This document shows positions 1 through 56,249 of a DNA stretch of 56,249 nt, piece after piece. A program made the translations under genes and the position numbers. Position 1 is the stretch's first letter, and the number at the start of each line of letters is the position of its first letter. A model generated the notes under the pieces. The model made no database searches, was not told where the DNA came from, and saw nothing but the letters and a program-made list of their open reading frames with translations. The stretch lies in IMG/VR virus record IMGVR_UViG_3300031857_000228, positions 1 to 56,249 of that record, one strand, 5' to 3'. Origin of the DNA: a virus.

Positions 1-690
1 GCGGCCGACAACATCTTCATCTCCCTCAACAAGAACTCTGGCGCGTTCGCTTCGTGGAACGCCGCGCTTCCGTTCACGACGGGCTCGTTCTTCGGGTACT
101 GGCGCGCGTGGACGATCAGCGCGGGTGTCGGCTCGGTGGATTTGTACGAGTGTACCGAGGGCATCTGGGTGGTGTTCCGCACCTCGACGGGCGCGGCCAC
201 CTACCAGTGCGGCGCGGGCGCGCTCATCGACCCCGAGAGCACCGACGCGCTGGACGCCGAGAGCGACGGTCGCCTCTACGGGGTGTGGACGACGGGCAGC
301 GGCGGCACGGCCGACACGAACCTCCAGCAAGGCGGGGCGAACCGCACCGCGTTCAACCACGCCGTCGCACCGAACGCGGCTCACTGCGGTGTGTTCGTCC
401 CTGGCACGGGCACGCTGTTGACGGGCTACCGCAACCTGTTCTACGGCCTCGCCATTCCGAGCACGACCTACTTCCGCACGCGGTCTGGACGCTACGGGCG
501 TGCGGGCAGCATCCCGGTCAACTCGTCGGCAGCGGCGCCCTCGGACAACGTGTTGGGGTCCTTGCGCGGAATCGCGTACTGCTCCAACGCCACGCTCGGC
601 CAGCGGCAGGTCGATGGGGCCAACACGGTCGGCTACATCATCTCCGGGCAGGCCACGGTCGCGGGCTCGTCGTTCATCCTTCTGCACTGA
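1..690 (+). CDS. Virion (tail-type) protein, 5' end missing
   Basis: The frame is open from the first base and ends at 690, leaving 229 residues; the true start lies outside the window. The visible part is rich in Gly, Ser, Thr and aromatic residues with alternating short hydrophobic stretches, as in beta-rich phage tail or receptor-binding proteins, and has no recognisable catalytic motif. It sits directly upstream of the lysis cassette, where many phages place the last tail or fibre gene, and reads in the same direction as the virion genes at the other end of the window. Virion role is inferred from composition and position only. Confidence 0.6.
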   Translation, partial: AADNIFISLNKNSGAFASWNAALPFTTGSFFGYWRAWTISAGVGSVDLYECTEGIWVVFRTSTGAATYQCGAGALIDPESTDALDAESDGRLYGVWTTGSGGTADTNLQQGGANRTAFNHAVAPNAAHCGVFVPGTGTLLTGYRNLFYGLAIPSTTYFRTRSGRYGRAGSIPVNSSAAAPSDNVLGSLRGIAYCSNATLGQRQVDGANTVGYIISGQATVAGSSFILLH

Positions 691-700
691 CGGAGACATC

Positions 701-910
701 ATGCAGGAACTCGCGAACTGGCTCCTCGACGTGCAGGCGGAAGGGTACACCATCGTGGAGGTGCGGGTTTCCTCCCCGTGGTCGGACTATCTCGTCGCGC
801 AGGGGATGTTCCCGGCCGGCGACGTGCAGCCCGCGTTGCCGGGGGAAGAGAACCTCGTGGTCGTCGCGACCTCGACGGGCGAGTACCTCGACGCCGTGCT
901 GTGTGCTTGA
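701..910 (+). CDS. Small hypothetical protein (69 aa)
   Basis: An ATG at 701 is preceded by GGAG at a good distance and lies 10 bases after the preceding stop. The product is 69 residues, soluble and acidic, with a short amphipathic N-terminal helix and a likely beta-strand centre. No family is recognised. Its place between a tail-type gene and membrane genes of the lysis cassette suggests a late accessory role, but nothing in the sequence identifies it. Confidence 0.6.
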   Translation: MQELANWLLDVQAEGYTIVEVRVSSPWSDYLVAQGMFPAGDVQPALPGEENLVVVATSTGEYLDAVLCA

Positions 911-912
911 GC

Positions 913-1140
913 ATGGCCCCCAACCACTTCGACACCCTGAGCCCGCTGGAGAAGGCCCTCGTGGAGACGCTCCAGGCGACGCACCGTGATGTCATCAAGG
1001 AACTTCGCATCTTCCGGTGGCACTTCATCGCGGTGGTGGTCTTCCTCATCGGACTCGTGGCATTGTCGAAGGGGATCGACCCCGGCGCTGCGGCCCGCGT
1101 CGTGCCGATCGTGACGGCCGGCGTTCCGAGTGGACCCTAA
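913..1140 (+). CDS. Small single-span membrane protein, lysis cassette
   Basis: The 75-residue product begins at ATG 913, two bases after the previous stop. Its first 35 residues are polar and helical, followed by one strongly hydrophobic segment at about residues 37-53 and a short tail, so it is probably a single-pass inner-membrane protein. It overlaps the next gene by 11 bases. With two more membrane proteins and an endolysin downstream, a holin, pinholin or antiholin role is possible. There is no family match I can name; the membrane segment is seen, the lysis role is inferred. Confidence 0.6.
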   Translation: MAPNHFDTLSPLEKALVETLQATHRDVIKELRIFRWHFIAVVVFLIGLVALSKGIDPGAAARVVPIVTAGVPSGP

Positions 1141-1813
1141 TCGCTGCGTCTTCCACGCCGATGAGGTTGGCGCACTCCTGGGCAACGGGTGGGTACGCCA
1201 TCCGAACGGTGAGATCTGCGCGAGCCAAGAAATAAGCTTTCAACTCGGTTCCGGTTTCCGGTTCCACTATGGTGAGAAGACGATGGAGCCTGTCATGCAG
1301 CCCGAACCCGCCGCTCCCGAGGCCGTCCCTTCCGAGGTGGCCCTCCCCGAGGCGCCCGCTGATGTCGAGCTTCCGGCCACCCCCGAGGCCGTTGCCGCCA
1401 CGACGGAGGCGCCGGACGCGAGCGCGGCTGTCGCAACCGCGGCCGATGCTGCTGCGAAGATCGGAGGGGACTACGCCGCGATCCTCGCCGTGATCCTCGC
1501 TGCAATCGCTGTCCTCGGCGGGAAGAAGGCATGGGACTACTACAGCGAGCGCAGCCAGCAGCGGCACGCGCTCGCCGTCAAGGAGCTGGAGTTGAAGGCG
1601 CAGGCGCAGGGGCTCAACGGCGCGCAGCCGCCGCCCTGTCAGGCCGCGACTCTGAAGCTGGAGGCCGAGATCACCGACCTCAAGGGCCGGCTCGGCGCGG
1701 TCGAGAAGAAGACCACCTCCATGTCCCCCGACTTCGACGCGGAAGACATGGAGCGGCAGCTCAAGCGGCTCCAGAAGACCGTGAAGGCGATGCAGGAAGG
1801 GACGAACGGATGA
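1130..1813 (+). CDS. Membrane-anchored coiled-coil protein, lysis cassette
   Basis: The 227-residue product has three parts: about 50 N-terminal residues, an acidic Ala-Pro-Glu-rich linker to about residue 105, then a hydrophobic span around residues 112-130 followed by a long charged helix with heptad-like spacing. This is the shape of a phage membrane protein with a cytoplasmic or periplasmic coiled coil, possibly spanin-like or holin-associated. ATG 1130 overlaps the upstream gene. A second in-frame ATG at 1283, with a purine-rich stretch before it, would remove the N-terminal part, so the start is not certain. It overlaps the holin candidate by four bases (ATGA). Confidence 0.65.
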   Translation: MDPNRCVFHADEVGALLGNGWVRHPNGEICASQEISFQLGSGFRFHYGEKTMEPVMQPEPAAPEAVPSEVALPEAPADVELPATPEAVAATTEAPDASAAVATAADAAAKIGGDYAAILAVILAAIAVLGGKKAWDYYSERSQQRHALAVKELELKAQAQGLNGAQPPPCQAATLKLEAEITDLKGRLGAVEKKTTSMSPDFDAEDMERQLKRLQKTVKAMQEGTNG

Positions 1814-2280
1814 CCCCCGGAGCCGACACGAGCGCGCCCGAAGAAGCGGAGGCTCCGCGCGAGCCTTCGATCCCCGAGGCGAGCACCGAGGCCTCGGAGC
1901 GGCTTGAAACGCTGGTCGCCCCGGCCCCCTTCGTCGAGCGGAAGTACCCGAGCCTGTACGACCAGACGAACACCACGATCCTCGCCATCGTTCTCGGCAT
2001 CGGGATTGTCGGGGGCGTCCAGTTCGCCATCTACCGCATCTATACGCTGGCGAGGAACGAGCACGAGCTGCTGACGCGCTTCGTCGTGTCGCTCGTGGCG
2101 CTCGTGGTCGGAGCCTATATCGCGGACCTCCTCATCGCGGGCCCGGACACCTCGTTGCTGTCGGACGACGAGCACACGATCATCCTTGGGTTCATCAAGG
2201 ACATCTGCCTCATGGTGTTCGCGTTCTACTTCGGAACGAAGGCGAGCGCCTCTCCTCCCTCCTCTGGAGCGTCCGAATGA
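1810..2280 (+). CDS. Holin candidate (three membrane segments)
   Basis: The 156-residue product has a polar, Pro/Glu-rich N-terminus of about 55 residues and three hydrophobic segments at about residues 58-80, 93-114 and 125-145, ending in a short charged tail. Three membrane spans directly upstream of an endolysin gene, with which it overlaps by four bases, is the classic arrangement of a class I holin that forms inner-membrane holes and releases the lysin. The N-terminal extension is longer than in lambda S. The topology is seen; the holin assignment comes from context. Confidence 0.65.
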   Translation: MTPGADTSAPEEAEAPREPSIPEASTEASERLETLVAPAPFVERKYPSLYDQTNTTILAIVLGIGIVGGVQFAIYRIYTLARNEHELLTRFVVSLVALVVGAYIADLLIAGPDTSLLSDDEHTIILGFIKDICLMVFAFYFGTKASASPPSSGASE

Positions 2281-3080
2281 GCGCCCCCGTCGCCCTCGTC
2301 CCGGTGGACCTCTCCATCGCCTCCTCGTACCAGAAGAGCGGGGGAACGGGCGGGCCTCGCGCCACGCTCACGCCGCTCGCCAAGCTGGGCAAGGCCGGGG
2401 TCGCAGCGCCGGAGATGGCGCCTGCTCTCAAGGCGCTCTCCGACGCCGTGGCGGCGCGAGGCGGCGACTTCCGGGTCACCGAGTGCCACCGTGACGTGGC
2501 CGTGCAGCAGGCGGCCCGCGCGAAGTACGACCTGTGGGTTCGGGCGGGCAAGCCGGCGCCGGGCACGGCCGCCTTCGACGCCAAGACCATGAAGGCCGCC
2601 TTCGTCGCCGCTCCGGGCAGGAGCGGGCACAACGCCGGACGCAGCATCGACGTCCACCTGTCGGAGCTGAGGTTCCCCGGTGTGCCTGCGAACAAGCAGC
2701 TCGACGTGCTGTGGGAGTGCGCGCTGCCGCTGGGCTGGAAGCCGATCATCCGCGAGGCCGACGAAGGGGCCAAGGAAGCGTGGCACTTCGACTTTCCCGG
2801 CGAGCTGAAGGGCGTCATGGACCGCCTCGGCTACGAGCAGTGGGCGCTTTGCGGCGCTATCCTGGTCGGCCACGGCGACCTTGTGAGCTACGCGGCGGTC
2901 CTTCAGGCGCTTCTGTCGCGCGCCGGGTACGACATCGGGAAGATCGACGGACTCGCCGGCGCGAAGACGCACCAAGCGCTGGCGCTGGCGCTCGGTGTCG
3001 ATATTGCGCGTGTCCCCGGCATCCTTGCGAACCAGGACACGCAGATTTACGCTAAGCTGCACGCACTCCCGGCGAAGTGA
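2277..3080 (+). CDS. Endolysin, M15 (VanY-like) peptidase with C-terminal wall-binding-like domain
   Basis: The 267-residue protein carries the peptidase M15 zinc signature: the motif SGHNAGRSID at about 117-125 supplies H118 and D125, and EAWH at 167-170 supplies the catalytic Glu167 and third ligand His170. His71-Arg72 precede this, as usual in the family. Residues about 205-255 resemble a peptidoglycan-binding (PG_binding_1) helical domain. The enzyme would cut the peptide stem of peptidoglycan at the end of infection. There is no signal peptide, so it should depend on the adjacent holin. The start overlaps the holin stop by four bases. Confidence 0.85.
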   Translation: MSAPVALVPVDLSIASSYQKSGGTGGPRATLTPLAKLGKAGVAAPEMAPALKALSDAVAARGGDFRVTECHRDVAVQQAARAKYDLWVRAGKPAPGTAAFDAKTMKAAFVAAPGRSGHNAGRSIDVHLSELRFPGVPANKQLDVLWECALPLGWKPIIREADEGAKEAWHFDFPGELKGVMDRLGYEQWALCGAILVGHGDLVSYAAVLQALLSRAGYDIGKIDGLAGAKTHQALALALGVDIARVPGILANQDTQIYAKLHALPAK

Positions 3081-4561
3081 TGACGACAGGCCAGACGCTC
3101 TACCCTGTTCCGCGAGGCTCTCCCGGCGTTGCGCTGACGGGGCCGCTCTCCGGGTTCGGAGAGGTACAGACGGCGTCTCCGTCTCCGACCGGACAGGTCG
3201 CCTTCGTCTACGGACTGAACCCGCTGCTGCTGACCTCGTACACCTACGGCGCGGGGGCGTCGGTGACGGCGGTCAACGGTGAGGCCACGCTGGCGAGCGG
3301 TACGGCGGCTGACGGCTACGCGCGGCTCGTCAGCAAGAAAGTGGCAAAGTACCGCGCCGGGCAGGCCACGCTGGCCCGCTGGACGGCGCGCTTCTCGGCG
3401 GGCTCGGCGGGCAACCGGCAGATGGCGGGCCTCTACAACATCGAGGCGGGCTACCAGTTCGGCTACAACGGCACCTCGTTCGGCATCCTCTACACGGAGG
3501 CCGCGACCGTCGAAGTGCAGACGCTGACGATCACGACGAAGGCGAGCACCGCGACGAACGTGACGGTGACGCTCGACGCGGGTACGCCGGTCGTCGTGCC
3601 GGTGACGAACGGCGCGAACACCAGCGTCACGGCGGCTGAGATCGCAGCGGCCGACTACTCGCAGGCGGCCGGCGGATGGGACGCCATCGCCATCGCGAAT
3701 GTCGTCTACTTCACCCGCCGCCTGCCGGGCCCGGCGGGGGCATCCACCTTCGCGCCGGGGACGAGTGGCGCCGTGGGCGCGTTCGCCATCCTGACGACCG
3801 GTGTGGTGGCGACCGAGCAGCTCATCGCCCAGAGCACCTGGAACGGGACGCCGCTCACGTTCGACCCGACGAAGGGGAACGTCTACGGCGTGCAGTTCCA
3901 GTACCTCGGGTACGGGGACGCCTTCTTCTACATCGAGGACGGCTCCACCGGGCGGCTGGTTCTGGTACATACGGTGCGGAACGCCGGGACGCGGACCAGC
4001 ACGAACCTGCGAAACCCGAACCTTTACCTCACCTGGGAGAGCCGGAACACGGGCACCGGCATCTCAAAGACGATGCACGGAGCCAGCGGCGGCGCGTTCG
4101 TAGAGGGCGCCGTGACGTTCCTCGGCGCGCAGTTCGCGTCGACCGCGTCGAAGAGCATCGGTGCCGGCGTCGAGACGCCCGTGCTGACGCTGCGGGCCAG
4201 CACTGTCCACCAGAACCGAGTCTCCACGGCGCAGCTTCAGATCGACCGGTTCTCCGTCGCGTGCGACGGTACGAAGAACGTGGACTTCAAGGTCTATAAG
4301 AACGGCACGCTGACGGCACCGCAGTTCGCGCGGGTCAACGGCAACCTCAGCGCCGCGGACTACGACTCTGCTGCGACGGCCTTCGTCATCGGCACGGGAG
4401 CGCAGGTCTATGCCTTCTCGGTGCAGAAGACCGGAAACGCCACCGAGTCGGTGACGGATCTCTCGCTGTTCATGCAGGCGGGCGATGAGATCACGATCAC
4501 GGCGTACAGCGCCAACGCCAGCGACATCTCCGCGTCGATCACCTGGATAGAGGACATCTGA
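3080..4561 (+). CDS. Fibre-like virion structural protein
   Basis: The 493-residue product is Thr/Ala/Gly-rich and almost wholly beta in appearance. A central stretch (about 260-330), with phrases such as VQFQYLGYGD and FYIED followed by NPNLYLTWE, resembles a domain common in virion proteins of marine and freshwater phages, usually annotated only as structural protein and likely part of a tail fibre. It has no enzymatic motif. ATG 3080 overlaps the endolysin stop (TGATG); GTG 3077 would add one residue. A fibre gene after the lysin is unusual but found in such phages. The family impression is from memory and is not verified. Confidence 0.65.
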   Translation: MTTGQTLYPVPRGSPGVALTGPLSGFGEVQTASPSPTGQVAFVYGLNPLLLTSYTYGAGASVTAVNGEATLASGTAADGYARLVSKKVAKYRAGQATLARWTARFSAGSAGNRQMAGLYNIEAGYQFGYNGTSFGILYTEAATVEVQTLTITTKASTATNVTVTLDAGTPVVVPVTNGANTSVTAAEIAAADYSQAAGGWDAIAIANVVYFTRRLPGPAGASTFAPGTSGAVGAFAILTTGVVATEQLIAQSTWNGTPLTFDPTKGNVYGVQFQYLGYGDAFFYIEDGSTGRLVLVHTVRNAGTRTSTNLRNPNLYLTWESRNTGTGISKTMHGASGGAFVEGAVTFLGAQFASTASKSIGAGVETPVLTLRASTVHQNRVSTAQLQIDRFSVACDGTKNVDFKVYKNGTLTAPQFARVNGNLSAADYDSAATAFVIGTGAQVYAFSVQKTGNATESVTDLSLFMQAGDEITITAYSANASDISASITWIEDI

Positions 4562-4562
4562 C

Positions 4563-4934
4563 ATGGATCCCGTCACCGCCGTCGTCATCGCCGTCGTCGC
4601 CGCGCTCGCCGCGGGCTTTGGGGCTGGGTGGGGCTTGAAGCCCGATGACGCCTCGAAGGCGCTTCAGGCCCAGGCCGGCGCCATCGAGGCGCTTCAGGAA
4701 GGGCAGGCCGAGCTTCTCGCGGAAATCAACCAGCCCATCGTCATCGACGCCGAGCTGAAGGCGACGCTCGCCGAGGTCCCCGTGCAGTGCCGCAAGGACA
4801 TGGGCGGCGACCCGACCTCGGTGCAGTGCCAGTGGGCGACCTGCCTTCAGTTCGGGCAGTCGAGCGCGCAGCGGCCCGAATGCCGGGCTGTCGAGCAGCT
4901 CATGGTGGACAATCTCAAGGGATGCAAGGAGTAG
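4563..4934 (+). CDS. Membrane-anchored Cys-rich protein, spanin-like candidate
   Basis: The 123-residue product has an N-terminal hydrophobic segment (about 5-25), a helical Gln/Glu/Ala-rich region (28-57), and a C-terminal part with five cysteines at 76, 89, 94, 107 and 121. An N-terminal anchor followed by a helix and a disulfide-capable exported domain resembles small Rz-like proteins. Position after the endolysin and fibre gene fits a late lysis role. No lipobox-bearing o-spanin partner was found nested in another frame, so the label is tentative. Confidence 0.6.
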   Translation: MDPVTAVVIAVVAALAAGFGAGWGLKPDDASKALQAQAGAIEALQEGQAELLAEINQPIVIDAELKATLAEVPVQCRKDMGGDPTSVQCQWATCLQFGQSSAQRPECRAVEQLMVDNLKGCKE

Positions 4935-4936
4935 CC

Positions 4937-5062
4937 ATGCCGCTCAAGTCTGACGCGCAGCGTCGCTACCTCTACGCGGTGGCGCCCGAGGTAGCGAAGA
5001 AGCTCGCGGAGAAGACGCCGAAGGGCGCGAAGCTCCCCGAACACGTCAGCCCGAAGAAGTAG
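4937..5062 (+). CDS. Small basic phage protein (41 aa)
   Basis: ATG 4937 follows the previous stop by two bases and opens a 41-residue lysine-rich protein starting MPLKSDAQRRYLYA, a pattern found in many small phage proteins that begin with a (K)S-xxQRRYLYA-like motif and a charged helix. It is too short for a fold assignment. Its end overlaps the end of the convergent minus-strand gene by 17 bases, so the two operons run into each other here. Confidence 0.6.
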   Translation: MPLKSDAQRRYLYAVAPEVAKKLAEKTPKGAKLPEHVSPKK

Positions 5063-5324
5063 TCGTCGCAAAGGCGGGTGTGCCGCTGCCGAGCCACGCG
5101 CAGAAGGTGTTGAACTCGTGCCACTCGACTGCGGTCTCGTAGTCCATGCCCTCGTGCGCGACGGCCTGTGCGATGACGGCATCTCGGTCATACACCAAGA
5201 AGTGCTCGCCGCCCCGCTCTGCGATGGCGATGACGGCAGGATCGTAGACTTCCGCAGGCTCGATCCGTAGAACGGCGACCTCGTTCTCCTCGGCGAACCG
5301 GTCGATAGTCTTGTTCCGCCCCAT
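5046..5324 (-). CDS. Conserved small phage protein (92 aa)
   Basis: The start is taken at 5324, giving 92 residues; a longer reading up to 5420 would run into the XRE gene in a shadow frame. The C-terminal half, with YDRDAVIAQAVAHEGMDYE followed by EFNT and a STP-like GSGTP motif, resembles a small family seen in many phages and plasmids (VYD..kvI..l...GM..eeA.E...N...w.G..TP), of unknown function. It is the second gene of the minus-strand pair led by the XRE regulator, one base downstream of it, and may modulate it or be co-regulated. Confidence 0.7.
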   Translation of the reverse strand: MGRNKTIDRFAEENEVAVLRIEPAEVYDPAVIAIAERGGEHFLVYDRDAVIAQAVAHEGMDYETAVEWHEFNTFCAWLGSGTPAFATTTSSG

Positions 5325-5325
5325 G

Positions 5326-5634
5326 TCACGCATCCTTCGTGCGCACGCCGATGCGCGCGTCCTCGGCGAGGTTGACCAGCAGGGCAACCCACTCCGCCGG
5401 CGTCTCGGGCTCGGGGGCATTGGTGTTCGGGGCGCTCGCGAAGGCTAAGGCGAACCCGCGCACATGGCGCAGGGTCGGCATCCGCACGCCGTTGATGACG
5501 CGCGACACCTCGGGCTGCGTGAGGCCCCCGCGGCGGGCCAGCTCGGCGAAGCTCCAGTGGCGGGCCTTGCGATGGGTCTCGACGAACTTGAGGAACGGAT
5601 CGGTCTGCGGATTGATGACGGGCTCAGGCGCCAT
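5326..5634 (-). CDS. XRE-family transcriptional regulator (repressor candidate)
   Basis: The 102-residue protein has a helix-turn-helix of the Cro/CI type at about residues 26-52 (SFAELARRGGLTQPEVSRVI). The start at 5634 is chosen because AGGAGG lies at ideal distance; six more residues would be possible from 5652. The C-terminal 40 residues are helical and could mediate dimerisation. It is divergent from the replication operon, and both promoters in the 119-bp gap share a sequence, so it most likely represses itself and the SNF2-led operon. No integrase is visible, so a temperate life is not shown. Confidence 0.8.
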   Translation of the reverse strand: MAPEPVINPQTDPFLKFVETHRKARHWSFAELARRGGLTQPEVSRVINGVRMPTLRHVRGFALAFASAPNTNAPEPETPAEWVALLVNLAEDARIGVRTKDA

Positions 5635-5666
5635 GAGAACCTCCTGGCGCACGAGCGCCTCGACAG

Positions 5667-5695
5667 AGACTATCGGAGAGATACCATCTCGTCAA
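5667..5695 (-). promoter_or_regulatory. Sigma70-like promoter for the XRE operon
   Basis: Read on the minus strand: TTGACG (5695-5690), 17-bp spacer, TAGTCT (5672-5667). The spacer contains GGTATCTCTCCG, nearly repeated in the opposite promoter. Its -35 box is six bases from the divergent one. Confidence 0.65.
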
Positions 5696-5701
5696 GTACC
5701 C

Positions 5702-5730
5702 TTGACGCTGCGGTATCGCTCCGCTATACC
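5702..5730 (+). promoter_or_regulatory. Sigma70-like promoter for the replication operon
   Basis: TTGACG at 5702-5707, 17-bp spacer and TATACC at 5725-5730, 23 bases before the ATG of the helicase gene, which has AGGAG upstream. The spacer contains GGTATCGCTCCG, shared with the minus promoter and likely the regulator's operator. Confidence 0.7.
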
Positions 5731-5753
5731 CTGAGCGCCAACAGGAGACCCTC

Positions 5754-7676
5754 ATGTGGGACCAGCCCCACTACCTCTACAAGCTGCACGACGCGCAGCA
5801 CGCCGCCTATGCTCTCGCGCTGGAGCAGCACATCCCTGGCGTTCTCGCGTGGGCCGTGCGTGGCCGCAAGAAGTACCGCCTCTCGAAGAGCGAGTGGCCG
5901 ACGGACGGAGAGCCGTCGCACATCGACATCTACGCCCCGGTCCACGCGGCGTTCGTCGTCGAACACTTCCTCAGCGGCTGGGGCGTTCAGGGCTGGACGA
6001 CACGCGCCCACGGCGACGCGGACTGTATCGGCCCGTGGCCGCAGGACGCCGGGGCCCTGGACCGCATGGCCGGAATCGGAGAGGCCCTCCTCAACGCGCA
6101 GGTCGCGCGCGGCGAGCTGAAGCCGCATGTCGCCCAGATGGCGACGCCCTACCAGAAGCGCAGCGCGGCATGGACGGATTCCCGGCCTTGGACGATGAAC
6201 ATCTGGCCATGCGGCAGCGGCAAGACCGTCGGCGCTCTGATTGACTCACTCACACGAACGGGCACCGTCCTCGTAATCTGTCCGGCCAAGGCGCGCCATG
6301 TCTGGTGGACACAAACTCAGCAGTACACGAATCTTCTGCCTTGGCGGCTGCTTCCTGACAGCGAGCGTCGCAAGTCCGACATGACTTGGGACCAGTATGT
6401 CGAGCATTGTGCGACGACGGGACAGCGCCGCTTCGTCGTGGTGGGGGCCGAGAGCCTCAACGACAACATCGAGTTCATCAAGCGGCTCGAACCGTCGGTC
6501 CTCATCCTCGACGAGCTGCATATCCACGGGCAGTCGAAACGCTGGAAGGCCGTGCAGCAGTCCGATGGCTCGACGAGCTTCCACCGCCGGCAGACCGCCA
6601 GCGGCGACCGGGATGCGTGGTCCGTCGCCATCATGGATGTGAGCCGCCTGCCGAGCCTCAAGCTCCGCGTGGGCCTCACCGCCACCCCGCTCGACGACGG
6701 GCGCCCGCGGCGCCTCTGGTCGCAGCTCGACCTGCTCACGCCGGGCGGGTTCGCGCACAGCTACCGGCGCTTCGCAGAGCGGTACTGCGACGCGGTGTCG
6801 AACCCCTACGGCGGCATGGACGACAAGGGCAGCAGCAACATCGACGAGCTGCGCGCCCGCTGCTCCTTCTTCACGCACGAGGTGCCGTACACCGAGAGCC
6901 ACGCCAGCCTGCCGCCGACGCGCATCCAGGTCGTCTACCTGCCCGTCACGGCGCAGGAGAAGGCCGAGCGCTACGACGACGCACAAACCTTCGATCAAGC
7001 CATCAAACAGCTTGCACGGCAGGCCCGCGGAGAATATGAAGATGTGCCGGCGCGAGAACGCCTCATCGAGGCGCGTCTTGCGGAGGCGTGTTCGCGGAAG
7101 CGTGGCTATGTCGTCGCGGAGGCCCTTGAGGGGCTGAAGGGCGGCGGCAAGGTCATCGTGTTCACGGCGCGCCGCCGGGAAGCCGAGCGCTGGGGAGAGG
7201 CGATCCGAAAGGCCGTCTCCTCCGGCGACGAGGCGAAGAACGCGACGGTCTGGGTTGGGCACGGCGGCGTAAGCGAGTCCGAGCGCAACGACATGATCGA
7301 CGGGTTCCGAAACAGCACGGGTCCCTGCTGCCTCGTCGGCACGGGTCAGGCGTTCGGGATTGCGGTCGATGGCATGCAGACAGCAGACCTCGCCATCTTC
7401 GCCATGCTCCCCTGGAAGCCCGGCGACTTCCTTCAGTGGCGTGGCCGGTTCGACCGTCATGGCGGGCGGGCTACGCTGCTGAAGGTCGTCGTCGCGTCGG
7501 CGACCTACGACGAGCGCGTCGTCGAGATCCTGACCGACAAGTTCGGCCCCATCGAGCAGTTCCTCGCGGCGGACGAGCTGGACGGCATGGGCGAGAAGCT
7601 GCTCGGGATGGAGGACCGCGGGGCCCTCATGGACGATGTCGTCTCGAAGCTGTTCGTCGTGGACGAGGAAGAATAG
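5754..7676 (+). CDS. SNF2/DEAD-type superfamily II helicase
   Basis: The 640-residue protein has the ordered SF2 motifs: Walker A WPCGSGKT at 151-158, Walker B DELH at 253-256, motif III GLTATP at 307-312, and motif VI QWRGRFDRHG at 561-570 (an arginine-finger region written R-GR-DR). It begins with about 140 residues unlike standard helicases, perhaps a DNA-binding extension. SNF2-like phage helicases of this size act in replication or recombination and often lead such operons together with a Cas4-like nuclease and Sak4-like ATPase, as here. Transcription is expected from the promoter at 5702 under the XRE protein. Confidence 0.9.
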   Translation: MWDQPHYLYKLHDAQHAAYALALEQHIPGVLAWAVRGRKKYRLSKSEWPTDGEPSHIDIYAPVHAAFVVEHFLSGWGVQGWTTRAHGDADCIGPWPQDAGALDRMAGIGEALLNAQVARGELKPHVAQMATPYQKRSAAWTDSRPWTMNIWPCGSGKTVGALIDSLTRTGTVLVICPAKARHVWWTQTQQYTNLLPWRLLPDSERRKSDMTWDQYVEHCATTGQRRFVVVGAESLNDNIEFIKRLEPSVLILDELHIHGQSKRWKAVQQSDGSTSFHRRQTASGDRDAWSVAIMDVSRLPSLKLRVGLTATPLDDGRPRRLWSQLDLLTPGGFAHSYRRFAERYCDAVSNPYGGMDDKGSSNIDELRARCSFFTHEVPYTESHASLPPTRIQVVYLPVTAQEKAERYDDAQTFDQAIKQLARQARGEYEDVPARERLIEARLAEACSRKRGYVVAEALEGLKGGGKVIVFTARRREAERWGEAIRKAVSSGDEAKNATVWVGHGGVSESERNDMIDGFRNSTGPCCLVGTGQAFGIAVDGMQTADLAIFAMLPWKPGDFLQWRGRFDRHGGRATLLKVVVASATYDERVVEILTDKFGPIEQFLAADELDGMGEKLLGMEDRGALMDDVVSKLFVVDEEE

Positions 7677-7723
7677 TGCGCCTGTCGGTGGCGCGTCCGT
7701 ACCTATGGGTATAGAGGAGCGCC

Positions 7724-8710
7724 ATGACCAAGATGCTCATCGACGCCGGCAAGTCGAGCCGTGGCTGGAGCCGCGTCGGCAACTTCGCGAAGTGCCCCCA
7801 GCTCTTCGCCTACCTCTACCGCGGCGAGCGCCTCGCGGACGACAACGGCGTCGCGCCCGACATCGCGCCCCCGGCGGAGGCGCTGGCGAAGGGGTCCATC
7901 GGCCACACGCTCCAGGCCCACCTCCACGCGCTGTGGGGTGCGGCCCAGCCGCAGGGCGTCGTCGTGGACGAGACGATGCACCACGACCCATCCGTGTTCA
8001 TGGAGCCTGAGGACGCCGCGAAGGCGTGGTGCGACAAGTACGGCAGCCACAACCTGCTACCCCAGATGATCAAGGTCTTCCACGCCTACCTCGCGCGGTT
8101 CCCTGAGCCCCCCGGAGATGTCATCGCGGTCGAGGCCCCGGTCACGGCGGTCCTCGGCAAGCTGCGCGAGGAGTGGGGTCTGTGGGTCGGCGAGGAGGTG
8201 GGCGGCGAGTGGCGGAGCCTAGATGGTGCAGTCATCGAGGTGACGCCGCTTCATGCCCCTGACCACAAAGAGCACGGGCGTCCCATCACGCTCACTCGCC
8301 GCTTTGACCTCGTAACGCGCGATAAGTCAGGACGCTACTACATTTGGGACCACAAACATCAGGCTTCGGTGAACGCGAAGAGCAGCGCCGCGGCCTACGC
8401 CATCGACGGCGGCTTCGCCGCGTTCCGCATCATGGGCCGGCAGCTCTACGGCGAGTCGTTCGGCGGGCTGACGCTGAACCTCATCAGCTCGACGCAGCCG
8501 GGCATGGTCGCACGCGAGCAGGTCCCGGCGACGCCGCACCGTGACGCACACTTCGCGAAGTGGCTATGGTGGGCGGAGCATCAGATCGCCCAGCTCGACC
8601 TGACGGTCGATCCCTGGGAGTGGCCCAAAGCCCAGAACGAACTGTCCTGCTACGGGCGCTACGGCCCCTGCGCAGGGCTCGACCTTTGCTCCCTCGGCCC
8701 TCGGGCGTGA
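7724..8710 (+). CDS. PD-(D/E)XK exonuclease, Cas4/RecB-like with Fe-S cysteines
   Basis: The 328-residue protein has the nuclease core as D195 followed by D209-H-K211 in the sequence IWDHKHQ. Four cysteines, C24 near the N-terminus and C309, C316 and C322 at the C-terminus, match the arrangement that holds a 4Fe-4S cluster in Cas4 and AddB nucleases. It probably resects DNA ends for recombination with the Sak4-like ATPase and SSB-like protein that follow. The N-terminal RSxxxxxxCP-like phrase (SRVGNFAKCPQLF) is also typical. An inverted TACC/GGTA pair lies just upstream of its ribosome-binding site. Confidence 0.85.
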   Translation: MTKMLIDAGKSSRGWSRVGNFAKCPQLFAYLYRGERLADDNGVAPDIAPPAEALAKGSIGHTLQAHLHALWGAAQPQGVVVDETMHHDPSVFMEPEDAAKAWCDKYGSHNLLPQMIKVFHAYLARFPEPPGDVIAVEAPVTAVLGKLREEWGLWVGEEVGGEWRSLDGAVIEVTPLHAPDHKEHGRPITLTRRFDLVTRDKSGRYYIWDHKHQASVNAKSSAAAYAIDGGFAAFRIMGRQLYGESFGGLTLNLISSTQPGMVAREQVPATPHRDAHFAKWLWWAEHQIAQLDLTVDPWEWPKAQNELSCYGRYGPCAGLDLCSLGPRA

Positions 8711-8774
8711 GGGGGCGGCCCTCGCGCGTCGCGGTCCGCGCACGGGGGTCGAACCAGGACCGGAGTACCACCAT

Positions 8775-9785
8775 ATGTCCGACAATCCGACCGTCATGGT
8801 GACGGTCTATGGCAAACCCAAGAAGAAGAAGACGAGCGATGTCCTCGCCGCGTTCCCGACTGCCTTGTGCATCGGGGTGCCGAGCGCCATCACGCTCGTC
8901 GCGCAGAACGAGCTGGGCTTCACCCCGGCGGTCCACCCCGAGCCCCCGCAGACGCTGCCCGAGCTGGTCGCGCTGCTCGACTACGTCAGCCGCACCGGCA
9001 TGGCGAAGCAGTACGGAGCCATCGTCATCGACGACGCCAGCCACATCTGCGACCGCAGCATGATGGCCTGGAACGAGGAGGCGCCGGCGGGGAAGAGCGG
9101 CAAGAAGGACAAGTTCTACGCCTTCCAGCAGCTCAACAAGTACCTGCTCATGCTGTCGGGCCTCTCCCGCCACATGGGTGTCCACCTCGCGTTCACCTTC
9201 CACGAGCGTATGCCCGGCACGAACGCCGACGGGTTCTTCTGCCCCGGCGGCCCGAACGTGCCGAGCCGCAATCAGGTGGAGACGCTCCCCAGCTGGTGCG
9301 ACATCAACGTGCGCGCGATGGTCGACTCGACCTACCCGGATCCCTGGTTTCCGGGCGTCTACTTCTGCGACCCCACGAACCCCGAGTGGGTGACGGGCGA
9401 CCGGACGGGCGTGTGCTGGGCGAAGACGCCGGGCAACCTCCGCGAGATCCTCCGGGCTTCGGCTGGCGGATACGCGCTCGCGCGCGTGCCGGGGCTGGAG
9501 TGGCAGGACGATCTGGCGGACGAGCTGGCCGCGCTCATCGTCGAGACGGGAGACATCAACGGCTCGCTGAAGAAAGTTTCCCAGTCGAATCCTCTGTTCT
9601 CGTCGGGTACGCCGCAGATTCATCTTCGGTGGGCTTGCCAGGACGGTATCGCTCGCGCTACGTTCCAGAAGCGCAAGGCGAGGAACCTCTTCGACCTCGC
9701 GTCCAAGGAAGAGCCGAAGAAGGGGAACGGCGTGCCTGTGCCTGTCCCCTCCGGTAGCTCGTCCTCGGCGACCACGAACAACTGA
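8775..9785 (+). CDS. Sak4/AAA_24-like recombination ATPase with altered Walker A
   Basis: The 336-residue protein has the layout of phage RecA-core ATPases of the Sak4 type: a strand leading into the P-loop position (VYGKPKKKKTSDVL, residues 11-24), a Walker-B-like IVIDD at about 84-87, and a Ser/Asn-rich tail. The usual GxxxxGK[ST] reads GKPKKKKT, with lysine replacing the Gly before the invariant lysine, so nucleotide binding could be changed. It lies between a Cas4-like nuclease and an SSB-like protein, the usual neighbours of phage annealing systems. Family assignment is by motif order and context. Confidence 0.7.
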   Translation: MSDNPTVMVTVYGKPKKKKTSDVLAAFPTALCIGVPSAITLVAQNELGFTPAVHPEPPQTLPELVALLDYVSRTGMAKQYGAIVIDDASHICDRSMMAWNEEAPAGKSGKKDKFYAFQQLNKYLLMLSGLSRHMGVHLAFTFHERMPGTNADGFFCPGGPNVPSRNQVETLPSWCDINVRAMVDSTYPDPWFPGVYFCDPTNPEWVTGDRTGVCWAKTPGNLREILRASAGGYALARVPGLEWQDDLADELAALIVETGDINGSLKKVSQSNPLFSSGTPQIHLRWACQDGIARATFQKRKARNLFDLASKEEPKKGNGVPVPVPSGSSSSATTNN

Positions 9786-9814
9786 CCATCACCACCAGTA
9801 CGACGGAGTTCATC

Positions 9815-10432
9815 ATGTCTTTCGCGATCAACGGCGCCCACTTCAAGGGCGTGTCCACCCTCGGCTCCTCTCAGCCCGAGGCCGGCTACTACGAGGTCGC
9901 CGGCCTCCAGGTCGAGCAGAAGGCCGGCGACAAGGCGGACGCCCGCCGCTTCCACGTCGAGTTCTCGAACGGCTTCAAGATGTTCGAGTTCGTCCACCTC
10001 CCGGTCGAGGGCCTCCCCGAGAAGAGCTTCAAGGGCCGCATCGCCGCGCTCAAGACCATCCTCGCCTCGTTCGGCTTCTCCAACGAGGAGATCGAGAACA
10101 ACGAGATCAGCGATGCGTGGTTCGTGACGACTACCAACGGCGGCCGCAAGGCGTTCGTCGAGTTCGTCCCCGGCCAGCAGGGCGTGCAGGGCTCCTACGC
10201 CCGCATCAACAAGTTCCTCACCAAGGAGCAGTACGAGAAGGCCAAGGCGTCGGGTGTCGTGCCGTCCGCGCGCGTCGAAGGCGGCGCGTCTCGCGCCTCC
10301 GCCCCGCCGGCCGTCGGCGCCATCCCCGCGGCGCCCTCCGCCGCCGTCGGCGCGCCGGTCCAGCCTGTGGCCCCGGCTCCCGCCGGCGGCCTGCGCCTCC
10401 CGCCGCCCCCCGCGGTGAGCGTCGCGCGCTAA
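9815..10432 (+). CDS. ssb: Single-stranded DNA-binding-like protein
   Basis: The 205-residue product has a compact N-terminal 140 residues with alternating strands and many aromatic residues, followed by a Pro/Ala/Val-rich tail of about 60 residues. This resembles the SSB-like (DUF669-type) partners of phage Sak4 and nuclease genes, in which an OB-like domain binds single strands and a flexible tail follows. It does not end in the acidic tip of bacterial SSB (it ends VAR). It is the last gene before a terminator at 10516, so it closes the first replication operon. Gene symbol is functional only. Confidence 0.65.
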   Translation: MSFAINGAHFKGVSTLGSSQPEAGYYEVAGLQVEQKAGDKADARRFHVEFSNGFKMFEFVHLPVEGLPEKSFKGRIAALKTILASFGFSNEEIENNEISDAWFVTTTNGGRKAFVEFVPGQQGVQGSYARINKFLTKEQYEKAKASGVVPSARVEGGASRASAPPAVGAIPAAPSAAVGAPVQPVAPAPAGGLRLPPPPAVSVAR

Positions 10433-10515
10433 GGCGGAGCGGAGCCCGCGCCGTGGGACCGAGGCGCGAATCGGCTCGCTGAATCGGGACGAGGTGGCGT
10501 ATCCACTTGCAGCAT

Positions 10516-10546
10516 CGCCCTGTCAAGTCTTGTACTTGGCAGGGCG
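10516..10546 (+). terminator. Hairpin terminator after the SSB-like gene
   Basis: Arms of 13 bases at 10516-10528 and 10534-10546 pair with one G-T wobble around a five-base loop, followed by a short T-containing stretch. The right arm overlaps the -35 of the next promoter. Confidence 0.6.
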
Positions 10547-10564
10547 TTCGCGCTTTGATATAGT
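10536..10564 (+). promoter_or_regulatory. Sigma70-like promoter upstream of the 10586 gene
   Basis: TTGGCA at 10536-10541, 17-bp spacer, TATAGT at 10559-10564, then GAGAGG 13-8 bases before ATG 10586. The -35 is inside the terminator hairpin, so termination and re-initiation share the same DNA. Confidence 0.65.
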
Positions 10565-10585
10565 CGGCGTGACGAGAGGTATACG

Positions 10586-11398
10586 ATGGCCGCCGACTAC
10601 TACAGTACCAAGGACGCTCTGCGCCGCGAGGGCCAGAACGAGGCCGGAGCGCGGTTCCGCGAGATGGCCGGTGGCGCTGGCCCGGGCACCCCGTCGTACG
10701 CAGAGTCGCGTGAACCCATCGTGGACGCCACGGTGACGCCGGCTCCGGCGAAGTCGTTGAAGGCGGGCTTCTACCAAGGCGTCGGCGGGTACGAGTACAT
10801 CGTGGGTCCGCAGGGCGAGGTCACCATCGCCAACTCGCCCAACGCCCGAGGCATCGGGACCGTCGTGGATGTGGACAGCCCCTTCTACGACTTCATCGCC
10901 ACGGAGCTGGCTGGCAAGCAGGACAAGGTGTCGAGCATCCCCGCGCCTGTCGCCCAGCGGCTGGCGCAGGCGAAGGCGCCCAAGAAGGCCGGCCCCAAGG
11001 CGACGGTCACTCCCGGTGGCGTCGAGGGCATGGAGATCGAGCCGCCCATGACCCAGCCGGCGCCCGCGCCCAAGGTGGCCCCCCAGACCGCCGCTCCGCA
11101 GGCAACCGCGGCTTCCCCGCCCCCGGCGCGGCGCGATCCTGCGTCTGAGTTCGGGACCCGTGCGAACATCCGGGCAACGGTCGGCGGCGCCGTGGAAAAC
11201 TTCCTCGCCGATGAAGAGCGCCGGATGGCGTTCTCGCAGCGCACCGCGAGCGCGCGGGCGGACGCCGTAGCGGCGCTCGTGAAGAATGGCATGGATGCGT
11301 CGGACGCCCGACGGTTCGTCAACACCGCTATTGAGCGGGAAGGCGAGAAGGCGCTTCCGATGCTGGAAGCGCTGGGCGGAGCGCGGTTCACCAAGTAG
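10586..11398 (+). CDS. Hypothetical protein with shared N-terminal motif (270 aa)
   Basis: The 270-residue product has no recognised fold. It starts MAADYYSTKDALRREG, similar to the starts of the 11477 and 11924 products. Residues about 30-110 look like a small globular domain, about 140-185 is a Pro/Ala-rich linker, and the last 80 residues are charged and helical. It opens a three-gene group with its own promoter inside the replication region. The shared N-terminus suggests a common partner or destination; the function is unknown. Confidence 0.6.
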   Translation: MAADYYSTKDALRREGQNEAGARFREMAGGAGPGTPSYAESREPIVDATVTPAPAKSLKAGFYQGVGGYEYIVGPQGEVTIANSPNARGIGTVVDVDSPFYDFIATELAGKQDKVSSIPAPVAQRLAQAKAPKKAGPKATVTPGGVEGMEIEPPMTQPAPAPKVAPQTAAPQATAASPPPARRDPASEFGTRANIRATVGGAVENFLADEERRMAFSQRTASARADAVAALVKNGMDASDARRFVNTAIEREGEKALPMLEALGGARFTK

Positions 11399-11476
11399 CT
11401 GACGCTACGCGACCTCGCGGGCGGCTTCTTTGAAGCGCACCGCGCGTCGACAACAGCCAGAAACACAGGAAGTAGT

Positions 11477-11899
11477 GTGGCCGCACCGACCGAGTACTAC
11501 GCGCTCAAGGACGCCGCGAAGCAGAAGGCACGCACGGCGGATGCGTGTCCGCGTGCGACGCAGGACGTGGGGCTGAACCTGAAGAACCGGCAGCGCGCCA
11601 TCGAGACGGCGATGTACGGCCCCGCCAATCCCGAACAGCCGGGCGGCTACTTCGAGAAGATCGCAGCGGAGTGGGGCGTCCCCGTCGAGCAGGCACTGAC
11701 GATGCGCTGCGGCAACTGCCGCGTGTTCGTCGTCTCGCCCGAGATGCAGGCGTGCATCCAGACGGGGATGGAGTCGGACGGCGGGGACGAGTACGACGTG
11801 ATGGTCGCCTCGGAGCTGGGCTACTGCGAGATGTTCGACTTCAAGTGCGCCGCCAGCCGCACCTGCCGCGCGTGGGTGACCGGCGGCCCGCAACGATAA
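11477..11899 (+). CDS. Cys-rich small protein, likely metal or Fe-S binding (140 aa)
   Basis: A GTG start at 11477 follows AGGAAG. The 140-residue product has six clustered cysteines at 78, 81 (CGNC), 93, 117, 124 and 130, ending CRAWVTGGPQR. This CxxC...C...C pattern with a terminal tGGP phrase occurs in small proteins of many aquatic phages and may hold zinc or an iron-sulfur cluster. The first 20 residues (MAAPTEYYALKDAAKQKART) recall its two neighbours. No role can be assigned from sequence; metal binding is inferred from the spacing. Confidence 0.65.
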   Translation: MAAPTEYYALKDAAKQKARTADACPRATQDVGLNLKNRQRAIETAMYGPANPEQPGGYFEKIAAEWGVPVEQALTMRCGNCRVFVVSPEMQACIQTGMESDGGDEYDVMVASELGYCEMFDFKCAASRTCRAWVTGGPQR

Positions 11900-11923
11900 G
11901 TATGGTTGCGCCAGGAGTGTGCG

Positions 11924-12439
11924 ATGGCGGATTACGCTGAGATGAAGGAGAAGCTCCGCCGCGAAGGCATGGCGGAGCAGAAGGCCAAGCTCAACTCTAC
12001 TGCGGGCACGCCCGCGCAGACCTCGATGCGCTACGGCTCAATGACGAACGAGCAAGAGCAGATCGCAGAGCGCCCGTGGTTCCAGATCGGCGAGTACGAC
12101 ACCAAGCTCGCGCCGGAGAAAGAGTCAGAGTTCCGCGCGTGGGCCGTCAAGCGCGGCATCGACCGCGACCTCGAAGACTACGACCTGCGCGGGGCGTGGG
12201 CGGCGAACGAAGTGCCGGACGCCGGGCACGGCACCGACCGATACAAGAAGCCGAACCATCCGACGTTCAGCGTCGAGTCCATCTACGCCAAGGACCGGGG
12301 TGCCGGGCGATGGGAAGACAACCGCTTCGTGGTAGGTCCGGCCAACCTCAAGTACCGCGACATCGGCGCACTTGTGGACTACTTCGACAAGTACGAACCG
12401 GGCGTGAAGTTGGACTGGTCGGAGCTTGTTCCCGAGTAG
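11924..12439 (+). CDS. Conserved phage protein of virion-associated type (171 aa)
   Basis: ATG 11924 is chosen because CAGGAG precedes it; six residues more are possible from 11906. The 171-residue protein has a central stretch with YDLRGAW, then KKPNHPTFSVESIY and GRWEDNRFVV, a pattern I recognise from phage proteins often annotated as structural or peptidase-like, where the YDLRG and KPNHPTFS-type phrases recur. Its N-terminus MADYAEMKEKLRREG resembles that of the 10586 product. It is unexpected inside the replication module. The family link is from memory. Confidence 0.65.
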   Translation: MADYAEMKEKLRREGMAEQKAKLNSTAGTPAQTSMRYGSMTNEQEQIAERPWFQIGEYDTKLAPEKESEFRAWAVKRGIDRDLEDYDLRGAWAANEVPDAGHGTDRYKKPNHPTFSVESIYAKDRGAGRWEDNRFVVGPANLKYRDIGALVDYFDKYEPGVKLDWSELVPE

Positions 12440-12441
12440 TC

Positions 12442-12470
12442 TTGCGTTGACGCTGCGGTAGAGATACATC
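12442..12470 (+). promoter_or_regulatory. Promoter and operator-like repeat before the Dam-type gene
   Basis: TTGCGT (12442-12447) and TACATC (12465-12470) are 17 bp apart, ending six bases before ATG 12477; a TTGACG at 12447 with a weaker -10 is an alternative. GGTAGA and TCTACC form an inverted repeat across 12457-12474. Confidence 0.5.
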
Positions 12471-12476
12471 TACCGC

Positions 12477-12914
12477 ATGAACACCGACCTCATGTTCTCG
12501 TCGGCCACCGACCAGTGGGCCACGCCGCAGGCGTTCTTCGCTGAGTGGGACGCGGTCTTCAACTTCGAGCTGGATGTCTGCGCCGACGCCTCGAACGCGA
12601 AGTGCTGGCGGTTCTTCAGCGAGGCCGACAACGGCCTCTACCAGGACTGGGCGCCGAACCGCTGCTGGATGAACCCACCCTACGGACGCGAGATCCGTCG
12701 ATGGGTCCAGAAGGCGTACAACGAGAGCCTCCGCGGCGCGACGGTCGTGTGCCTCCTGCCGGCCCGGACCGACACGGCGTGGTGGCATGACTACATCCTG
12801 CCGCACGCGATGGTGACCTTCGTCCGGGGGCGCATCAAGTTCGGCGACTCGAAGAACGGTGCGCCGTTCCCGAGCGCGGTCGCCGTGTTCTATCCGCGGG
12901 CCTCGCAGCGATGA
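12477..12914 (+). CDS. dam: Phage DNA N6-adenine methyltransferase (Dam type)
   Basis: The 145-residue protein matches the compact phage Dam family (PF05869 type): it opens with a TDQWATPQ phrase, has LDVCAD near residue 37, and the catalytic NPPYG at 66-70. It would methylate adenine N6 in phage DNA, for protection against host restriction or timing of replication. There is no ribosome-binding site, and the promoter -10 box ends six bases before the ATG, so the message is probably leaderless. It overlaps the polymerase start by four bases, so both are likely co-transcribed. Confidence 0.85.
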   Translation: MNTDLMFSSATDQWATPQAFFAEWDAVFNFELDVCADASNAKCWRFFSEADNGLYQDWAPNRCWMNPPYGREIRRWVQKAYNESLRGATVVCLLPARTDTAWWHDYILPHAMVTFVRGRIKFGDSKNGAPFPSAVAVFYPRASQR

Positions 12915-15745
12915 CCTACGATCCCCGGAAGTGTGGCGCACGCTGCGACGAGTGTCCGCTCGGCCCCTCGGGCAAGTTCCGCGAGGGCTACTGGCAGCCC
13001 GTGCCGCCGGAGCGCCACACCGGCGCGACCATCCTCGCGGTGGCGGAGATGCCGCACGCCGAAGACGCCAACAACGGCCGTCCGTTGTCGGGCCGCTCCG
13101 GGCAGGAATGGAACGCCGCGCTGCTGGCGCTCGGCAAGCGCCGCACGGACATCGACCTCACGCACGTCGTCGCCTGCTCCGCCGGCACGCAGCCGAACGC
13201 ATGGGAGAAGCTCAACAAGGCGCTCGACAAGGAGAACCGGCGTCTTCTTGCGCAGGGGCTCCCCGTCCTCCCCGACCCTATCATGTGCTGTCGGCCACGT
13301 CTACTGGCCGAGACGAACAACTACGAGAACATCCTTTCTCTCGGCAGAGTCGCCGCCAACTCGCTGACGGGAAAGGCGCAGTCCATCTTCTCGCTGCGGG
13401 GCGGCCCGGTGTGGGTCGACGAGAACTACGGCGCGCTTCTGGAGACGCCGCTCGCCGGCGACGCCGTGCCGGACGGCGCGGTCCGCAAGGTGTTCCCGAT
13501 GTTCCACCCCGGCTTCGTGCAGAAGGCTCCGGGGTGGCGGCACGTCCTGCACGCCGACCTCGGGAAGGCCCTCCGCTGGTTCTCTGGGGCGCTTCGGTGG
13601 ACCGAGCCGACCCGAACCTTCAACCCGTCGCCGGACGAGCTGGAAGCGTTCCTGGCGCGCCCTGCGCCCTTCTGGGCCTACGACTTGGAGACGGACGGCA
13701 TCGAGTCGCTCGTGTGCAAGGTGCGCTCCATCGCCATCGCGCACCCCGACCTCAACGCCGAGGGGCGCGCCATGCGCCCCGGCCAGGAGGAGGCCGTCCG
13801 CTGCGCGGTGATGGGCCTCAACATCCTGAGCGGCGACGGCTTCACCCGGTACTACGATCCCGCCGACGAGGCCCGCGTCCTCGACATCCTCCGGCGCTTC
13901 TTCCTCGACACGAGCAGGGTCAAGGTGGGCCACAACGCCGGCTACTACGACCGACAGGTCGTCGAGCAGTGGCTCGGCGTGACCCCGATGCCGATCATCG
14001 ACACGCTCTTCGCGGCAAGGTTCAGGGCGCCCGAGCTGCCAAAGGGGCTGAAGACGGTGGGCTCGGTCCTCACCGACGTCGACCGCTGGGAGACGACCGA
14101 GAAGGGCGAGAGCCTCGCGTTCGGGAATGTCGACGACTGGGACCGCCTCGCCTACAACTGCACCGACTCGTCGGTGAACGCGCGCATCGTCGTGCCGTTG
14201 ATGGACGCCGCAGAAGAGGTCGGCGCGTTCCGCGACCTGCCCGAGGCGCTGCGGCCCGTCGGCTGGGAGAACCGGCGCTGGGACCTGCACGAACTCGACC
14301 ACGCGACGCAGGATATGTGCGTCAACCTCCACAAGATCGGCGTGTACGTCGACCAGGAAGCACGCTTCAAGATGGAGGTGGAGACGCGGGCCTCGGTCGC
14401 GAAGCGCGAGAAGAACCTCTCCGAGCTGGCGCGTGCCGTCGGCGTCAGTCGGCTCGACCTCAAGAGCGCCGGCGCCAACGACGAGAGCGACGACACCGAG
14501 GGCGTGAAGCCGGGCAGCGCCGACCAGATCCGCGACCTGCTCTACGAGGAGTGGAAGCTCGGCATCCCGCCGAACATGGAGGCGCGCGACTTCTACACCA
14601 TGTCGGGGATGCCGGGCACCGGGGACAAGGTGCTCCGCGGCCACCTCGCCGGCGGCCGGCTGACGAAGGAGCAGGAGGCGTTCATCCGCGAGCTGCGGCT
14701 GTACCGCCGGGAGAAGAACAAGATCCTCGGCACCGTGCTGCTACCGCTGAACCTCGCGGCGCACGACCCGAAGAAGGGCGTCATCTGGCACGCCGACGGG
14801 CGCGTGCGCTCCACCTGGAACGCCCACGTCACGGCACCGGGGCGGCTGTCTTCCTCTGGTCCGAACCTTCAGAACATCGGCTCACGGAAGGGACAGGGCA
14901 AGCTGAAGACGCTCTTCGCAGCGCAGCCGGGCCACCTCTTCGTCGGCGCCGACCTCGACCAAGCGCATCTCCGCATCACGGCGAACTACTGGCGCATCCC
15001 GCTCCTGCTGGAGTGCTTCAGCGAGGGGAAGGATCCGCACAACACGCTCGCGTATCAGGTGTTCGGCGACAAGTTCAAGAACGCGGACGGCTGGGGCCCC
15101 GACGGCTTTAGCGTCTACAAGAAGCCGGGCGGCGGCATGGCGAAGGCGATGCGCGATGTCATGAAGACTTTTAGATATGCCAGTATTTACTGGGCAGATC
15201 CGATGACCGTGTGGCAAGTGCTCACGTCAACCGAGTCGGACGGCGGCGAGATGCCGTACCTCAACATGACCTCGAAAGAGGTCCGCCACTTCCACGAGAC
15301 ATGGCTCAAGAACGAGCCGGAGTGGATGGCCGCATGGGAGGTGATGCTCTCGATGTATCGGCACCAGGGCTACATGGAAGAGCCCGTGCTGGGACGGCGC
15401 TCGGGTGGCCTCTCCGACGGCAAGAAGAACGAGGTCGTGAACTTCCCCATCCTGGCCGCCGAGGCGTCGCTGATGCGGCTTGCGGAGCAGGCGCTCATCG
15501 CTGCCTACCCGTGGAACCTCGACGCGCGGACGGGCCTCATCCACCAGTGCCACGACTCCGTCGCGGTAGAGATCGAAGCTCCGCCGGGGCTGGAGAAGTG
15601 GAAGCCCGCGAAGGGGGAGGCGCTCCCCGCCGAGCTGGAGCGCCATCGGAAGCGCGTCGAGGAGTGCATGACGGTGCGCGTTCCTGGCTGGGAAGTGCCG
15701 CTCACCGCCGAGGCGAGCGTCGGCCGAAACCTCAAGGAGGCTTGA
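12911..15745 (+). CDS. Family A DNA polymerase with N-terminal UDG-like domain
   Basis: The 944-residue protein has three parts. Residues 8-215 resemble family 4 uracil-DNA glycosylase: cysteines C12, C15, C89 and C126/C127 placed like Fe-S ligands, a GRPLSGRSG phrase, and FHPGF at 198-202. Then comes a 3'-5' exonuclease with DLETDG at 258-263, N342..D347 and YNCTD at 415-419. The polymerase has RLSSSGPNLQNIG, motif A D681-LDQAHLR, motif B R748, K752, Y756, Y760 and motif C H881-D882. Unusual: motif C reads HDS rather than HDE, motif A has His at the usual Glu, and W761 follows the motif B tyrosine. The two catalytic aspartates remain. Confidence 0.9.
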   Translation: MTYDPRKCGARCDECPLGPSGKFREGYWQPVPPERHTGATILAVAEMPHAEDANNGRPLSGRSGQEWNAALLALGKRRTDIDLTHVVACSAGTQPNAWEKLNKALDKENRRLLAQGLPVLPDPIMCCRPRLLAETNNYENILSLGRVAANSLTGKAQSIFSLRGGPVWVDENYGALLETPLAGDAVPDGAVRKVFPMFHPGFVQKAPGWRHVLHADLGKALRWFSGALRWTEPTRTFNPSPDELEAFLARPAPFWAYDLETDGIESLVCKVRSIAIAHPDLNAEGRAMRPGQEEAVRCAVMGLNILSGDGFTRYYDPADEARVLDILRRFFLDTSRVKVGHNAGYYDRQVVEQWLGVTPMPIIDTLFAARFRAPELPKGLKTVGSVLTDVDRWETTEKGESLAFGNVDDWDRLAYNCTDSSVNARIVVPLMDAAEEVGAFRDLPEALRPVGWENRRWDLHELDHATQDMCVNLHKIGVYVDQEARFKMEVETRASVAKREKNLSELARAVGVSRLDLKSAGANDESDDTEGVKPGSADQIRDLLYEEWKLGIPPNMEARDFYTMSGMPGTGDKVLRGHLAGGRLTKEQEAFIRELRLYRREKNKILGTVLLPLNLAAHDPKKGVIWHADGRVRSTWNAHVTAPGRLSSSGPNLQNIGSRKGQGKLKTLFAAQPGHLFVGADLDQAHLRITANYWRIPLLLECFSEGKDPHNTLAYQVFGDKFKNADGWGPDGFSVYKKPGGGMAKAMRDVMKTFRYASIYWADPMTVWQVLTSTESDGGEMPYLNMTSKEVRHFHETWLKNEPEWMAAWEVMLSMYRHQGYMEEPVLGRRSGGLSDGKKNEVVNFPILAAEASLMRLAEQALIAAYPWNLDARTGLIHQCHDSVAVEIEAPPGLEKWKPAKGEALPAELERHRKRVEECMTVRVPGWEVPLTAEASVGRNLKEA

Positions 15746-15770
15746 CGCTCCGGTAAGGTACGGTTAGAGT
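15742..15770 (+). promoter_or_regulatory. TTGACG promoter overlapping the polymerase stop codon
   Basis: TTGACG (15742-15747), 17-bp spacer with CCGGTAAGGTAC, TAGAGT (15765-15770), about 30 bases before ATG 15800. The -35 contains the polymerase TGA stop. Confidence 0.65.
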
Positions 15771-15799
15771 GGTCCTGAGTGAAACACCTCGGGAGTCTC

Positions 15800-16042
15800 A
15801 TGGACGACGGACTGAAGCAGCTCGCCGCGCGTGACGCGGTCAACCACCCGGACCACTACGGCGGGGAGAACAACCCCTACGAGTGCATCAAGGTGATTGA
15901 AGCGTGGGACCTTGGGTTCAACCTTGGCAACGCGCTGAAGTACATCTCGCGCGCCGGGAAGAAGGACGCGGCCAAGGCCGTCGAAGATCTCCGCAAGGCC
16001 AAGCAGTACCTCGACTTTGAGATTGCCAGGAGGAGCCGATGA
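15800..16042 (+). CDS. DUF3310 (SaV-like nucleotide kinase-type) protein
   Basis: ATG 15800 with GGGAG upstream is preferred over GTG 15779. The 80-residue protein has the DUF3310 pattern: VNHPDHYGG near the start, then ECIKVIEAWDLGFNLGNALKYISRAGKK and a C-terminal DLRKAKQYLDFEI helix. These small proteins are common in phage replication regions and have been linked to nucleotide metabolism (SaV-like), though the biochemistry is poorly settled. It leads an operon of small genes read from the promoter at 15742, overlapping the next gene by four bases. Confidence 0.85.
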   Translation: MDDGLKQLAARDAVNHPDHYGGENNPYECIKVIEAWDLGFNLGNALKYISRAGKKDAAKAVEDLRKAKQYLDFEIARRSR

Positions 16043-16368
16043 ACGACGAACAGGACCGCCTTGCCTACGCCCTCGCGACCCTGCGCCGCGCCGCCGAACA
16101 CGGCTACCCGTGGTCGATCTACCCCGCCGAGGCTCTCGCCCTCGTCGCGGAGGTGGAGCGCCTGCGCGCCGTCGTCGCGGACCAGCAGATGCTACTGGAC
16201 GAGCATCGGATGGACAACCAGCACGCCTACGAGGAGGGCGGACACGCGGAGCGCGCCGCCGTGGTGGCGTGGCTGCGCGACCTCGGGGATCAGGTTCCGG
16301 TCGCGCGCGACCAATGGATCGCTGACTGCATCGAGCGCGGCGAGCACCGCCGCAAGGAGGAAGAATGA
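16039..16368 (+). CDS. Hypothetical helical protein (109 aa)
   Basis: The 109-residue product starts in an ATGA overlap with the DUF3310 gene. It is almost wholly helical, with a heptad-like stretch around residues 38-60 that could form a coiled coil, and a very acidic-basic tail ending in KEEE. No family is recognised. It overlaps the next gene by four bases, so translation is probably coupled along 15800-17020. Confidence 0.6.
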   Translation: MNDEQDRLAYALATLRRAAEHGYPWSIYPAEALALVAEVERLRAVVADQQMLLDEHRMDNQHAYEEGGHAERAAVVAWLRDLGDQVPVARDQWIADCIERGEHRRKEEE

Positions 16369-16805
16369 CCCCCGCCGACCTCGACCTCGCCCGCCGCGCC
16401 GTCGCGTGCAAGGGGTGGAAGTGGCTTCCCGGGATGCGCGCCGTGGGCCAGTACCCCGGCTATCCCGTGCGCGTCCATGCGTTCGGGGAGAATGTCCGCG
16501 ACACCGACGATATGGAGGAGCCGGAGCCGTGGGGCTGGCAGCAGCCCGCGCCCTACGGCGACCATGTCTATCCGGGGCCGTACCTCCCCGACCTCACCGA
16601 CCCCGCCACGCTGGGATGCCTGCTGGCGCTGGTGCGGGAGGCGTGGGGGAGCAACCAGTGCTTTGTGCGCTGCGACCCGTCGTGGTTCGTGCTCTGCCGG
16701 ACCCCGCCTGCGCAGGCGGCGAAGATTGGCCACGGATGGAGCGGCCCATTCACGGGCGCCACCGAAGCCGAGGCCCTCGTCGCCGCGCTGGAGGCCGCGC
16801 CGTGA
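16365..16805 (+). CDS. Small phage protein, ABA-sandwich-like (146 aa)
   Basis: The 146-residue product has an N-terminal helix (LDLARRAVACKGWKWLPGM), aromatic and Pro-rich loops, and a C-terminal EAEALVAALEAA helix. This layout, with the Trp-rich start and a mid-protein LPDLTDPATLGCLLALV segment, resembles phage proteins with a phage ABA sandwich domain, whose function is unknown. It is part of the overlapping small-gene operon. The match is by impression of layout, so family membership is uncertain. Confidence 0.55.
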   Translation: MTPADLDLARRAVACKGWKWLPGMRAVGQYPGYPVRVHAFGENVRDTDDMEEPEPWGWQQPAPYGDHVYPGPYLPDLTDPATLGCLLALVREAWGSNQCFVRCDPSWFVLCRTPPAQAAKIGHGWSGPFTGATEAEALVAALEAAP

Positions 16806-17020
16806 GCCGTGCTACGAGAACTGCTACCATCGTTCCACACTCGGTGAACATCGAGTGTGCGAACTGCCGCACTCCGATCTACGAGAGCGTCATCGCGGCG
16901 GACAACAACATCCCGTGGGGTCGTGTCGTGAACTGCGAGAACTGCGGCCACCCCGTGCGCGTCCCGCCCTCCCCCTTCGCCGGACTATCGTTCGGCGCGC
17001 CCTCGCTTCGAGGCAAGTAG
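16802..17020 (+). CDS. Small zinc-ribbon-like protein (72 aa)
   Basis: A GTG start at 16802 overlaps the preceding stop (GTGA). The 72-residue product has two CxxC knuckles, C19-A-N-C22 and C45-E-N-C48, separated by 22 residues, the pattern of a treble-clef or zinc ribbon. Residues after 50 are Pro-rich and flexible. Such tiny ribbons in phages may bind nucleic acid or host transcription proteins. No specific family is recognised; the metal site is inferred from spacing. Confidence 0.65.
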   Translation: MSRATRTATIVPHSVNIECANCRTPIYESVIAADNNIPWGRVVNCENCGHPVRVPPSPFAGLSFGAPSLRGK

Positions 17021-17022
17021 CC

Positions 17023-17427
17023 ATGTCCGTCTTCTTCGCTCATGCCAAAGCCACGCCGAACGAGGTCATCGACGACTGGGCCGCGCGCGTCTCGGCGCGC
17101 TGGCAGGCTGCGGTCACGGCGGGCCGGGACGACTACCTGACGCGCAGCCGCGCCCTCGGCGGCTGGCAGACCTGGGTGCGCGATGTTCCCGTCGCAGAGA
17201 CATGGGACGGCTCTCCGCTGTTCCAGGTCATCGTCGTCCCCGTCGCACACCTCGATATGCCGACGGTCGGAAGTGCGACCGAGGTGCTTCTCCGTGGGTT
17301 CATCGCTGCCGGCAAGCCCGCGTATGCGTGGAACCACGAGACGGACGAGGTGGCGGAGATCGTCGATGTCGCAGGAACGAACAGCGACAGTTGGCAAGAC
17401 ACGGGAATGTTGATCTTCAACACTTGA
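17023..17427 (+). CDS. Hypothetical Rossmann-like protein (134 aa)
   Basis: The 134-residue product begins MSVFFAHAKATPNEVIDDW, a strand followed by a small-residue loop and helix as in nucleoside 2-deoxyribosyltransferase-like or TIR-like Rossmann folds, with further strands at about 70-77 and 110-125 and an ATEVLLRGFIAAGKPAYAW phrase (about 88-106) like the helix-strand after the substrate pocket. Similar short proteins with a GGW..W.RDV phrase exist in phages. The catalytic Glu of deoxyribosyltransferases is not clearly placed, so no activity is claimed. The stop is inside the next promoter. Confidence 0.55.
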   Translation: MSVFFAHAKATPNEVIDDWAARVSARWQAAVTAGRDDYLTRSRALGGWQTWVRDVPVAETWDGSPLFQVIVVPVAHLDMPTVGSATEVLLRGFIAAGKPAYAWNHETDEVAEIVDVAGTNSDSWQDTGMLIFNT

Positions 17428-17452
17428 CGGTGCGGTACGGATACACTAAATG
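17424..17452 (+). promoter_or_regulatory. TTGACG promoter before the SbcC-like gene
   Basis: TTGACG (17424-17429), 17-bp spacer with GCGGTACGGATAC, TAAATG (17447-17452). The -35 overlaps the preceding TGA stop. Confidence 0.6.
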
Positions 17453-17502
17453 GAAGGCGTGGGTCGGGGTCGTCTCGATTCACACCTCCCCGGAGCTGTA
17501 CC

Positions 17503-19311
17503 GTGACCAAGAAAGCCTCCTCCACGCGCCCGTTCGTCGAGCGCATCATCACCAACCTCAAGACGCCGGACGGCAAGCCCAAGACGGTGGAGATGGGGCC
17601 GAAGACCCTCATCGTCGGACCGAACGGCAGCGGCAAGAGCGCCGTCCAGCAGAGCCTCCAGCTCGCCCTCATCGGCAGCGCCGACGACCTCGTCGGCCGG
17701 GACGGGGTCAAGGACAACGGCCTGCTGATGAGCATGGTGAGCGCCGAGCGTCTCTCCATCCACGCGCACACGAGCACGGGTGCCGACTACGTCTTCACGG
17801 CGAAGGACGGCGGTCGCCCGACGCATGACAGCGGCGGCGAGGCCCGGCTCCCGCTCCAGGAGGTCCGCGAAGTGCTGGAGGGCTCCCCGGCCACGGCGCG
17901 CAAGGCGTTCCTTGCGTGGGCCGCGACCGACGTCACGTCGGGCGACATCGAGGAGATGGTCCCCGCGGTCTACGCGGCGAAGTTCTCCGACATCAATCGG
18001 TCGGTGGGCCGTGGCAAGAACCCGGTCGACGCCCTTCTCGCCACCTTGGAGTACGTTGGCAAGCGCCAGCGGGACGCGACCAAGGAAGCGAGCGGCGCCG
18101 AGGCGCTGCTCACCTCGCTCACCAGTGACCTCGACGCCTGCCCGACCGAGGAGGACATCAACGGCGCGAAGTGGGTGACCGATATGCTCGGGCGCCGCGT
18201 GTCCGCCGTCCGTGAGGCGCAGCGTCGGGAGGAGGCGCTCCTCCTCAAGGCGCGCGACCTCGGCGAGAAGGCGAGGGCGGCCCGGCCCGCGGCTCCCGCG
18301 CCGAACACCTTCGAGCAGAAGTTCTACTCGTCGATGGCATACGCGGCGAGCTTCGCCGTCGAGCGTGGCGTTGAGAGCTGCCCGCTCTGCTCCAGCGCAG
18401 TGGGCAAGGCGCACATCGAGATGTGCGGTCAGTTCTACCAGCAGCAGGCTCAGGCGATGGCGATGCCGACGCCCCCGAGCGTCGATCCCGCCGCGATTCA
18501 GGCGCAGCTCTCTGAGATCATGGGCGAGCTGGAGTCGCTCAAGGAGATGGTGTCGCTCGACCTCAAGGCCCTCGAAGTCGAGGCGCAGAACGCGCAGGAG
18601 GAGTACCTCCGGCTCCGCAACCTCGCCGACCGCTGGGCCAACCTCAAGAAGGCGCGCGACACGGCGTCCGAGATGGCCGTCGAGAGCGAGACCTACAAGG
18701 GCATGAAGAAGGAGCTGGAGGGCATCGTCGCCGATCTGCTCAAGCGGGTGGCCGACACCTTCGTCGCCGCGGTGCAGGCGCACCTCCCCGCCGACTGGAA
18801 GTTCGGGATGCAGCTGACCGACGGGGACAAGGAGGTCTTCCGGCTGGGCCTCTACACCGGCAAGAAGCTCCGCGCCGCGCTCTCAGGTGCGGAGTGGGCG
18901 ACGGTGTCGTGCGCCATCGCGATGGCGATCAGCGCGGGCGCGCCGTCCGGCCAGCCGATTCTCGTAATGCCAGAGGACCGTGGCTGGGACGCGGCCACGC
19001 TCTCCGGGGTCCTCGCGGCCTGGAGCCAGTTCTCCGGGCAGGTCGTCATCGGCACGACGACGAAGCCGAAGAAGGTGCCGTCGAGCTGGACCGTCATCGA
19101 CCTCGGCAAGGCCGAAACCGAGGCCGTCGGGGCCCCGGTGGCCGAAACCCCCGAGGTCGTGCCCGCCCCGACGACGAAGCTCTTCGTGCCGAGCCCGTCG
19201 ATGCGCGCCATGCTCCAGGCGCTCGGCTACTCGGACGGGCAGATCCTCGCGCTCGACCGCGAGAAGGCCGCCCACATTATCGCCAACGGCGTCGCCGCGG
19301 AGGTGAAGTGA
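17503..19311 (+). CDS. SbcC/Rad50/RecF-like ABC ATPase with zinc hook
   Basis: The 602-residue protein starts at GTG 17503 behind GGAG. It has Walker A GPNGSGKS at 39-46, a Rad50-type zinc hook C293-P-L-C296 between helical arms, the ABC signature LSGAEW at 460-465, and a Walker-B-like PILVMPED at 485-492. The usual Asp before Glu in Walker B is Pro490 here. The arms are short for SbcC. A 70-residue C-terminal extension follows the ATPase. It likely acts in DNA-end processing or recombination, like T4 gp46, but no SbcD/gp47-like phosphoesterase was found in the window. Confidence 0.85.
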   Translation: MTKKASSTRPFVERIITNLKTPDGKPKTVEMGPKTLIVGPNGSGKSAVQQSLQLALIGSADDLVGRDGVKDNGLLMSMVSAERLSIHAHTSTGADYVFTAKDGGRPTHDSGGEARLPLQEVREVLEGSPATARKAFLAWAATDVTSGDIEEMVPAVYAAKFSDINRSVGRGKNPVDALLATLEYVGKRQRDATKEASGAEALLTSLTSDLDACPTEEDINGAKWVTDMLGRRVSAVREAQRREEALLLKARDLGEKARAARPAAPAPNTFEQKFYSSMAYAASFAVERGVESCPLCSSAVGKAHIEMCGQFYQQQAQAMAMPTPPSVDPAAIQAQLSEIMGELESLKEMVSLDLKALEVEAQNAQEEYLRLRNLADRWANLKKARDTASEMAVESETYKGMKKELEGIVADLLKRVADTFVAAVQAHLPADWKFGMQLTDGDKEVFRLGLYTGKKLRAALSGAEWATVSCAIAMAISAGAPSGQPILVMPEDRGWDAATLSGVLAAWSQFSGQVVIGTTTKPKKVPSSWTVIDLGKAETEAVGAPVAETPEVVPAPTTKLFVPSPSMRAMLQALGYSDGQILALDREKAAHIIANGVAAEVK

Positions 19312-19595
19312 TGCGCGCCCCGTGGACGCAGGACGACGTCGCGCAGTGTGAGGACGACTCCGCTCTCCTCGTCGAGCAGATCCGCGAGACGCTCGGCGAC
19401 AACGAGTACTTCGACTGGCTGGAGAACGGGAACGCGCACACCTTCTCCCCGGATACCGCGAAGGCAATCCTCTTGACGCTGCGCGCTGCGCGCGAGGAGC
19501 GCATCGCGGAGGCCCAGATCGCGCTTCGTCGGCTCGACAAGATGCTGACGGAGATGCAGGGAGAGATCCTCTACCACCTCGGCGAAGAGGAGTAG
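19311..19595 (+). CDS. Hypothetical helical protein (94 aa)
   Basis: ATG 19311 overlaps the stop of the SbcC-like gene by one base. The 94-residue product is acidic at both ends and helical throughout, with a C-terminal amphipathic stretch (about 55-90) that may form a coiled coil. No family is recognised. Tight coupling suggests that it works with, or in fixed ratio to, the ATPase. Confidence 0.6.
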   Translation: MRAPWTQDDVAQCEDDSALLVEQIRETLGDNEYFDWLENGNAHTFSPDTAKAILLTLRAAREERIAEAQIALRRLDKMLTEMQGEILYHLGEEE

Positions 19596-19598
19596 GCG

Positions 19599-20336
19599 AT
19601 GACAACCGCAGGGAAGTCTTGGTCCTTCGAGAAGATCGCGTCGGTTCAGGCGGCCCTGCGGTCGCGCCCCCTCTCCGCTGTCGCGGCGGAGATGGGGTGC
19701 TCGCCGGCGAACCTGCGCCGGCGGCTGGCCGTCGCGGACGACTCCTCCGGCAAGCAGGTCTACGAGCTTCGGCTCGCCGGGATGGAGTTCCGCGACATCG
19801 CCGTCGAGCTGGGCCTCCCGGTCGAACCCGCGACGGCGCGCCGGCTCTATATGCGCCTCGTGCGCTACTGCGAGCGGGCGGGCGTCGAGTACCCCCAGCC
19901 GCCAAAGCCGGCGACCAGCCCGCGCTCCTGGTTCAAGGAGTCGGACCTTCGCCGCATCGTCGCGCTGCTCGAAGAACGCGCAGCCCGGCTTGAGGCCACC
20001 GATAACTGGTGCATCTCGTTTACGCTATCCCTTTCTCTGAGAGAAGTGAAGACGGGAATCGCGGAGCTTCGACGCCGAGGAATCATCGCTTCTGGCATCG
20101 TGCCGACGACGGCCGGCGTCGAAGAAGCCACGCTCCGCCAGAACTCCGCGACCGCGATGGACCGCGTGCTGTGTGCGATCGTCGAGGCGCGGAAGCGCAA
20201 CGAGGATGAATCGCTCGCCACTCTGTGCGATAAGCTTCCCTTCAGCAGATCTACCATCAACCTGTCCATCGTCCGGCTTCGCGACGACGGCTACCTCTTG
20301 CGGCGCGGCCATCTCGCGCTTCGGAACGCACGATGA
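19599..20336 (+). CDS. Helix-turn-helix DNA-binding protein (245 aa)
   Basis: The 245-residue protein has a possible HTH at about 26-45 (LSAVAAEMGCSPANLRRRL), a second at about 63-85 (FRDIAVELGLPVEPATARRL), and winged-helix-like stretches near 137-160 and 205-235 (FSRSTINLSIVRLRDDGYLLRRG). Repeated HTH units suggest a replication initiator, an origin-binding protein or a regulator. It overlaps the DUF927 helicase start by four bases, which favours a replication role such as helicase loading. This is inferred from context. Confidence 0.65.
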   Translation: MTTAGKSWSFEKIASVQAALRSRPLSAVAAEMGCSPANLRRRLAVADDSSGKQVYELRLAGMEFRDIAVELGLPVEPATARRLYMRLVRYCERAGVEYPQPPKPATSPRSWFKESDLRRIVALLEERAARLEATDNWCISFTLSLSLREVKTGIAELRRRGIIASGIVPTTAGVEEATLRQNSATAMDRVLCAIVEARKRNEDESLATLCDKLPFSRSTINLSIVRLRDDGYLLRRGHLALRNAR

Positions 20337-22480
20337 ACGACGAAGAACTCACCGAGCCCTCGGCCGCCGAAGAGAAGCCCGACACCGTGTCGAGCGGTCT
20401 CGACCTGCTGCGGGTCCTCCAGAACCAGCTCGCCTCGACGGAGAAGTCGAACCACCTCGCCGCATGGGGCGCCATCCAGCGGGCCGAGGCCCTCTCGGAC
20501 ATCGCGGATGCCTGGGTGGCTGACGAAGCCCAGGTGTCGAGTATGCTGGCCGTCATCGAGATGACCCCCGGACAGGTCACGCGGACGCGCGCGCTTCGCG
20601 CTGCGTTGAAGCGGCTCGTCGTCGAAAAGCGGCGCGCCTCGCTCGACCGTGTTATCGGTGTCGTGCAAGACAACACGCTCATCTCTCTCAGCACTGCGCT
20701 GGGGGCAGGTGCGCCGCCGCCTGCCTTGGTGGAGCCGGGACACCTCGACTCGTTCCGGGTGCCGCGCGGGTACATGATTGACCCGACCGGCGTCTTCAAG
20801 ATGTCCGTGCAGGCCGACGGCACGAGCAGCAGTCAGCGTGTGGCGACGGCGCCCATCTTCATCGTGGGCCGGACGCACGACGTTCTGCTCGGCACGGCGA
20901 AGCGCATCATCGTGTGGCGCACGCCGGCGGGCTGGACGATGCGCGCGGTGGACCGCGGGGTCGTGCTCAACAGCCAGAAGCTCATCGGGCTGGCGGACAT
21001 TGAGGTGCCGGTCACCTCGAACACCGCGGGCGCGCTCGTCGAGTGGCTCGCCGAGTTCGAGGCGGAGAATATGCACCGGTTCAACGCCTCTCAGGCGGCC
21101 AGCCGGATGGGCTGGATCCAGCAGGGCGCGGTGCGCGGGTTCCTCTTGCCCGAGGTCTTCTACACCATGTCGTCCGGGCTGGAGGACGTCGGCGTCGAGC
21201 TGACCCCGCCGCTCGGGATGGAGAGCGTCCTGGAGGGCTGGAAGCCCGCCGGATCGTGGGAGGAGTGGATTGAGGCGATGGAGCTGATGAAGCCCTTCAC
21301 CCCGATGTGGCTTGCGCTCTACGCTTCGGCTGCGGCTCCGTTCCTGGAGATCTTCGGGGCTCCGTCCTTCGTCGTGGACTTCAACGGCGAGACGTCGAGC
21401 GGCAAGACGACGGCGCTCCGGGTCGGCGCCTCGGTGTGGGGCCGCCCGTCGGACAACACGCCGACGGCGATGTACTCGTGGGACTCCACGAAGGTCTTCA
21501 TCGAGCGGCTGTGCGGGCTCCTCTGCAACCTGCCCGTCATCCTCGACGAGACGAAGCGCGCCAAGGATCCCAAGATCGTGCGGGATGTCGTCTACGACTT
21601 CGCCAACGGACAGGGCCGCGGACGCGGAGCCCCCGACGGAACGCGCCAGACGGCGTCCTGGCGCACGATCATGCTCACCTCGGGTGAGTCCGCGGCCACC
21701 TCGTTCTCGCAGGATGGCGGCACCCGTGCGCGCGTCCTGTCGCTGATGGGCAAACCGATGGGCACCGACATGGCAGTCGGCGGTCCGGCCGCCGAGGAGC
21801 TGACGTCCCTCATCGCGCACAACTACGGGCACCTCGGCCGGAAGGTCGTGGCGTACATCATCAGCGTCGCGGACCAGCACGACGAGCTGCGGCGCGTGTG
21901 GAAGGAGACGAAGGACCAGTACGCGGCGTTCGCGCGGACCGCGGTGTCTCGCCGGCACGCCGGCAACCTCGCCACGCTCCACGTCGTCTCGACGATCATC
22001 CATCACCTCGGCGTGCCGATGCCCTCCGACGACCCGATGGCGTTCGCGCTCGAAGCGCTGCATCGGCTGGAGGTCGAGCGCGACCGGCCGCACGCTGCGT
22101 TCATCGAGACGGTGTCGTGGTGCAGCGCGAACCAGAACCGCTTCTGGGGCCGGCACGAGTCGCGTGGCGACTCGCTCGCCATCCCGGCGCGTGGCTGGGC
22201 CGGCGCGTGGGAGAACAGCGACGACTGGAAGCACATCTCCATCCTGCCGTCGGTGCTTCGCGAGGTCGTCGAGGCGCAGGGGTTCCAGGTCGACGAGATC
22301 GTGGACCGGTGGACGGAGCGTGGCTGGATCATCTCGACGGAGCGTGTCGGCGCCGCGGAGGGCAAGGTCTCCCGCAGCCGGACGACCGTGTCGCGCATCA
22401 ACGGGGCGCCGATGCGGGTCTACCAGATCTCCCGTGCTGCTGTGGAGAACCATGTCCTCGACGCTACCATCGAGATCTAA
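20333..22480 (+). CDS. DUF927-type replicative helicase
   Basis: The 715-residue protein has the DUF927 core in its centre: Walker A GETSSGKT at 352-359 and a Walker-B region LPVILDETKRA with D405-E406, followed by a sensor-like TSGES near 449. DUF927 proteins are AAA-type helicase-like enzymes encoded by phages and mobile elements, often with or fused to primases. No primase motif is evident in the first 200 residues. The C-terminal 150 residues contain a winged-helix-like stretch. With the HTH protein just upstream, it is the best candidate for the phage replicative helicase. Confidence 0.85.
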   Translation: MNDEELTEPSAAEEKPDTVSSGLDLLRVLQNQLASTEKSNHLAAWGAIQRAEALSDIADAWVADEAQVSSMLAVIEMTPGQVTRTRALRAALKRLVVEKRRASLDRVIGVVQDNTLISLSTALGAGAPPPALVEPGHLDSFRVPRGYMIDPTGVFKMSVQADGTSSSQRVATAPIFIVGRTHDVLLGTAKRIIVWRTPAGWTMRAVDRGVVLNSQKLIGLADIEVPVTSNTAGALVEWLAEFEAENMHRFNASQAASRMGWIQQGAVRGFLLPEVFYTMSSGLEDVGVELTPPLGMESVLEGWKPAGSWEEWIEAMELMKPFTPMWLALYASAAAPFLEIFGAPSFVVDFNGETSSGKTTALRVGASVWGRPSDNTPTAMYSWDSTKVFIERLCGLLCNLPVILDETKRAKDPKIVRDVVYDFANGQGRGRGAPDGTRQTASWRTIMLTSGESAATSFSQDGGTRARVLSLMGKPMGTDMAVGGPAAEELTSLIAHNYGHLGRKVVAYIISVADQHDELRRVWKETKDQYAAFARTAVSRRHAGNLATLHVVSTIIHHLGVPMPSDDPMAFALEALHRLEVERDRPHAAFIETVSWCSANQNRFWGRHESRGDSLAIPARGWAGAWENSDDWKHISILPSVLREVVEAQGFQVDEIVDRWTERGWIISTERVGAAEGKVSRSRTTVSRINGAPMRVYQISRAAVENHVLDATIEI

Positions 22481-22958
22481 GCTCCCGCCGAACGCCGAGG
22501 TCACCGGCATCGGCAAGCGGTCCGCCGACTTGGCGCTCTTCTGGTCGCGCTCTCCACGCGACGCCTTGGCGACGCTCTCGGGGCTCGTCCTGTTGCGCCG
22601 CCCCGTGACAGTGCGGCTCGTCGATGAGGCGGTTGCGCTCCTCCAGGCCTTCGACTCCGAGGGGGCCCGGCGGCTCGCCGACCGGCTTGAGAGCCGGACG
22701 CTGGACCGGACGGACGAGGCGCCGCCCTGGTACATCGTGGCGCTGCCCGAGCGGGTCGTCCGTCGACAGAGCGGCAAGCGCTACCCGTGCGCCTACCTCA
22801 TCGAGCCGACGACGAAGCTCCAGTGCCACAACGAGGGGCAGTTCGTCGTGCCGGGGGCACGCGGCACGTTCTGCGCGCTCCACGCCCACCGGACGGTCAG
22901 TCGCATCGAGCGCAAGGTCCGCCGGACGGCCCGCCGGAGAGGCACACCGCAGACTTGA
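22452..22958 (+). CDS. Hypothetical protein with C-terminal zinc-finger-like site (168 aa)
   Basis: ATG 22452 lies 29 bases inside the DUF927 gene, giving 168 residues. The N-terminal 100 residues are helical. The C-terminal part has C113, C125, C141 and H144 in a compact, basic setting, followed by an Arg-rich tail (RRTARRR), consistent with a nucleic-acid-binding zinc site. No family is recognised. Its stop codon lies in the TTGACG motif at 22955. Confidence 0.6.
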   Translation: MSSTLPSRSKLPPNAEVTGIGKRSADLALFWSRSPRDALATLSGLVLLRRPVTVRLVDEAVALLQAFDSEGARRLADRLESRTLDRTDEAPPWYIVALPERVVRRQSGKRYPCAYLIEPTTKLQCHNEGQFVVPGARGTFCALHAHRTVSRIERKVRRTARRRGTPQT

Positions 22959-22973
22959 CGCTGCGGTTATGAT
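22955..22973 (+). promoter_or_regulatory. Truncated copy of the TTGACG-GCGGT motif
   Basis: TTGACGCTGCGGT is followed by TATGAT only seven bases after the -35-like box instead of 17. It overlaps the preceding TGA stop and lies upstream of the 22991 gene. It may be a regulator site or a defective promoter. Confidence 0.4.
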
Positions 22974-22990
22974 GGGTGAGGGAGATTCAC

Positions 22991-23566
22991 ATGACTGAAT
23001 CCGACTCCACTCGCGTCGTCGTGTCGAAGCTGCCGGGCCTGGACACCGGCCTCGCGCCATCCTTCTCCCCGCCGGCCCCGATGGCGCGCTCCACGCGCGT
23101 CGAGGCCGCCGCGGAGGCGGAGGTCGTCGAGATGCTGGCGGAGCAGACGCGCTTCGCCGGCGACCCGGAGTCGCGCGCCGTGGCGGTCCAGCTTCTGAAC
23201 GCCGGCTACACCGTCCGCGAGGTCTCCCGCCGGCTGCGCCTCCGGCCGCACATCGTGTGGGCCTGGGCGGAGGAGCCGGCCATCAAGGGGGCCATCGAGC
23301 GCGGGCGCGAGCTGCGCCGCCGGAGCCTCGGGCAGGAGCTGGAGGACGCCGCGAACGAGGCCATCGGCACGCTCGTCGTGCTGATGCAGGACGAGGCGAC
23401 GACCCCGAAGGACCGGCTCAAGGCGGCCGAGCTGATCCTCGATCGATGCGGCCTCGTCGAGGTCGCGACGAAGTCGTCGGCAACCCAGGAGACCGCCATC
23501 AAGGTCGACATCGACTTCGACGAGCGGCTCGCGCGTATCGTCGCTGCGAACCGCTCGTCCGGGTGA
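22991..23566 (+). CDS. Terminase small-subunit candidate
   Basis: ATG 22991 with GAGGGA upstream is preferred; an in-frame GTG at 22976 adds five residues. The 191-residue protein has a central HTH (VREVSRRLRLRPHIVWAWAE, about 78-97), then a helical region with LMQDEATTPKDRLKAAELILDRCGLVE, the pattern of many phage terminase small subunits (short HTH, then ...R..Aa..iLdr.G). This would recognise the packaging site. It is about 18 kb from the large subunit and on the other strand, which is unusual, so an HTH regulator cannot be excluded. Confidence 0.6.
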   Translation: MTESDSTRVVVSKLPGLDTGLAPSFSPPAPMARSTRVEAAAEAEVVEMLAEQTRFAGDPESRAVAVQLLNAGYTVREVSRRLRLRPHIVWAWAEEPAIKGAIERGRELRRRSLGQELEDAANEAIGTLVVLMQDEATTPKDRLKAAELILDRCGLVEVATKSSATQETAIKVDIDFDERLARIVAANRSSG

Positions 23567-23568
23567 GC

Positions 23569-24000
23569 CTACCCGTAGTGGACGTCGAAGCCGTTGTCGA
23601 TCGCGTAGGCGAACAGCTGCATCAACCGCTGCTGGGCAGAGGACAGGCGCTCCTCGGAGAGGCCGAGGTCGACGACCCGGCATCCCTGCGGTCCGACGGA
23701 GACGGACGCCGGCGTCGCGGCCGCCGCAGTCTGGCCCGTCGCCAGCGTGCGCATGGCTCCCCGAATGAGGCCCGGCAGCTCGGCGTGGCGGATGCGGCCG
23801 CCGAGCGCGCCGTCGTGGTCATCGAGGCCGAGCATGGCGAGCTGGAGCGCGGCGTGGCCGTTGGCGAGGTTCACCTCGGGCGCGGAGGACACCTCGTCGT
23901 AGCCCTGGCAGTACGGGTCGCAGCGCTTCCCCTCGGCCTCGCAGTACGAGCACGGCACGCGCGTCGTCGGGGCATCGGGACACCAGAACGTGACGCTCAT
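23569..24000 (-). CDS. Cys-rich hypothetical protein (143 aa)
   Basis: The ATG at 24000 shares a base with the upstream TGA stop (TGATG); a GTG two codons earlier is possible. The 143-residue product has an N-terminal cluster C7, C17, C20, C27 and C31 that could bind zinc, then a helical region with an Ala/Thr-rich segment and a C-terminal helix. No family is recognised. It is the last gene of the minus-strand accessory cluster and ends three bases from the convergent small-terminase candidate. Confidence 0.6.
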   Translation of the reverse strand: MSVTFWCPDAPTTRVPCSYCEAEGKRCDPYCQGYDEVSSAPEVNLANGHAALQLAMLGLDDHDGALGGRIRHAELPGLIRGAMRTLATGQTAAAATPASVSVGPQGCRVVDLGLSEERLSSAQQRLMQLFAYAIDNGFDVHYG

Positions 24001-24857
24001 CAGCACATCTCCGCGGCATCGGCGAGCCGCTTCCGCGCGAGCGCGGCGTATTCGGGGTTGAGGTCGATGTAGATGCTGCTCCGCTTGTGTTTCCTGGACA
24101 CGAGCGCGGTCGTTCCCGCGCCGCCGAAGGGGTCGAGCACGATGTCGCCGGGCCTCGACCCGGCAAGGATGCAGGGCTCAATCAGACCGGGAGGGAACGT
24201 AGCGAAGTGCGCCTCCCTGAACGGAGCGGACGCGACGGTCCAGACAGACCGGCGGTTGCGCGTCTCCCACACGACATCAGCGGCGGCGAGCAGGCCGGCT
24301 TTCGTACGATGCTCTTCCGTGGTGCCGTCCTCGTACGCCTTCGTGTACTTGTGACTGCGGTTGCCTGTCGTGCGGCCACTGGCCGGTTCCTTCAGCGCCT
24401 TCGAGTCGAAGTAGTACCGCTCCGACTTCGTCAACAGGAAGAGGTACTCGTGCGCCTTCGTGCATCGATCGCGCACGCTCTCCGGCATCGGGTTCGGCTT
24501 GTGCCAGATGATGTCCTGCCGGAGATGCCAGCCGTCGGCCTGAAGCGCAAACGCGACGCGCCACGGGACGCCGAGCAACGACTTCCCCTCGCCGTAGCTG
24601 TCTCCGAGATTCAGCCAGAGCGTGCCGTCGTCTCGCAGCACGCGACGAACCTCGCGGAACACCTCGACCAGCGCGGCCACGAAGGCGTCGAGGGTTGCTT
24701 CCTTCCCGATCTGCCCCGACATTCCGTAGTCCCGCAGCCTGAAGTAGGGCGGCGAAGTGACGACGCACTGCACGGAGCTTTCGGAGAGCCGCTGCAACTG
24801 CTCGCGCGCATCGCCCTCCAACATCAGGGTCATCGCTTCGTCGATGGACATCATCAT
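24000..24857 (-). CDS. DNA methyltransferase, N4-cytosine/N6-adenine class (SPPY)
   Basis: The 285-residue enzyme has catalytic motif IV TSPPY at 34-38 near the N-terminus and the AdoMet motif LDPFGGAGTT near residue 250, the beta-class order. SPPY is typical of N4-cytosine methylases, though some N6-adenine enzymes share it. ATG 24857 is chosen because it overlaps the upstream stop (ATGA) and starts MMMSIDEAM. It would modify phage DNA independently of the Dam-type gene at 12477. No cognate restriction gene is adjacent, so it looks like a solitary anti-restriction or regulatory methylase. Confidence 0.85.
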   Translation of the reverse strand: MMMSIDEAMTLMLEGDAREQLQRLSESSVQCVVTSPPYFRLRDYGMSGQIGKEATLDAFVAALVEVFREVRRVLRDDGTLWLNLGDSYGEGKSLLGVPWRVAFALQADGWHLRQDIIWHKPNPMPESVRDRCTKAHEYLFLLTKSERYYFDSKALKEPASGRTTGNRSHKYTKAYEDGTTEEHRTKAGLLAAADVVWETRNRRSVWTVASAPFREAHFATFPPGLIEPCILAGSRPGDIVLDPFGGAGTTALVSRKHKRSSIYIDLNPEYAALARKRLADAAEMC

Positions 24858-25057
24858 GCTGCACCCCCGCTGAACACCGCTTCTCCCAGCAACGTCTTTC
24901 GCATCTGCACCCATCCCTTGAAGTTCCCGATCCGTGAAGGATGCCGATGCGGCGTCGCGACGTGCTTCCGCGCCGCCCGCGCGACGGCCGCGCGTTCGGA
25001 TGGGGTGAGGCGGATGGTGAAGATGGCGGTCCGCTCGTCAGGAACACGGCGCCGCAT
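24854..25057 (-). CDS. Small ribbon-helix-helix-like protein (67 aa)
   Basis: The 67-residue product has a strand-like FTIRLTPSERAAVARAARKH start (about 13-32), a typical ribbon-helix-helix or MobC-like beginning, followed by a basic loop and second helix. It may bind DNA as a dimer and regulate this operon. It overlaps the methylase start by four bases and ends in AVFSGGAA. The fold is inferred from a short motif. Confidence 0.6.
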   Translation of the reverse strand: MRRRVPDERTAIFTIRLTPSERAAVARAARKHVATPHRHPSRIGNFKGWVQMRKTLLGEAVFSGGAA

Positions 25058-25059
25058 CG

Positions 25060-25500
25060 TCAGACCACGTCCATGTGAGGCGAGTCATCGACGAGCGCCC
25101 AGTCGAAGGACTGCCAGTTGCGCGCCGCGGGGTCGTGGAGCGCCGTGGAGAGCCAGCCGACCGCGAGGTCGAGGGACTCGCCGGCCGCGACCATATCGCC
25201 GCTCTGCGCGCGTTCCTCGCACAGCTCGGCGCGGTTCATCTCGCCGATGGGGACGCAGACGTCCACGACCGCGGAGACGCGGATCCAGGCCGTCTCCCGC
25301 CGGGCGCGGCGCGAAACGCAGCGGACACCGTCCACGGCATCCGCCATCGCCCGCAGCGTGGCCGCGAGGGCGGCCTCCTCGGTCGGCCCCGACCTGGACA
25401 CGGTGAGCCCGTGCCCGAAGCTCGGCATCGCGAGCGTGGCGACGGCGCGCGTGTCCGTCGTCGTGATCTTGAGGTTCGTCATGTGCGGGGTGCGGGACAT
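25060..25500 (-). CDS. Hypothetical protein (146 aa)
   Basis: The 146-residue product starts at ATG 25500 behind GGGAGG; a later in-frame ATG would drop six residues. It seems to be an alpha/beta protein with two cysteines and no recognised motif; a LDLAVGWLSTAL helix lies near residue 110. It is embedded in the overlapping run 24000-25869, directly after a tiny membrane protein. No function can be proposed. Confidence 0.6.
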   Translation of the reverse strand: MSRTPHMTNLKITTTDTRAVATLAMPSFGHGLTVSRSGPTEEAALAATLRAMADAVDGVRCVSRRARRETAWIRVSAVVDVCVPIGEMNRAELCEERAQSGDMVAAGESLDLAVGWLSTALHDPAARNWQSFDWALVDDSPHMDVV

Positions 25501-25616
25501 CAGTCCTCCCAGTGGCTGCTGCTTGCGCGCGGCCCGATGAACAACAGCACGGCGAGGAATAGGTAGGTCGCCCCCAGAATGGCGGGGCAGGCGAGACCGA
25601 GGAGCGCCTCACCCAC
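25500..25616 (-). CDS. Tiny membrane protein (38 aa)
   Basis: A GTG at 25616 opens 38 codons encoding MGEALLGLACPAILGATY and then a hydrophobic stretch to about residue 28, ending HWED. Its stop overlaps the next ATG (TGATG) and its start overlaps the upstream stop, filling the gap between two genes exactly. One membrane segment and coupling support a real gene. The role is unknown. Confidence 0.6.
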   Translation of the reverse strand: MGEALLGLACPAILGATYLFLAVLLFIGPRASSSHWED

Positions 25617-25869
25617 GGTTCACCTCGGCGAGCTGCTCGGGGACGATGCGCGGGCCGCGCTCGCGCTGGATGGCGAAGAGCTGCGCCATCACGAGCTGGC
25701 GCTCGGAGTAGAACAGCTTGTCCGCCATCTCCATCGCGCCCTGCAAGGCGCCGATGAAGTCGTTGCGGTCGTCGGTCGTGCGGGCGACCCGGAGGTAGGC
25801 GTAGGCCTTCTCCAGCGTCGAGCCGGTGCGGGTGCGAATGGCGGGGCGATACTTGGACACGGTTGACAT
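25609..25869 (-). CDS. Hypothetical protein (86 aa)
   Basis: The 86-residue protein starts at ATG 25869 after GGAGA. It is basic at the N-terminus (YRPAIRTRTG) and then helical, with FIGALQGAMEMADKLFYSE forming a likely amphipathic helix. No family is recognised. It overlaps the tiny membrane gene by eight bases. Confidence 0.6.
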   Translation of the reverse strand: MSTVSKYRPAIRTRTGSTLEKAYAYLRVARTTDDRNDFIGALQGAMEMADKLFYSERQLVMAQLFAIQRERGPRIVPEQLAEVNRG

Positions 25870-25912
25870 GGTCGAGTCTCCACGTTAGGTTCGGGGACGA
25901 AGGGGGCCTCTG

Positions 25913-26209
25913 CTAAAGGGGCCGGGAAGCCTGGACGATAAGCTCGGCGAGCGTATCGACGTGCGTCTGGGCCTCTTCGATCGGGAAGCTGCGGGCGACG
26001 GGGGAGAGGCGGGGGCCCCTCGCGAACGTGGTGACCCGCGTGCGGTGGACCTCGTACTCAATCACGAGCACGGCGTCGAACTTCCCGGCCGGGAAGAAGA
26101 GGATCTGCCCGCAGTCGCGGGCGTTCCCGTCGTGAGCGACCTGGAGGTTGACCTCTTCGGCCACGCCGGCGAGGGTGATGACGATGCGTTCAAACGGGGC
26201 GATGAACAT
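25913..26209 (-). CDS. Hypothetical protein (98 aa), alternative in-frame start
   Basis: The start at 26209 (MFIAPFERIVITLAG) follows CAGGAGA. A second ATG at 26242, 33 bases upstream in frame, has its own CAGGAGAC, so 11 extra residues are possible. The protein looks like a small beta-rich domain with a C-terminal helix. No family is recognised. A hairpin at 26268-26328 separates it from the upstream gene. Confidence 0.6.
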   Translation of the reverse strand: MFIAPFERIVITLAGVAEEVNLQVAHDGNARDCGQILFFPAGKFDAVLVIEYEVHRTRVTTFARGPRLSPVARSFPIEEAQTHVDTLAELIVQASRPL

Positions 26210-26267
26210 TGCGGTCTCCTGTGACTGGCTGCGGATATGCATGGTTGTCTCCTGAAGGATCGATGGT

Positions 26268-26328
26268 CGAAGAAGCACCTGCCGCCCCGGAGGAGTCAGC
26301 ACACGCCCGAGGGACAGGCGCTTCTTCG
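26268..26328 (-). terminator. Hairpin between minus-strand genes
   Basis: Fourteen-base arms (26268-26281 and 26315-26328) pair with one mismatch around a GC-rich loop, between the stop at 26351 and the start at 26242. No T-run; it may be a terminator or attenuator. Confidence 0.4.
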
Positions 26329-26350
26329 GCCCTCGACGAGGGCGTGACTA

Positions 26351-26731
26351 TCAGTCGAGGATGCCGTAGAAGAGCCAGCTCACGGGCCGGCGCGGCGAGC
26401 CCGCGGCCTCCCATTGGCTCCGCCCGGCGGCGCTCAGCGCCCAGACCTGCCGCGACCGGCGGAGGATGGGGCCGCCCCGCTGGTACTCGGCGCGTTCGAC
26501 GACGCCGTAGTGCTCGCCGGCGCGGATGAGGCGCCCGCGGGCGTCGAGCCGGTCGCGCCGGCTCACCCGAATGAATCGCCGAGCGGTCGCTTCGCGGCAG
26601 TCGGTGCAGCCGGGGCACCCGCCCCGGCCGCCACCGCAGTCCTTCTCGGCGTCCTCGTCGGCGTAGTGCTTCCGATAGTAGGCGTCGCAGGGCGCGTCGC
26701 ACCGGCAGGCGGGCGCCGAGCACCGGCTCAC
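26351..26731 (-). CDS. Cys-rich protein, likely zinc binding (126 aa)
   Basis: A GTG start at 26731 overlaps the upstream stop (GTGA). The 126-residue product has eight cysteines in the first 45 residues (4, 9, 11, 15, 32, 39, 42, 45), in two clusters separated by an acidic YADEDAEKDC stretch. The rest is basic, with an AEYQRGGPILRRSRQVWAL phrase that may be a small winged or beta domain. The cysteines suggest zinc. No family is recognised. Confidence 0.55.
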   Translation of the reverse strand: MSRCSAPACRCDAPCDAYYRKHYADEDAEKDCGGGRGGCPGCTDCREATARRFIRVSRRDRLDARGRLIRAGEHYGVVERAEYQRGGPILRRSRQVWALSAAGRSQWEAAGSPRRPVSWLFYGILD

Positions 26732-26943
26732 GAGCGCACCGTGCGGGCGAGGACGTCGGAGAAGGCGAGCAGAGAGGCGCTGTAGAGGCGCGCCGCTTCG
26801 GCGAGCCCCTCGGCCGCGCCGGCCGCCTCGTCGTCGCCCGCAGCGCGGGACTGGGCCGCCGCGCGGCGCGCGTCGAAGGCGATGCTGTTTGCCTGCGAGG
26901 CGGCGCGGGCCAGGGTATGGGGGTGGAGGGTCGTGCGGGGCAT
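26728..26943 (-). CDS. Ala-rich helical protein (71 aa)
   Basis: ATG 26943 is preceded by GGAGTCAGCT, the same leader type as several genes in this cluster. The 71-residue product is about one third alanine and fully helical, with alternating charged residues as in a short coiled coil or helical hairpin. No family is recognised. It overlaps the next gene by four bases. Confidence 0.55.
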   Translation of the reverse strand: MPRTTLHPHTLARAASQANSIAFDARRAAAQSRAAGDDEAAGAAEGLAEAARLYSASLLAFSDVLARTVRS

Positions 26944-27021
26944 AGCTGACTCCAGAGGGAGAGGGTGAATCCAGCGGAGCGCTGGCCGGCGTAGCCCCCG
27001 AGGGGGCCACGCGGGGCAGGG

Positions 27022-27039
27022 CTCCCCGAGAGCGGGGAG
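27022..27039 (-). terminator. Small hairpin after the DUF932 gene
   Basis: CTCCCCG (27022-27028) and CGGGGAG (27033-27039) pair around a four-base loop, about 40 bases past the DUF932 stop. No T-run follows, so termination is uncertain. Confidence 0.35.
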
Positions 27040-27080
27040 TGCGGGGCACCTGTCGGCCGTGCCCCCCTGCGCCGCGCCGC

Positions 27081-28526
27081 CTACGCTTCGGCGGCGCGCT
27101 TCACGAGCACCGGGAGGAGCGCCCCGGCGGCGCGCTCGACGCGCCAGCGCTGCGCCTCGTCGAGGAGGCCCTCGTGGGCGGCCCGCGTGACGGCGTTGAA
27201 GGCGTCCGCGAGGGTGTCGCCGGGCTCGGCGTCGAAGCCGCGGAGGAGCGCCTCGACGAGGGTGTCGCGCGCCACGTCGGCGTCCAGCTCGCCGCCCTTC
27301 ACGAGCGCCTTGAGCGCCTCGCGCGGGTCGACGTGCTTCTTCCCGCCGATGGCGACGGCGGACACCGGGGTGTCTCGGAGCACGCCCCACGAGTCGAGGA
27401 AGAACCGGGCGGCGTCGCCCGACTGCTCGACGAGGCCGCGCACGTCGCTCGCGATGCGGGCGAGGCCCACGCCGGTGAGATCGGTCGTGCGGCTCCCCTT
27501 GTGGACCCGGCGGAACGCCGTGTCGCCGAAGTCGACGGTCGTGCAGTTGATGCAGATGATCCGGGTGAAGCTGTTCCCGCCGATGTGGGCTCCGCCGCCC
27601 GCGTCGTTGGAGCGCCCGACGATCCCGGACTCGAACACGTCGCCGACGCTCGGGCGGAACGACTGCGGCGCGTGCCACGTCGCGCGGATCGTGACGTCCG
27701 TCGTCTCGCCGTTGTAGGCCACGGCGCCGCGGGGGTCCGGCAGGCCGAGCCCGTCGAGCGCCTCGACGTAGGTGCCGAGGACGCGGTCGCCGTCCATCGG
27801 CATATAGCTCGGGCTCACCGCGGCGAAGGCCTGCCAGTTGCCGCCGATGGTGCGCAGGCGGAGGCGCACCTCGCGGCTGTCGTCCTCGGGGTAGAACTCC
27901 GCGAGACGCTTGAGCTGGGCGTTCATCACCTCGGCCCGGTCGGCGGGGTCGAGGAGCGCGAGGAAGCTCCACGCGGAGGGGAACGCCTTCGGGAAGCGCT
28001 GCACGAGGCCCTTGAGGGCGAGGGGCTCCAGCGCGATGGGCGCCTTGCCCCGCGTCAGCGTGCCGTCGGGCAGCAGCCGCAGCTGCCGCGCGTCGCCGAG
28101 CTGGACGTCGCGCCGGCGCTCGGCGCGGATCTGATCGATGACCGCGCCGGCGGCGTCCCGGAACGCCGGGAGGTCGGCGTGGCGGCGGGCGAGGCTGCCG
28201 AACTTCGCGCGCCCCTCGGGCAGCATCTCGGTGCCGGCGGCGAACCAGGGGGGCGGCGCGGCGAAGCCGCGGGTGCCGAGGAAGGCCTCGGCGGCGCCGA
28301 TGCGGGCGGCGGCCGCCGCGTCGACGTCCACGCCGGGGCGGAGCGCCGGGGCGACGGGGGCCGCGACGACGGGCGCCGGGGCCGAGGCGGCCGGGGTGAC
28401 GGGCACGAGGCGCCCCGCGAAGCCGGCCGCCGCGTAGGCGGCCATCATCTCGAAGGCGAGGCCCTCGGTGACGCTGCCGTCGGGGCGGGTCCAGCGGGCG
28501 AAGGCGGGGGCGGTATTGTCGGTCAT
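27081..28526 (-). CDS. DUF932-family phage/plasmid protein
   Basis: The 481-residue protein contains the DUF932 pattern: a SPSYMPMDGD phrase near residue 238 (family form S.rY.p.D), then a block with GDVFESGIVGRSNDAGGGA and RIICINCTT, where the family has an RliC-N segment. DUF932 proteins occur on phages and plasmids and have no settled activity. The first 75 residues are an Ala/Pro-rich extension. It has its own promoter (28572) and a strong AGGAGTCAGCC leader. It is the largest gene of this accessory cluster. Confidence 0.75.
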   Translation of the reverse strand: MTDNTAPAFARWTRPDGSVTEGLAFEMMAAYAAAGFAGRLVPVTPAASAPAPVVAAPVAPALRPGVDVDAAAAARIGAAEAFLGTRGFAAPPPWFAAGTEMLPEGRAKFGSLARRHADLPAFRDAAGAVIDQIRAERRRDVQLGDARQLRLLPDGTLTRGKAPIALEPLALKGLVQRFPKAFPSAWSFLALLDPADRAEVMNAQLKRLAEFYPEDDSREVRLRLRTIGGNWQAFAAVSPSYMPMDGDRVLGTYVEALDGLGLPDPRGAVAYNGETTDVTIRATWHAPQSFRPSVGDVFESGIVGRSNDAGGGAHIGGNSFTRIICINCTTVDFGDTAFRRVHKGSRTTDLTGVGLARIASDVRGLVEQSGDAARFFLDSWGVLRDTPVSAVAIGGKKHVDPREALKALVKGGELDADVARDTLVEALLRGFDAEPGDTLADAFNAVTRAAHEGLLDEAQRWRVERAAGALLPVLVKRAAEA

Positions 28527-28571
28527 GGCTGACTCCTGAGGGTGAACCGGCGCGGGGGCCGCCGGTGAGGG

Positions 28572-28600
28572 AAGTTACCGTGGCGGTAGGGGGGCGTCAA
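28572..28600 (-). promoter_or_regulatory. TTGACG promoter of the DUF932 gene
   Basis: On the minus strand: TTGACG (28600-28595), 17-bp spacer containing TACCGCCACGG, TAACTT (28577-28572), 45 bases before the ATG. Confidence 0.65.
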
Positions 28601-28661
28601 GATCTTTCTGTTGGCTGCCGGGCAGCCGGGATCGGACCGGCCGCCGGGGCAGCAGAGCGCG

Positions 28662-28940
28662 CTACCTGCCGAGGAGGGCCTCGGGCTCGTCGCGCAGGGG
28701 CTCCGCGTGGCTCGGGGGCTCGTCGCGCTTGGTGAGCAGCCACACGGCGTCCTCGCGGGCGTCATGGTTGGCGCCCAGCTCTTCGGCCGGGCCGGCGAAG
28801 GGGTAGACGCCCACCCGGTGCAGCTCGTCGCCGTCGCGGAGCCACAGAGTGTAGGCGCCCGCGTCACCGTCGCGCCGGTAGTCGAGGAGGATCGGCAGCC
28901 CGTCGGGGGTCTCGCCGAGGTTGTAGCGGTACACGATCAT
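28662..28940 (-). CDS. Hypothetical protein (92 aa)
   Basis: ATG 28940 follows GGAGCTGACC. The 92-residue protein starts MIVYRYNLGETPDGLPILLD and looks like a small all-beta domain followed by an acidic C-terminal tail. No family is recognised. It is the last gene of the operon started at 29988, and its end is about 60 bases before the DUF932 promoter. Confidence 0.6.
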   Translation of the reverse strand: MIVYRYNLGETPDGLPILLDYRRDGDAGAYTLWLRDGDELHRVGVYPFAGPAEELGANHDAREDAVWLLTKRDEPPSHAEPLRDEPEALLGR

Positions 28941-28942
28941 GG

Positions 28943-29101
28943 TCAGCTCCGGGGGGAGCGCCGGACGGGGAGCCCGGCGTAGGTTGCGACGGCGACACCG
29001 ACGCCGACGAGGTCGGCGGCGAACACGCCCACGAGGTAGGCGGAGTAGGTGGCGAGCAGGCCGACGGCGATGCCGATGGCGACGGCGAGACGGGGGCTCA
29101 C
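28943..29101 (-). CDS. Tiny two-span membrane protein (52 aa)
   Basis: GTG 29101 overlaps the upstream stop (GTGA), and the stop lies two bases before the next ATG. The 52-residue product has two hydrophobic stretches (about 4-20 and 24-42) separated by a few residues, and a basic tail (VRRSPRS). It is likely a small inner-membrane hairpin protein. The exact fit between neighbours and the hydrophobicity support it; the role is unknown. Confidence 0.6.
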   Translation of the reverse strand: MSPRLAVAIGIAVGLLATYSAYLVGVFAADLVGVGVAVATYAGLPVRRSPRS

Positions 29102-29349
29102 GAGCGCACCCCGGCGCGCAGGGTGGCGAGATCCGCCTCGGCGGAACGCAGGCGCTCCGCGAGGGCGAGCAGGGCCGCGGCGGCCACCGCGGCGTCGACA
29201 TGGTGGTACTCCGACCAGATGTGGCGGAGGTCCCGAAGCACACAGGCGAGGTCGCCGCCGTCGTCCTCGAAGGCGGGGAAGGTGCGGAACCCGTCGGGCC
29301 CGTGGGCCCGCGCGGCGCGGCTGAGGGCGTTGTAGTCGAAGGGGGGCAT
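29098..29349 (-). CDS. Hypothetical helical protein (83 aa)
   Basis: ATG 29349 is preceded by GGAGTCCTGACC, shared with the next gene upstream. The 83-residue product starts MPPFDYNALSRAAR; its second half is Ala/Leu-rich and helical with heptad spacing. No family is recognised. It overlaps the tiny membrane gene by four bases. Confidence 0.6.
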   Translation of the reverse strand: MPPFDYNALSRAARAHGPDGFRTFPAFEDDGGDLACVLRDLRHIWSEYHHVDAAVAAAALLALAERLRSAEADLATLRAGVRS

Positions 29350-29351
29350 GG

Positions 29352-29645
29352 TCAGGACTCCAGGGTGGTGGTGGCGGCGGAGGCGGCGGCGTCTACCGCG
29401 GCGAAGGCCGCGCGGGCGGCGGCGAGGGCGGCGGCGGCGTCGGTAAAGGCCGTGTGCGTGGACGTGCGCGACGCGGCGGCGGCGGCATACGCGGCGGCGG
29501 CGTCGTGCGCCGCGTCGAGGGCGGCGTCGAGGGCGGTGGCGGCGGCGGCGCGGTCGCCGTCCGCCAGCGCGGCGTAGGTAGCGGACGCCGCCGCGAGGGC
29601 GGCGGCGGCGGCCCGGTGGGCGCGGGCAGCGGGGGTGGAGAGCAT
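29352..29645 (-). CDS. Alanine-rich helical protein (97 aa, about half Ala)
   Basis: The 97-residue protein has 50 alanines and almost no large hydrophobic residues except Leu, with Asp, Arg and Thr spaced at regular intervals, predicting one or two long amphipathic helices. Its leader GGAGTCCTGACC equals that of the 29349 gene. Such composition could fit an antifreeze-like, coiled-coil or DNA-mimic protein, but this is speculative. It may be a real gene because of the leader and the tight spacing, although high-GC DNA also favours Ala codons. Confidence 0.5.
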   Translation of the reverse strand: MLSTPAARAHRAAAAALAAASATYAALADGDRAAAATALDAALDAAHDAAAAYAAAAASRTSTHTAFTDAAAALAAARAAFAAVDAAASAATTTLES

Positions 29646-29676
29646 GGTCAGGACTCCGGGGTGTCGGGGGTCGGGG

Positions 29677-29988
29677 TTAGAGGACCGAAGGGAGGGCCAG
29701 CTCGGGGGCCGGCGCGTAGCAGGACCGGGGAGCGACGAAGCGGCCCGAGGCCCCGCGGGGCGCGCGGAGGATCGTCGCCTCGTCGGCCACCGGCGGCAGG
29801 GGAACGAGGCCGGGGCGAACCCGGGCCACCGTCACGCGGAGGATCGGCGGCGCGGCGGCGGGCGCCACCTCGGCCACCTCGGCCACCTCGGCGGGCGCCA
29901 GCTCCTCGACCGGGAGGAGGGCGCCGATCGCGAGGGCGATCGGGAGGAGGATGAGCGGCAGGACGGCGAGGAGGGCGCAGGCGAGCAC
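29677..29988 (-). CDS. Membrane-anchored Pro/Ala-rich protein (103 aa)
   Basis: GTG 29988 lies about 25 bases after a TTGACG promoter and behind CGAGG. The 103-residue product has an N-terminal hydrophobic segment (about 2-26), a short repeat AEVAEVAEVAPA (about 33-44), and a Pro-rich tail with one cysteine. It looks like an exported or anchored small protein. As first gene of the operon 28662-29988 it would be strongly expressed. No family is recognised. Confidence 0.55.
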   Translation of the reverse strand: MLACALLAVLPLILLPIALAIGALLPVEELAPAEVAEVAEVAPAAAPPILRVTVARVRPGLVPLPPVADEATILRAPRGASGRFVAPRSCYAPAPELALPSVL

Positions 29989-30012
29989 AGGGGGCCTCGG
30001 GGTGACGCAGGC

Positions 30013-30041
30013 AGGTTATGGTGGCCGGTGGAACCCGTCAA
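30013..30041 (-). promoter_or_regulatory. TTGACG promoter of the minus-strand operon at 29988
   Basis: On the minus strand: TTGACG (30041-30036), 17-bp spacer with CCACCGGCCACC, TAACCT (30018-30013). It has the same spacing as the promoters at 5702, 15742, 17424 and 28572. Confidence 0.65.
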
Positions 30042-30635
30042 CCGGTACGGTATATGTTTCGACCGTGCCGCCTCGTGGAAGTAGGCGTAGAACCTGCGGC
30101 ATCTCGAGATTGGAGAAAGTTTCCGCCGCGGTAGAGTCGGCGAAAGTCGGCGTTACAACGATGGTAACGGAATCGGGCAGGTTGGAGGCCGGGAATCGGC
30201 GGCGTTACGCGTTACGCACGCCGCGGAGAGGGGGCCTATAGGAGCTATACGGAGAGATACACGATCAGGAATACGAGTAGAGGCTACACGTAGAGCCCCT
30301 ATACGGAGAGAGTGAGATCTCGATCTGTTGTGGGGTGTTGCAAGTCGCCGTGATTGTTGGGGGAACGAGTTACGGAGAAGAGCGATCATGGCTCATTCCG
30401 TGTAACACGGCGTTCAACCTGGGTTATTCGCAAGTCGGGGTTGACTCGTCAAGAGACGAAATCTACGGACGGTAGATCCGCATGGCGACGGTCGCGGCGA
30501 CGATAGAATGGTAAAGCGCCGGTCGAACGCCGATATACATGGATGATATACGGCCTGCTATCGAAAGTAGATATGCAACCGGTCGCGACGGCACGGGTCA
30601 ACGCAAACCGCGAGGTGCGTTTGACGCCTCCGGCT

Positions 30636-30671
30636 CGACTTGTTACGAGACGAACGTCTCGTAACAAGTCG
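30636..30671. repeat. Perfect 36-bp palindrome
   Basis: Seventeen-base arms (30636-30652 and 30655-30671) are exact reverse complements around AA. No gene ends nearby, so it is not a simple terminator. Confidence 0.85.
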
Positions 30672-30810
30672 GCCCTCCGGCCGTGAGATTGTCGGCGTTG
30701 AACCGTGACGGGTCCGCCGGGCAGCTCCGCCGGCCCGCCGGTCCGCCGGGAGGGGGACGCGCCGCCGGTCCGGCCCGCCGGCAAGGGTGAATCGCAATAG
30801 AGCCGGCGTT

Positions 30811-30838
30811 GAAACTGCGTAGTCTTCTACGCAGTTTC
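30811..30838. repeat. Perfect 12-bp stem hairpin
   Basis: GAAACTGCGTAG (30811-30822) and CTACGCAGTTTC (30827-30838) pair around TCTT, in non-coding DNA. Confidence 0.8.
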
Positions 30839-30911
30839 GACGGCGGCCCGCCCCGCGAGGGCCCCGGCCACCGGCGCCGCGCCGGATAGTCGCCGGCAGG
30901 ATCGCCGGAAA

Positions 30912-31006
30912 GGCTACTGGGAAGCCCGCCAGCGCGAAAGCGGGGGGCCGGCAGGGGTGGAGTAGCCCCCCGGCCCCGGAGCGGCTCTAATCGCGTCCCA
31001 GTGGCC
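30912..31006. ncRNA. Structured element, copy A
   Basis: Cruciform-like: outer stem 30912-30922 with 30996-31006 (11 bp, one wobble), then AGCC (30923-30926) with GGCT (30983-30986), enclosing a small CGC/GCG hairpin and an 8-bp stem GGGGCCGG (30944-30951) with CCGGCCCC (30970-30977). A related copy follows at 31150. RNA status and strand are not shown. Confidence 0.4.
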
Positions 31007-31149
31007 TTCCCGCGCGTCGCCCCGCCGGGCGCCGGACCGCCGGCCGGACGGGGCGCCGGCCGCCGGCCGCCGGGGTGCCGGAGCTTCGGGGCGCCGGGTG
31101 CCAGGGAGTCAGGGCTCCGGGGCGCCGGGGCGCCGGACCGTCGGGAACC

Positions 31150-31241
31150 GCAATAGGAAGCCCGCCACGGGCAAAGCGGGGGCGCGGCAGGGGGTAGGCA
31201 TAGGGGCGCGCCCCGAACGGCTCTAATCGCTTCCCAGTGCC
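31150..31241. ncRNA. Structured element, copy B
   Basis: Shares GGAAGCCCGCCA, AAAGCGGGGG, GGCTCTAATCGC and TCCCAGTG with copy A in order. The inner stem is GGGGCGCG (31179-31186) with CGCGCCCC (31207-31214), differing from A at two positions with matching changes. The outer stem is weaker than in A. Confidence 0.4.
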
Positions 31242-31254
31242 CCTAAACGCGAAC

Positions 31255-31282
31255 GGCCCCCGATCCGGTTGGATCGGGGGCC
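31255..31282 (-). terminator. Strong hairpin after the 31307 gene
   Basis: GGCCCCCGATCC (31255-31266) and its exact complement (31271-31282) pair around GGTT, 25 bases past the minus-strand stop. No T-run follows. Confidence 0.6.
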
Positions 31283-31306
31283 GCGGGGAGCGGGGAGCGG
31301 GGAGCG

Positions 31307-32206
31307 CTACGCTTCGGGGATCATCTCAGAGACCGCATCGGCGGCCGCGGCCAGGAACGCGGCCGGGCCGCTCGCGATCCGGCGCCGCTTCGCGCCGATC
31401 GCACCGTGAAGCTTGACGTAGCGACCCGGCCGGGCCGCGTTGCGCGCCGCACCGTTGCACGCGACACACGCGACGCAGGGGATCGGGGCTTCGGGACGAT
31501 CCGCTTCACAGTGCGACGCGCCTACTTCGGCGAACGCGCGATCGTCCGCCGGGCTTTCGCTTGCGGCGAATACGCGCCATCCCTTCGAGCGGGCCCGCAG
31601 GTAGTCCGCGGGCGACGATACCGAAGCCATGAAATAGCACGACCATTCGACGGGAAGCGTGCGCCACGCCGCGGTGTAGCCCGTGTGTCCGCGCGCTTCG
31701 GCGAGGAGCGCGGCCCAAACTTCGAGCGGCGCGGCCGCGGGATCGCCCTCCATACCCGCCCGGATCCGGGCCCCCGCAAACGTACCAGGAACCCAGCCGA
31801 TCCGGCCGGCTTCCATCTCGCGACGGGCCGCACGCCATGCGGCGGACAACCGCGCCTTGTTCACGTAGCAGTCGCCCTTGCCGCCGCGCGGGATCGAACG
31901 GTGCCCGCAGTCGTCCGGGCACACGGCGCCGTCGGCGCCGGCCTTCCAGGCTTCGATCGGCGGACGATCCTGCCGCATGATCGACACCTGGACCATATCC
32001 CCGGTCTTACCGTTCTCGCTCGGCGCGTTGATCCGATGCGCCACAAGCATAATCGGCGTCGCGTCAAGCGTAGACGCGCCGGACCAAAGCACGATCGTGT
32101 CGTGAAGCTTCGGGGCGCGTGTTGCTTTGCGGACGGCGCGCCATGCGACGCGCCACGGGGCGATCGTGCGGGAACGGGCTTCGGGCTTGCGGACGAGTGC
32201 GGGCAC
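31307..32206 (-). CDS. Conserved phage Cys-rich protein (DUF7227-like), isolated
   Basis: GTG 32206 is chosen because GGAGTCAGCC precedes it, as in the DUF932 gene. The 299-residue protein has KTGDMVQVSIMRQDRPP, then PDDCGHRSIPRGGKGDCYVNK, a pattern I know from a widespread phage protein family (..KTG.m.q..il.....P.ea...G.d..iCg.C.hr.....CYv) with no known activity. A second cysteine group, CVACVAC near residue 255, could complete a metal site. It stands alone between two non-coding, repeat-rich regions. Enzyme, replication or transposition roles are all unproven. Confidence 0.7.
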   Translation of the reverse strand: MPALVRKPEARSRTIAPWRVAWRAVRKATRAPKLHDTIVLWSGASTLDATPIMLVAHRINAPSENGKTGDMVQVSIMRQDRPPIEAWKAGADGAVCPDDCGHRSIPRGGKGDCYVNKARLSAAWRAARREMEAGRIGWVPGTFAGARIRAGMEGDPAAAPLEVWAALLAEARGHTGYTAAWRTLPVEWSCYFMASVSSPADYLRARSKGWRVFAASESPADDRAFAEVGASHCEADRPEAPIPCVACVACNGAARNAARPGRYVKLHGAIGAKRRRIASGPAAFLAAAADAVSEMIPEA

Positions 32207-32249
32207 GGCTGACTCCGAGGACCGGGGGAAGTGAACCGGTCCCGATCCA

Positions 32250-32276
32250 CCTATACCGGGGCGGTTCAGCGCGCAA
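32250..32276 (-). promoter_or_regulatory. Weak promoter candidate for the 32206 gene
   Basis: On the minus strand: TTGCGC (32276-32271) and TATAGG (32255-32250) with a short 15-bp spacer (16 if TTTGCG), about 45 bases before the GTG. Confidence 0.4.
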
Positions 32277-32423
32277 ACAGAACCCTTCGATCTGCCGATC
32301 CGCCGATCCGCCGATCCGCCCGGAAAGCAATAGTCAATCATTCCGGGTAGTTAGCGCGATGTGCTCAATATTTGATATTGACGTGTCAATAGCGGTAGAA
32401 CGCACTGGGAGCGCATTAGAGCG

Positions 32424-32469
32424 CGATCGGCTTCGGGGGTAGGCCCCACTATGGCCGAAGGGCCGATCG
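32424..32469. repeat. Long imperfect hairpin
   Basis: CGATCGGC-TTCGG (32424-32436) pairs with CCGAA-GG-GCCGATCG (32455-32469) with a two-base bulge. Confidence 0.65.
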
Positions 32470-32523
32470 TCGACTGGAGCGCTAAACTAACACTTTCGCA
32501 CTCGCGACGCTTCGAGCCGGTCC

Positions 32524-32611
32524 GGTCCGCCGGTCCGCCGGTCCGCCGGTCCGCCGGTCCGCCGGTCCGCCGGTCCGCCGGTCCGCCGGTCCGCCGGTCC
32601 GCCGGTCCGCC
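32524..32611. repeat. Eleven tandem copies of GGTCCGCC
   Basis: Eleven exact 8-bp units in a row, with related GGTCCGCC phrases also near 30720-30780. There are no spacers, so it is not a CRISPR. Confidence 0.9.
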
Positions 32612-32919
32612 GGTCCGGCCGGAGCTTCGGCGCCGGCGCTCGTGTCCGGCCGGAGCTGCAGGCCGGCGCTCCGGCGCTCGTGTCCGCCCGAACCGCCGGC
32701 GCGCCGGACCGCCCCGCCCCCGGCACCGGACCCCCCGGCGCCGCCGACCCGCCGCCGGCACCGCCGCGCCGCACCAACGACGAAGCGAGCGACGACGCCG
32801 AAACTATTGATGACAATCCATAAGGCACCAACCCGCCGTAGAGTCAATGGGGACCCCAAAGCGAAGAGCGTTCCCCGGACGCGAGCATATTTCTGAATCG
32901 CTATACCGCTGCGGTACGC

Positions 32920-32948
32920 TTGTCATCCCACCACAGCGGTGCTACGCT
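32920..32948 (+). promoter_or_regulatory. Promoter of the HhH gene, leaderless
   Basis: TTGTCA (32920-32925), 17-bp spacer, TACGCT (32943-32948), six bases before ATG 32955. ACCGCTG (32905-32911) and CAGCGGT (32934-32940) are an inverted repeat around the -35. Confidence 0.6.
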
Positions 32949-32954
32949 GCGCCG

Positions 32955-33836
32955 ATGATTCGAGACCTCCCCCTCCCGCTCCGCCTCCGCAACGCCCTGG
33001 CGAAGGCCGGCTTCAACGACGAGCAGCAGCTCAAGGACTGGCTCAGCGGCACGCCGATGCCCGGCCTCGACGACGGCGTCATCCCAGGCGTCGGACCCAC
33101 CGGCATGAAGGCCCTCCGAGACTGGGCGGACGCGGCTAACGCCGCGCCCACCCTGTCTCGCAGCGCTCCGCGTGTCGAGCTGGATGCGTCGTCGCGATGG
33201 AATCCGCCCGCTCTGCCGGCGTTCGACAAGGAAATCCAGCGCCGCAGCGAGGAGTTCCGCGCGCGGGGCGGCTCTGTCGTCGTCGGCGACGGGCGCGGGC
33301 TACTGGCGCTTCGGCTCGAAGTCGACATTCAAGACAGACTCCGGGCGATGATCCCTGTTATCAAGGGGCTGGCGCATGTCAAGGAGCTGGGCGTCGAAGT
33401 TTCGGCAGAAACGGTGGGCCGAATGGCGCTGATCCGGGGCCTCGACGCCCTGGAACGCGCCCACCGCGGCCAGAATCGGCCCGAAACCGCCGAGAAAGAG
33501 GCGAAATCGGCCGATCCGAGCCCCGAAGACGCCGTTCCGACGCCCGATCCCGACGCGGAAGTCCACGAAACGCCGCCGGGCTGGTCGAAATGCGGCCCGA
33601 CGGACAAGATTCCGGTCCCCGAAGCGGTCCTGCACGACTACTACACCCAGAACGGGTGGTCCCGGTACTGGGGAATGGTCGATGGGACGCCGATCTACTT
33701 CTACTGGAGCCCCGAGAAGCGGCTCCAAGACCTCGATCCGTTCCCCGGAAGCGACAAGAGCGGCCGAAAGGTCGCCATTCAAGGCACTCCCTGGGGTCCG
33801 GGCCACGTCGTGCCCGTCAAGTGGGCCAATGCGTAG
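32955..33836 (+). CDS. Helix-hairpin-helix protein (293 aa)
   Basis: The 293-residue protein begins with a helical domain containing IPGVGPTGMKAL (about 43-54), a helix-hairpin-helix motif that binds DNA backbones, as in the RNA polymerase alpha C-terminal domain and repair proteins. The middle has KELGVEVSAETVGRMALIRG, then an acidic Pro-rich linker and an aromatic C-terminal domain (about 230-290). ATG 32955 has no ribosome-binding site but follows the promoter by six bases, so it is probably leaderless. A regulatory role is plausible but not shown. Confidence 0.65.
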   Translation: MIRDLPLPLRLRNALAKAGFNDEQQLKDWLSGTPMPGLDDGVIPGVGPTGMKALRDWADAANAAPTLSRSAPRVELDASSRWNPPALPAFDKEIQRRSEEFRARGGSVVVGDGRGLLALRLEVDIQDRLRAMIPVIKGLAHVKELGVEVSAETVGRMALIRGLDALERAHRGQNRPETAEKEAKSADPSPEDAVPTPDPDAEVHETPPGWSKCGPTDKIPVPEAVLHDYYTQNGWSRYWGMVDGTPIYFYWSPEKRLQDLDPFPGSDKSGRKVAIQGTPWGPGHVVPVKWANA

Positions 33837-33843
33837 CCCGTCA

Positions 33844-33879
33844 GGGCCGGGAGACGCGCGTTCAGCCCGCTCCCGGCCC
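33844..33879. terminator. Bidirectional terminator-like hairpin
   Basis: GGGCCGGGAG (33844-33853) and CTCCCGGCCC (33870-33879) pair exactly, in the gap between two convergent genes. Confidence 0.6.
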
Positions 33880-33891
33880 CTTGAGCGCCGC

Positions 33892-34422
33892 TTAGGCGAC
33901 GCGGATGCCCTCGACGATGAGCAGAGCGGCGTTGTTGCCGCCCGCCCGGACCGTCACGGCGCGGAGCGTCGCGCCCGCGGCCACGGTGGTGAACGCATCG
34001 TCGAGCGTCGAGGCGTACGCGGTGCCCGTGTCCGTCGCGTTGTTCATGCCGTTGGTGATGGCGTTGCCAGTCGTGCCGTTGTGCAGCGTGATGCTGTTGC
34101 CGGCGTTGCCCGCGCCACCCGTCTTGATGTAGCTGACGCCGGTGACGAGGAACTTGTACGGCACGCTGGTGAAGTCCGCGTTGCCGCCCGCAGCGTCAGC
34201 GACCGCGAGGACGAGGCGCACCGGAGCGCCGACCTCGGCGGCCACCAGAGCGCGACTCGCAGCAGGAGCGACCGCAGCCCCGACCGTGGTGTTCGCGATC
34301 TTCGACCCATCGACGATGCTCGAAGCGAGCTTCGCCGCCGTCACCGCGTTCGCGGCGAGGTGCTCCGTGATGACCTCGCCGTACCGAATGAACTTCCGAG
34401 TGATCCAACCATATGCAGCCAT
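33892..34422 (-). CDS. Virion-type structural protein (176 aa)
   Basis: ATG 34422 is preceded by GGAGG; the frame upstream is noise. The 176-residue protein starts MAAYGWITRKFIRYGEVITE and has a phrase ANAVTAAKLASSIVDGSKIANTTVGA of the type found near trimeric fibre or decoration proteins (aaKl..siVdgskI). The rest is Gly/Ala/Thr-rich beta sequence. It is a lone gene between two hairpins and opposite to its neighbours. A virion role is inferred. Confidence 0.65.
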   Translation of the reverse strand: MAAYGWITRKFIRYGEVITEHLAANAVTAAKLASSIVDGSKIANTTVGAAVAPAASRALVAAEVGAPVRLVLAVADAAGGNADFTSVPYKFLVTGVSYIKTGGAGNAGNSITLHNGTTGNAITNGMNNATDTGTAYASTLDDAFTTVAAGATLRAVTVRAGGNNAALLIVEGIRVA

Positions 34423-34451
34423 GACCACCTCCAAGAAACCAGCGGCGCCCC

Positions 34452-34480
34452 TTGCGCACGCTTCATGGCAGCAGTAGTAT
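34452..34480 (+). promoter_or_regulatory. TTGCGC-type late promoter candidate
   Basis: TTGCGC (34452-34457), 17-bp spacer, TAGTAT (34475-34480), then GAGGCGAAT and ATG 34499. The same -35 and spacing occur before the capsid gene. Confidence 0.6.
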
Positions 34481-34498
34481 AGCATCCAAGAGGCGAAT

Positions 34499-34885
34499 AT
34501 GCACGGACCGGCGACGATTCTCATCCTGGCGAAGAAGAAGGCCGGCGGCGGGGGCTACTTCGACCCGATGGCCAACGCCGAGATGGCGATGGGCCCGATG
34601 GAGTACGAGGAAGGCGAGGGCGAGGGCGAGAAGCTCGACCTCGGCAAGATGGACTTCCGCGAGGCGGCGGCCAAGCTCCGCGAGATCGCCGGCCAGCTGG
34701 AGAAGTCGTCCGTGATGCACGGCGAGCAGGCCGCGGCGCTCAAGGCCATCGTCGCCGGTGCCGAGGGTGGCGAGGAAGAGGAGGACGAGGAGGACGAGCC
34801 GACCGGTGAGGAGCCGATGCCCGAGCCTCCGAAGGCCAAGAAGCCGATGCCGGCGTTCCTCAAGCCCAAGCCGATGAAGTACTGA
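34499..34885 (+). CDS. Acidic hypothetical protein (128 aa)
   Basis: The 128-residue product starts with a basic strand (ILILAKKKAGGGG), then two helices rich in Met, Glu and Ala (about 30-90), an extremely acidic run (EEEEDEEDE near 92-100), and a Pro/Lys-rich tail. It may be a scaffold-like or chaperone-like late protein; no family is recognised. It starts the short operon that includes the lytic transglycosylase. Confidence 0.6.
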   Translation: MHGPATILILAKKKAGGGGYFDPMANAEMAMGPMEYEEGEGEGEKLDLGKMDFREAAAKLREIAGQLEKSSVMHGEQAAALKAIVAGAEGGEEEEDEEDEPTGEEPMPEPPKAKKPMPAFLKPKPMKY

Positions 34886-34886
34886 C

Positions 34887-35531
34887 ATGGCTGAAGAGAA
34901 GGCCGGCGAAGAGCCGCCGATCTCCGCGGCGAAGCGCCAAGCGATGGCCGCCGACCGCGTCATGCGGGAGGTGCAGGACTTCCGCGCGGACGACACGGTG
35001 AAAGGCGAAGAGGCAAACCTCGACCGCGCCATGAAGCTGCACGTCGAGCCGAACGAGGGCCTCATCCGCAAGCACGCGGATATGACGGGCATCGACCCAA
35101 AGCTGCTCATGGCCATCATCGCCGTGGAGCAGCGCGGAAACCCGACCCCCGGCAAGTACATGTCGTCGGACGCGGGCGCCGCGGGGATCGCCCAACTCAT
35201 GCCGCTCGTCCAGAAGACGTATGGGGTCAACCCGAGCGACATCGAGGACTCCATTCGCGGCGCCGCCGAGTATCTGCGCGACATGGAGAAGAAGTTCGGC
35301 AGCGACTACCCAGTCCTGGGCGCCGCCTACCACAGCGGCGAGACGAACCTCCGCAGGCACAGCCAGCAGCCGTCTCCGTTTGGGCCGCGGACGCGCGAGT
35401 ACGCGGCGCTGATGAGCATCATGCAGGAGAAGCTCAACCGCGGCGAAGCGGCCGCCAGCTTTCTCGCCAACACCAATCCAACCGAGAAGCTCCGCCAGGA
35501 TCTGCAAGCGGCCGCGAAGGAGAAGAAATGA
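34887..35531 (+). CDS. Virion lytic transglycosylase (SLT/goose-lysozyme-like)
   Basis: The 214-residue protein has the SLT pattern: catalytic Glu81 in IAVEQRGNP, then GIAQLMP at 100-106 and AAYHSGE at about 146-152. About 60 residues of charged sequence precede the domain and a helical tail follows. Such proteins usually open the peptidoglycan during DNA entry as part of the virion. It is encoded in a late plus-strand operon, opposite to the terminase-portal operon. There is no signal peptide. Confidence 0.8.
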   Translation: MAEEKAGEEPPISAAKRQAMAADRVMREVQDFRADDTVKGEEANLDRAMKLHVEPNEGLIRKHADMTGIDPKLLMAIIAVEQRGNPTPGKYMSSDAGAAGIAQLMPLVQKTYGVNPSDIEDSIRGAAEYLRDMEKKFGSDYPVLGAAYHSGETNLRRHSQQPSPFGPRTREYAALMSIMQEKLNRGEAAASFLANTNPTEKLRQDLQAAAKEKK

Positions 35532-35683
35532 GCGACTACTACGACATCCTGAGCCGCCTCAAGAAGAACACCATCGACGCGCAGAAGGAGATGAACGGCG
35601 TTCCCGACAAGAAGAAGCCGGACCTCTCCAAGCTCGTGCAGAAGCCCGTCGTGAAGGTCGGCGTCCGCATCGGCAATCGGTAG
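35528..35683 (+). CDS. Small basic protein with shared N-terminal motif (51 aa)
   Basis: ATG 35528 overlaps the previous stop (ATGA). The 51-residue product starts MSDYYDILSRLKKNTIDAQKEM, similar to the N-termini of the products at 10586, 11477 and 11924 (aromatic pair, then a helix of charged residues). The rest is Lys/Val-rich. The overlap and the shared start support a real gene. Function unknown. Confidence 0.6.
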   Translation: MSDYYDILSRLKKNTIDAQKEMNGVPDKKKPDLSKLVQKPVVKVGVRIGNR

Positions 35684-35723
35684 TCCCGACTACACTTCGT
35701 AGCCGCGGCTCGACGCCTCGGGG

Positions 35724-35739
35724 GCCCCGCCCTCGGGGC
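35724..35739 (+). terminator. Hairpin terminator of the plus operon
   Basis: GCCCCG and CGGGGC pair around CCCT, followed by a T-containing stretch (GTTCTGCGTTTCG). Confidence 0.5.
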
Positions 35740-35770
35740 GTTCTGCGTTTCGTGGCCCCTGAACTGCGAA

Positions 35771-35798
35771 CCGCCGGGAGAGTCGCCCCTCCCGGCGG
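35771..35798 (-). terminator. Hairpin terminator of the packaging operon
   Basis: CCGCCGGGAG (35771-35780) and CTCCCGGCGG (35789-35798) pair exactly, about 90 bases past the minus-strand scaffold stop. Confidence 0.5.
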
Positions 35799-35883
35799 CC
35801 GCATTGACCCTAACACCCCGGAACCAGCCGTATGCTTACGCACCACAGGCCCATGACGACCTTAGCAAAGTCGCTTCGGTCTG

Positions 35884-36768
35884 TCAACGCTTCGGGCTGT
35901 AGAAAGCGCTCTCGTCGGACTGCGCCATGCGCCGCATGGAGTCCATGATCTCCTTGTAGGAGCGGTTGTCCGTCTGCGCCGTTCCCCCGGCCCGGTTCGG
36001 CCCGAGGTTCATCAGGTTCATCGCCTCGGGCACGGGCTCCGGGGCGGGCGGAGGCGCCGCGCCGTACTTGGCGCGGACCATCGTCACGGCGTCTTCGGGA
36101 TCGACACCGCCGGTGCAGAGGACGCAGAAGGCGTAGAACGCCTCGTCGTTGTCGTAGATGTCCGACGCCTCGGACTTCATCCAGTCCTCGACCTCGGTCA
36201 CCGCCTGCTCGACCTGCCGCTCTTCGGCGGCCTTGGCCTCGTACTCGAACTGCTCCAGCCGCTGGCGCAGCTCGTCGCGCTCGCGCTCGGCCGTACCGTA
36301 CTTGCCCGTCCACTCGTCCGCAGCCTTGCGGACCGACTGCTCGTACTCGTCGCGGAGCGTCTGGAGCGCCGCGTCGTGCGCCGCACGAAGCTGGTCGATC
36401 TCCTTCTGCTTCTCCGCCATCGGGTCGGCGTCGCCCGACAGCCAGCGCTGGATGCGCTGCTCGTCGTCGCGAATCTTCGCCTCGCGGCGCTCCAGGTCAC
36501 GACGCCGAGACGCCGTGTCCTGGAACGCCTTGGTGAAGCCGCGCTCGAAGTTCCGGTACTTCGACTCGAAGCCGCGAACGAGGGTGTTGCGGAGCCCGTC
36601 GTCGCCGATGCGCCCGAACCAGTCGGACTTCGTCAGCGCGTCCAGCTCTCCGTTCCAGTCGAAGACCGACGGCGCGTCCTCGGTGAACGAGGCTTCCGCT
36701 TCGCCCCCTTCGGCCGCTTCGGTCTCCTCGTTCAGGGTCTCAGTCTCTTCGTTCTCGGCTTCGAGCAT
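35884..36768 (-). CDS. Scaffolding protein candidate
   Basis: The 294-residue product is highly acidic at the start, then has a long coiled-coil region (about 75-185, with ERREAKIRDDEQRIQRWL and many Glu/Gln/Arg heptads), and a flexible C-terminus ending YSPKR. This composition and its position in the terminase-portal operon are typical of internal scaffolds that guide capsid assembly. No protease motif is present. It starts behind GGAGG at 36768. Confidence 0.7.
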   Translation of the reverse strand: MLEAENEETETLNEETEAAEGGEAEASFTEDAPSVFDWNGELDALTKSDWFGRIGDDGLRNTLVRGFESKYRNFERGFTKAFQDTASRRRDLERREAKIRDDEQRIQRWLSGDADPMAEKQKEIDQLRAAHDAALQTLRDEYEQSVRKAADEWTGKYGTAERERDELRQRLEQFEYEAKAAEERQVEQAVTEVEDWMKSEASDIYDNDEAFYAFCVLCTGGVDPEDAVTMVRAKYGAAPPPAPEPVPEAMNLMNLGPNRAGGTAQTDNRSYKEIMDSMRRMAQSDESAFYSPKR

Positions 36769-36780
36769 CAGTCCTCCGGT

Positions 36781-37281
36781 CTACTTCTTCATCGGCCCAG
36801 GCGTGGGCTCCATCGGGGGAGGCCCGGCCGCGGGGGCCTTCATGCCCTCCGAAGCCATCGCCTTCCGAGCCATCGTGTCCTCGCCGGCGCCGATGTTCTT
36901 CTCCAGCTGCATGCGGAGATTCATGTCCTTCTCCAGCATCATCGCCAGCTCGGCGGGGCTCTTGCCGGCGAGCTTCGGCATCATCTGCGCGGCGTCGTAG
37001 AGCGCCTGGGCCTTCTCGGCCGAGACGCCGAGGGTGTCCGCGAGGACGGCCATCTCGTCGCCCATCTCGCCACCCATCTTGCCGCCCGGAGCGGGGGCCT
37101 TCGCGCCCATCTCGCCGCCCGGAGCGCCCATCTCGCCGCCCTTCGCGGCGCCCTCGATCGCGCCACCCGCAGGAGGCGGGCCGCCACCAGCGTCGAGGAT
37201 CGCCTGGATCTCATCCGCCAGCGGCTTGATGTCGCGGCTGGGCACGATCCCGCCCGCAGGCATCTTGTTCATGTCGGCCAT
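36781..37281 (-). CDS. Met/Gly-rich phage protein (166 aa)
   Basis: The 166-residue product has a middle segment of short GGEMGAPGGEMGAK-like repeats (about 50-76) and a C-terminal helical part with SPAELAMMLEKDMNLRMQLEK. It lies between the scaffold and small portal-side genes, so a minor head or assembly role is likely. No family is recognised. The gene has GGAGA at a good distance from ATG 37281. Confidence 0.6.
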   Translation of the reverse strand: MADMNKMPAGGIVPSRDIKPLADEIQAILDAGGGPPPAGGAIEGAAKGGEMGAPGGEMGAKAPAPGGKMGGEMGDEMAVLADTLGVSAEKAQALYDAAQMMPKLAGKSPAELAMMLEKDMNLRMQLEKNIGAGEDTMARKAMASEGMKAPAAGPPPMEPTPGPMKK

Positions 37282-37343
37282 TGGAATCTCCTAACATGGT
37301 TTGAGTAAACCGGGAAGGTAGAGAAAGAGCGCGACCCGGTTCG

Positions 37344-37574
37344 CTACTCTTCGTCCGGCGATTCGTCCTCGAAGCCGGGGCCCGCAGGCACCAGCTCGAA
37401 CGCGACACGGTGCGACCCGGCGATGAGGATGAGCTTGTTCGGCACGCGCCGCCGCTCTCCCGTCACTCGGTCTTCGAGAACCGAGATGTCCTGCACGTCG
37501 AGCACGCCGGCGACGCGGATGTCGCGCTGCCGCGCCGCGGCCCGACGCTTCGCCTCCGCCAAGTCCGGCTTCAC
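37344..37574 (-). CDS. Hypothetical protein (76 aa)
   Basis: GTG 37574 overlaps the upstream stop (GTGA). The 76-residue product has an Arg-rich helix, then strands (IRVAGVLDVQDISVLEDRV, NKLILIAGSHRVAFELV) and an acidic tail, resembling a small beta domain. No family is recognised. It belongs to the packaging operon. Confidence 0.6.
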   Translation of the reverse strand: MKPDLAEAKRRAAARQRDIRVAGVLDVQDISVLEDRVTGERRRVPNKLILIAGSHRVAFELVPAGPGFEDESPDEE

Positions 37575-38020
37575 GGCGACACTACGGGCTTCGACATGAT
37601 CTTCGTCGCGCGGCCCGCCTTCTCGGCCTCGCCTTCCACGGTGCGCTGGCGCAGCTCGGTCTCGGTGACCCCGTTGCGCTTCTTCGTCTCGTAGGAGCGC
37701 TGGCGGATGGCGTCGATGCGCGCCTGCTTCTGCGACTTCGACTCGCCCTCCAGCTCGATGCGGTGGCCGGGGAAGCGCTGCTGGATGACCGACACGGCGC
37801 GGTCGTAGTCTTCCTTCGTCTCGGCCTTGCCCAGCACGCCCATGTCAACAGCCGTGAAGCTGCCATAGCCATGCCCGCGAACCGAGGGCCCCTGCCCGTG
37901 GCTCCAGTCGATCTTGGTCGCACCACCGCAGAGCGCGCACGCGGGGAGGTGCCCCACGACAACGAACTCGTCGCTGAAGATTGTATCACAGTCGAAGCAG
38001 CGAATGTCGTGAATCGGCAT
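37571..38020 (-). CDS. FmdB-like zinc-ribbon protein (149 aa)
   Basis: The 149-residue product starts MPIHDIRCFDCDTIFSD, with C8, C11, C28 and C31 forming a zinc ribbon like that of FmdB-type regulatory proteins, followed by a helical, charged C-terminus. Such ribbons sit next to portal genes in many podovirus-like phages; their role is unknown. The start at 38020 has an AGGAAAAAAG leader nine bases after the portal stop. Confidence 0.65.
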   Translation of the reverse strand: MPIHDIRCFDCDTIFSDEFVVVGHLPACALCGGATKIDWSHGQGPSVRGHGYGSFTAVDMGVLGKAETKEDYDRAVSVIQQRFPGHRIELEGESKSQKQARIDAIRQRSYETKKRNGVTETELRQRTVEGEAEKAGRATKIMSKPVVSP

Positions 38021-38028
38021 CTTTTTTC

Positions 38029-39759
38029 CTACGCGACGGGGATGGGAGTGGGGCCCATAGCTTCCATGACATCGGAGGGGGCGTTCTGCGTCGCCGCCTC
38101 CACCGTCTCGGTGGCGGGCACCTCTGTGGGGACCGCGCCGGGCGGCAGCGGAGGACCGCCGGGGGCCGCGCCGGGAGCGCCGCCCATCGCGCCCATCATC
38201 TGCGCCATCATCATCTGCTGCGCGGCCTGCTCCTGGGCCTCCATCTCCTCGCGGGGGATGAGCAGCTTCGTGGAGAGGCCGACGCCGGTGACCAGCTCTT
38301 CCAGCAGGGCGCGCTTGTTGACGTTCGGATCCTGCGCGAGGATCGGGAACATCTTGAGCAGCGTCTCGGAGAGCACCGAGGGGTTCTGGCGGATGGGGTT
38401 GTAGGACACCATCGAGAAGTTCACGTCGACATCGCGAATGTCGCCGAGGCTCACCTCGCTCCAGCCCTCGTGGCCGCTGACCTGGACGAGCTTCGGCTCC
38501 TTCATGTACTTCTTCGACAGGTAGAAGCACTTCTCGGCGACATCCTCCAGCGCGCCGTTGATGTGCCCCTCGCGCGTCGCGAGACGAGTCCGCATCTGGG
38601 CGTCGATGATCGCCATCTCCGTCGCGGTGCGCGCACCGGCGACCTGACCGCGGGCCGCCTCGGCAAGCGCCGAGATGAACGCCGCGTCGCCCTCCTGACG
38701 CGCGATGAAGTTCTCGACGCCGACCGGCACCTGGGGCATCGGCATCTCGTAGAACAGCGTGGAGAGGGTGCGAAGCCCCTCGGCGTTCGTCGGGCTGATG
38801 GGGACGAACGAGCCCGTCGCCGCCTCGACGGCCTTGTTGAGGTCTTCCTCGGTGATCAGCTCGCTGTTGAACAGGATGCGCGGGATCATCAGGTAGACGA
38901 TCTGCTTCATGTGCGTGAGCAGGTCGTTGATGGTCTCCTGCTGGTTGAGGACGAGCTGGACCTCGGAGAGGCCGAGACAGTCCACCGCGCTCTGGTTCAG
39001 CGAGAACATGGAGTATGGGACGTAGTCCAGCTCCTGCTCGAACACGACGGCGTCGGCCTGCCGCACATAGTGCGTGACCTTGTTCGCCTCGCGGTCGTAG
39101 TACTCCCACACCGTGACCCACTCGAACGCATCGCGGAGCTGCCCGCTGTCGGTGTTCTTGTAGGTGTCGCTGATCCACTTCGGGTAGCGGTCCGGCGTGA
39201 TGTCGTCCATCTTCGCCGACCGGTACGCGCCGCTCTGCACCCGCCGCTTGAACTCGGTGTAGGGGATGACCGCCGCCTCCAGCCAGTAGCGAATGTCGTC
39301 CGGGTCACGGACGGTCTGGTCGAAGAACACCGCGCCGGGCTCCAGCACGCGCACCAGCGGCCGGTCCTCGACGGCGTTCCAGCCCGTCTTGAAGATGCCG
39401 CGCTTGCAGAGGACGGCGTCGATGAGCGCCGTCGCAGCGCGGCGCCGCATCTTGTTCGCGTCGAAGACGTATTCCATCAGCCCGTTCACCAGGGGGATGA
39501 CCTCCTGGCTCTCGCGGTTGCGGGGATTCGCCGCGACCTTCGGGTTCGGGCCGAGCAGCGCGCTCACCGCCGTGTCGGCGATGGCGTAGATCATGTTCTT
39601 CGAGCAGAGGAACGACGGAATGGCCCCGTCGCTCAGGTTCGTGTCGTTGCGCGAGATGTAGAAATCGCCGCGGTAGTACCGACGCGCCTTGTCGAAGTTC
39701 TTCTTCTCGACCCGCTCGTAGTAGCGCCTGTGATTGTCGATGAGCTTGGAAAGGTTCAT
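38029..39759 (-). CDS. Portal protein
   Basis: The 576-residue protein fits phage portals: an N-terminal helix region, the phrase VLEPGAVFFDQTVRDPDDIRYW in the wing, long helical segments in the stem region, and a Pro/Met-rich C-terminal tail. It follows the terminase large subunit directly, with an ATGA overlap at 39759, the most common order in tailed phages. ATG 39759 behind GGGAG is preferred over GTG 39765. Function: dodecameric DNA channel at the head vertex. Confidence 0.85.
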   Translation of the reverse strand: MNLSKLIDNHRRYYERVEKKNFDKARRYYRGDFYISRNDTNLSDGAIPSFLCSKNMIYAIADTAVSALLGPNPKVAANPRNRESQEVIPLVNGLMEYVFDANKMRRRAATALIDAVLCKRGIFKTGWNAVEDRPLVRVLEPGAVFFDQTVRDPDDIRYWLEAAVIPYTEFKRRVQSGAYRSAKMDDITPDRYPKWISDTYKNTDSGQLRDAFEWVTVWEYYDREANKVTHYVRQADAVVFEQELDYVPYSMFSLNQSAVDCLGLSEVQLVLNQQETINDLLTHMKQIVYLMIPRILFNSELITEEDLNKAVEAATGSFVPISPTNAEGLRTLSTLFYEMPMPQVPVGVENFIARQEGDAAFISALAEAARGQVAGARTATEMAIIDAQMRTRLATREGHINGALEDVAEKCFYLSKKYMKEPKLVQVSGHEGWSEVSLGDIRDVDVNFSMVSYNPIRQNPSVLSETLLKMFPILAQDPNVNKRALLEELVTGVGLSTKLLIPREEMEAQEQAAQQMMMAQMMGAMGGAPGAAPGGPPLPPGAVPTEVPATETVEAATQNAPSDVMEAMGPTPIPVA

Positions 39760-41405
39760 GTCCACTCCCGAGCGATGGGCTTGAAGGGGTTCCTCGCCGC
39801 GGCTCGCTCATGATGCTTGAATCGATCAAGGTCGGCAATCGTAACGCGCGACCCGTCCGAAGTCCCGAAATCCTGCACGGGCGTCGGGGCTTCGTCCGCC
39901 GTGAATCGGCGCCGCGACAGAATGTCGGCCGCCATGACGGCCGTGCGCGCGAGGTCGAAGTGGTGCGTCGTGCCGTCGTTGTTCGACGAGCGCTTCGTCC
40001 GGTTGCCGTCGTAGTTCATCAGCTGGTGGAGCAGCGGCTTCGACTTGATGGTCAGCTCGTTGTCGCGGAGCATCCGCACGAGGCGCGCCTCGCCTTCCTG
40101 CACGCGCTTCTCGGTCGCGTACCAGCCGGGATGGTTGCGGTCCGTCCAGAGGAGGTTCTTCGCGCCCTTGTCCTTCAGCATGGCGATGCACGCCGCCGCG
40201 TTGCTCTCGACTGCCAGCAGCGCGTGGTTGTAGAACCGCTGGAGGTTGAGCAGCCGCTCCGCGAAACGACCTGGGTCTTCTCGACCTTCCCACATCGCGA
40301 CCTCGCGGCGCTCGATGGCGTCCCACACCGTCACGGCGCTGTTGTCGCCGACGCTGCCGAAGCCCGCCGGGTCGGCGCAGACGAGGTACGCGCGGCCGCG
40401 CACGGGCCGCTCCAGCAGCGAGGCCCCCTTCGGCATCGGCTCGGGCGGCACGACGGAGGTGAGGAGGCTCTCCTTCAACACGTCGATGGGCATGACGGGC
40501 GCACCACCGCCGAGCCAGCCGTCGTAGGGGTCGCTGGGGTACTTCGAGGTGAACAGACGCTCGTCGTTCGCCATCTCCGTCTGGAGCGAGATGCGCCGAA
40601 ACGCGAGGTTGTACAGGTCCATCCCTGGATGGCGCTTCATGTACTCCAGCTCGGTGTCGGTCGGCCGGAACCCGGTGGGGTCAACCCGGCAGCTCGGGTC
40701 GAGCCACCATTCCAAGAAGACCGGGTGGAAACGACCCTTGCCCTCCAGCGCGTTGTGCCACATGGTCTCGTGGTGGCTGCCCGACGAGCCGGGCGTGGAC
40801 TCCAGGATGACGCGCGCGTTCTGGCGCTTGTTGACCGCGGGGAAGATGTTCGCGGCCGCCTTCCGCTGCCACTGCGCCTCGCCGAACTCCGTGATGAGCA
40901 GTCGGTCGATGGAGCGACCGACCGCGGGAGAGCGCCCGCCCGCCGTCAATACCTTGATACCGCCGCCGTGGGCGAAGTGAATCTGCGTCGTTCCGGGCTT
41001 GCGGCCCGACTCGACGGGGACCTTGACGTCGTCGGGCAGTCGCCCGTAGGCGAACAGGATGCGCTCGAAGATGTCCTCCGCCGTGTCCTGCCGCTCGGCG
41101 ATGAGGACGCCCTTCACGCCTTCCAGGTACATGCAGTCGCGGAGCAGCAGCATGACCGAGGGGGTCGTAATCTTCGCCTGCCGGAACTTGTCGCAGATGA
41201 CCCAGCGATGGTCCGAACACGCCTGCAAGAACTTCATCTGGATGTTCGTCGGCTCCAGATAGCCGATGCTCTCGTCTTCTCGGACGATCTGGCACATCGA
41301 AACGAACGCCCACGGCGTCGAGAAGAGCGCCTGCACCTTTCCCATGTGAAGGCCCGGAATCTGCGCGATCTTCGCGCCGCCGGGTAGACTCGCCGGTGCG
41401 TTCAC
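39756..41405 (-). CDS. Terminase large subunit
   Basis: The 549-residue protein has the packaging ATPase at the N-terminus: an atypical Walker A with R75-Q-A-K78-I-T-T81 in CDKFRQAKITTP, and Walker B RLLITEF ending in Glu173. The nuclease domain has VCADPAGFG near 347 with an acidic metal ligand, AVESN near 400 and HFDLARTAV near 485. It cuts and translocates DNA into the head with the portal. The GTG start at 41405 has AGGAGC upstream. The gene is on the opposite strand from the capsid and far from the small-terminase candidate. Confidence 0.9.
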   Translation of the reverse strand: MNAPASLPGGAKIAQIPGLHMGKVQALFSTPWAFVSMCQIVREDESIGYLEPTNIQMKFLQACSDHRWVICDKFRQAKITTPSVMLLLRDCMYLEGVKGVLIAERQDTAEDIFERILFAYGRLPDDVKVPVESGRKPGTTQIHFAHGGGIKVLTAGGRSPAVGRSIDRLLITEFGEAQWQRKAAANIFPAVNKRQNARVILESTPGSSGSHHETMWHNALEGKGRFHPVFLEWWLDPSCRVDPTGFRPTDTELEYMKRHPGMDLYNLAFRRISLQTEMANDERLFTSKYPSDPYDGWLGGGAPVMPIDVLKESLLTSVVPPEPMPKGASLLERPVRGRAYLVCADPAGFGSVGDNSAVTVWDAIERREVAMWEGREDPGRFAERLLNLQRFYNHALLAVESNAAACIAMLKDKGAKNLLWTDRNHPGWYATEKRVQEGEARLVRMLRDNELTIKSKPLLHQLMNYDGNRTKRSSNNDGTTHHFDLARTAVMAADILSRRRFTADEAPTPVQDFGTSDGSRVTIADLDRFKHHERAAARNPFKPIAREWT

Positions 41406-41430
41406 AGTAAGATGCTCCTGCGACTATACT
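41401..41430 (+). promoter_or_regulatory. Promoter candidate in the divergent gap
   Basis: TTCACA (41401-41406), 18-bp spacer, TATACT (41425-41430), overlapping the terminase start. The opposite strand has TATAGT here as well, so both directions may share this A+T-rich core. Confidence 0.4.
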
Positions 41431-41456
41431 ATAACGGTATGGCGCGGAGGTCTACC

Positions 41457-41675
41457 GTGGCCGAGAAATGGATTCGAGACGCCATCAAGAATCCGGGGGC
41501 TCTTCGCGAGAAGATGGGCGCCAAGGAAGGCGAGAACATCTCGAAGGACAAGCTCGCCGCCAAGGAGTCTCAGCTCCGAAAGGAAGGCGAAGGCGACAAG
41601 AAGCTGTCCTCGGCGAAGCGCACGCTGCTGAAGCAGATCGTGCTGGCCCGTACCCTCAGCAAGATGAACAAGTAG
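41457..41675 (+). CDS. Small basic phage protein, KNPGAL type (72 aa)
   Basis: GTG 41457 with GGAGG upstream is preferred; an ATG at 41439 would start right after a -10 box. The 72-residue product has WIRDAIKNPGALREKMGAKEG, like the common small phage proteins with a KhPGAL motif, and ends AKRTLLKQIVLARTLSKMNK. The C-terminal part is related to that of the 41960 product. It is a small DNA- or head-associated candidate of unknown role. Confidence 0.65.
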   Translation: MAEKWIRDAIKNPGALREKMGAKEGENISKDKLAAKESQLRKEGEGDKKLSSAKRTLLKQIVLARTLSKMNK

Positions 41676-41684
41676 GGAGCGGTC

Positions 41685-41963
41685 ATGGCGAAGAGTGGAG
41701 ATCCGTTCGGGCTGAACGACTTCAGCGAGGACGAGGCCAAGCTGACCGCGAGCTACAACAAGATGCTCGCGGGAGAGCAGCAGCGTGGCGACACGATGAA
41801 GTCGTACCTCTCGCAGCGCGCGGCTCGCCCGCCGACGCAGGCTCCGATGGCTACAGCATCCGTGTCTACCCCGAGTCCAGCGACGACGCCTCGACCCGTT
41901 GCATCTGAACGGCGCGGTGTGCTTCGACAGCTCGTGCAGTCCATGCTGGGAGGTGCAAAGTGA
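41685..41963 (+). CDS. Hypothetical protein (92 aa)
   Basis: The 92-residue product begins MAKSGDPFGLNDFSEDEAKL, has a helical first half and a Pro/Ser/Thr-rich linker, and ends with a short amphipathic helix (LRQLVQSMLGG). No family is recognised. Its stop overlaps the start of the 41960 gene. Confidence 0.55.
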   Translation: MAKSGDPFGLNDFSEDEAKLTASYNKMLAGEQQRGDTMKSYLSQRAARPPTQAPMATASVSTPSPATTPRPVASERRGVLRQLVQSMLGGAK

Positions 41964-42091
41964 TCGGCACCGACGTCCAGAACACCACCCGTCCCGACCT
42001 CAAGGCCGCCAAGGCCGCGCCGGCGTCGGCGAAGCGTGAACTGCTGAAGCAGCTCGTCATGAACCGGATGAAGAAGACCTATGGCAGCTGA
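41960..42091 (+). CDS. Tiny basic protein with KRxLLKQ motif (43 aa)
   Basis: GTG 41960 overlaps the previous stop (GTGA) and the end overlaps the next gene by 11 bases. The 43-residue product has SAKRELLKQLVMNRMKK, nearly the same as SAKRTLLKQIVLAR in the 41457 product. The shared helix and the overlapping layout support a real gene. Confidence 0.6.
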   Translation: MIGTDVQNTTRPDLKAAKAAPASAKRELLKQLVMNRMKKTYGS

Positions 42092-42470
42092 CGGAAAGTA
42101 CAGCCACATCAGCTTCCGGCCCCCGCAGTCGGTGGCGGCAGCGGCCGTCCGCGGGCTCATGCTGCGCCGCGAGCAGTCGAAGTCCCAGAAGGCGGGCCTC
42201 GACGTGAAGCAGGCTGCGGCGCAGGGCATCGGTTCGGGCGTGCAGCGCGCGGCGAATCTGAAGAACCGCTCCGAGATGGACCCGTCCACCGTGAAGCGGA
42301 TGAAGGCGTACTTCGACCGGCACGCCAGCAACTACCAACTCGATCCCGGCAAGAGCCCCCGCGAGGACAAGGGCTACGTCGCCGGCCTTCTGTGGGGCGG
42401 CGAAGCCGGGAAGTCCTGGTCGAACAAGGTCGTGCGGCAGATGGAGGCCGCCGACAAGCGAGGGAAGTGA
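42081..42470 (+). CDS. Conserved phage protein (129 aa)
   Basis: The 129-residue protein starts MAADGKYSHISFRPPQSV and has IGSGVQRAANLKNRSEMDPSTVKRMKAYFDRH and GYVAGLLWGGEAGKSWSNKVVRQME. This pattern recurs in many phages and phage-like elements as a protein of unknown function, often near late genes. It is rich in Lys and Arg and may bind DNA. It overlaps the next gene by one base. Confidence 0.7.
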   Translation: MAADGKYSHISFRPPQSVAAAAVRGLMLRREQSKSQKAGLDVKQAAAQGIGSGVQRAANLKNRSEMDPSTVKRMKAYFDRHASNYQLDPGKSPREDKGYVAGLLWGGEAGKSWSNKVVRQMEAADKRGK

Positions 42471-42892
42471 TGGACCGCCGCGCCGCGTTGAAGCAGGTCT
42501 ACTCCAACCCCGAACTGCGAGAGCGCATCAAGAAGCGCATCCTCGCCGGCGGGAAGGGCGGGCGGCCCGGCCAGTGGTCCGCCCGCAAGGCGCAGATGGT
42601 CGCGCAGGAGTACAAGAAGGCCGGCGGCGGATACCGCAGCGGCCCGTCGAAGACGCAGAAGAGCCTCAAGCGCTGGACGAAGCAGGAGTGGACGACGCCC
42701 TCCGGCAAGCCCAGCGTCCAGGGCTCGAAGGCGACAGGCGAGGTCTACGCCCCAAAGCGCGCCATCGAGAAGCTGCGTTCCAGCGCAGGCGGCATGGCGA
42801 AGCTGGCGGCGGCGACGCGCAAGAAGCGCGAGGCGACTCGCGAGGGCGAGCAGTTCGCACGGCACGGCCTCCACGAAGGCGCGGACCGTTAG
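42470..42892 (+). CDS. DUF5872-like phage protein (140 aa)
   Basis: ATG 42470 overlaps the preceding stop (TGATG). The 140-residue basic protein contains SLKRWTKQEWTTPSGKPS and GEVYAPKRAIEKL, the pattern of DUF5872 (W-k..W.t.sGk and vY.Pk.aie), a family of unknown function in phages and giant viruses. Lys/Arg-rich composition suggests DNA binding. It is the last gene before the late promoter of the capsid. Confidence 0.7.
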   Translation: MDRRAALKQVYSNPELRERIKKRILAGGKGGRPGQWSARKAQMVAQEYKKAGGGYRSGPSKTQKSLKRWTKQEWTTPSGKPSVQGSKATGEVYAPKRAIEKLRSSAGGMAKLAAATRKKREATREGEQFARHGLHEGADR

Positions 42893-42947
42893 TCCATAGC
42901 CCCTCGCACCCCCGTCTAATAACGCGAAATAAATCTTCTGCAACCCC

Positions 42948-42976
42948 TTGCGCGTAGATACCCATAGCGGTAATCT
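42948..42976 (+). promoter_or_regulatory. TTGCGC-type promoter of the capsid operon
   Basis: TTGCGC (42948-42953), 17-bp spacer with GATACCCATAGC, TAATCT (42971-42976). The message would have a leader of about 140 bases before ATG 43125. Confidence 0.65.
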
Positions 42977-43124
42977 ACGGATGCACCCCTCATCGGTGTT
43001 TCGGGTAGCCCCTCGGGGTCCGTAGCTACGAAGAGCGGGCAGGCGCAGCACGAACTTCAACTGTTCCTTCGACCACGCCGGTCGGAGTCGCGACGCGCGT
43101 CTGCCCCCGGCTATGGAGTTTCCG

Positions 43125-44174
43125 ATGGCGATCTCTACCGAAATCCTCAACACTACCTTCGCGGACCTCCGCGGCCCCCTCGTCAACTCCTTCGTCCGCT
43201 CCAACGAGCTGCTCCAGCAGCTCATGGACAAGGCGCGCATGCCCTCCGAGGGCGGCAGCCTCATCGAGCGGTCCTTCGCCGGCGGCGCTCCCGCCCGCGG
43301 CGTGGGCGTGTTCGTCGGCGACGAGCTGCTCAACATGACCCGCCGTCAGCAGACCAAGCGGTTCCAGGTCGAGCCCCACCGCATCGTGGCCGCGATCAAC
43401 ATCCCCAAGAAGGAGCTGCTCTTCAACAGCGGCAAGCTCGCCGTGATCCGGCTCATCGAGGAGTACCCGCAGACCACCCTTGAGGGTGCGAAGGCCGACC
43501 TCAACGCCTTCCTCCTCACCGGCGTGTCCCGTGGCCTCGTGTTCCAGACCGCCGACCTCGCCGGCTTCCTCAGCCTCAACGGCGAGTTCACCGCCGGCTC
43601 CGGCACGGGCGTGACCAACGGCCTCCTCAAGTTCGCGGCCCCCCCGTCCCAGAACCAGAACGTGCAGAGCGTGGTGAAGTCTACCTCGTACTCGCACTTC
43701 AACCAGTACGGCGCGATCACCGCCTGGGCCACCGACGGCCTCCCCACCCTCCGCAAGACCTACCGCCAGTGCGCCCACTACGCGGGCGGCATGGGCAAGG
43801 GCCCGGACCTCGTGGTCATGGACGACGACACCTACACCAACTTCGAGGACTCCCGCCTCTCCCTCGTCCGCGTGACGCTGGTCGAGGACAAGACCGAGAA
43901 GAGCAACATGCTCGGCCTCGATCTCGGCGTGGCGAAGGTGTACAGCTCCATCGACCTCGACCGCTCGGCCTTCCCGTCCCCGGCGTCCAACGGCGCGACC
44001 TACATCCTCAACACCGACTTCATCGAGATGCCGCTCATGGAGGCCCCGTCCATCACCCCGTTCACCGAGCGCGTCGGTGACCAGGACGTCGTGACCGCGA
44101 TCTTCTCGATGCAGGGCAACCTCATCTGCACGAAGACCCCGGCCCAGGGCTGCGTTTCCGGCGGCGCCCTCTAA
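43125..44174 (+). CDS. Major capsid protein
   Basis: The 349-residue protein starts at ATG 43125 behind GGAG; an upstream ATG (43113) lacks a ribosome-binding site. Its layout fits an HK97-fold capsid protein: an N-terminal arm with SNELLQQLMDKAR, an E-loop-like Gly-rich segment, P-domain stretches near 95-190, and A-domain strands near 255-330 with MPLMEAPSITPF. It is preceded by its own late promoter and followed by a decoration-type protein, as usual. Codon use is the most biased in the window (mostly C/G-ending codons), as expected for an abundant product. Confidence 0.85.
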   Translation: MAISTEILNTTFADLRGPLVNSFVRSNELLQQLMDKARMPSEGGSLIERSFAGGAPARGVGVFVGDELLNMTRRQQTKRFQVEPHRIVAAINIPKKELLFNSGKLAVIRLIEEYPQTTLEGAKADLNAFLLTGVSRGLVFQTADLAGFLSLNGEFTAGSGTGVTNGLLKFAAPPSQNQNVQSVVKSTSYSHFNQYGAITAWATDGLPTLRKTYRQCAHYAGGMGKGPDLVVMDDDTYTNFEDSRLSLVRVTLVEDKTEKSNMLGLDLGVAKVYSSIDLDRSAFPSPASNGATYILNTDFIEMPLMEAPSITPFTERVGDQDVVTAIFSMQGNLICTKTPAQGCVSGGAL

Positions 44175-44210
44175 GGCGAAGTCGAACACCCAAACTTCAA
44201 GGAGATTCCC

Positions 44211-44705
44211 ATGTCCTTCGCGAACAATCAGGTCTTCGGCAACGACGTCACCGTCGTCGATTCCACCCAGGTCTATCCCCTCGGCACCGAGCGCCTCGTG
44301 CTCGGTTCCCAGACCGGCAGTAGCATCGGCGACCAGCTCTGGCGCTACGTCAAGAACGACGAAGCCGCCAGCGCCTTCGCCATCGGCAACCCCGTCATCC
44401 AGAAGACGGTCACGGCCAGCGCGGGCACCGCGGTGATCTCGACCGGCGCCTCCATCCCGCGCCTGCGCGTGCTGGGCGTCGCGCAGCACGCCATCGCGGC
44501 CCAGTCCTACGGCTGGGTTCTCGCCCGCGGCCGTGGCACCGTCCTCGCCACCGGCGCGGGCGTGGCCGCCGACAGCGGCTTCGCCACCGACGCGGCGGCC
44601 GGCACGGTCGTCGCCGTCGCGTCCACCGCCGCCACCATCATCGGCGTGACGGACGTCGCCATCGGCGCCGGTGCCACGGGCACTGCGTACATCGACTGCC
44701 GCTGA
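44211..44705 (+). CDS. Capsid decoration-like protein (164 aa)
   Basis: The 164-residue product is small, beta-rich and full of Ala, Gly, Thr and Val, with no charged cluster, resembling DUF2190-type decoration or stabilisation proteins encoded right after the major capsid gene. It likely binds the outer capsid surface. The start is behind AAGGAG. Assignment is by position and composition. Confidence 0.65.
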   Translation: MSFANNQVFGNDVTVVDSTQVYPLGTERLVLGSQTGSSIGDQLWRYVKNDEAASAFAIGNPVIQKTVTASAGTAVISTGASIPRLRVLGVAQHAIAAQSYGWVLARGRGTVLATGAGVAADSGFATDAAAGTVVAVASTAATIIGVTDVAIGAGATGTAYIDCR

Positions 44706-44744
44706 TTCGGTAGCGACCGCGCGTCGCCGGGATAGGAGGCGGGC

Positions 44745-46232
44745 ATGGACACATCTCTCGGCGCGCTCCGCGCCCGCCTCTTCAGCTTCCGCGCGTGGGA
44801 CTCTTCGGGGACCACTCTCGATAACCGGGTCAGGGAGGCGATGAACGCCGCTCTGGACCGGATCTCGGGAGATGTCCCCGAAGCAGTCGTGCCCGACGAC
44901 GAGCATGTCGTTCTCCTGCCGGACGTCGTAGGGACAGACGCCAGCGTTCAGGCGCGCCTCTCTCCGACGTCCGACTCGCGGGTGCTCCAGTTCGTGACGC
45001 CCGCAGGGCTCCCGCTCACGACGGGAGCGCCGTGGCTGCCGGGTGTGTCCGGTATCCTCGACGGGCTCATGCACTTCGAGATCATCGACCAGAACGGACA
45101 GGTGCATCGTCGCCAGTCCCGCGAGTTCTGGACGCAGACGGTCATGGGGTCGCCGGCCTACTTCGTCAGCATCGACCGTCCGTGGGATCCGGCGACCGCG
45201 CCGGGTGTCGTGCTCGACTTCCGTATGCACCAGCCCGAGTTCTTCATCTCGGACGACGTCACGCGCATGCTGGAGCCGGCGCGCATCTTCGACGAGACGC
45301 GACAGCAGATCTGGGCCATCGACACGGGGGGCGCGTACCGCCAAGACCTCGTCGACTACCGCGGCGATGACAAGGGTCGCCCCTTCCGCCTCTGGCGCGG
45401 CCGCCACTTCCAGCTTCCGGCCCCGACGAAGGCCCCCACGATCTCCTCGGACGACAAGTACCCGTGGCTCGGCCCGGAGTGGGAAGGCACCTTCACCTTC
45501 ATCTACACCTACGTCTGGGGTCGCAAGGACGCGGAGTGGCAGTCCGCGCCCGGCGGTATCCGCGACCCGCAGTGGGAGAGCGCGCCTTCGCCGCCCAGCG
45601 CGGTGTTCAACCAGAGCACCGCACCGGGCGAGGGCATCACGATCACCGCGACGAACATCGACGCGATGATGGACTTCGGTACGGCCGGAACGCTTCGCTA
45701 CAGCCACAGCGGGATGCGCATCCGCGTCTACGTCGCGCGCACGGCGGTTCTCTCCGCGACGCCTTACGGGGCCGGATTCGACCGCGTCGAGACGGACGGC
45801 AAGTACTATCTCCTCGGCGAGATGGACCCGACCACGGGCACGTTCCTCTGGCGCGGCGACGCGATCCCCGACTACCAGCGGCAGCTCAAGCACAGCACGG
45901 GCTACTACGCCTACAGCGTCTACCCGCACCAGGACCAGCGCTACGAGCTGGACGTCCGCGTGCAGCGGCTCCCGAAGAAGCTCATCAACGACCAGGACAC
46001 CGTGCCGATTCAGCGGGACGCGGTCTTGGCGTACCTGGAGCTGTCTCTGCACTACATGTGCCTGATGGACGGCGCCGACCAGACCGGCGCGAACCAGCAC
46101 ATCATGCGGTACAACGAGCTGTGCCGGCACTTCCGAAAGCGGTACGCCAATCCTGGCGGAGTCGTGGAGCCGCTGGGCATCACCGGGTATCAGGTCCGGT
46201 ATCGGTACGGGCGCTACCGCGACACGACCTGA
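44745..46232 (+). CDS. Virion protein, head-tail connector candidate (495 aa)
   Basis: The 495-residue protein has a helical first 50 residues, then long beta-rich segments with many Trp and Tyr, including GPEWEGTFTFIYTYVWGRKD, and a C-terminal helical part with RRYGRY-like basic end. It sits between the decoration protein and tail genes, so it is probably a connector, tail-tube or nozzle protein. No specific fold is recognised. The start has a purine-rich site (GATAGGAGG). Confidence 0.6.
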   Translation: MDTSLGALRARLFSFRAWDSSGTTLDNRVREAMNAALDRISGDVPEAVVPDDEHVVLLPDVVGTDASVQARLSPTSDSRVLQFVTPAGLPLTTGAPWLPGVSGILDGLMHFEIIDQNGQVHRRQSREFWTQTVMGSPAYFVSIDRPWDPATAPGVVLDFRMHQPEFFISDDVTRMLEPARIFDETRQQIWAIDTGGAYRQDLVDYRGDDKGRPFRLWRGRHFQLPAPTKAPTISSDDKYPWLGPEWEGTFTFIYTYVWGRKDAEWQSAPGGIRDPQWESAPSPPSAVFNQSTAPGEGITITATNIDAMMDFGTAGTLRYSHSGMRIRVYVARTAVLSATPYGAGFDRVETDGKYYLLGEMDPTTGTFLWRGDAIPDYQRQLKHSTGYYAYSVYPHQDQRYELDVRVQRLPKKLINDQDTVPIQRDAVLAYLELSLHYMCLMDGADQTGANQHIMRYNELCRHFRKRYANPGGVVEPLGITGYQVRYRYGRYRDTT

Positions 46233-46276
46233 TTCCGCGTGTTATACCTACTCGGCAACCCGAGGAGAATCTCATC

Positions 46277-46717
46277 ATGCCGCAGAGTCATTCCTTTCCG
46301 CGCCCCGACCTGGGCGACATCTTCGTCCGTCGCAACCTCAACGGCAACGAGGAGGAGGCGATGATCCTGTCCGTGCAGTACAGCACGAAGGCGGGCGGCC
46401 TCTGGCAGGCGACGATGAACACCAAGAACGGCATCGAGTTCGTGACCGGCGACGCCGAGCACCGGAACGTCCACGACTGGCGCCCCAAGGGCTGGATCTT
46501 CGACGACGTGAACGGCAACTGGTACGCGCCGGCCGAGAAGGCGAAGCTCGACGCGGACCGCGCCAAGGCGGAGGCCGAGAAGGCCACCAAGGTGGCGGCG
46601 GTCGCCGAGAAGGACGAGTACTTCGTCGCGGACGCCGCCGAGGCTCCGAACGCGATCAAGAAGCGTGGTCTGCCGAAGGTCGGGGCGATCCCGACGCTTC
46701 CGACCCCGCAGGTGTAG
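46277..46717 (+). CDS. Hypothetical virion-region protein (146 aa)
   Basis: ATG 46277 follows GAGGAGAA. The 146-residue protein starts with a beta-type domain (DLGDIFVRRNLNGNEEEAMIL) and continues with a helical Lys/Ala-rich region (about 90-115, AEKAKLDADRAKAEAEKATK) like a coiled coil, then a Pro-rich tail. It may be a head-completion or assembly factor; nothing more specific can be said. Confidence 0.55.
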   Translation: MPQSHSFPRPDLGDIFVRRNLNGNEEEAMILSVQYSTKAGGLWQATMNTKNGIEFVTGDAEHRNVHDWRPKGWIFDDVNGNWYAPAEKAKLDADRAKAEAEKATKVAAVAEKDEYFVADAAEAPNAIKKRGLPKVGAIPTLPTPQV

Positions 46718-46720
46718 CGC

Positions 46721-48829
46721 ATGGCGGGCCCCGACAACCAGCAGACCAAGCAGTTCATCATCCCGTTCGGCGAGGCTACGGCCAACTACACGCCGAACGA
46801 GCTGGCCTCGAAGATCATCAACTTCGAGGCCACGGTGGAGGCGACGCTCGCGACGGTCCGGGGCCCGACCCTGTACGAACCTCCGAGGACGGGGCAGGGC
46901 GCTACGGTGTTCGGGGAGATGCACGGCATCTTCCACGCCAACCTCATGGGGGGTACGTCCGACACGCTGCTGGTCCGTGCGGGTCAGTATCTGTACCGGC
47001 ACGCCGGCTGGCAGCGTGGATGGCAGCTTCTGTACTCGGGGCTCACGTCGGACACGCGCCCGAACTACCCCGACCAGTTCCTCGTTCTGAACGACAAGAT
47101 CATCTGGACGAACGGCATCGACTACCCGCTCATCATCGACGGGCACGGATCGACGCATCCGCTCGGCATCTCGCAGATTCCGAGCGCGCCGTCGGTCTAC
47201 GGGCCGCAGTCGGTTCCGGGGAAGAGTTCGTTCTACCCGAACGCGGGCGGCTACTCGTGGTGCGGCGAAATCGGTACGCCGGGCGATGTGCTGAGCGGCG
47301 TGCAAGGCGCGCTGCTCGACGGTGCGTGGTTCTACTACGTCCAGCTCGAAGACATCTACGGCAACCTCTCCGCGCCTTCGCCGCCGTCGAACGCCGCCAT
47401 CGTGAAGACCCAGCAGGCGAACCCGCTCGCACCCGCCACGGGGCTCACAGTCACGGGTTCTGCCGCTACGCTCGCGGACTCTGGCACGCAGACGGGCGCT
47501 GAGATCGACGACCTGACGCGACAGTTCATGGTGCGCCTCACGGGGCAGGGGCCCAGCCATACGGTCGCGGTGAACCTCTACCGCACGCCGGACACGGTGC
47601 GTGGCAGCACGAAGCCTCGACTGCTCGCCCGCCTGTCCGGGCGGGAGCGCATGGTCTTCGGCGACCGTTCTGCGGACAACCACCTCGGCGCAGAGATGGA
47701 GCCGACGGTCGCCATGACCGTGTTTCGCACGATGTGCGCGCACCGCGGCTGCCTCATCATCGCGAACACGCCGTCCGACCCTGGCATCGTTCGCCGCAGC
47801 GCTCCGGGCTTTCCCGGCACGCTGCCGAAGGACGAGTACGTCTACCCGGACACGGGTGGCGCCGAGGTCACGGCCGTCGCCTCGCACGCGGGCTACTTGC
47901 TCGCGTTCACCGAGACGGCGGTCTACGACATCAGCGACTTCGCGGCTCCCGCGCTCCTCGCGCAGGGCATCGGCTGCGTCGCGCCGCGCAGCATCAAGGC
48001 GCTCGCGGACGGCCGCCTCGTGTGGCTCGCGCGAGACGGGTTCTACTCGATGGACCCTGGCCGGCGCATCGCGCGCGTCAGCAACCCCATCCACGCGACG
48101 CTTCGCTCGGACCTCAACACGACGCGGTTCCGCAAGGCCGTCGCGGCGCTCGATCCGCGCAGCCTGGAGTACCGGTGCGCGATTCCGCCCGCGGGGGAGA
48201 CGCGGAACACCCGTGTGATGGTCTTCGACGGCTCGTACTGGCGCCAGATCGAACTCGGCATCTCCATCGCCGACATCTGCCAGACCGACGACTATCGTCA
48301 GTACCTGCTGTTCGCAGGGCGCCGTCCGGCGACCCTCGCGGACCCCCAGCAGCACGCAGTCTTTGTGATGGACCGCGAGACGTCGAACTTCGAGCCGCCG
48401 GCGCGGACCGCCGTGTACCGCAGCGGGTGGATCTACGCGGACGCGACCGGCATGACGCCGGTCCACATTCGTTCGCTCTACCTCGGCATGATCGACGCCT
48501 TCGACGGCACCTTCACCATCCGGTTCTACCGGAACGGCTCCTGGAAGCCTGTCGTCGAGATGACGGACGTTCTCGCCATCGGTGTCGATGACGAGAGCGG
48601 GGTCGTCACCGACATCGCCGGCGCGGCGGTCGTCGGAACGGCAAAGGCGCACGACCCGCGCTTGTTCTGGCGCATGGTTCCTGTCGGGCTGGAGAACGCC
48701 TACGGCTGGGCCTTCGAGATTGAAGTCACCTACCCCACGCGCCTGGAGCTGGCCGCGTTCGCGTTCGACCAGAGCGCGGCCAGCGCGGGCAACCTTCGCG
48801 GCCGCGTGCCGCTCCGGGCGGACCGATGA
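46721..48829 (+). CDS. Beta-propeller-like tail protein (702 aa)
   Basis: The 702-residue protein consists of repeated four-strand-like units, with recurring GxxxW or Y phrases such as DGAWFYYVQLEDIYGN and GRLVWLARDGFYSMDPG, and two Cys near the middle (CAHRGC). Propeller-type ring proteins near the head-tail junction or in the tail stump are known from podovirus-like phages. Role: structural ring of the tail. It overlaps the next gene by four bases. No enzymatic motif is seen. Confidence 0.65.
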   Translation: MAGPDNQQTKQFIIPFGEATANYTPNELASKIINFEATVEATLATVRGPTLYEPPRTGQGATVFGEMHGIFHANLMGGTSDTLLVRAGQYLYRHAGWQRGWQLLYSGLTSDTRPNYPDQFLVLNDKIIWTNGIDYPLIIDGHGSTHPLGISQIPSAPSVYGPQSVPGKSSFYPNAGGYSWCGEIGTPGDVLSGVQGALLDGAWFYYVQLEDIYGNLSAPSPPSNAAIVKTQQANPLAPATGLTVTGSAATLADSGTQTGAEIDDLTRQFMVRLTGQGPSHTVAVNLYRTPDTVRGSTKPRLLARLSGRERMVFGDRSADNHLGAEMEPTVAMTVFRTMCAHRGCLIIANTPSDPGIVRRSAPGFPGTLPKDEYVYPDTGGAEVTAVASHAGYLLAFTETAVYDISDFAAPALLAQGIGCVAPRSIKALADGRLVWLARDGFYSMDPGRRIARVSNPIHATLRSDLNTTRFRKAVAALDPRSLEYRCAIPPAGETRNTRVMVFDGSYWRQIELGISIADICQTDDYRQYLLFAGRRPATLADPQQHAVFVMDRETSNFEPPARTAVYRSGWIYADATGMTPVHIRSLYLGMIDAFDGTFTIRFYRNGSWKPVVEMTDVLAIGVDDESGVVTDIAGAAVVGTAKAHDPRLFWRMVPVGLENAYGWAFEIEVTYPTRLELAAFAFDQSAASAGNLRGRVPLRADR

Positions 48830-50535
48830 GCTACCTCTTCCCCAAGCGCGTGCTCCGCGCCGGCGACGTGCTGGACCCGACGGAGCTGACCGAAGACATC
48901 GCCCCTGCGGCGGAGCGGGTGAGCGGGCGGCTCAACGCGCACAACATCAGCGAGACCATCGCGGCGAGCGTCGGGGTCGACGAAGAGGCGTTCTACAAGG
49001 TCGGTGTCTACGACCCGCTCCCCGGCGCCAACGGCGTGGCCGCGGGGTTCCCGTGGCTCGCCTACACGGCGGGAAGTCATGTGGTGCCGGACGGCGGCGG
49101 CGTTGTGACTTCACAGTCGTCCGCGGTCCAGAACAACTTCGAGTGGCAGACGCTGGACAACGCCACCTACGGAACGGTGCGCGTGACGGTCAACACCGGC
49201 ACGTCGGTTCTCTGGGTCAACGCCTACGCCCAGTATCTCTGGTACGGGTTCGACAGGACTATCGGGGTGTACGGCGCCACGTCGTGGTGGTCGTCCATAC
49301 CGACAGCAACGAGCAGCCCCGGCCAGCACAAGAACGGCGCGATGACCCGCCCTTGTGGGCTTCAGTTCGCGATTCGGGTGGATGGAAACATCATCCCCGA
49401 AACCATCACCGGTGTCGACGACACGACCTATCGGGCTTCGATTCCGATCAAGGCGGGGCGGCAGCGCGCGGACACCATTCTCATCGCGCCGGGACCGGCA
49501 GACGCGCGCGGCGAGCAGATCTGCTCTCTCGGGCCGCCTTGCCTTCCCATCCGGGTCGGCGCATGCGTACCCGTCTCTCCCGGTGATCATATCATCGAAC
49601 TGGTGGTTCGTCGAGTACCTTTCGTCTTGTCGAACGCGCGAGGCGACACCGTCGGCGGCACGGTCCAGTATGGCGGGTACGACAACATCTATGTGTTCGC
49701 GCGCCAGCTGAACGTGATTGAGCTGAAGGCGCACCCGGTAGATAGCTCGGTCTCGGTGGATGTCACCGCGCCCAGCTTCGACGAGGAAGAGACGCTCTCG
49801 AACGCTTCGCTCTACACGAACCGCGTTCAGCCGGTCGTCGCGGCCTACAACGATGTCCAGCCGGGAAGCCTCCAGCGCGGCGCGCTGATGAACCGGCATC
49901 TGCCGAGCGCGCTGCTGCGCGCCGCGACGACGGAGCGCAGCTACGGTTCGGGGCCGGTCTTCAACAACTGGTTCCCGGACACAGAGCTTCTCAACACAGT
50001 CACGACGACCGCATACGCCGGCGTTCCTGGCGTGGGGTGGAAGCTGATCGACAACTCCGGGGTCGACCCGATCAGCATCACGAACTTCGACGCGCGCGAC
50101 CAGTGCCGGGTACTCGTGCTGGTGAACTTGCAGGTCCGCAACATCGCCGGCGGCAGCAGGGCTGCTCCGGTCGGCAACACGGAGATTCGCGCTTCCAACA
50201 TCGCGGAGTTCGCGCTGTTCAAGATCATGTGGCAGCTCACTTCCGCGTCTGCGACCGACTGGACCGGGGTCAACGAGAGCATCGGCATGGTCAACAACTT
50301 CGTGTGGTGGCCGAAGACCGCGCCCTCGTCCAGCGCCGACCCCTTCGGGGAGCCGGGCGACCCCGCCTATGGGCTGGAGCACGTCGAGATCCAGCTCATG
50401 GCGCTGCTCGACTTCAACGGGTTCTCGCTGACTCGAACCATCAACATCGGCGTGTTCGGCGGCGTCGCCAACGACGGCTGCACCTATCAGGTGGGCCGCG
50501 GGAACATCATCGCGCTCTCGCTTCGCACGCCGTAG
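48826..50535 (+). CDS. Virion structural protein (569 aa)
   Basis: The 569-residue protein has a short N-terminal adaptor part (about 1-70) with HNISETIAASVGVDEEAF, then a mostly beta-strand body. Such N-terminal segments often dock fibres or tail proteins onto the tail hub. It is flanked by the propeller-like gene and a related beta-rich protein, so it is probably a tail or fibre component. No family is recognised. Confidence 0.6.
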   Translation: MSYLFPKRVLRAGDVLDPTELTEDIAPAAERVSGRLNAHNISETIAASVGVDEEAFYKVGVYDPLPGANGVAAGFPWLAYTAGSHVVPDGGGVVTSQSSAVQNNFEWQTLDNATYGTVRVTVNTGTSVLWVNAYAQYLWYGFDRTIGVYGATSWWSSIPTATSSPGQHKNGAMTRPCGLQFAIRVDGNIIPETITGVDDTTYRASIPIKAGRQRADTILIAPGPADARGEQICSLGPPCLPIRVGACVPVSPGDHIIELVVRRVPFVLSNARGDTVGGTVQYGGYDNIYVFARQLNVIELKAHPVDSSVSVDVTAPSFDEEETLSNASLYTNRVQPVVAAYNDVQPGSLQRGALMNRHLPSALLRAATTERSYGSGPVFNNWFPDTELLNTVTTTAYAGVPGVGWKLIDNSGVDPISITNFDARDQCRVLVLVNLQVRNIAGGSRAAPVGNTEIRASNIAEFALFKIMWQLTSASATDWTGVNESIGMVNNFVWWPKTAPSSSADPFGEPGDPAYGLEHVEIQLMALLDFNGFSLTRTINIGVFGGVANDGCTYQVGRGNIIALSLRTP

Positions 50536-50543
50536 GAGGACGC

Positions 50544-51350
50544 ATGGCGACCATCACTCCGACCACGACCTACCCCAACGGTGCGGCCCTCAGCGTCGCC
50601 GGGCACAACGGCAACATCTACTCCACGACCGCGGGGCAGGGCATCCTCTCCGAGCCCAACGGGGGCCTTGTCGTCGCCAACCTGGACGCCGCGTTCGAGG
50701 TGCAGGACGAGCACGTCATGCCCGAGGAGGCCGTGTTCGCCCGGATGAACGGCACGACGATTCCGATGGACGTCTACAACAACGCCTTCGGGCAGCGCGA
50801 GGACGACGAAGATCCAAACTACGTCGCGGTCGGGGGCCTCTGCGAACGTGTGTATGTGCCTTACGACGTTGCGTTCGGCGTCTGGCAGTGGGCGTTCTAC
50901 ATGGCGCCGTGGCGTCCGTTCATCTACCGGCTCGACAACGAGACCGCGGCTATCCCCGACATGGCGCTCCGCGTCTACATCGACGGGGTGGAGCAGCCCG
51001 CGTTTCGTCGGTACATGCCAGTCACCGCCGAAACCGACGCGCTCTTGTTCACGAGCGCAGCCGGTTCTGTCGCCGGCCCGAATCACGAGCAGGTCACCCC
51101 GCTTTGGTTCGACATCTCCAAGCTCGCGACGAACGTGTCGAAGGGCTTCCACGAGCTGACCGTGAAGCTCTGGCTCCCCCGCGTCGTGTTCGACCTCGGC
51201 GAAGAGGAAGAGATGAACCTCGACGCGCCGCTAAGCGTGTTCGCCGCGCTCATCGACGGCTCGACGGCCACGTCTGATGTGGTGAACGCGAGTCTCCACA
51301 CCCGCGTGACGTTCGGCACTCGAAACGTCCGCTTCGTGGCGTTCAAGTAA
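50544..51350 (+). CDS. Virion structural protein (268 aa)
   Basis: ATG 50544 follows AGGAGGA. The 268-residue protein is beta-rich and Pro-poor, with the phrases GLCERVYVPYDVAFGVWQWAF and SKGFHELTVKLWLP; it resembles small tail or fibre-associated jelly-roll proteins. It belongs to the late operon after the 48826 gene. Specific function is unknown. Confidence 0.6.
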   Translation: MATITPTTTYPNGAALSVAGHNGNIYSTTAGQGILSEPNGGLVVANLDAAFEVQDEHVMPEEAVFARMNGTTIPMDVYNNAFGQREDDEDPNYVAVGGLCERVYVPYDVAFGVWQWAFYMAPWRPFIYRLDNETAAIPDMALRVYIDGVEQPAFRRYMPVTAETDALLFTSAAGSVAGPNHEQVTPLWFDISKLATNVSKGFHELTVKLWLPRVVFDLGEEEEMNLDAPLSVFAALIDGSTATSDVVNASLHTRVTFGTRNVRFVAFK

Positions 51351-51398
51351 CCCGTCGACTGGCGAGGCGCAACAGGATATACTCGCGTTGAGGTTCTG

Positions 51399-52043
51399 AT
51401 GCCCCCACTCGTAACCGGCGGTCTCGTAGGAAAAGCTGCGTTGGCTGGGCTCGAAGCGGTGGGCGGCCCCTTGCTGGCCGAAGCCGGCAAGGCGATTGCG
51501 TCTGCCGTAGACCCGGCGGCGCGCGGATACCAGCGGCAGATCAAGCGCGACATCTCGGCGCTTGAGAGGGGCAAGTTGGGCCTCTCGGAAGCCGAGAAGC
51601 GCTCCATGCTCGCAGGCACGCAGCGGGCGCTTCAGGCGCAGACGGCGGGCCTTGAGGCCAACCTTCGGCGGTCTGCGGCTGCGCAGGGCGGCTTCGGGCG
51701 CTCCGGGGCGCAGCAGCAGGCGCTCGGAACGCTCGCCGCGGGGCAGCGCGAAGCGATGGCCGGCGCCGCTGGAAAGGTCGACGCGCTCTCCCAGGAGGTC
51801 GCGCAGCGCCGGTTCGCGGATGTGATGAACCGCCTCTACCAGCAGCGCGATGAGGCCCGGCAGACGGGCGCGACGCTCGCGGCGGGCGCCGGTGGGGGGC
51901 TGCTCAAGGGCATGGCCGCCTACAATGAGCTGAAAGAGAAAGAGATGGAAAAGCTCATGGGCGAGGTCGAAGCGGACGCGAAGCTGAGAGAAGCCAAGGC
52001 CGCGCAGGGCATGCTCCCCGGCGCCGGCGTGGCCGTAAAGTAG
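51399..52043 (+). CDS. Internal virion protein candidate, Ala-rich helical (214 aa)
   Basis: The 214-residue protein has an N-terminal hydrophobic Gly/Ala-rich region (about 1-40), then long helices with Gln, Ala, Arg and Glu (about 70-205). It precedes two very large, low-complexity proteins. The order small helical protein then giant proteins is like the internal (ejection) proteins of podoviruses, which form a channel in the host envelope. This is inferred from layout. Confidence 0.55.
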   Translation: MPPLVTGGLVGKAALAGLEAVGGPLLAEAGKAIASAVDPAARGYQRQIKRDISALERGKLGLSEAEKRSMLAGTQRALQAQTAGLEANLRRSAAAQGGFGRSGAQQQALGTLAAGQREAMAGAAGKVDALSQEVAQRRFADVMNRLYQQRDEARQTGATLAAGAGGGLLKGMAAYNELKEKEMEKLMGEVEADAKLREAKAAQGMLPGAGVAVK

Positions 52044-52052
52044 GGAGGAACG

Positions 52053-54923
52053 ATGGCGACCGAAGAATATGTGAATCCTCTCTACGCCTCGTTCCTCGCC
52101 GCCTACGACATCGGCGACGACACGGCGGCTTCCGTCGACCCGGATCTGTTCAAGCAGTACGTCGCGCTTCGCAAGACGGCGCAAGACTACGCCAAGAGCA
52201 TGAATGTCGGACTGCTTCGCCGCGAATCAGACATGCTGAAGGGCGCGCTCGCTGCGGTCAAGGAGTCGCAGAACTACCACGCGGAGCTGGAAGGCATCAA
52301 GAGCAAGGACCGTCAGACGACGACGAAGGCGCTCGTGGACCGTGCGAACAACATCGACACCAACTACACCCGGCTCGCGGGTCAGATGTCGAAGTTCAAC
52401 TCGCAGCTGTTCCTGGACGCGCGGAGCAAGTTCGAGAACTCCAACGGGGATGCAGGCGTCGCGTGGGACACGCTGTTCAACACGCTGAACGCCAAGGGTG
52501 TCCGTGCTGTCGGGAGTGACCCGGAGTCCGTCGGTCTTGCCACCCAGATGGTGAAGATGACGATGAACGCCGGGGACCTCATGTCGGTCACGCCGGAACA
52601 GGTGCGAGACGCCATCGCGCAGAGCGGAAGTCCCGAGCTGGCCGCGCAGGCAGCCCGCTTCGTTCAGGAGGCCCAGCAGAAGAACACCGAGGTCGTCACG
52701 ACGCTCAAGTCGCTCGACGACGCGCGCACGGAGCTTCGCAAGATCTCTGCCTCGGGCGACCTCCGCGACTACACGGAAGAGGAAGCCGAGCGGGCACAGC
52801 GCATCTCGGCTCAGGCCGAGGAGATCATCAAGAACAGCTTCGGCGGGACGCCTGCTGAGCTGAGCCAGCGACTGGAAGATCTGCGCGCCCGCGACACCGA
52901 GTACCAGGGGCTTCTCAAGGACGCGCGGGATGCGTTCGACCTCGCCGTCCAGCCGGGGCAGGAGGGGCTCCGCACGCGCATGGGCCGCATCATCGCGAAC
53001 CCCGACTTCGTCGCCTGGGCGAAGGACAACGGGTTCAAGCGCCTCGGCGAGGCGATGATCGACCAGAACGGCGAGGTCATCTACCGCTCGGGCCTCGACG
53101 ATGCTCAGGCGATGGCCCGCTACGTCTACCAGCTCCGGCACCCGAACCAGCACGGTCCGCTGTTCGGGCGCCGCGGCTCGACGAACGAACTCGTCCGCGT
53201 GACGGCGACGGACCCGGAAGCCCGGCAGAAGATCCTGGAGCAGAACAAGCTCGCCGACGGCCGGTACGCCGTGGATGCGTCGGGCACGCTGCTCTCTCCG
53301 ACGGATTACGAGCAAAGTCGGCGAGAGCGCGGGTTTGCTCCACAAGGGTACGAGTACGCCGGCACGGGCGACGGAGCGCAGTACATCAAGACGCCGGAAG
53401 GTGAGGTGTACTCCGTCTCCACCGAGGGCTATACGAAGGTCGGGACGCCGCCCGCTGGTCTGGTGTTCAAGCCGGCGATTGTCTACGGCGAGAACGACAC
53501 GCCACTGCGCTACATGACGGGGCAGGACTTCGCCGAAGACAACGTAGCCGTTGGATTCCCCGACGCGGACGAAGCGGTGGCGATTACGAAGCGCGACACG
53601 ACGCGCCTTGTGAGCGCCGACGAGATCCAGGGCCTTGGCGAGGTGTCGTTCGTCGGGTTCCGCGACCGGCTCCACGCCAGCCACGCGGAGAAGTATGGTA
53701 CGGGAGCCGTCAGCATCAACGGCGGCCAGAACATCTTCACGCGCGGCGTGACGATCGAGGTGCTGGACGAAGACCGGCCTGATCTCGCGGCCGGCGCGGC
53801 GCGTATGCTGCCCGGCGAGACGAAGCGCCTCGCGTTGGAGTCCTACGCGAAGAAGAAAGAAGAGGGTCTGGAGTACCAGAGACTCACGCCCGAAGAGCTG
53901 CGGAACCTTCCGCCGGTCGAGCGCCCGCCCCCTCCGCCGACGCCCGAGGTCGTCCCGACTGCGTGGGACCGCAACGCCGCAGAGGCGGAGGATCCGCTGG
54001 TCCGCGCGGCGGCGCTGGAGAACGTGGACCTCGGTGGAGTCGCGGGTGTCAGCGCTGCGCTGCGCGCGGGCGAAGCGCCTTCCGCAGCAGTTCCGGCGGC
54101 TGAGCCGGAGAAGGGCGTGGCGTGGGACGATGCTGGGTACAAGTTCTCCGTCGACCCGAAGGCCAAGACGATCACGGTCGTCGGGGCCCCCGAGGGCGTG
54201 TCCTTGGAGGGGAAGAAGACGGAGTTCACCTTCGAGGAAGCAGAGCGGCTCGGCATGGGCCCCAAGCTTCAGTCCACGCCGCCCGCCGGCGCAGCTCCGG
54301 CGGCTCCTACGGCTCCGGCGGCTCCTACGGCTCCGGCGGCTCCTACGGCTTCTACGGGCCCGGTGAGCGTGACGCGGGCGCCGGAGCCGAGGCCCGCACC
54401 CTACACGATGGGGGAGTTCGCGGGTAGTCGCACGGTGGAGTACGACAGCCAGAAGAAGCCCGGCATCTTCGAGCGCATGGCCGCAGAGCGCGCCGCCCGG
54501 CGCGCGGAGAGGGTGCGCGCGGCCGCACCGCAGGTCGAGGACGTGGACGAGGACATCCGCACGGCGGCGCCGCCGTCCGGTACGAAACTGCCCTCGACGC
54601 GCAGCCGTAAGGAAGCCACGAAGCGGCAAGCTGAGATGGCGGCGGCCGTTGAGGGCGCGGAAACCGGGGTTCCTGAGGGCCGCCCCGCGTCGGCCGGTAG
54701 TGTCGCGGAGACGCGCCTCGCGAGCATGTACAGCACGGTGCGGCCGGATGCAGCGCGGTACGAAGCGGATCAGGACGCGCGTGTGAGGGAAGCGAGGATG
54801 AAGGCAGAAGAGGCCTCCACGAAGGCGAAGAGCGGCGCTCCTCTAAGCAACTTTCGCGTCGTCCAGAAGGCCGGAGTCCCGGCAAATCTGCTCAACGGAA
54901 CCACGACCACGGGGAACGCCTGA
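52053..54923 (+). CDS. Very large internal virion protein (956 aa)
   Basis: The 956-residue protein has a helical first half with many Asp, Glu, Gln and Ala (about 1-300), a more globular middle (about 300-600), a Pro/Ala-rich segment with an 18-bp tandem repeat (about 745-770), and a helical, charged C-terminus. No lysozyme motif was found. Size, position at the end of the tail genes and composition fit an ejected internal protein, which may replace a tape measure. It overlaps the next gene by one base. Confidence 0.6.
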   Translation: MATEEYVNPLYASFLAAYDIGDDTAASVDPDLFKQYVALRKTAQDYAKSMNVGLLRRESDMLKGALAAVKESQNYHAELEGIKSKDRQTTTKALVDRANNIDTNYTRLAGQMSKFNSQLFLDARSKFENSNGDAGVAWDTLFNTLNAKGVRAVGSDPESVGLATQMVKMTMNAGDLMSVTPEQVRDAIAQSGSPELAAQAARFVQEAQQKNTEVVTTLKSLDDARTELRKISASGDLRDYTEEEAERAQRISAQAEEIIKNSFGGTPAELSQRLEDLRARDTEYQGLLKDARDAFDLAVQPGQEGLRTRMGRIIANPDFVAWAKDNGFKRLGEAMIDQNGEVIYRSGLDDAQAMARYVYQLRHPNQHGPLFGRRGSTNELVRVTATDPEARQKILEQNKLADGRYAVDASGTLLSPTDYEQSRRERGFAPQGYEYAGTGDGAQYIKTPEGEVYSVSTEGYTKVGTPPAGLVFKPAIVYGENDTPLRYMTGQDFAEDNVAVGFPDADEAVAITKRDTTRLVSADEIQGLGEVSFVGFRDRLHASHAEKYGTGAVSINGGQNIFTRGVTIEVLDEDRPDLAAGAARMLPGETKRLALESYAKKKEEGLEYQRLTPEELRNLPPVERPPPPPTPEVVPTAWDRNAAEAEDPLVRAAALENVDLGGVAGVSAALRAGEAPSAAVPAAEPEKGVAWDDAGYKFSVDPKAKTITVVGAPEGVSLEGKKTEFTFEEAERLGMGPKLQSTPPAGAAPAAPTAPAAPTAPAAPTASTGPVSVTRAPEPRPAPYTMGEFAGSRTVEYDSQKKPGIFERMAAERAARRAERVRAAAPQVEDVDEDIRTAAPPSGTKLPSTRSRKEATKRQAEMAAAVEGAETGVPEGRPASAGSVAETRLASMYSTVRPDAARYEADQDARVREARMKAEEASTKAKSGAPLSNFRVVQKAGVPANLLNGTTTTGNA
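54295..54348 (+). repeat. Three 18-bp tandem repeats in the internal protein gene
   Basis: Three identical 18-bp units encode an Ala/Pro/Thr-rich linker. Such units can change copy number by slippage. Confidence 0.85.
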
Positions 54924-55642
54924 TGCCAAGAGGTGGATCTACAGAATCTACGGCTGCGCCGGCCCCCGCCGCTGCCGCCACTGTGCCGACTCCGAGCAAA
55001 GCCGCCGCACCGGCTCCGAGCAAAGCCGCGAGCAAGCCCGCGCGCCGGCCGGCTCCGCCCAAGGTAGCGGAGCCCGTCGGCCCGTCGTTGGGCGAGCTGC
55101 TGGAGGCGTCTCGCGTAGGCCGTGAGAAGCCCTACATCGAAGCCCTCGGCCGCGTCGAGGCGCTGCGCCGGGAAGGGCAGATCGGTGCGGTTACCCGACC
55201 CGCGCCGCCCGTCGAGTTCGCGCGGAAGCCCAACGTCACGACCACGTACCCGTCGATGCAGCCGATGACGATCTCCAGCGGGTCGAAGCCGACGCCGATG
55301 GGCGCAGCCTCCAGCCAGCGGCCCGCGATGGTCGTGCGGCCGACGCAGGCGCCTACGCCACTCACGGCCGGAGAGCTTCAGACGCAGTCTCCGCGCCAGC
55401 TGGCGCAGCGTGCGATGCAGACCGGAGCAGAGTTCACCAAGGCAATCGGAGCGTATGAGCAGCAGAGGGCCGTGACGCAGGCCACCGTGCGGAGCCCCGA
55501 TGTCGCAAAGTCGGCGTTCCCTGGTCTCGCCGCAGAGCAGCGGAAGCGCCTGGAAGCAGTGCTGAACCTCGCGGCTCAGATGCGTGAATATGGATTCACG
55601 GGAACCAACGAAGAGCTGATAGGGAAGTTCGCGCCGAAGTAG
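54923..55642 (+). CDS. Pro/Ala-rich virion protein (239 aa)
   Basis: The 239-residue protein starts with a Pro/Ala/Lys-rich low-complexity region (about 10-55) containing a duplicated PSKAAAPAPSKAA phrase, then a Thr/Pro-rich middle, and ends with helical sequence (LAAEQRKRLEAVLNLAAQM). It probably is a further internal or minor virion protein. No family is recognised. Confidence 0.55.
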   Translation: MPRGGSTESTAAPAPAAAATVPTPSKAAAPAPSKAASKPARRPAPPKVAEPVGPSLGELLEASRVGREKPYIEALGRVEALRREGQIGAVTRPAPPVEFARKPNVTTTYPSMQPMTISSGSKPTPMGAASSQRPAMVVRPTQAPTPLTAGELQTQSPRQLAQRAMQTGAEFTKAIGAYEQQRAVTQATVRSPDVAKSAFPGLAAEQRKRLEAVLNLAAQMREYGFTGTNEELIGKFAPK

Positions 55643-55661
55643 CCGCCTCGACAGCACAGCC

Positions 55662-55690
55662 CTGCAACCGCCTCGTCAACATGATACGAT
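55662..55690 (+). promoter_or_regulatory. Promoter candidate before the last gene
   Basis: CTGCAA (55662-55667), 17-bp spacer, TACGAT (55685-55690). The leader starts with a strong hairpin. Confidence 0.45.
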
Positions 55691-55694
55691 GCGG

Positions 55695-55727
55695 GACGGC
55701 GCTCGTGTGTCTGGTTAGAGCGCCGTC
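55695..55727 (+). promoter_or_regulatory. 5' leader hairpin
   Basis: GACGGCGCTC (55695-55704) and GAGCGCCGTC (55718-55727) pair exactly; GGAG and ATG 55739 follow. It may stabilise the message or terminate upstream transcription. Confidence 0.5.
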
Positions 55728-55738
55728 TCGGAGCGAAT

Positions 55739-56249
55739 ATGGCGGACTCGCGCGAAAGGGACGAAGCGCTCAAGGAACTCGCGGCTGTGCGGCAGCAGCG
55801 CCGCGCCGAGGCCGAGCGCCTGCGCCAGATTGAGCAGGCCGAACGCGAAGCGACCTCGGCTTCTCTGGCTCGTCGTGCCCCGTCCGCCCCGACGGCGTCT
55901 AAGGCCGCACGGCCCCCTGCCCCGAAGGTAACTGCTCAGGCGGCTCCGATCAAGCCGGTCGTTGTCGAAACTCCGAAGTTCGAGCTGCCGCCCGACATCA
56001 AGCGCGAGGTCGATTACCGCCAGTTCTACGACGCTATGGAGGGGCCGACATTCGACTCCGCGCTGCGCGGGTTCAAGCTCGCGACGGGGCGGGACGCCGC
56101 GGAGTTCCGGCGTGTCGCCGAAGCGCAGGGCGTCGATCTCAACAGCATCTACGAGGCGCGGCGCAAGGGGCGCACCTTCGACGAGATCGCGCGAGCGAAC
56201 CGCGACCGTGGCGTCATCGGCTTCATGCCCGTCGCCGAGCGCGAAGCGG
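55739..56249 (+). CDS. Virion-region protein, 3' end missing
   Basis: The frame from ATG 55739 is open to the end of the window (170 codons). The start has a helical, charged region with a heptad-like DEALKELAAVRQQRRAEAERLRQIE, then a Pro/Ala/Lys-rich linker with APTASKAARPPAPK (compare the preceding protein) and a more globular part after residue 80. It appears to be another large internal or structural protein. No stop or conserved domain is visible yet. Confidence 0.6.
   Translation, partial: MADSRERDEALKELAAVRQQRRAEAERLRQIEQAEREATSASLARRAPSAPTASKAARPPAPKVTAQAAPIKPVVVETPKFELPPDIKREVDYRQFYDAMEGPTFDSALRGFKLATGRDAAEFRRVAEAQGVDLNSIYEARRKGRTFDEIARANRDRGVIGFMPVAEREA

Follow-up and report, generated by a model that had tools for sequence, protein, structure and literature searches.

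The two repeated hairpin sequences, A and B, in this 56,249-base IMG/VR virus record (the window, from an uncultured phage; G+C 67–70%) belong to a small family of ~95–125-bp intergenic inverted-repeat elements, which is apparently undescribed and has no match in Rfam. The element is real and is probably useful to the phages that carry it. We tentatively read it as a cis-acting hairpin in 3'-flanking RNA transcribed from the minus strand, serving processing, protection or termination; this ranks as the most likely explanation, with a paired DNA-binding site as a close second and a MITE-like repeat third.

Copies A and B are housed in ~1.3 kb of DNA without convincing genes, flanked by minus-strand genes. 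The genes assigned in the window are as follows.

5754–7676: helicase-like protein
12911–15745: DNA polymerase
20333–22480: primase
22976–23566: terminase small subunit
27081–28526: 481-aa gene
31307–32341, minus strand: gene of the PHROG 2554 family, preceding copy B on that strand
32847–33836: HhH-type gene
38029–39765, minus strand: portal
39756–41405, minus strand: terminase large subunit
43113–44174: major head protein

In protein searches against a cultured-phage collection, the head protein, terminase and polymerase gave distant matches only. The PHROG 2554 family gene, which has no function assigned in PHROG, occurs in most related phages.

The preliminary description had placed a cruciform-like element at 30912–31006 (A) and 31150–31241 (B), and the blocks shared by the two copies are indeed located there, together with AGCC/GGCT in both copies and the 11-bp outer stem of A, which contains one G·U pair. 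The copies can be aligned without gaps over ~111 bp (30896–31006 with 31132–31242), with identities of 74% over 62 nt and 88% over 32 nt. Their parts are listed below, orientation F being the strand of the conserved first arm.

30896–31016, minus strand (orientation F): copy A with flanks; fold z −3.5 on the plus and −4.0 on the minus strand
30912–30922, plus strand: outer arm of A, GGCTACTGGGA; the CACTGGGAAGC-type arm runs on to 30925
30944–30951, plus strand: left side of the inner stem of A, GGGGCCGG
30970–30977, plus strand: right side of the inner stem of A, CCGGCCCC
30983–31006, minus strand: conserved arm of A, reading GGCCACTGGGACGCGATTAGAGCC on that strand; model score 39 bits, as a training member
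31132–31253, minus strand: copy B with flanks; corresponds in position and flanking sequence to L107:19190–19300
31149–31161, plus strand: second arm of B, CGCAATAGGAAGC; 13 nt identical to L190:7614–7626
31219–31241, minus strand: conserved arm of B, reading GGCACTGGGAAGCGATTAGAGCC on that strand
31254–31283, minus strand: GC-rich hairpin of 13 bp, placed past the 3' end of the minus-strand gene and ahead of copy B

At its core, the element has a pair of inverted arms, both based on CACTGGGAAGC, that enclose a middle of largely divergent sequence. The more conserved arm, CACTGGGAAGCGATATGAGC, lies on the minus strand in the window; in orientation F its consensus is GGnnnCACTGGGAAGCGATWWGAGC, often preceded by GATCGCG or GTTCGCG, and it is followed by a middle of mostly 66–68 nt and then by the inverted, less conserved arm. 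Of the seven copies measured, five have their arms 72–74 nt apart (A and B, 73; G003, 72; L190 and G012, 74), the exceptions being G007 copy C at 85, with a 12-nt insertion, and G007b at 64. By eye, the middle contains a short TAT/GTA motif, whose distance from the conserved arm is mostly 26–28 nt. No fold of the middle is shared across the phages: A, B and G007 C have short G+C stems (GGCCGG/CCGGCC or GGCGCG/CGCGCC) there, and G003 and L190 have other hairpins.

The strongest evidence that the element is more than chance comes from homologues in other phages, a search for which had been proposed in the preliminary description. Related phage contigs were collected by protein searches (G001–G007 and G010–G013, with G008, G009 and G010 as more distant ones). 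Nine copies were found in seven phages, the window phage included, by methods among which exact-pattern scans miss diverged copies and on contigs several of which are fragments: two in the window phage, two in a 66-kb relative, one in each of four other relatives and one in the phage of contig L190. The copies outside the window are the following.

L133:7625 and L133:11199: copies of G007, the latter also at L107:19190–19300
L135:8115–8202: copy of G003
L112:4282–4386: copy of G011
L136:9145–9233: copy of G012
L106:9739: copy of G006
L190:7604–7718: copy of L190

In the related phages, every copy falls within the interval from the 481-aa gene homologue to the HhH-type gene homologue. None was found in G013, in the near-identical pair G002/G005, whose two contigs jointly span this interval, or in the distant G010; the element is therefore dispensable, since some relatives lack it. 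The copy in L190 was the only further true copy from a degenerate scan of viral contigs. This phage is AT-rich, has its own terminase and portal genes and shows essentially no protein similarity to the window, the best match (E 6e-4) being to an endolysin-like stretch. Its element forms a GC-richer patch within AT-rich intergenic DNA. One arm is of the CACTGGGAAGCGATATGAGC type, and the other has CGCAATAGGAAGC in common with copy B; by our own arithmetic, the chance of this 13-nt match at the right place is ~3e-6. When six copies were used to train a sequence-only model of the conserved half, the model recovered the untrained copies of G011 (E 0.0017) and G006 (E 0.02). Copy B and its G007 counterpart are 84% identical over 87 nt, including the loop AGGGGGTAGGCATAGGG, and most of the surrounding noncoding DNA cannot be aligned. 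It is thus very improbable that we are looking at chance stems in a genome of 67–70% G+C plus one local duplication: many GC-rich inverted repeats do occur around A and B, and copy B folds no better than shuffles, but two-armed homologues exist in other phages, one of them of low G+C, and for the arms L190, G003 and G012 refute chance.

Folding was compared with that of shuffled sequences. Copy A folds better than chance, with a z of −3.0 alone and the lower values listed above with its flanks, and copy B, at a z of about 0, does not share this property. Across the family, six of the nine copies fold better than shuffles on strand F (G012, −9.5; A, −4.0; L190, −3.0; G006, −2.8; G003, −2.3; G011, −2.2), and B, G007 C and G007b do not. 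In seven of the nine, the z on strand F is the lower of the two.

The claim of a covarying stem stands in part. The inner stem, GGGGCCGG/CCGGCCCC in A and GGGGCGCG/CGCGCCCC in B, is present with two compensatory pair changes in B; these two pairs are double-changed relative to both A and G007 copy C and are the best covariation evidence in the family. In the two-row alignment of A and B, 3 of 26 pairs are changed on both sides yet still pair and 90% of cells pair, as compared with 35–50% pairing and no double changes for structures slid by 1–3 columns; 71 of 500 shuffles equal the covariation result, two sequences having little power. Overall covariation is weak, and the arms are interchangeable: pairing of arms within and between copies is about equal (permutation p 0.06–0.18). 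Much of the "stem" is one conserved sequence in two orientations, and because both arms derive from one motif and exchanged arms pair equally, they are no proof of base-pair covariation.

Cross-copy pairing of the arms is also what one would expect of a DNA site bound by a protein, and it counts against an RNA hairpin. Such a site, which we regard as possible but somewhat less likely, would comprise two inverted ~28–35-bp sites (core GATCGCGnnTAGnCGCACTGGGAAGC) separated by ~73 bp; a phage protein bound to them would loop or mark the inter-operon region for transcription control, replication start or packaging start. The near-constant spacing fits this idea, as do the outward extension of one arm to the GATCGCG motif in G003, G006, G007 and G011, the promoter-like boxes seen by eye near the copies of G003, G007 and G011, and the confinement of related-phage copies to the interval from the 481-aa to the HhH gene. 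The absence of a copy from the close relatives G013 and G002/G005, however, disfavors an essential origin or packaging site, one of the roles suggested earlier; two copies in some genomes, the compensated changes of the inner stem and a polarity toward gene 3' ends likewise speak against a DNA site.

This polarity holds for each of the five copies that have a plausible gene upstream: the conserved arm on strand F follows that gene's 3' end. The distance from gene end to arm is 72 nt for copy B, 151 nt for G007 copy C, 62 nt for G012 and 6 nt for L190, and in G006 the arm overlaps the stop codon of the upstream gene; gene calls near some copies were made by eye. The converse orientation, with the other strand following a gene end, was seen for no convincing gene, and no convincing gene precedes the copies of G003, G007b and G011, which are located upstream of the HhH gene. 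In L190, the gene in question is a minus-strand ORF of 62–67 aa (L190:7713–7911), below the 70-aa limit of the ORF list. Gene-end polarity and strand-F folding are both modest asymmetries; together they point to a minus-strand transcript. The preliminary description was right about a real, repeated, hairpin-forming element with phage homologues; the element is probably read on the strand opposite to the one used there.

The RNA-hairpin reading would make A and B members of a ~110-bp cis-acting hairpin family carried by phages, each copy being an imperfect palindrome of a conserved arm, a divergent middle (a GC stem with a loop in the window's clade) and an inverted, less conserved second arm. 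The minus strand would be the working strand, and its transcript would carry the element, in most cases a short way downstream of a gene, and there it would fold into an irregular hairpin, which may mark or protect the 3' end or serve as a processing or termination site, through RNase III or a phage protein. This reading draws on the number of copies and phages, the arm spacing, the identity kept by B and its G007 counterpart, the position after gene ends, the folding on strand F, the compensated inner stem and the GC-richer patch in L190; the copies that fold no better than shuffles, the divergent folds of the middle and the missing T-tract count against it. The element does not fit an intrinsic terminator, as by eye no T-tract directly follows A, B or the homologues. 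At B, G007 C and G012 the stretch from gene to element contains a GC hairpin of its own; the one in the window (31254–31283), having a weak minus-strand T-run, is a better terminator candidate than the element and possibly terminates the minus-strand gene upstream of copy B.

Irregular hairpins between phage genes are familiar from T7-type phages, as RNase III processing hairpins and 3'-end hairpins. The element shares their irregular intergenic form, its processing being putative, and differs in having a ~20-nt arm whose sequence is kept across very different phages. HK022 put RNA is a cis-acting, structured RNA that suppresses pausing and termination on early phage transcripts (PMC9378689); the element, a putative cis-acting structured phage RNA as well, mostly lies after gene 3' ends.

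A less likely explanation than either the hairpin or the DNA site is a non-autonomous mobile repeat of the MITE/ERIC/RUP type, with the arms as terminal inverted repeats, moved between phages and positions and later fixed in some copies. MITE-like bacterial repeats (ERIC, RUP, Correia/NEMIS) are likewise short and intergenic with inverted termini, and are predicted to form stable hairpins once transcribed (PMC2229807, PMC10969869). Small size, termini of the CACTGGGAAGC type and a divergent core would agree with mobility, as would presence or absence between close relatives, differing positions and the copy in L190. One copy even runs into a gene: its arm forms the last codons (RIAASATGKP) of the terminase small subunit gene of G006 (L106:9212–9754), which adjoins the noncoding region and is not near the primase, showing that a repeat can supply the end of a terminase subunit gene. 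Against mobility, there are no near-identical copies, the element occurring in lytic-type phages at one or two divergent copies per genome (A and B about 74–88% identical), unlike ERIC, RUP and Correia repeats. Also unlike these, no parent transposase with these ends was found in an unsystematic look, and by eye the flanks of G011 and L190 show no clear target-site duplication. The noncoding flanks of the element are too diverged for an empty site to be recognized. Among bacterial genomes, 0 of 37 matches to the conserved arm have a second arm; copies in related genomes are confined to one region, and the sequence of copy B and its counterpart is better preserved than most of what flanks them.

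The PLE IIR transcript of Vibrio phage satellites is noncoding, has terminal inverted repeats and is likened by its authors to MITEs (PMC7567579); its transcription has been shown, whereas the element here is known from sequence alone. MITE-like repeats, PLE IIR RNA and HK022 put RNA have none of them been shown to be identical to the element. Short noncoding elements common to otherwise unrelated phages are seldom described; if functional, this one would suggest a shared factor of host or phage origin and the passing of control elements from phage to phage. A further reading, speculative and rather doubtful, sees in it a novel type of short phage control element, RNA or DNA, that unrelated lytic phages exchange and that is recognized by a host factor shared among hosts differing widely in G+C content.

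Searches for known RNAs and further relatives gave the following results. Rfam 15 yielded no match in the window at gathering score and, at E up to 10, chance-level matches only for A/B and L190; tRNA and tmRNA searches found nothing, and Blast of the region or its homologues against phages and plasmids found no convincing relative. A twister- or HDV-like ribozyme was rejected, with Rfam support absent and the inner fold not fixed, and a coding peptide (RTGKxxEP...) was ruled out by the substitution pattern, changes between B and G007 C in the best frame being, by eye, mostly nonsynonymous, and A and B lying out of phase at a distance of 236 nt. An IMG/VR pattern search returned L064, a second record of the window virus; other matches to pattern CTCTAATCGCNTCCC looked like chance. 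In the apparent homologue set L019/L024/L046/L059, the matching sequence appears to be coding (L019 ORF 7631–8536), and L138 is a chance match to unrelated sequence. An apparent compensatory change in L060 was judged to be chance and sits in a local repeat; L060:1050–1300 holds local repeats with GAGAGGCCTCTAATCGC, which resemble the 3' block of the element, probably by chance.

Several further observations concern the surrounding genome. G005, G007, G011, G012 and G013 share a circular gene order with differing contig starts, consistent with circularly permuted (headful) genomes, and the large terminase is a distant relative of T4-type enzymes. Cumulative GC skew has a broad peak near the element in the window phage, G007 and G011 and peaks away from it in G012, G013 and G005, a pattern that may simply track gene strand. 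An array of 8-bp repeats (TCCGCCGG) occupies 32511–32621, and similar CCGG-rich repeats occur at 30711–30781 and 31022–31136. The noncoding region also holds strong inverted repeats at 30636–30671 and 30802–30847 (in the order listed, 17-bp perfect with a 2-nt gap, and 21 nt at 90% with a 4-nt gap), with a comparable palindrome in G007 near L107:19397–19432. Motifs resembling CGTTACGCGTTACGC recur in the noncoding region of several related phages (window 30200–30225; L102:21225–21245; L107:18640–18700) and are possible candidates for regulator or origin sites.
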